From a virus, in IMG/VR virus record IMGVR_UViG_3300009182_000309, positions 1 through 24,403 of that record: a DNA stretch of 24,403 bases. One strand, given 5' to 3'. The translations under genes and the position numbers were made by a program. Position 1 is the stretch's first letter, and the number at the start of each line of letters is the position of its first letter. Below are positions 1 through 24,403 of the stretch, piece after piece. The notes beneath the pieces are model-generated. The model worked only from the letters and a program-made list of their open reading frames with translations, had not been told where the DNA came from and did no database searches.

Positions 1-450
1 ATGTGCTACTGATGTATTGTCAACTACGGTTCCGGGTAGTGCTCCTGTTATTCCTGTGGTTGAATTATAGATTGGACCAACTAATAACCATTGCGAGCCA
101 GTCCAGACATTTAACTGTTGATTAGTAGTACTATACCACAAGTCGCCAACTGCATTATTTGAAGGTGCAGAACTAGACGCTTGACTGCCGCCTAGAGTCT
201 TGAAGCCTGCTCCATTGTAAACTTCTAATACACCCGAAGTAGTATTGAACCATAATTGCCCAACTAACGGTGCGCTGGGAGGAGTATTGTTAGCTCCATT
301 TTCTAGTAATCGTATGAAATTGTCATCCAAAAATTGACCATAACCCGCGTAGTTTTGACCAATCAACGTCATTGAACTGGCTTGGTTAATAGTACCGGAT
401 GGTATGACAGCAAAAACGTTACCGTTTGTTAGATTAATTGTATAGCTCAT
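1..450 (-). CDS. Tail fibre-type structural protein, N-terminal 150 residues (3' end outside window)
   Basis: Open frame starting ATG at 450 and still open at base 1, so at least 150 residues are encoded and the C-terminus lies outside the window. The N-terminus begins MSYTINLTNGNVFAVIPSG. Two tandem copies of a G(D/Q)LW(F/Y)-x-T-T repeat are visible at about residues 69-102 and 103-136 (GQLWFNTT, GDLWYSTT), each followed by an L-x-V-(Y/W)-x-G strand. This W/G repeat pattern is familiar from fibre and collar-type proteins of T4-like aquatic phages, which is knowledge from memory rather than a search. A late promoter (479-472) and an AGGA Shine-Dalgarno (465-462, 11 bases before ATG) support the start. 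Likely role: distal tail or fibre component made late in infection. The receptor-binding end, if any, is not in view. Confidence 0.85.
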   Translation of the reverse strand, partial: MSYTINLTNGNVFAVIPSGTINQASSMTLIGQNYAGYGQFLDDNFIRLLENGANNTPPSAPLVGQLWFNTTSGVLEVYNGAGFKTLGGSQASSSAPSNNAVGDLWYSTTNQQLNVWTGSQWLLVGPIYNSTTGITGALPGTVVDNTSVAH

Positions 451-471
451 ATACGTCAGTGTCCTATTCTA

Positions 472-479
472 TATTTATA
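472..479 (-). promoter_or_regulatory. T4-type late promoter (TATAAATA) for the fibre-type gene
   Basis: Exact TATAAATA on the minus strand in the 80-base gap between the 201-residue gene and the fibre-type gene. With T4 late-promoter spacing (last A at -6) transcription would start at 466, giving a 16-base leader that begins TAGGAC and contains the Shine-Dalgarno AGGA. In T4 such promoters are read by the gp55 late sigma factor with the gp45 clamp. Finding the motif implies, but does not prove, an equivalent system here. Confidence 0.75.
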
Positions 480-530
480 TTTAGTACTATCAAACGTCCA
501 GTTTTTGGAAAAAATTTGATTTTATTCATA

Positions 531-1136
531 TTATGTTGCTGAAAGATTGGTCAGCGATTGTAATCTTAAGGTATAATCAATTTGTATCGAACGATTGAGC
601 GCTTTTTGTACGGGATGAAAAATAACGTGTGTAATCAAAGACAAATTACTAGCTGACCCGTTCCAACATTGTAAACCTAGCTCATCAAACACATACTCAC
701 CGTTAAAATTGGTACTGTTATCAAATGCTTGTTGCCCTGCTGGCTCGCCGTAATCTAACATACAAGTTACTAATATATCAGTATAATACTTGCCCGGAGT
801 ATGTAACACCGTCATGTTGTTGTTGATAGGATCTAAATTAGCTGCTGATCGTTGATCTACTACCTTAGCATAAGTTTCATTATATAAACTGGCATTTTGT
901 CCAGTGACATTGGGAGGCAGGTAAGTGATGACTCCAGTCGGGTCTACTGCGCTGCCGCCGTTACCAAAAGCCATAGAGTAAATCCATCCAACGCCTTGAT
1001 CACTGAGAGTATTGGCCATAGCTATAGAAATCGTTTCATAATTAATGGCATTGTCTTTATCCACTAACACTTCGCCAGTGACACGGTCTGTGATCTTAAT
1101 ATGCCCTTTGATCGTGGGCGTAAATGCTGACATCAT
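531..1136 (-). CDS. Tail or fibre-associated structural protein, 201 residues
   Basis: Complete frame, ATG at 1136 with a second in-frame ATG at 1133; GGAG lies 8 bases before the first ATG. The start overlaps the stop of the 47-residue gene (ATGA), so the two are probably translationally coupled. The N-terminus (residues 9-31) has the pattern KGHIKITDRVTGEVLVD followed by NAIN. Then come an AMAN helix, a W-x-x-x-MAFGNGG motif (residues 51-61) and TYLPPNVTG (71-79). The middle and end are strand-rich with no membrane segment or signal peptide. This layout is common in small structural proteins encoded near phage tail and baseplate genes; the exact role is unknown. It could be a fibre adaptor or a tail-tip decoration protein. 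A short version of its first motif is present in the gene just upstream. Confidence 0.8.
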   Translation of the reverse strand: MMSAFTPTIKGHIKITDRVTGEVLVDKDNAINYETISIAMANTLSDQGVGWIYSMAFGNGGSAVDPTGVITYLPPNVTGQNASLYNETYAKVVDQRSAANLDPINNNMTVLHTPGKYYTDILVTCMLDYGEPAGQQAFDNSTNFNGEYVFDELGLQCWNGSASNLSLITHVIFHPVQKALNRSIQIDYTLRLQSLTNLSAT

Positions 1137-1276
1137 GCCTTTTGCTCCACAAATACTTTGCGCGTCTTTGGATCAAATATCTTTACAAAACCCTCTACAG
1201 ATACCAAATTAGTATCATCAGGCTGCTTAACGGGCTGTTGGGCTTGTGGTGTTTGATTAACTGTTTTATTTTCCAT
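1133..1276 (-). CDS. 47-residue micro-protein sharing a motif with the next gene
   Basis: ATG at 1276, TGA at 1135-1133, 47 residues. The first about 20 residues are polar and rich in Q and P. The C-terminal half reads V-E-GFVKIFDPKTRKVFVE, closely matching the GHIKITDRVTGEVLVD motif near the N-terminus of the 201-residue protein encoded next, so the two look like relatives of one short strand-turn-strand unit. The stop overlaps the next start by four bases (ATGA). No Shine-Dalgarno precedes the ATG, but an exact TATAAATA lies 5 bases upstream, so at T4 spacing the transcript would start at the A of the ATG (leaderless). It may be a genuine small structural protein or a leader ORF coupling expression of the 201-residue gene. 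Function unknown. Confidence 0.65.
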   Translation of the reverse strand: MENKTVNQTPQAQQPVKQPDDTNLVSVEGFVKIFDPKTRKVFVEQKA

Positions 1277-1281
1277 ATGCG

Positions 1282-1289
1282 TATTTATA
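1282..1289 (-). promoter_or_regulatory. T4-type late promoter (TATAAATA) before the micro-gene
   Basis: Exact TATAAATA followed by CGCAT and then ATG, in the 39-base gap after the giant gene. Standard late-promoter spacing puts +1 at base 1276, the A of the micro-gene start codon. It would drive the 47-residue and 201-residue genes independently of the 15.3 kb giant gene upstream. Confidence 0.7.
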
Positions 1290-1313
1290 ATTTTGAAATC
1301 GTATATTTTGAAA
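1290..1313 (-). repeat. 9-bp direct repeat next to a late promoter
   Basis: TTTCAAAAT occurs twice on the minus strand (1313-1305 and 1298-1290), 15 bases apart start to start, immediately upstream of TATAAATA. It could be chance in AT-rich DNA. No terminator-like hairpin is seen in this gap after the giant gene. Confidence 0.35.
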
Positions 1314-1315
1314 CT

Positions 1316-4300
1316 TTAATGGCCCTGTAAGAATCTAGCAGCGGCAGTGTTGGTTTCTTGTAAAGGTACTCCGTTACTGGCAGTATTTGGGCCCTGCTCG
1401 TACCAAGTTACTCCACGTTTAATTAATATAGTGACGTCGCTGCCATTGGCCGGTGCCGCAGTGAATTCAATGGTTACAGGATTTTCACTGACAAATGTAT
1501 ATCCTGAAGTTTGTAACTCACCCGCAACATACACTTGTACCGCACGATTCAACGGCTGCCAGTAAGTGGGATCGGTGATGGCTGTGTTAGCTGGTACTGT
1601 TCTTTTGGCATAATAGTAGTTGACGCCGTCTATCACTGTAGTAGCTCCAGAGTAACTGTCATATTCTATCCAGATCACAGTATTGGTACCGCTTAATGAT
1701 ATATCTGCTGCTGTGAATTCTGTAGCAACACCGTTGGCTAATATAGTATTGCTGACAATATAGTTTTGAAATTGTTCTGGCAGTAAATTACCTCTGCTTT
1801 CATTATAAACAGCAGCACCTACAGCATGAGCTGCGGCTGCTGTACCCGCTGTGCCACGCAATAAACTCCTGACTGAATTGTTGGCAAAGTCTATTTCACG
1901 ATACATGATACGTTCGCCATCGATAGTAACTACGCCCCAAATGTTAGCTATGAAATTGGGAATCGCTAATGCGTTAACATCTTTGACATAAATGACATCA
2001 TCGTTTAACGCCACAGGCTCAACTACAGTGGTAGTGGTGGCTACCGTGATTCTATACACTGCTTGTCCGCCACGCATGTCTTGGAATATACGGAAATCCA
2101 ATGCTTCCGGTACGATTGAGTTAGTGAACTGTGTGATTATTACGACATCAGTTGACTGTAGTATACCGTAAGTTAAGATAACTTGAGATTGAGCATCGAC
2201 AGTTTCTAATACATAATCTACATCAGGATTCAGCACTCTGCCGTTTAACGATACCCATAAACGTGAAGGATCAGTTATTATCGTTCCTAAATTTAAATTA
2301 TTAACTGAGGCCGTCGTACCAATAGTAGTGTCAAAGGATCCAGAATCGCCATTGTATAAATTAGTGTCATTGCTGCGGATATACTGTACTTCTAGTGCGT
2401 TTCCAGTGCCAGTACCCTGTATCGTAAATAATAATCCGGTCGTGGAACCAGTAACAGTTGTGATCGCTGCGCCACCCACAGTTTCAGAAAGAGTAAATGT
2501 AGTTACACCGTTGGTGGCTATGATATAGTAATTTTTAGCGGGTGGAGTATATCCTGTAATACCAGCTGACCCAGTTAACACGCCGGAAATAGTAATCATC
2601 TCGCCCACTCTCAGCGCAGACGAAGTTGCGGAACAGTGGAATTGTCCACTAGTGGTGATGATGGCATCAACTGGTATCGTCAAGTTAGCTAAGAACACCG
2701 TACCCACATTATTGTCAGGAGCACCTATCAGTGTAAAGTCAGTGGATCCTAATACATTAATTTGATACGCGAATCCATCTTTTAATGTGGTAGCCGGGAA
2801 TGGACCAGGAGTGTTAGCCAACACAACTTCATCTATAAACAACGTGTCATAGTTTATAGTATCAAATCCTTCGCTGACGGTAGTACCCACTGTGACTGGA
2901 CCCACAAATACCTGGGTTAATAGGCGTTGTTCTCTGGTATCATTCCATGTTGTAACGGTAATAGGCTGCCCGGCTACTGGCACAAGACCACGGTTAGGTA
3001 TAAATGACAGTGTACTGGCCACAGCATCGATAACTGCCTGTACGCCAGTTAGTACGGCAATACAAATTCTCGTATCTAGCGCAGGTGCTGTGCCGAAGGT
3101 CACGGTGGCGCCAGAGACCGCTGGGGTTACAGTATATGCGCTGGCATTTTGTAATACATCATTGAAGTATACCACTACATCCGCTGAAACTATCGCACTT
3201 TGATCAACACCCAATCTCTGTGCCACTTCAAATACTGTGGTAGTACCGTTGCCTAAATAATTAACGCCAGCAGCAGTACGAGCACGTATGCCGTTGACAT
3301 TGACCACAGCATTTATACTATTAGTATAGGCTAGACTGTTGGTCAGCGTATAAGTTAAGATGCCGGTGGCCGTGATGATCTGCGTTACAGGAGCACTCCA
3401 TGAGTAGTTTGTTGTGACCCCGTCAATGGTGGTGGGAGAAATAGCCACTAGACTGATAAAGTCACTGCTGCCATAAGTTGTAGCAAAATTGATTACGGTT
3501 GTGCCCGCTGCGGCTCCTGCTGTATAAGTGTAGCCGCTGGATAAGTAAACACCGTTGACAAAAATCGCAAATTCCTGTATTAAGTTATACTCAACCGGCA
3601 CAGTTAAATGATTTAGTACCTCACTGCCGTTGTAAATACCTTTGAATAGTTGATTGCCTCCGCCAAGTTCGTAAACATAAATGCCTAGTTGATCATTGTT
3701 TTTCACTAGTTGCGATGTTGACAATACTGTAAACGTCTGCGCTGCCCAATTTACAGTATAGTCTAAACCCAGAGTTAAATCATATCCGCGTGACTCATTG
3801 GTAACGATCAATGCCACAGGATATGGCATCAATCCGGTAAAGCTGATAGTAGGGGCAGCGGCACTATAGATTACCCTAGATAATCGTTGTGGGAATCCAT
3901 GACCAATACCCTGCCAGTCAGCTCCGGGTGTTGTGTACACACGATAATCTAAGGTATCAAATTCTATACCTGGTAGCAATTCTTCCGGTGCGTGACTTTC
4001 AAAAGCATCGACATAAGCCCCGCCCACGACATTGATGTCAGTGGCACGTGTACCCAAGTAGGGATCAACATACGAGCTTTCAAAGATAGTGTCTAATAAT
4101 CCTAAGAAATATGTAGGTTGCCCGTTAGCATCTAGTGAATAATTATCAAACGGCGTGATATCAAATGTACTACGCGAAAAACCAGTATTCATGTCAAATC
4201 CCAGACCTTGAACTTGAACGCCGGGATAGTCAATTCCATCTACTAACAAGGGCAGAGATAGACCAGGGGTATCAGGTGTTGATACATAATAACCCATGGT

Positions 4301-7300
4301 ACGATCAACTCCACTTAACGAACCTGCTTCCACTAACTGCCACTGGCTCGGGTCAAATATTGTATTTGTAACAGTGCCCAACGGTTGCCACACTTTATTG
4401 TCAGCTCTTACCAACTCGCCCGATGTGTAAGTTTCGCCAGATGTCCAGTTAATAATACTGGTTTTATATTCATAACGGTCGTACTTGATGGTAGTTTTGA
4501 TTGAGCGTACTTGGTTATTGCCCATGTAAGCCACAGCCTGTGCTCCAACTCCGTTACCGCCGGAAATAGTAATAATCGCTGTGGTTAGATATCCTGCTCC
4601 GGGATTGACTACCGTAATAGCAGCTACTTGGCCTGCGCCGTTGATCACGGCTTTCATCACTGCTGGTGTTGTACAGACTCCAGCTACTGTGACGACTGGG
4701 GTAGTAGTATATCCTGATCCACCCGATGCTATGGCTACACTTTGTATGCTTAGTAGATAATTAGTGAACCATTGATTATATAAACTGGGTTCAACCCAGA
4801 TCTGCGCATTTGGAGCAGCATCACTGACTGTGGAGTAATGCGGTGTAACTGCTACATCATAAGGTGTTAATATCGGGCTAACAAACTGTGGCAACTCTAA
4901 TGCTTTGTCCCAGTATGCTGGTAGATCAAAGTCAGTTATATCGCCTTGGAAATCATCTTCTCCTGTGTAGATTAAATTAAACTGTCGCACTTGTACGTGA
5001 TATGGTTTAACTTCGTTAAAGTAATCTAATACAAACTGTTGATTATCTGTGAGGTATGTTTGATAAGGTAATAAACTACGTATATTATGATTGACATCAA
5101 CGTAACTGGTTTTTACTAACCAAGAAGGATCAGTAAACTCACTGTAAACATAATTAAACATTAAGATTAAACTGCTGTTACGTTGTATCTCTAAATCGCC
5201 GACGTAAATTTCTTCGTTTAATGCTTGGATAATGTAGCGTGTTTCAACACGTGGCGACTCATCAAAATACTGAGCATCAAATACTTCAGCTCCAAATCCA
5301 AAATTGCCCACAGTATAATTCCACAGCGATTCGGCAAATGCTATGGTACCATCTTCGAGCCCCACACGGGTCCAATCATTGGCAGCATCTAACCCAGTGC
5401 GCAGATAGATCTCCCACTTACCCGCACCGTTATCGATCACACGAACACTGGAATTTACTGGCGCAGTGGTATAAGACAGAGTAGCTAACTGTCCATAGTT
5501 TTGTACCGCAGCCACAGGAGCTATGCTACTATTATACCCAGGGAGATACCAGTTTATATAATACCAGTACAGTGATGTAACATAACTTTGTACTTGTACT
5601 AATAGTAATGTACGAGTAGACTGTACTTGATAGATGGTCCAACGACCTTGTTGACTGCTGTCACTTAGAACTAGATAACGATATCCCACAGGCACAGCAT
5701 TGATATTTTGATAACCCAGTACTTCTAAGTTAGGTACTGTAAAATTCCACGCGCCGGAACTAGCCGTAGGTGTTGGCTGAGATGAATTTAATAAATTAAA
5801 ACTGCGTGTTTCTGTGATAGGATACTGTGCTAATACTGTATTGGCTCTTCCCAAATAATTCTGTAATGCCGTAAATCTATCAGCAAACATACTTTGTCGT
5901 GGTCTAAATTGCACACCAAAACGCATACCTGGACTCAGTGTTGGATCAGGCACAGAATTACCTGCTGTGTCAACACCACACAAACTATCTTGGAATTTAC
6001 GATATAGTTGTGTGTTTAAGAAACTATTGGCAACACCATCAGTGATGATTTGATACTCTTGGTGTACTACAGCATCATTTATTTGTTGATCAAAGCCCAC
6101 ACTTAAAATCGTGTTAGTGGAGTTCAGTAAGTTTTGAGCATTATAAATCGCTATTGTCGAAGCATTTAGTCCGGCAATGTAAGGTAATCCACTACTACGC
6201 GGATCTAATATATAACTACTGATGCCACTGCTACTGAGAGTTTTTCCAGATCCACTGGATATCGTGGTAATACCTTTGACCCAGAAATAATATAGTGTTT
6301 GGAAAATATTATTTTGACCTAGTTGTGAGCTGACGGTATAACTGATAGCACTCAATGGTGTACCAGGACCATTATAGTTAGCCGGAGGGATAGAACTTTC
6401 AACCCACTGATATATATCTACACTGCTGCCCGGAAATGTTGTTCCCCAACGTCTGCTGGCGTATAATATGTCATCTTGATTGGGATCAATAAACCTCACA
6501 GAGTTAGTGTCCCACCACATCTCACCGATATGCTCACTGGTCCACATATTACCGTTGTTGTGAACAGATCCTGTGTTGTACTGAGCAGGGTCAACAGCAC
6601 CTATATAATCAATATTTTGTCTAGCAACACCTAATATTTTTCCCTGTAAAGGATCAAAGAAATCAAAGTAGTTTTGAGTTCCTGCGTTAGCGGTAACGTT
6701 TACTCCAACAGCTTGCCCACCGCTATACGTAAATACGCTATTCAATGCGTATACATCTACCACCGGTTGTTGACTGCGTATAGGCATCCAAGCAGGTGAG
6801 TTGGTGGGATTATCGAATAATGTAATGTAACTCAAGTTAGTAGTATTGTTAGTCAACCCGCCAGGAGCGCCTATCATTAATCTGCCACTGGTATAATTTA
6901 CACTTACCCCAAATCTATCACCAGTTGCTGTATTACTGTTGTAAATTTGTTGGCCAAACGCAAATTGACCAGCATTGGCTAAGGTATTAGAGCTACCAGG
7001 GAAGTAATCATAGGTATATGCTACCCCGCCGTTGTTGATAGGATCAAAGAATGTAGTACTGTGTTCATCAAAATAAGTTTGTCCAGCATCAAATGTAGTG
7101 GCCTCATAGACATTGCCATTTGGAGCACCAACAATTAAGTTAACAGCGTTAGTATCAATGCTAAGTGCTGATCCAAACTGCCCATATGCTGTTGCCGCAG
7201 GACTTAATATCTGCTGTGTAAACACAAATGTATCAAACCCTAGTTGATCAAATACTGAATTCACTGGTCCCGGCAATACTGTGATCATGTTAGTGGCCAT

Positions 7301-10300
7301 GGCTGCTGCGGCATTTTCTACACTGACGGTCAATCTACCGGAAACTACTAATACTCTGCTTAGATTGCCAGGAGCATAGACAAAATTAATTTCTTCTGTA
7401 GCTGATGTGTAAGAATAATCTACCCCAAACGTCTGTAATATGTCATCTACATATACTACAGTGGTATAAGAAGTGGCTGTAGAGTACAGAGTTCCTATAT
7501 AAAATGCTTTAGTTGATCCATTGCCTACAAAAGTTAAATCTGGAGTAGGCACGGCAGCAACATTGGGTATTTTTGCTGCGTTAATCGCAGCAGCGAAACC
7601 TAATACTGTGTTATTGGGAGCAGCGGGTACAGTGACTACACTGTCATTTATTCTCAATGTTCCACTTGGCGTAAGCACAGGATTAGCCACGGCAGAAGTT
7701 GTAACTCCATATACTCTAGACTGATTTACCAAATGATCGACCGAACCTGCTTGAGGCACATAAGTGCTGTCAAACGGTGCTCCGACATATACGCTGCAGT
7801 TTAACGGGCATACACTAATCGCTGAACTAAATTTAGCTTCGTAACTGGGAGTGCTGGATGTAAACTGTTGAATCAGTTGTATATCATTAGTTTCAATTTC
7901 AATTATATCGCCCGCAGTAAATGTGATGTTAGTGAATACTATATTGCTGCCGCTAACCGTATACTGACCAGAAACTGATTCTGCTGTGCTGATTAAAAAT
8001 ACATTGTTTACAATCACAGCCACGGGAGAATTTACAACACCAGGCATCGCATAAGTTATTTGGCTAGTATTAGATACCAAATATCTGATCACGCTTCTGT
8101 CAAATACATATACACTGCCAGCCATGCCCAATGAATCTACTTCTGTGTTGACGGCGCCAATAACGATTTGTCTACCATCAGTTGTAGTGCCAACACTGGC
8201 GCCAAAATAATCTCCCATAACTGAGTCAGAGGATGTAATGCTGGTGATATATTGCCAGTAAGTTTTAGCTGTTACTATAATAACCGATCCTGCTGACGGG
8301 ACTGTTAAGAAAGTCAGTAGTGTGGTAGAGTTGTTAAATGTATAATCTAAATAAGGACGTTGTATCTGCCCGTTGACCGTTACAGTGAAACTATAAATGT
8401 TTGTAGCGGTGTACAACGACTGAGACAGCGTGAATGCTCTGGTATTGGTAGTGCTGCCACCAGTTGCAGTAAATGTTGTAATTGCGCCTGATTTTACAGC
8501 AGTCACTGTGATGACTAAATTGTTAGCTGGTGTCGTGCCGCCAATATCCGCACCATATACAGTCAGTGTATCACCTACTTTGTAAAACGCCCCACCGAAG
8601 TTCAGGGTGGTAAAGTAAACTCCGCGGGTATTGTTTAGTGTAAACACAGCACCTTGACCAACACCGGATGTCACACTTTGTTGTACACCATAATAAATTT
8701 CTTGATCTAGTTGTGTCTGTTGATTTCTAGTAATGGTCAATGTTTGATTGGCTGCCGGAGCGATACCAAATATCACATATAGCGAATCAACTGTAAATTC
8801 TAATCCCGGTATGGCAATGCTGTTTCCTATGGTGACTGTTATTTGATTTACATCAGCAAAATTAACTTGTAACGCACTGGTATATTCAAACTTTGAGGTT
8901 ACTCCGTCTGTTGTATAAACAATAGACTGAGCCTCAACATCGATACGTTCGTAGGCATAGACTGTGTTGTTACCAGGTGCGCTAATATACATCCAACGTT
9001 CGTCGCGGCTAATTGCTGCGCTAGATCCAAATCCAATCGCCGTAAAGTTTTGATCTGGCGCAACTAACAACTGTGTTTCAGAATAGGTACTGGCTGTTGA
9101 TGTGCGATAGATCATCGAAGCATAGCCAACTCCTGACAGACTAGCACTGGCACCAACTACGGCCCAGTTTTTGTTGCCAAAAGTAACTATGTTACCAAAT
9201 CCTGCGGTATCTCGCGCAGTTGGATTAAACGTGTAACTATAAACATAGTCAGTGTTAACGCCTCTGAAATAGGCCAACACCGCGCCAACCCCACTATTTG
9301 TGTTAGGGGCACCTACTAGTGCTCCAAAGTTGTCGGTGGTTTGTGTGAGGCTTACGGCATATTGATCCTGCGCCGAAAAGCCCGGAGTAATAGTAGAATT
9401 AGTGACAAATGGCGCTTGCTTTTGTAAAGTTTCCCAGTGTCCGTTGCCGTCGTTGTCTACCCAAACAATATCGCCGGGCGTTAGATGATTAACATATGAC
9501 AGCGTTGAGATATCGCTGGCTTGACTAACTCTAGCACTGTCTAGTTTAAATACCAGACCAACACCACCCACCGATGTTAAATTAGTATTGGTAAAGGTAA
9601 ACGCAATGGTAACCGTAGTGATCGATGGCGCCGATAGTACACGATAAACTCCATTTACTGCTGGATTAAAATACTTGATTATAATTAAATCAGAGACTGC
9701 TAGGCCATGTGCTGCGGTAAATGTAACTAGGCTTGTGCCGTTGAGATTGTTTGATAACAAGGTCATTTGACCTGGAACTTCTGCTACACGATATACGCCC
9801 CAGTTATAGCTGTTAATTTTAGCTATCCAGATGTAAGTGCCTATGCCTATCTTATTGAGGTTGGCATCAATCGCAGCAGGGTCTTGGATACTAAACACTG
9901 TAACATCAACATCATCTAAACATACATAGCCAGCTGTTGGCAATGCCGATGACAAACTGCTATTTTCATAAGTGGTAGGTAATACATTAGCAGTGGTTAT
10001 TCTATAACTTTCTCTCCATAAGTCGTTGACAAAAACTGTTTGGTTAGCCTGACTAGTTTCTCCAGGAACAATAATTTGTATAGTCGATGGGTTATACTTC
10101 AGCAGTGACTGATTCAACTGTATCTCAAAATAACTCCTATTGGCCTGTGCGCCGTATGTGCCAGACAGCACAGCCCAATTTTCATAAACATTATATTGCC
10201 CAGACTCTTTGCCTAAGTTAGCATTACTGAAAATTTGAGCCGCTAGTTTAGTTCCTTTAGTGCCAATAAATTGTTGATATAGTTGAACTTGTGTAACCCC

Positions 10301-13300
10301 GTTCAGATTCATATCAGTCATATACTGACGAGGTCGGAAACCAATCAAGCCAAAGGCAAATAGATCGTTGTCGCTGGTTAAGTTCGCTTGATATACATCG
10401 TAGGCGCTGACTAATTGATCTGCTTTATTGGCTAGGTTAGGTAATAAGCCTTGATCAATCATTTGATAATTGCTCTTGACCCAGTCATTGTAATTAAATG
10501 TTTGTTGCGGCTCACTTATAGTAATGGCTTGCCAATACGTGTTTTTGTACAATACTATCATACCTTTGGTATATTTGGTATAAGGTTGCCATTGTTTTAC
10601 ATTATTGAGATTTAAGATAAAGCCCTGAGCATTTAACTGGCCATCCCACTCTGTTGTAGTTGAAGCTATCAGACTGAGTCTAACTTGTCTAGCAGCCGTG
10701 ATAGGATTATAGATTAGATCATTATATTGACTAGTGTTGTTTAACACTACCATATCTTCATAGTTGGTAAATTTCAGTGTTAAGAAGTTAATCGTTTGAC
10801 CATTAGTGGTAGTAATTGAGAAAGAATTACCATCACGATAAACCACCATAGTTCTTACATCTAAGACTTTGTGATTTTGATCCAGCAACATATTTTCCGG
10901 TGTAACACTGGCAATGGTATCGACTATACTGATAGGCTGGCTAGCTGTAATTTTAGTAGCACAGGGATTAAGGTTGATCATCGTACCCAGCGTCCATCCT
11001 TGCCCGGCAAAATTTAAAAACTCCTGTGTCATCTGCTGCCAGTTTAATGTGTATCCATTTTCTACATTGTCAAAAACTATACCTTGATTTTCTAAAAAGC
11101 CACCGTAACTTAATAAGAAATCACAAACACTGGCGGTGTTGGTAAATGTATGACCGTAGGGAATCTCTGTGGTGTTTGTGGTATACTGCGAAGGTACATT
11201 TACTGAAATGTTACCAACTTTTATAGTTTGATAAGGTCCGGCGGGGTTGCTTACTAAAATTTCAAAGTAAGGTTGTACATTGCTGTAACCATATACAGTA
11301 TATCCCACGCTGCCGTTAATTAATTCTGTGACGGTGACGATTACCGAGCTGTATGTAATTTGATTAAATGGTTGATTCTTATAAAATAACAAGTCGTAAC
11401 TAGTGGGCGGTATCAGTAAACTATTATTGGTAGAATTAGGACCAGCGCGTTCAGTAAATAGTCGTAGATACACGGGATCTGAGAATGAGGCCATACGATA
11501 GCACAATCTCACATCGAGATTGGCCAATGCTTCTGTCAGTGCTGTGGTACTGTTAATACCTGATTGGCTGTAGTAATCAACGATCCAGTTTATATAACTG
11601 GCTTTACTCACGCCATTGCCATAAACCTGTACTCCACTGGCATTTAATCTATAACGGTTGTTATAGAGATATTGTCCCAATGTTGTGTTATAGCGATATA
11701 AGTCTCTATCAGCAAATAGCGAGAAGAACTGTGCTGGCTTAGTCAGTGCCATTAATCGCATTATGGCAAAAGGATAAGATGATGAATTCCACCATGATGC
11801 CTCAACAGGTCCGCCGTCGCCAGCTGCCCACGATGCTTGGAAAGAAAGAGGATCGTTTAACCCCACAAGTGATTCAAGGGGAGGTAATAACTCACCTTCG
11901 GTACCAGCGGGAATTATTTTGTTTAAGCCTGGTCTAATGTATTCTGGTAGCACATATGGTCCAGCAGGATCACCTACTATGCCAGCTTCTAAGTCATCCC
12001 ACAGTACATTATTGCCTGATGTGTAAGGAGCAGGACCATAACGTTCCATCCACCACATGGGTTCTTCACTGAAGCCAACCATTTCCCACGGGGTGGTATT
12101 GGGAGTCTCAGTATCGTAAAAATAACGATAGATGCCGCGCCAGTTACCTTGTAAAAGCTCAGCGCCATTGATGCGATTAGCTGACTGACTGTAATTATAA
12201 CTAAAAGGATTATCAGCAACGTAATTTTGTTGTGTATAATCTATTTTGTTTTGTCCTACCCAAGACAGGAAATCTTCGTTTAATATTTGATTTACTTCAG
12301 TGTAGGTATAAGGAGTATTGCGGAAAAATCCAGGTAACAATGCCGTAGTTTGTGCTGGATAAAAGTTTGGATCAACTTCATCTGTGGTTAAGGGAATTGG
12401 GTTATCATCTACTTTGATATTGTCGTAAATTCGTTTTTCAAATTCCAACAACACCTGATCTCGTATATCACCAAACGCGAGAGTAATACTACCATCATGA
12501 CCTTGTATCACCACTGTGGGTTCTGAATAAGTTTCATCGAGATATATTTCAGGCGTGTATTTGGGATACAATCCCATTTTACTAGGTGTATTTGGACACC
12601 AACTGGCTACTGTGGTAGGATATTCATTTATAACAACAACATCGCCAACCTTTAACGGCGCTAAAATTGTTAACTTGGGAGCTTCTGCTGATACGATATA
12701 CTGACTACCACGCACTAACAATACGCCGTTGACATAGACCAATAAACCAAGATAGTTACTAGATGTAAAATTATAAGTCTGTAGGGTGTTAAACGTTGCT
12801 GTGGTAACAGGGTTGACTATAGTAGTATTAGAAGTATAATTTGTCCCAGCAGGTAACATATCACTCCAGTAAAATGGACTGGAGCTAGTGAGATTTATAG
12901 TGATACTTCTTATCGCCGCATCGAGAATACTACTTACGGATTGATCTACACTTATATTCAATTGTGTTACAGCAGTCAATAATTTGTTTTTATACTTGAC
13001 ATATTCACGGCTATTGTAAGATAAAGCAGCAAATATATCATAATTTATACTTCTTAAAAAGTATCCAGCCAGTGTCAACGGCGATGACTGTTGTAAGATT
13101 TGTTGTCCGTAGGGAACAATATTACCTAAATCGCGTGTATTATTGGAGCCGTTTATTATACCTTGGAATGACGGCAAGTTTTCGCATACAGTGGCATAAT
13201 GTTGTCGTATCGTGCCAAGACTAAGTTGACTGCTGTTGCCATTAAAAGGATTGTTTTCTAAATTAATGGGTACTTGATAAAATCCTACTTTGCTGACCTG

Positions 13301-16300
13301 CGAACTGTATACCAACACTTCAATGATGTCGCCAGTAACGTAGCCACTACCAGTTAATGTGATTACGGTAGTGTTGGTATTGACATTAACTGACAATGTA
13401 TAACTGGTTGGCAGCTGATAAACATCATTGATGAAAATCTGTACAGCAGGAACATCCAAATTCGTAGCTGCTAATACGTCAAGTTGTAAAGGTACACCAG
13501 CGTAACTAAACTGAAATTGCTGGCGTGGCAGGGAAGGTACCGCTGCGGTTTGCCAGCCAAGTTCAGTGGTATAAGTTAATCTCGTCGAATATTGTCTCAC
13601 AAATCCAGTACTGACATCAACGGTTATACCTGCGTTAGTTTGTGTGTATACAAATGTATCAGTGTATAAATTATTATCAAATAATATGTCACCGATATTA
13701 TCTATACTGAAAAATGCTAGAGGAATTCCTAAGACACTGTCAACAGGATTGTCGAGATTTTCAGAGTAACTTAACAGTTTACAGCCGGTAAAATTGGTAC
13801 TAGGATAATATTCTATATCACCAAAACTGTACCCACTGCTGTTATATACATCAAACATGGGTGCTTGATTGACTGAAGTTTTTTGCTGTGCTTGAATCCA
13901 ATCAGTACCATTGTAATAAAAACTTTTACCGGGCAGAGTTAGTCCACTTGTACAGAATGTACTTTGATTTAGCAACGCCGTAGTCACTGGAACTAGATCA
14001 ATAATAGGTGTGGTGATCGCTGGATTAGGTACGATAAATGTAACTTTGTAAATTTGATTGCGCACACTAGGACTGGCATCGGCGGCAAAAATTACTAAAC
14101 TGTCTTGCTCTAATGTATAGCCATCTGTACCATAACCAATTTGCCCATTGACATTTTCTAGTGCGTTAGTCTGTGTAAAGTCAATGACATTTACAGGAGT
14201 AATACCTTCAACGCCAAAATTAAATAATTTTGTACCTGCTCTAAATTCTAAAATAGGTCTGTTGGCTCGCTGAACATTATAATAAGTTGGTGCGGTGTTA
14301 TTATATGCTGCGGTAGCTGAGATTACTTCAGTGTGAAACCATCTGTTACTTCTTGTCCAAGGGTTGTGATCAATACTAGCTTGACTTATCGTTATATAAT
14401 CAGGTTTAAGGGGTTGATTACCGTACGAGTCAATAGAGCCGCCACTGACGTAAACTCCTATCGCTGAGCTAGCATATACAACCTGAGAAGTTGTTGCTGA
14501 AACTACCGTAAAAATTCCGTTGTAATTACCAGTCGCTGATACAATATTAGATACTATGATTAATTCACCTGGCACAAAGGGCACAGTGGATTGTGGGAAA
14601 TAAGTTAAAGTTACTTCTGTGCCAGTGCCACTAACACCAGTTATTGTTATGGTACTGACTTCGGCAGCGTACATTTCAGGTACGATAAATTCAGTGACCG
14701 GCAATAATACAATTGCAGATCCCACACCCTGCACATAATAGCTGTTACCTTGATATTGCGCAGGTGTTATAGCACCTTGGAATACTACCTTGAGCCCATT
14801 GGTAAATGTAACGCCATTTGGGCTAGTGTATGTTTTTTTACCTAAAATATCAGTGACAACATCTATACTGGCGTTGGCAGCTTGATCTATTAAGTTGATA
14901 GTACCAAACATATTTGGATCTTGTCCATCTTGATAAAACAGATAGGGCAGTGTTGCCGTCAACAAAGGAATTTGAGTAAAAAAGCCCTGACTATTTTTAT
15001 ACCACTGCGTGTTTACATACTCGGCACCGCCGCTAATAGAAAATTGTGTTAATGGCTCTACACTTTGTATAGACGTTAGATATATGAATACAGTACCTGT
15101 TTCATCAGTTTGATAATTTGCGCGCCATATACTAAATTGCACAGCAGGATCAGCTATTGGTGTAGCTTGATCAAATGGAATAGAATCAAAAGTACCCGAT
15201 TGACCATCTGTGGGGTCGGGCGAGCCAGTAATTTCCGTTGTTACCGTATTAAAAGGATAAACATCATAATTTTGACCCGCTACATCGTAACTGATCTGTT
15301 GTGATGTTTGATTGGGAGCAGTTCTAATCTGTGGTGAAAAAGGACTTAAGAAATACCATCCGCCATCTTCAACATTGGTTAACTGTGTAGTAAACACCAG
15401 TGTTTGATTGTTGAGATTGGTTATTCCATCGATTCCGTTGGGGTAAGAGTTCAAGAAACTTTCCACAGTTACACCATTGATCTTGTCAAACTGATATTGT
15501 GGTCCAGCTATTAAATTTACTCTGCCGATGTTTGGCATCGAGTAATAAAAATTCTGTGCCGTGCTTAAAGGCACGTTGAAAGATACTGTGCCTAAATCAG
15601 TACCGTTGTTGGTAACGCCTAGCACCGTGCGATCAGAAATATTAGGACTCCACGGAAGTACACCGTTGATTCCAGGTTGTGTTTGAATCCAAAATCCTGG
15701 CCCCGAACCAGGTATAGCGTCAACTATGTTTAGTTGACCACGTAGATTAAATTCTAAATCATTACAATAATATAGTACGTCGGGAGCATCTTGTGGCACT
15801 GTAAAAATAACTAAGCCCTGCGAGGCACCGCCGTTAGTCACACCCTGTGACCATATATTAGTTGTACCAAAACTTAATTCTGTCTTAATGTAAAAAGCAA
15901 GAGGTAAATTTTGTATTAAATTAAAAGTATAAGTATTTCCACGAACTAAAGTTAATGTGGGGTTAGGCTCATAGTCAATGGCCCAAGAGCTCGTACCGTT
16001 GTTAGTAACGCGATAGTCAATGGCATCTGTGTTGTTTTGCGCCACTGTAAATTGATAGCTACCACCTCTAACTAAAGTAATAGCAGGATTAGTACCAGTA
16101 TAGCCACTGATAGTATAAGAACCATTTGCTCGTGTAACTGTAAACGTCTGTGTAGTTGGAATTTGTGTTCCTGCTACCGTAACTGCGTCTGGACCATTTG
16201 GCAACCAGTAGTATTGGGCATAATTGTTTAGTTTGTCAAAATCAACGAATGGATCCCACGAATAGTACTCACTTTCAAATAATCTATCAGCTTGATCAAC

Positions 16301-16612
16301 TATGCCGCCTTGTGTACGCAAGGCATCTAATATGCCGGGATAGGTTATGACATCATCGATAGCCGAAGTGGCAGGATTCAGTGACACCACCCCTGGTTCT
16401 AATTGATAGTTGTTGCGACTGGGTGTTGGCTCAACAACATAACTGTCATTGGGATTTACTCCTGGTCCAACTTTTTGTCCTATGAAACCCTGTGTTTGTT
16501 TGTATTGTGGTTCTTGGACAAGTTGATCTAGAGTCGCTGATAAAAATTGTTTGTTTACTGGAGTTTGAAATATTTCCGGTAAGAAGTCAACTGTGCGAAT
16601 TTGATTGGCCAT
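1316..16612 (-). CDS. Giant baseplate/tail structural protein, 5098 residues
   Basis: One uninterrupted frame of 15,297 bases; ATG at 16612 shares its A with the TAA of gp6 (TAATG). The protein is about 0.55 MDa, with no signal peptide or membrane helices, and is rich in N, T, S, Y, V and Q as is typical of beta-structured virion proteins. The N-terminus (residues 1-140) has motifs RTVDFLPEIFQTPVN, QGFIGQKVGPGVN and YYSWDPFVDFDK. Then follow, roughly: cupredoxin-like sandwiches (170-370), a conserved-looking block (1100-1640), a chitin-binding-like segment (2004-2042), a seven-blade FG-GAP-like propeller with inserts (2420-3265), a second conserved-looking block (3310-3935), a G-x-GY repeat pair (3960-4030), SHAPEELLPG (about 4206), and beta-sandwich modules up to a C-terminus ending ARFLQGH. 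Similar N- and C-terminal motifs occur in very large structural proteins of T4-like aquatic phages (from memory). It follows gp25 and gp6, where T4 has genes 7-10, so an outer-wedge or arm role is inferred. Confidence 0.9.
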   Translation of the reverse strand: MANQIRTVDFLPEIFQTPVNKQFLSATLDQLVQEPQYKQTQGFIGQKVGPGVNPNDSYVVEPTPSRNNYQLEPGVVSLNPATSAIDDVITYPGILDALRTQGGIVDQADRLFESEYYSWDPFVDFDKLNNYAQYYWLPNGPDAVTVAGTQIPTTQTFTVTRANGSYTISGYTGTNPAITLVRGGSYQFTVAQNNTDAIDYRVTNNGTSSWAIDYEPNPTLTLVRGNTYTFNLIQNLPLAFYIKTELSFGTTNIWSQGVTNGGASQGLVIFTVPQDAPDVLYYCNDLEFNLRGQLNIVDAIPGSGPGFWIQTQPGINGVLPWSPNISDRTVLGVTNNGTDLGTVSFNVPLSTAQNFYYSMPNIGRVNLIAGPQYQFDKINGVTVESFLNSYPNGIDGITNLNNQTLVFTTQLTNVEDGGWYFLSPFSPQIRTAPNQTSQQISYDVAGQNYDVYPFNTVTTEITGSPDPTDGQSGTFDSIPFDQATPIADPAVQFSIWRANYQTDETGTVFIYLTSIQSVEPLTQFSISGGAEYVNTQWYKNSQGFFTQIPLLTATLPYLFYQDGQDPNMFGTINLIDQAANASIDVVTDILGKKTYTSPNGVTFTNGLKVVFQGAITPAQYQGNSYYVQGVGSAIVLLPVTEFIVPEMYAAEVSTITITGVSGTGTEVTLTYFPQSTVPFVPGELIIVSNIVSATGNYNGIFTVVSATTSQVVYASSAIGVYVSGGSIDSYGNQPLKPDYITISQASIDHNPWTRSNRWFHTEVISATAAYNNTAPTYYNVQRANRPILEFRAGTKLFNFGVEGITPVNVIDFTQTNALENVNGQIGYGTDGYTLEQDSLVIFAADASPSVRNQIYKVTFIVPNPAITTPIIDLVPVTTALLNQSTFCTSGLTLPGKSFYYNGTDWIQAQQKTSVNQAPMFDVYNSSGYSFGDIEYYPSTNFTGCKLLSYSENLDNPVDSVLGIPLAFFSIDNIGDILFDNNLYTDTFVYTQTNAGITVDVSTGFVRQYSTRLTYTTELGWQTAAVPSLPRQQFQFSYAGVPLQLDVLAATNLDVPAVQIFINDVYQLPTSYTLSVNVNTNTTVITLTGSGYVTGDIIEVLVYSSQVSKVGFYQVPINLENNPFNGNSSQLSLGTIRQHYATVCENLPSFQGIINGSNNTRDLGNIVPYGQQILQQSSPLTLAGYFLRSINYDIFAALSYNSREYVKYKNKLLTAVTQLNISVDQSVSSILDAAIRSITINLTSSSPFYWSDMLPAGTNYTSNTTIVNPVTTATFNTLQTYNFTSSNYLGLLVYVNGVLLVRGSQYIVSAEAPKLTILAPLKVGDVVVINEYPTTVASWCPNTPSKMGLYPKYTPEIYLDETYSEPTVVIQGHDGSITLAFGDIRDQVLLEFEKRIYDNIKVDDNPIPLTTDEVDPNFYPAQTTALLPGFFRNTPYTYTEVNQILNEDFLSWVGQNKIDYTQQNYVADNPFSYNYSQSANRINGAELLQGNWRGIYRYFYDTETPNTTPWEMVGFSEEPMWWMERYGPAPYTSGNNVLWDDLEAGIVGDPAGPYVLPEYIRPGLNKIIPAGTEGELLPPLESLVGLNDPLSFQASWAAGDGGPVEASWWNSSSYPFAIMRLMALTKPAQFFSLFADRDLYRYNTTLGQYLYNNRYRLNASGVQVYGNGVSKASYINWIVDYYSQSGINSTTALTEALANLDVRLCYRMASFSDPVYLRLFTERAGPNSTNNSLLIPPTSYDLLFYKNQPFNQITYSSVIVTVTELINGSVGYTVYGYSNVQPYFEILVSNPAGPYQTIKVGNISVNVPSQYTTNTTEIPYGHTFTNTASVCDFLLSYGGFLENQGIVFDNVENGYTLNWQQMTQEFLNFAGQGWTLGTMINLNPCATKITASQPISIVDTIASVTPENMLLDQNHKVLDVRTMVVYRDGNSFSITTTNGQTINFLTLKFTNYEDMVVLNNTSQYNDLIYNPITAARQVRLSLIASTTTEWDGQLNAQGFILNLNNVKQWQPYTKYTKGMIVLYKNTYWQAITISEPQQTFNYNDWVKSNYQMIDQGLLPNLANKADQLVSAYDVYQANLTSDNDLFAFGLIGFRPRQYMTDMNLNGVTQVQLYQQFIGTKGTKLAAQIFSNANLGKESGQYNVYENWAVLSGTYGAQANRSYFEIQLNQSLLKYNPSTIQIIVPGETSQANQTVFVNDLWRESYRITTANVLPTTYENSSLSSALPTAGYVCLDDVDVTVFSIQDPAAIDANLNKIGIGTYIWIAKINSYNWGVYRVAEVPGQMTLLSNNLNGTSLVTFTAAHGLAVSDLIIIKYFNPAVNGVYRVLSAPSITTVTIAFTFTNTNLTSVGGVGLVFKLDSARVSQASDISTLSYVNHLTPGDIVWVDNDGNGHWETLQKQAPFVTNSTITPGFSAQDQYAVSLTQTTDNFGALVGAPNTNSGVGAVLAYFRGVNTDYVYSYTFNPTARDTAGFGNIVTFGNKNWAVVGASASLSGVGYASMIYRTSTASTYSETQLLVAPDQNFTAIGFGSSAAISRDERWMYISAPGNNTVYAYERIDVEAQSIVYTTDGVTSKFEYTSALQVNFADVNQITVTIGNSIAIPGLEFTVDSLYVIFGIAPAANQTLTITRNQQTQLDQEIYYGVQQSVTSGVGQGAVFTLNNTRGVYFTTLNFGGAFYKVGDTLTVYGADIGGTTPANNLVITVTAVKSGAITTFTATGGSTTNTRAFTLSQSLYTATNIYSFTVTVNGQIQRPYLDYTFNNSTTLLTFLTVPSAGSVIIVTAKTYWQYITSITSSDSVMGDYFGASVGTTTDGRQIVIGAVNTEVDSLGMAGSVYVFDRSVIRYLVSNTSQITYAMPGVVNSPVAVIVNNVFLISTAESVSGQYTVSGSNIVFTNITFTAGDIIEIETNDIQLIQQFTSSTPSYEAKFSSAISVCPLNCSVYVGAPFDSTYVPQAGSVDHLVNQSRVYGVTTSAVANPVLTPSGTLRINDSVVTVPAAPNNTVLGFAAAINAAKIPNVAAVPTPDLTFVGNGSTKAFYIGTLYSTATSYTTVVYVDDILQTFGVDYSYTSATEEINFVYAPGNLSRVLVVSGRLTVSVENAAAAMATNMITVLPGPVNSVFDQLGFDTFVFTQQILSPAATAYGQFGSALSIDTNAVNLIVGAPNGNVYEATTFDAGQTYFDEHSTTFFDPINNGGVAYTYDYFPGSSNTLANAGQFAFGQQIYNSNTATGDRFGVSVNYTSGRLMIGAPGGLTNNTTNLSYITLFDNPTNSPAWMPIRSQQPVVDVYALNSVFTYSGGQAVGVNVTANAGTQNYFDFFDPLQGKILGVARQNIDYIGAVDPAQYNTGSVHNNGNMWTSEHIGEMWWDTNSVRFIDPNQDDILYASRRWGTTFPGSSVDIYQWVESSIPPANYNGPGTPLSAISYTVSSQLGQNNIFQTLYYFWVKGITTISSGSGKTLSSSGISSYILDPRSSGLPYIAGLNASTIAIYNAQNLLNSTNTILSVGFDQQINDAVVHQEYQIITDGVANSFLNTQLYRKFQDSLCGVDTAGNSVPDPTLSPGMRFGVQFRPRQSMFADRFTALQNYLGRANTVLAQYPITETRSFNLLNSSQPTPTASSGAWNFTVPNLEVLGYQNINAVPVGYRYLVLSDSSQQGRWTIYQVQSTRTLLLVQVQSYVTSLYWYYINWYLPGYNSSIAPVAAVQNYGQLATLSYTTAPVNSSVRVIDNGAGKWEIYLRTGLDAANDWTRVGLEDGTIAFAESLWNYTVGNFGFGAEVFDAQYFDESPRVETRYIIQALNEEIYVGDLEIQRNSSLILMFNYVYSEFTDPSWLVKTSYVDVNHNIRSLLPYQTYLTDNQQFVLDYFNEVKPYHVQVRQFNLIYTGEDDFQGDITDFDLPAYWDKALELPQFVSPILTPYDVAVTPHYSTVSDAAPNAQIWVEPSLYNQWFTNYLLSIQSVAIASGGSGYTTTPVVTVAGVCTTPAVMKAVINGAGQVAAITVVNPGAGYLTTAIITISGGNGVGAQAVAYMGNNQVRSIKTTIKYDRYEYKTSIINWTSGETYTSGELVRADNKVWQPLGTVTNTIFDPSQWQLVEAGSLSGVDRTMGYYVSTPDTPGLSLPLLVDGIDYPGVQVQGLGFDMNTGFSRSTFDITPFDNYSLDANGQPTYFLGLLDTIFESSYVDPYLGTRATDINVVGGAYVDAFESHAPEELLPGIEFDTLDYRVYTTPGADWQGIGHGFPQRLSRVIYSAAAPTISFTGLMPYPVALIVTNESRGYDLTLGLDYTVNWAAQTFTVLSTSQLVKNNDQLGIYVYELGGGNQLFKGIYNGSEVLNHLTVPVEYNLIQEFAIFVNGVYLSSGYTYTAGAAAGTTVINFATTYGSSDFISLVAISPTTIDGVTTNYSWSAPVTQIITATGILTYTLTNSLAYTNSINAVVNVNGIRARTAAGVNYLGNGTTTVFEVAQRLGVDQSAIVSADVVVYFNDVLQNASAYTVTPAVSGATVTFGTAPALDTRICIAVLTGVQAVIDAVASTLSFIPNRGLVPVAGQPITVTTWNDTREQRLLTQVFVGPVTVGTTVSEGFDTINYDTLFIDEVVLANTPGPFPATTLKDGFAYQINVLGSTDFTLIGAPDNNVGTVFLANLTIPVDAIITTSGQFHCSATSSALRVGEMITISGVLTGSAGITGYTPPAKNYYIIATNGVTTFTLSETVGGAAITTVTGSTTGLLFTIQGTGTGNALEVQYIRSNDTNLYNGDSGSFDTTIGTTASVNNLNLGTIITDPSRLWVSLNGRVLNPDVDYVLETVDAQSQVILTYGILQSTDVVIITQFTNSIVPEALDFRIFQDMRGGQAVYRITVATTTTVVEPVALNDDVIYVKDVNALAIPNFIANIWGVVTIDGERIMYREIDFANNSVRSLLRGTAGTAAAAHAVGAAVYNESRGNLLPEQFQNYIVSNTILANGVATEFTAADISLSGTNTVIWIEYDSYSGATTVIDGVNYYYAKRTVPANTAITDPTYWQPLNRAVQVYVAGELQTSGYTFVSENPVTIEFTAAPANGSDVTILIKRGVTWYEQGPNTASNGVPLQETNTAAARFLQGH
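1400..3850 (-). other. C-terminal beta-sandwich module array of the giant protein
   Basis: Residues about 4260-5070 hold five copies of a short module with the pattern (V/I)-x-V/F-N-x-V-x-L/Q, then (D/S)Y-x-(V/Y)-T, then a hydrophobic strand, then G-(D/S)-x-(I/V)-x-I. Examples are FVNGVYLSSGYTYTAG (about 4350), VVYFNDVLQNASAYTV (about 4478), LWVSLNGRVLNPDVDYVL (about 4784) and VQVYVAGELQTSGYTF (about 5024). Another six copies lie upstream in the same protein. Between them (about 4895-4955) is a block with TIDGERIMYREIDF and LLRGTAGT, a motif set often seen in phage fibre-like proteins. Likely rod-forming or spacer domains. Confidence 0.6.
4900..6670 (-). other. Second conserved-looking block of the giant protein
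   Basis: Residues about 3314-3904, directly after the propeller, lack repeats and are rich in aromatic residues and charged motifs: HIGEMWWDTNSVRF, ILYASRRWGTTFPGSS, VQFRPRQSMFADRF, SEFTDPSWLVKTSYVDV and YFNEVKPYHVQVRQF. These look like a folded core rather than spacer domains. FRPRQ also occurs in GFRPRQYMTDM at about residue 2085, hinting at a distant internal duplication. Function unknown. Confidence 0.45.
6810..9350 (-). other. FG-GAP-like seven-blade beta-propeller region with inserted domains
   Basis: Seven candidate blades, each with an FG(x)-S-x or equivalent strand, then an (L/I/V)-x-(V/I)-(G/S)A(P/x) core and a GxV-x-x-Y/F strand. They lie at about residues 2421 (DNFGALVGAPN), 2470 (WAVVGASAS), 2520 (GFGSSAAIS, YISAPGNN), 2795 (DYFGASVG, IVIGAVN), 2927 (KFSSAISV, VYVGAPF), 3140 (GQFGSALS, LIVGAPNG) and 3227 (DRFGVSVN, LMIGAPGG). 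FG-GAP repeats form the integrin alpha seven-blade propeller. Large inserts separate blades 3-4, 4-5 and 5-6 and contain beta-sandwich modules. Blade assignment was by eye and is inference; the repeated FG and VGAP motifs are directly visible. Confidence 0.6.
11695..13312 (-). other. First conserved-looking block of the giant protein
   Basis: Residues about 1100-1640 are a non-repetitive, probably globular region. Visible motifs include FYQVPINLENNPFN, LGTIRQHYATVCENL, RDLGNIVPYG, NSREYVKYKNKLL, VVIQGHDGSITLAFGD, LLEFEKRIYDNIKV, EEPMWWMERYGP and FFSLFADRDLYRYN. Such a run of charged and aromatic residues stands out against the beta-spacer domains around it and suggests a packing core in the baseplate. 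One spacer-type beta-sandwich module sits inside it at about residues 1286-1330. Confidence 0.45.
15505..16105 (-). other. Tandem cupredoxin-like domains near the N-terminus of the giant protein
   Basis: Residues about 170-370 contain repeated strands of the type ITLVRGGSYQFTV (176), LTLVRGNTYTFNL (217), FTVPQDAPDVLYYCNDLEF (267) and VSFNVPLSTAQNFYY (338). The V-RG-x-x-Y-x-F strand followed by VP-x-x-AP-x-x-x-YY is typical of the cupredoxin-like beta-sandwich. No full copper-ligand set can be made out, so a structural rather than redox role is inferred. Confidence 0.5.
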
Positions 16613-19600
16613 TAAATTACCCCGCTACCAGGAGCAGTCTGCAGATTTGTACTAGTCAATGAATTAATTATTTCTATATCACGGATAGTTGCGCCATTTA
16701 CAAAAATTTGGTATGGAGCGCATTGTATTTCATACAAGTCACCAAATGATTTCTGAGGATTTAAGGGAACTAAAACCACTGACGACACATAAGTGCCCAC
16801 TTGTGAATGTATATATGCGGCTAACTCTGAGAAGTAAAAGGTTTGACCAAACTCCCAATTGGCAATATTAAAGTAAGAATTCATGGTAGCTAGTACTAGA
16901 TTTTGTATTTGATTGTTACTGGCATTGGTATTAGCAGCAGGTATAACTTTAATAGTAGCTCTCAATGCCTCTGCTGCCTTACTACCAAATAAAGGTTGAA
17001 ACTCAACGCTGTTAAGAATCATGTTATCACTGATCATCTTATAATTTTGTAGACCAGCGTAGGCCGTTGTTAGTTCATCGATGGTAGGAGGCAATGGTTC
17101 TGTGACCGTACCAGTTGTATCTTGTATCCATTGTTGATAAGAGGTATAATATTCTAGTGTAACGATATACAAATCGATAATGTTAGTGCTGCCGGGATCA
17201 ATGAGGTTAGTTAATGCGCTGTTGTGTCTATATTGGAAATATAGATCTTGTCTACCAATCTGTGCTATCCATCCTGAGGTTAATGTCAACACTCGTGTGC
17301 CAGATAAATTTAAAGTTAAGGTATAAAAGTTTTGTTCTTGATAAGCGTAAAATACCTTGCCAGTTACATACTGTTCTTTAACTAGTTCTATAGCAGCTAA
17401 TGTGGCATAGTCACCGTCAACTGACCCTGCTGGCTGTAGTATATAACGTTCCAAATTATCAAAGTCAACTGTCTGCTGGAAAAATACAAAAGGTTGTTTG
17501 GCAGCAGTACTGGCAGGAGATACGCCAACTATCTCTGTAAAGAAGTCAGGATCATCAGGTATACCATCGTTGTTATGATCCTGATAGCTGACTAATATTT
17601 GATAGTCATCAACAAGCCCGTCGCTGAGCACAGGCTGACCTATAATTTTAAGCGGTATGTCAGTTAACAGCGGATAGTTAGTATAAGGTTGACTATTAGT
17701 TTTTAATACTTTAATGAAGTCACTGATCACAGTACCCGTGCGACTGTCATAGATAGCTTGTGCGGTATCAAAGAAGAAACGTACTTCTATTACACTACCC
17801 CAATAATAATCAAGACTTCTAGTCACGGCAGTATATTGTGATCCATCATAGGTACATTGTATTAACCAACTGGCATCGAGATTTGCGCCGGCAGTACTAC
17901 CAGCATGAGCTTGGCTCCATGTAGCACCCACTGCGAGATTGTTAGCAGTAATCACATACCATGTATAGGGCGTGCCAGTAATTGTACCTGTACTGTCATA
18001 GCCTAGACCAAAATTAGCCTTAATTACTATTTGATTATAGATAGTCTGCTGTACAGCGGTGCCAAAGGTAGACACAAACAAAGGTATTACTATGGTGGCA
18101 ATAGCCCCGGTTGGCACGTAGGTATTAATTACCACTGGACCTGTACCATCAGTTAAATTACCAAGACCGTTGTTAGTACCATTGCCTATTATAGCAGTGG
18201 GGCTAGCCCAAATTATTAAATGATCGGCAGCTTCCGTTGGTACACCGGGCTTTAACTCATTACTACTGTCAAAATAGTACCCAGTTGGGGGAACAAATTT
18301 AATTAATGCTCCTTCTACAATAAATCTAGCATTGTTACTGGCAGTAGATCCGATGGCCACTGGTGTACCGGTACTATTGACAAAATACCCAGTGGTTTCA
18401 TTTACTATCGTAGTACTTTCATGCCATGAATAATTTAATGCTGTTAAATCTGGACGAGAAAAATTAGCGTAGTAAAATTGTCTAGTCGTGGCTTTTATCA
18501 GTATAGGCGTTAAATCATTTAAGATAACATTGTTGATGTCATTGGTAGTTTGCCAGGTAAATGTAAATGCGGGTGTGGTATTTGTATACCACATAGCGCC
18601 ATCAGAACCAAACACATTAGTAGAAGAATATTTTCCAGTTGGATCAACTAAGTCAAGATAGCGACTGGTTCCGATAGAACTGCGATTTAGTGCGGCACTT
18701 TTAATGATAGAATTGTATGTGGTAAACGGGAAATTAGTATAGTCCTCTCCGTTTACCATGCGATTTTGTGTGTAATAACGAGCAGGGGCACGTTCTTTGA
18801 TCTGCGTAATAGTTTCTCTAGGAGCTGCATTAGTGACTGGCGTTGTCAACCCGCAGGTAAAGGTAATAGTTTCAATACTACCAGTACGACTCACATACGA
18901 GATAGGTATTGATACTGACTGCATTTGTTCGGGGTTAATAATATATTGTAGTCCATTTGATGCACGGACATAAGTTCTAAACTGACCAACTGGAATCGCT
19001 GAGAATACATTATCACCAAATACCATTGTTATTTGATCATTGGTTCTACTGGCTACAGAAAATACTGTGCGTAGAGTAGGTGTCATTTGCTCAACGGCCG
19101 CGGCATATACAGACGGAACCATGCGCCACTCTGTACGTAAATTACCTAAATTATCTAACTGATATAACCATACATCTGTGTTGTTGATACCATCTATATT
19201 GATATTAACAGTACGATTAGCGATGCTCTCAACTAAATTAAAATCTTGACTTTGTAATACACCCTGTTTAAAGTAAAAGAAAAACCCAGTATTGCCACTA
19301 GCATAACCTAGCTGATCGTTTCTAAATAAAATATTAAACTGACCATTAGGCAAAGGGGGCGGTTCGTAAATATAAGTTTCGTTTAATGAAGTGGCGTTAA
19401 CGGCTTCGAACGGCATGTTGATGCCATCGATGGTAGCAGTATAGGGAATCACCGGAATGTAACCCGGTACTAGATTAACCGTATACTCTTGTGTGTCCAC
19501 ACCTAATATAGTTTGATTGTTACCAGGATTACCCACTCTTTGTGTATCAACTAGTGCGGCGTTAACAATAGTTATGAACTGTTCTTGCCAATCAAAATTA

Positions 19601-20043
19601 CTGGGATCAGCCCAGTTAACGGTGACGTTAGAAAGACTAACGCCATTATAATCTGTTAAATTTTCTGTAGTAGATACAGAAAATACTTTGAGATAACCAT
19701 TGGCTTCGCTGTTACGTTGAGGAGTATAGGAAACTAAGTTAGCTAGTTTAATTACGCTGTCTCTACGTTCTGCTGTGTCAATGTAATTTTCTCGGGTATT
19801 TAAGTCCGAGCGAAATGCGAGACTCTGGCCCATAAAGGCCATGACATCAAGCAAGGCGATGAATTCTGAAGATTCAATATAGTCATTAAACGTCTCAGGA
19901 TAATATTGTTGTAAATAGTCAACAAAACTTTTGCGTAGTGTTTCAAAATCGTAAGATTGAAAATTACCCTCGCTATAAGTTTGGTATATTCTTTTCCAAT
20001 CTTCTACCCCAAAAAGGACTGTTTGTCTTGTAGTCGTTGCCAT
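16612..20043 (-). CDS. gp6: Baseplate wedge protein gp6-like, 1143 residues
   Basis: Strong family match by motif. Residues 78-110 carry FRSDLNTRENYIDTAERR then DSVIKLANLVSYTP, the signature N-terminal helix region of T4 gp6-type wedge proteins. RMVNGEDYTNFPFTTYNSI follows at about 425 with LNRSSIGTSRYLDLVDPTG. The C-terminus has WEFGQTFYFSELAAYIHSQVG (about 1060-1080) and FGDLYEIQC. In T4 gp6 dimers form the ring that ties the wedges together and senses sheath contraction. At 1143 residues this is far longer than T4 gp6 (about 660), with extra strand-rich sequence around residues 590-760. ATG at 20043 is preceded by TAGGAA and a late promoter; its stop overlaps the giant gene by one base, so the two are probably co-transcribed and coupled. 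Confidence 0.95.
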   Translation of the reverse strand: MATTTRQTVLFGVEDWKRIYQTYSEGNFQSYDFETLRKSFVDYLQQYYPETFNDYIESSEFIALLDVMAFMGQSLAFRSDLNTRENYIDTAERRDSVIKLANLVSYTPQRNSEANGYLKVFSVSTTENLTDYNGVSLSNVTVNWADPSNFDWQEQFITIVNAALVDTQRVGNPGNNQTILGVDTQEYTVNLVPGYIPVIPYTATIDGINMPFEAVNATSLNETYIYEPPPLPNGQFNILFRNDQLGYASGNTGFFFYFKQGVLQSQDFNLVESIANRTVNINIDGINNTDVWLYQLDNLGNLRTEWRMVPSVYAAAVEQMTPTLRTVFSVASRTNDQITMVFGDNVFSAIPVGQFRTYVRASNGLQYIINPEQMQSVSIPISYVSRTGSIETITFTCGLTTPVTNAAPRETITQIKERAPARYYTQNRMVNGEDYTNFPFTTYNSIIKSAALNRSSIGTSRYLDLVDPTGKYSSTNVFGSDGAMWYTNTTPAFTFTWQTTNDINNVILNDLTPILIKATTRQFYYANFSRPDLTALNYSWHESTTIVNETTGYFVNSTGTPVAIGSTASNNARFIVEGALIKFVPPTGYYFDSSNELKPGVPTEAADHLIIWASPTAIIGNGTNNGLGNLTDGTGPVVINTYVPTGAIATIVIPLFVSTFGTAVQQTIYNQIVIKANFGLGYDSTGTITGTPYTWYVITANNLAVGATWSQAHAGSTAGANLDASWLIQCTYDGSQYTAVTRSLDYYWGSVIEVRFFFDTAQAIYDSRTGTVISDFIKVLKTNSQPYTNYPLLTDIPLKIIGQPVLSDGLVDDYQILVSYQDHNNDGIPDDPDFFTEIVGVSPASTAAKQPFVFFQQTVDFDNLERYILQPAGSVDGDYATLAAIELVKEQYVTGKVFYAYQEQNFYTLTLNLSGTRVLTLTSGWIAQIGRQDLYFQYRHNSALTNLIDPGSTNIIDLYIVTLEYYTSYQQWIQDTTGTVTEPLPPTIDELTTAYAGLQNYKMISDNMILNSVEFQPLFGSKAAEALRATIKVIPAANTNASNNQIQNLVLATMNSYFNIANWEFGQTFYFSELAAYIHSQVGTYVSSVVLVPLNPQKSFGDLYEIQCAPYQIFVNGATIRDIEIINSLTSTNLQTAPGSGVI

Positions 20044-20061
20044 ATTGTTCCTAGTATACGA

Positions 20062-20069
20062 TATTTATA
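20062..20069 (-). promoter_or_regulatory. T4-type late promoter (TATAAATA) for gp6 and the giant gene
   Basis: Exact TATAAATA in the 51-base gap between gp25 and gp6. Predicted +1 at 20056 gives a 13-base leader TACTAGGAACAAT with a good Shine-Dalgarno (AGGA, 20052-20049) four to five bases from the ATG. It is the best-formed late promoter and start in the window. Confidence 0.8.
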
Positions 20070-20094
20070 CCAGAAATAAACTGGGTAGTTTAAC

Positions 20095-20469
20095 TCACAC
20101 GTAACTTGCGCTACGCTGTGTTTGATTAAAGAATATAGATAAAAGCTGTGCGTCAGTAGTAGCCACAGTTTGTAGTTGGATTTGTATTAACATCCCGTTT
20201 TCTTGGGGAAACATATAGATATTGTTGATGTATATACGTGGATCGCCGCCGGCTACACGCTGAATTTCAGTATAGATCGCAGATTGTGTTTCTGATGTTT
20301 GATTTTCAAACAAATAATCCCATAACAAAGTACCATATCCAGGTCTGCCCACTAGCTCACCTTGCCTAATATTAAAAGCATTCAGCAAGTCTCGCTTTAT
20401 CAAGTCGAAGTCAACAAGAGTAAACTGTTTATTTTGATTAATTGTGTTGAATCCGATGAATGTGGCCAT
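20095..20469 (-). CDS. gp25: Baseplate wedge protein gp25-like (GPW/gp25 family), 124 residues
   Basis: Full-length for the family (T4 gp25 is 132 residues). Residues 22-55 read as DLIKRDLLNAFNIRQGELVG then RPGYGTLLWDYLFE, with the conserved GE-x-x-x-RP-x-YG-x-x-LW core. I-x-x-EI-x-R and GDPRI follow at 65-79, then an alternating strand ending in a region for self-association. gp25 is the sheath-initiator protein at the rim of the baseplate, equivalent to TssE in type VI secretion. ATG at 20469 lies 10 bases after the stop of the 560-residue gene, with only a weak purine stretch (TAAGTAA), so translation may depend on coupling. Confidence 0.95.
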   Translation of the reverse strand: MATFIGFNTINQNKQFTLVDFDLIKRDLLNAFNIRQGELVGRPGYGTLLWDYLFENQTSETQSAIYTEIQRVAGGDPRIYINNIYMFPQENGMLIQIQLQTVATTDAQLLSIFFNQTQRSASYV

Positions 20470-20479
20470 GATATATTAC

Positions 20480-22162
20480 TTAGCCAAACAATTTACCAGC
20501 TATCTTAACTGTTTGATTGGCTATATTAGCCGGTACACCAGTTGAAGTTAAAAGTCCAGCGGCAGTCTTTTGTAATCCGTTGAGTAATGATTGTGCTTGT
20601 GCGATATCTGCGCTTTTGCCAAGACTTGATACACTAGGTAAATCATACGAAGGCGGAGTAATCTTACTACTACCAATCACACGTATGGATGCTGCATCTA
20701 ATGTACTACGATTAACAGTATTACTGAAACCCCCTGCTGCTGAGGAGCCACTACTTAGACCGCCACAAGAGAGATCAGCAAAGACAACACTAAATTGACT
20801 ACTTACACCTAGAGAATTTAATGCTGTAGTTAAATTAGAACCTAATCTGCTGGCAGAGGATTGTAAATTAACAGTAAGATGGTCAATGCCAGCAGGGGTA
20901 AGCTGATTAGTATTTGCTGCCCATAAATTAGTAGTGCCTACTCCAAATTTGCTGCCGTTTGCTATTAATGCGCCAACATCACCTTTAAGTGAGGTTGTGA
21001 TAGAGACCGCAGCATTGTTAAGTGCCGGTATGGCAGCAAGTCCACTAATTTGTGTTAGCCCGCCGTGTAAATTGGTAGTATTTGGGTTAAACCCAACTGC
21101 CCCCGAAGAAAGACTTGTTATACCATTATTATAAATTGATACTGCGTCTGATCCTAAATTTGACAAACTGCCACTTATTGTCCCCACTGGCGGGTCTGCT
21201 GGCAAAGAACTAATATTTCCATTTAGCCCAGTTAATGTGTTTATACCAGACAATATATTTCCTGCTACTGCTTGAAGTAGGTTATTGTTAGCGGAATTAA
21301 TGCCAATCCCACTAGAGGTTAATAACGTCAGTGGAGTCACTGATGTCAGTATCCCGTTGTTAGTATAGACTTGCCCGGTACTGACACTGGGAGTTGTAAC
21401 TGCGGGAGTAGCAGGAGTTATAGTTCCAGTATCTACAAAACCATTGTAACTTTGTAACATTAGTTTGTGCTGAATTTGATTTTGTAAAGCGTCATCGCAA
21501 AGTATATTGTCAACTGTTACTACTCCGTTTACACCACTCCATGGTGCGGGTGATTTCATAAATTCTATAAAATTATTAGGATTTTGTTGTGTATTTTCAT
21601 TGATAGGGCAGTATCTGCTGGAATAACCTGGTTTAATATATCCGGCCCGCTCTAATTGTATACTATTGAAACCATATTTTCCCACGCCTTTTTCTTGGGT
21701 TATATCACAAGAAGATTGATTAACAGTTGACGCAATTTGTGCCATCAACGCTTGAACTTGTGTTGAATTTAATACTCCAATGCCCAGAGGTTGACTATCT
21801 ATTAGTCCATTTACTAGACCAGTTGGATTGCTTAGTACCTGGGCGAAATCTGCTTGATTAATCGGGTTTTGAACTGCAGTAGTGGCGAGATTGGGTACTG
21901 GTGCTACGATAGGTAATTTAGATACTATAGCTAGTAATGTTTGATCATCTACTCCCGCTGTACCGCGCTGTAGCCTCGATAATCCAAAATTTGTTAAAAT
22001 TGTAGAGGGGCTTGATAAAGTGTCACCAGGTTTATATCCAGCGAATGTACCCGCCGCAACCTGTGAATAAAACATTTTATCGGCAGCGGTTTGTGTAGTG
22101 CCCTCTGGGGCATTGAGTACATACGTTGAGCCAGATGGTAAAGTGTAGGTAAATTTAGACAT
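20480..22162 (-). CDS. Putative virion-associated lytic transglycosylase-like protein, 560 residues
   Basis: The N-terminus (1-50) contains ADKMFYSQVAAGTF and GYKPGDTL, an extension I associate with large phage tail proteins. Residues 153-178 carry TQEKGVGKYGFNSIQLERAG, resembling the E-x-x-x-G-x-Y-x-F-x-x-x-x-L active-site region of goose-lysozyme/SLT-type muramidases, with E157 as candidate catalytic acid. FMKSPAPWSGVNGV (201-214) and a helical L-QNQIQHKLMLQSY stretch (226-239) fit the rest of such a fold. The remainder (about 245-560) is low-complexity, rich in N, L, S, T, G and P, ending in a short helix. It lies between the spike gene (8-base gap) and gp25. No strong Shine-Dalgarno. Likely a tail-tip cell-wall enzyme or binding protein; catalysis is inferred and the position-specific residues were not aligned. 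Confidence 0.6.
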   Translation of the reverse strand: MSKFTYTLPSGSTYVLNAPEGTTQTAADKMFYSQVAAGTFAGYKPGDTLSSPSTILTNFGLSRLQRGTAGVDDQTLLAIVSKLPIVAPVPNLATTAVQNPINQADFAQVLSNPTGLVNGLIDSQPLGIGVLNSTQVQALMAQIASTVNQSSCDITQEKGVGKYGFNSIQLERAGYIKPGYSSRYCPINENTQQNPNNFIEFMKSPAPWSGVNGVVTVDNILCDDALQNQIQHKLMLQSYNGFVDTGTITPATPAVTTPSVSTGQVYTNNGILTSVTPLTLLTSSGIGINSANNNLLQAVAGNILSGINTLTGLNGNISSLPADPPVGTISGSLSNLGSDAVSIYNNGITSLSSGAVGFNPNTTNLHGGLTQISGLAAIPALNNAAVSITTSLKGDVGALIANGSKFGVGTTNLWAANTNQLTPAGIDHLTVNLQSSASRLGSNLTTALNSLGVSSQFSVVFADLSCGGLSSGSSAAGGFSNTVNRSTLDAASIRVIGSSKITPPSYDLPSVSSLGKSADIAQAQSLLNGLQKTAAGLLTSTGVPANIANQTVKIAGKLFG

Positions 22163-22170
22163 TTTTGCGA

Positions 22171-23700
22171 TTACAGACTGTTCACTTGTGCTATTGATAC
22201 ACCAGGAGGCAACGCAGGAGCCCCAGGCGGCGGAGTATTGGTACCGCTGTCTAAATTAACATTTACTTGAACACCTTGATTGTGGTATGGCCAAGGTTCA
22301 TGAGCAGGAGCTCGTGTTACGATACTGGTTAGTTGTGTAGCTGAAACTACCCAACCAATTGAGGCATCAAATTCAGCATCGGGCATTAGATAATTATTTG
22401 CTTCTTTTGGCGCTGCTAGCGATGCAGCAGAGCTTGATGCGCCAGAATTAAGATCGATACCCCCTGCGTCTAATGCTAATGAACTACCAGCGTCCCATGC
22501 TCCCGTTTTACTACTTAAAGATAATGCGCCGTTGGCTTTTACACCTATACTAATTTGACTGAATAAACTGGCTACTCCTTTGGCAGTTAAATTGAGAGGT
22601 CCATTACTTTGTAGTGTAGTGGTGGTATTCCCCAGCATAGTTAAATTTCCACCAGCGTTGATATTGATGTCTTTATCAGCATGTAAGTTTAATGTGCCTT
22701 CTGTACGTAAATTTATACTGTTTGTAGTGTAGACGTCTAAGGTACCTTCTTGACCTAACTCAATCCATGCTTGCCCATTAGCGTGGCAAATATAAAGACA
22801 ATTTCCGTCATCGCTTAAGGTAATTTGATGACCTTTAGCGGTACGGATGCGTACTAGCGCATTATTGCCCGCTATATCGCCATCGTCCATTACAAAAGAA
22901 TGCCCGCCACGGCGACCTACTATGTTAAGATCTTCTACTTTTACTGATCCAGATGCTACTTGTTGCTGTATGGTTGCATCAAATAATCCGCCCTGATATA
23001 TTGGTCTACCAGGCGTACTAATGCCATAGACTGTTGACGGACTTTCACGTTGACTAGAACTTGTAATAGATCCCCGTATAGGATCATTGATTAATCCCTG
23101 TTGAAACAATGCGCTGGCAACATAACTGTGTACTGGTTTTTCTTGATTGAAAAATTGTGGGGCTTCGTTGATAGCTGTGTTTTGCGGAGCGTTGTTAATT
23201 TCAGCCACCGGCAGTGCTGAACTATTGGCAAAATATATTTTTTGATCTAAATTTTGATCAACTGGATTCGTAACTGCTCCAATTGCCGGAACCATGTGAT
23301 TAATACCTTGATCAGGCAAACACCCTACATAGTAACCTTGGCTAGGATCTCCCGCAATAAAAAAACATAATACCGACACCCCAATATCTGGTGGTGTCAT
23401 CCACATGCCATAACTTTGTTGATTATTAGTAGAACCGTACGTACCTACGCCAGTTGACGTGCTAGTTTTTGGTGTTGCTCCGAAAAATGGAGGACAATAT
23501 CGCACCGTACGCCACTTTTCAACAACAGTTTTATCCGGGCCACTAAACTGTTTGATATAAACTTTAAGACGACCTTGCCTAGTAGGGTCAATATTGTTCA
23601 TTACTTCCCCACTAAACGGACCAAAATCCGTGGGTGTGCCTGCGCGATCAAATTTATAATTTGGCGATCTACCTGTTGTGCGAGGCGTGTTATTTGCCAT
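22171..23700 (-). CDS. gp5: Baseplate central spike protein, gp5/VgrG-like, 509 residues
   Basis: Residues 27-130 form an OB-fold-like domain: SGEVMNNIDPTRQGRLKVYI, WRTVRYCPPFFG and SYGMWMTPPDIGVSVLCFFI followed by GDPSQGYYVGCLPD. A linker follows, then RRGGHSFVMDDGD (about 260) and IRTAKGHQITLSDDG, the hinge into a long repetitive beta-helix at about 325-420 with units such as INLRTEGTLNLHADKDININ and GNLTMLG. This is the architecture of T4 gp5 and VgrG spikes: trimeric, at the centre of the baseplate, piercing the outer membrane. Unlike T4 gp5 there is no lysozyme domain between OB-fold and needle. The C-terminus has RAPAHEPWPYHNQG and a proline-rich end. ATG at 23700 has a strong Shine-Dalgarno and overlaps the upstream stop by one base. 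Confidence 0.9.
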   Translation of the reverse strand: MANNTPRTTGRSPNYKFDRAGTPTDFGPFSGEVMNNIDPTRQGRLKVYIKQFSGPDKTVVEKWRTVRYCPPFFGATPKTSTSTGVGTYGSTNNQQSYGMWMTPPDIGVSVLCFFIAGDPSQGYYVGCLPDQGINHMVPAIGAVTNPVDQNLDQKIYFANSSALPVAEINNAPQNTAINEAPQFFNQEKPVHSYVASALFQQGLINDPIRGSITSSSQRESPSTVYGISTPGRPIYQGGLFDATIQQQVASGSVKVEDLNIVGRRGGHSFVMDDGDIAGNNALVRIRTAKGHQITLSDDGNCLYICHANGQAWIELGQEGTLDVYTTNSINLRTEGTLNLHADKDININAGGNLTMLGNTTTTLQSNGPLNLTAKGVASLFSQISIGVKANGALSLSSKTGAWDAGSSLALDAGGIDLNSGASSSAASLAAPKEANNYLMPDAEFDASIGWVVSATQLTSIVTRAPAHEPWPYHNQGVQVNVNLDSGTNTPPPGAPALPPGVSIAQVNSL

Positions 23701-24403
23701 TAGAAATCTCCTAGATGGTCGTCAGCATCTTCAGACGGAGCCATAATTTGTGATTCTGTATTTACCTGTACATGCGTATTGCCAAAAACTTGTGTAGCTG
23801 AGGAAGTTTGCGAAGGGCTAAGGATTCTCACACTAGGAAGGCTATCAACTGTTGTGTTTATCAAATTGATATTATTGATTAATCCTGCTGGCAAACTAGT
23901 TAAACCAGTACCTGTTAAACCAGTACCTGTTAAACCAGAACCTATTGACCCAACGGCACCGGGCAGTTGAGTGCTGAGTAAACTGAGATATTGCCCGTTA
24001 GAAAATGGTAGCTGGCTTGGGTTAGCTAACTGTGGTAATGCGAGACTTACTATAGACGAAGCATTAGCACCAGCGACGGGTATATTGTTGAATGCCGTTC
24101 CATTGGTCCACGAGCCAGGACTGAGCCCGCTCAACAAACTATTAGTCGTAATCGGAGCAAGCAACGCACCAACATCATTAGAGATAGGTTGTAAACTGGG
24201 AGTACGTGTTCCTGCCTGTGGTTGATTTTGCGCCGGGGTCACTGCGTTACTAGCAGCAGAATCTCTCCCTGTTGCGGCAGTGGCATTTATTTGCTGTTGT
24301 CCTAAATTTGTTAACAGCATTCCGTGTAGATCTTGCTCAAACTTTCCTTTACTAAATGTACTTTTAACGGTTAGTACAGTATATGCCGCACTTTGTTGTT
24401 TCG
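23700..24403 (-). CDS. Putative baseplate hub-like protein, C-terminal 234 residues (5' end outside window)
   Basis: The frame ending TAA at 23702-23700 is open all the way to the right edge: upstream of the internal ATG at 24320 it continues without a stop through AAYTVLTVKSTFSKGKFEQD and LHGML. The 24320 ATG has no Shine-Dalgarno and interrupts an obvious strand pattern, so it is internal and the true start lies outside. The YTV-x-x-VKS-x-F-x-KG-x-F-x-Q-DL-x-G pattern resembles the last strands of tail hub proteins (late-control D / gp27 type), and the location just before the spike gene fits that. The last about 190 residues are low-complexity (S, T, N, L, P, Q, G), with a GxGLT pentapeptide repeat, ending in an acidic EDADDHLGDF. 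Hub identity is an inference. Confidence 0.6.
   Translation of the reverse strand, partial: KQQSAAYTVLTVKSTFSKGKFEQDLHGMLLTNLGQQQINATAATGRDSAASNAVTPAQNQPQAGTRTPSLQPISNDVGALLAPITTNSLLSGLSPGSWTNGTAFNNIPVAGANASSIVSLALPQLANPSQLPFSNGQYLSLLSTQLPGAVGSIGSGLTGTGLTGTGLTSLPAGLINNINLINTTVDSLPSVRILSPSQTSSATQVFGNTHVQVNTESQIMAPSEDADDHLGDF
23707..23712 (-). promoter_or_regulatory. Strong Shine-Dalgarno of the spike gene
   Basis: AGGAGA six bases before the spike ATG at 23700, inside the last codons of the upstream gene. It confirms the start chosen for the spike and shows that translation can begin independently despite the TAATG overlap. Confidence 0.8.
23900..23944 (-). repeat. 15-bp tandem repeat, three copies, coding GxGLT
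   Basis: Three head-to-tail 15-base units (plus-strand TTAAACCAGTACCTG, the third with two changes) encode in frame G-(S/T)-G-L-T three times in the low-complexity tail of the hub-like protein. Two units are identical, consistent with recent slippage. Confidence 0.85.

Follow-up and report, generated by a model that had tools for sequence, protein, structure and literature searches.

The window analysed here, a single virus record of 24,403 bases, encodes a giant baseplate protein that contains a complete seven-blade FG-GAP propeller of predicted integrin type. This domain was gained once, by clean insertion into a core baseplate-region protein, and it marks one clade of relatives; a single member, L154, has cleanly lost it again, and the natural loss provides a control. 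Phages with and without the domain can now be compared directly to ask what tail propellers do, a role still unproven in phage phiKZ.

Baseplate-type genes lie on the minus strand of the window in the order gp5-like hub, a 560-aa protein, gp25, gp6 and the giant protein of 5098 aa (Table 1). PHROGs matches cover the giant protein on both flanks of the propeller, and none falls within the propeller. These flanks and the order gp5, gp25, gp6, giant protein are those of the RaK2-like giant baseplate-region proteins (phrog_10938), relatives of which are present in IMG/VR and in jumbo phages. The PA5oct relative (EST35_0128) is marked ESI-MS/MS in its record, which identifies it as a virion protein. 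In the virion list of phAPEC6, gp245 (382 kDa) adjoins a baseplate wedge protein (PMC7247149), and by its size and place it is probably another relative. The initial annotation placed the propeller inside a phage baseplate protein, and this assignment is supported by the gp5-, gp25- and gp6-like neighbours and by relatives detected in virions by mass spectrometry (PMC7247149).

Several further properties of this region were recorded. The 560-aa protein (20480-22162, between the gp5- and gp25-like genes) has no family match in PHROGs or Pfam, while residues 142-299 of the giant protein (15716-16189) match phrog_677, a baseplate wedge tail fiber protein connector (E 9.6e-10). The giant protein has relatives (L150, L177, L158 and others) of up to about 6,500 aa, and its most length-variable stretch, near the C-terminus (residues 4300-4760; 2333-3715), is missing in some relatives. 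By sequence, no relation to solved T4-type wedge proteins such as gp7 was found: profiles of three conserved parts match no baseplate chain in the PDB, and agreement with gp7 is limited to a position following gp25 and gp6. When the upstream part and three flank profiles (after the propeller, the conserved core only) were searched against the PDB, no baseplate chain was returned, the sole match being a weak one to an intraflagellar transport protein (E 0.038).

Table 1. Features of the window, with the evidence on which each is placed.
Feature	Position	Strand	Basis
gp5-like baseplate hub protein	22171..23700	-	phrog_13211, E 2.1e-40
gp25-like baseplate wedge subunit	20095..20469	-	phrog_43, E 3.2e-11
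gp6-like baseplate wedge subunit	16612..20043	-	phrog_10646, E 4.9e-285
Giant protein, 5098 aa, phrog_10938-type virion structural protein, carries propeller	1316..16612	-	ORF; PHROGs; relatives
Host hairpin strand 1, residues 2393-2398 (WETLQK)	9419..9436	-	conserved; intact without propeller in L154
Propeller as inserted unit, residues about 2399-3274	6791..9418	-	absent at same place in PA5oct, L154, L168, L172
N-terminal strand, residues 2403-2408, proposed closing strand D of blade 7	9389..9406	-	strand in both models; pairing inferred
Blade 1	9227..9361	-	motif, leave-one-out profile, model
Blade 2	9065..9199	-	motif, leave-one-out profile (weakest), model
Blade 3, strands A-C	8942..9031	-	motif, leave-one-out profile, model
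Insert, 227 aa, between strands C and D of blade 3	8261..8941	-	model, alignment
Blade 3, strand D (YWQYITSI)	8237..8260	-	model, alignment
Blade 4, strands A-C; strongest Pfam FG-GAP_2 match	8096..8206	-	Pfam, motif
Insert, 70 aa, blade 4; sandwich module, residues 2842-2909	7886..8095	-	model, module matches
Blade 4, strand D	7862..7885	-	model, alignment
Blade 5, strands A-C	7724..7831	-	motif, alignment
Insert, 161 aa, blade 5; sandwich module, residues 3019-3087, missing in some relatives	7241..7723	-	model, alignment
Blade 5, strand D	7208..7240	-	model, alignment
Blade 6	6944..7177	-	motif, leave-one-out profile, model
Blade 6 long B-C loop, FDxxxTxFDxxST (D3175, T3179, D3182, T3186)	7031..7123	-	alignment
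Blade 7, strands A-C	6812..6913	-	motif, leave-one-out profile, model
Host hairpin strand 2, residues 3275-3280 (WMPIRS)	6773..6790	-	alignment; propeller-free relatives

A regular expression for the FG...GAP core has exactly seven matches in the giant protein, at residues 2418, 2472, 2528, 2803, 2928, 3146 and 3234; the segments span residues 2418-3250, with none elsewhere, and 500 shuffles of the protein gave a mean of 0.29 matches and a maximum of 3. This expression was derived from the seven segments themselves, and a leave-one-blade-out profile is the fairer and stronger test. When a profile of six blades was applied to the seventh, five blades scored above every one of their own 3000 shuffles, blade 5 was matched by 1 of 3000 and blade 2, the weakest, by 6 of 3000. 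All seven blades are conserved in 75 relatives (less than 95% identical), and most rows retain [FY]G together with a core of the G[AS][PSN] type. The seven FG-GAP segments first proposed at about residues 2420-3265 are confirmed by these results. The Pfam family FG-GAP_2 (PF14312) matches the window well above its cut-off of 23 (48.8 bits, E 8e-13) and all 28 of 28 aligned members at E <= 0.1, but Pfam alone resolves only two of the seven repeats in the window, most blades being too diverged for single matches. For this reason, the count of seven blades draws on the motifs, the relatives and the models in combination.

AlphaFold2 produced confident models of the window propeller (pLDDT 87.5, pTM 0.86) and of its counterpart in L019, a relative with fewer inserts (pLDDT 91.9, pTM 0.91). 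When the L019 model was compared with the PDB by Foldseek, integrin-alpha chains took the top 21 places (E 3e-9 to 1.3e-7, probability 1.00), with TM-scores, normalised by the 440-450-aa target, of up to 0.60 within these places and 0.62 at rank 37. The superpositions have an rmsd of 8-13 A, of which the inserts are the probable cause. For the window model, the first PDB match was a cyanophage A4 tail chain (TM-score 0.10), followed by many integrin-alpha chains. A seven-blade integrin-type propeller is a well-supported fold prediction, and closure of the ring is predicted from the seven motifs and the full-length integrin match. The models also bear out the suggestion that beta-sandwich modules loop out from such a propeller.

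The Asp-rich calcium-binding loops that the initial annotation proposed to look for in each blade are absent. The A-B turns, which read F, GNKN, SRDER, TTDGR, CPLNC, DTNAV and SG, contain no integrin-type DxDxDG loop, so the propeller does not belong to the calcium-type integrin repeats. DNDGNG, the one motif of DxDxDG-like form shown for the window, is located before the ring, and a search of the record with PF01839 (FG-GAP, integrin alpha) gave no match. The A-B turn of blade 5 carries a nearly invariant CxxxC (residues 2935-2939; 7796-7810).

The inserts had been estimated at about 240, 90 and 180 residues and placed between blades. These estimates are close to the lengths found, 227, 70 and 161 aa, but the inserts lie within blades 3, 4 and 5, between strands C and D. 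As had been proposed, they contain beta-sandwich modules: four copies of one module make up much of the inserts, and the same module recurs elsewhere in the giant protein, at residues 1266-1329, 4447-4518 and 5024-5062, with weaker matches at 4341-4382 and 4776-4827. The blade-3 insert combines sandwich modules at residues 2560-2632 and 2722-2785 with a glycine-rich module (2636-2727) that some relatives lack. More generally, one module or another is missing in some relatives, CBM5/12-like segments occur among the inserts of a few, and in distant members such as L141 and L155 the ring occupies the same site with almost no inserts.

The propeller is an insertion of about 875 aa between two hairpin strands of the host domain, the first of which holds W2393 and K2398, among the most conserved positions in the 75 relatives. 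It is cleanly absent from PA5oct, L154, L168 and L172, where a short, hairpin-like stretch directly connects the two flanks, which places the ring at the hairpin tip. In L154, an environmental relative, the open frame continues across the site, in frame and without N, and the hairpin is intact; its sister L148 carries the ring. A tree of 96 downstream-core sequences, built by a short search with a midpoint root and an unsure long XacN1 branch, places all 73 rows with a propeller in a single clade of 74 (support 99), a pattern for which one gain and a later loss in L154 are enough. Isolated RaK2-like jumbo phages have the giant protein and no propeller, and scans for relatives recovered at least 499 propellers and at least 592 downstream cores. 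A different arrangement is seen in L125, L132, L135, L136, L137, L038 (Atu_ph07) and L039 (Phosso), where 1500-3000 aa of other sequence lie between the conserved cores; a search of this sequence for blades gave no hits. Clean gain and loss, together with the success of relatives that have no ring, would be compatible with a neutral ornament or leftover insertion with no function of its own. This is hardly credible, given that seven blades are retained across strongly diverged relatives, that one loop is conserved and that only one loss occurs in 74 rows.

The ring evolves faster than its surroundings, with a mean pairwise identity of 0.49 against 0.64 in both flanking cores among 67 full-length relatives. 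No hypervariability of the propeller was found, identity being fairly even along the ring, and no wholesale domain swapping was seen in the 75 relatives; the ring thus lacks both features looked for as marks of a phage receptor-binding protein. The evenness of identity and the absence of swapping weigh against the idea that the propeller and its inserts form the main receptor-binding domain and determine host range, and the most length-variable part of the giant protein lies elsewhere, at residues 4300-4760. Such a role, which the integrin-type fold and the coming and going of inserts, including the CBM5/12-like segments in a few relatives, would favour, is considered very unlikely. Carbohydrate-binding families in the window gave no match above their own cut-offs.

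Conservation also differs between the loops of the ring. With blade and strand limits taken from model secondary structure and a reading of the alignment, on which face-wise conservation depends, the D-A loops are the least conserved (0.51); in integrins, the D-A loop face is the ligand-binding face. The B-C loop of blade 6, which has low confidence in the window model, is the most conserved B-C loop (0.70). Its FDxxxTxFDxxST motif has invariant Asp and Thr and is kept in the nearly insert-free rings of L141 and L155, which makes this loop a candidate binding or contact site, as judged from the alignment.

The explanation proposed here is that the giant protein acquired, once, a closed seven-blade FG-GAP_2 propeller at a beta-hairpin tip. 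Because a closed ring has its N- and C-termini next to each other, it could be inserted or removed and leave the host domain undisturbed. The first strand past the hairpin would probably close blade 7, and the beta-sandwich modules that are repeated elsewhere in the protein would loop out from the C-D turns of three blades. The ring may project from the baseplate wedge and serve as an exposed, accessory surface for interactions. Its likeliest task would be weak, multivalent contact with the host surface, given six wedges per tail should the T4 copy number apply; a close alternative would be to dock other parts of the tail. That the ring is an accessory exposed platform, most likely for host-surface contact, is given about an even chance. 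Its faster change, the weakly conserved D-A loops, the clean loss and the FG-GAP_2 proteins beside the tail genes of relatives point to host-surface contact, and phi11 offers a precedent in a baseplate receptor-binding protein that uses a propeller (PMC4901313). Against a platform count the lack of hypervariability, the near-constant retention of the ring and the conserved blade-6 loop, which could equally contact the baseplate.

On a rival reading, the ring would be a structural element that keeps tail fibres or adjacent wedges in place. A precedent is the nozzle protein of phage SU10, whose seven-blade propeller in the tail has Ig-like domains between its blades as insertions and bears a fibre dock loop (PMC9509320). 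The ring is nearly always retained within its clade, its blade-6 loop is strongly conserved and its insert modules recur in the remainder of the giant protein. Docking or bracing fits about as well as glycan or receptor binding, the role suggested in the initial annotation. Its faster evolution than the structural core, the cleanly joined site in ring-free L154 and the existence of large related phages that manage without it speak against bracing, which is regarded as a serious possibility that falls short of an even chance. A bolder form of the platform reading, in which an uncultured jumbo-phage clade grips its hosts by a wedge-mounted integrin-type propeller, gained once, with the blade-6 FDxxxTxFDxxST loop as putative binding site, is a long shot; if true, it would be a phage counterpart of integrin-style adhesion.

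The open-access literature searched yielded no paper that names an FG-GAP propeller in a phage baseplate. The nearest structural likeness is the integrin alpha-chain propeller (PDB 4wk2, 4wk4, 9ind), which likewise has seven blades with FG...GAP cores and aligns over the whole ring. The phage ring differs in its lack of DxDxDG calcium loops and in the sandwich modules of its C-D turns in blades 3-5, and identity is 10-12%; unlike typical FG-GAP_2 repeats, its blades are split by long inserts. No relative of the propeller was found by tblastn among isolated phages or bacterial and archaeal genomes, and phmmer and profile searches of the PDB gave nothing significant.

Among phages, RaK2 ORF070, 121Q gp582 and PA5oct EST35_0128 (phrog_10938) have colinear flanks and the same place after gp25 and gp6, but no propeller. 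PF14312 is absent from nine of 11 jumbo-phage records and present in Atu_ph07 and Phosso, outside the giant protein. These members of the same wider phage group encode FG-GAP_2 as separate, stand-alone proteins. Atu_ph07 gp320 (L122:5019-6200), annotated as a hemagglutinin, is a small protein adjoining tail-sheath genes. In Sinorhizobium phage Phosso, gp107 (L121:4339-13827; 3162 aa) and gp108 (L121:13901-24979; 3692 aa), both annotated as hypothetical, are strings of FG-GAP_2 repeats with 16 and 34 blade-profile hits, respectively.

Chain U of the cyanophage A4 portal-tail complex (PDB 9k09) matches the window model at E 1.1e-9, a local likeness only at a TM-score of 0.10, and nothing on this chain was found in open-access literature. 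SU10, likened here by its published description, is a short-tailed phage whose propeller belongs to a nozzle rather than a baseplate (PMC9509320). In the jumbo phage phiKZ, gp131C (PDB 4GBF) is a seven-blade propeller at the baseplate periphery with an unproven role (PMC4901313); this likeness also follows the description, and gp131C is a separate protein, unlike the ring within the giant protein. The baseplate receptor-binding protein of phi11 differs in having five blades and in forming a trimer with stem and tower, and its propeller cavity could hold its sugar ligand (PMC4901313).
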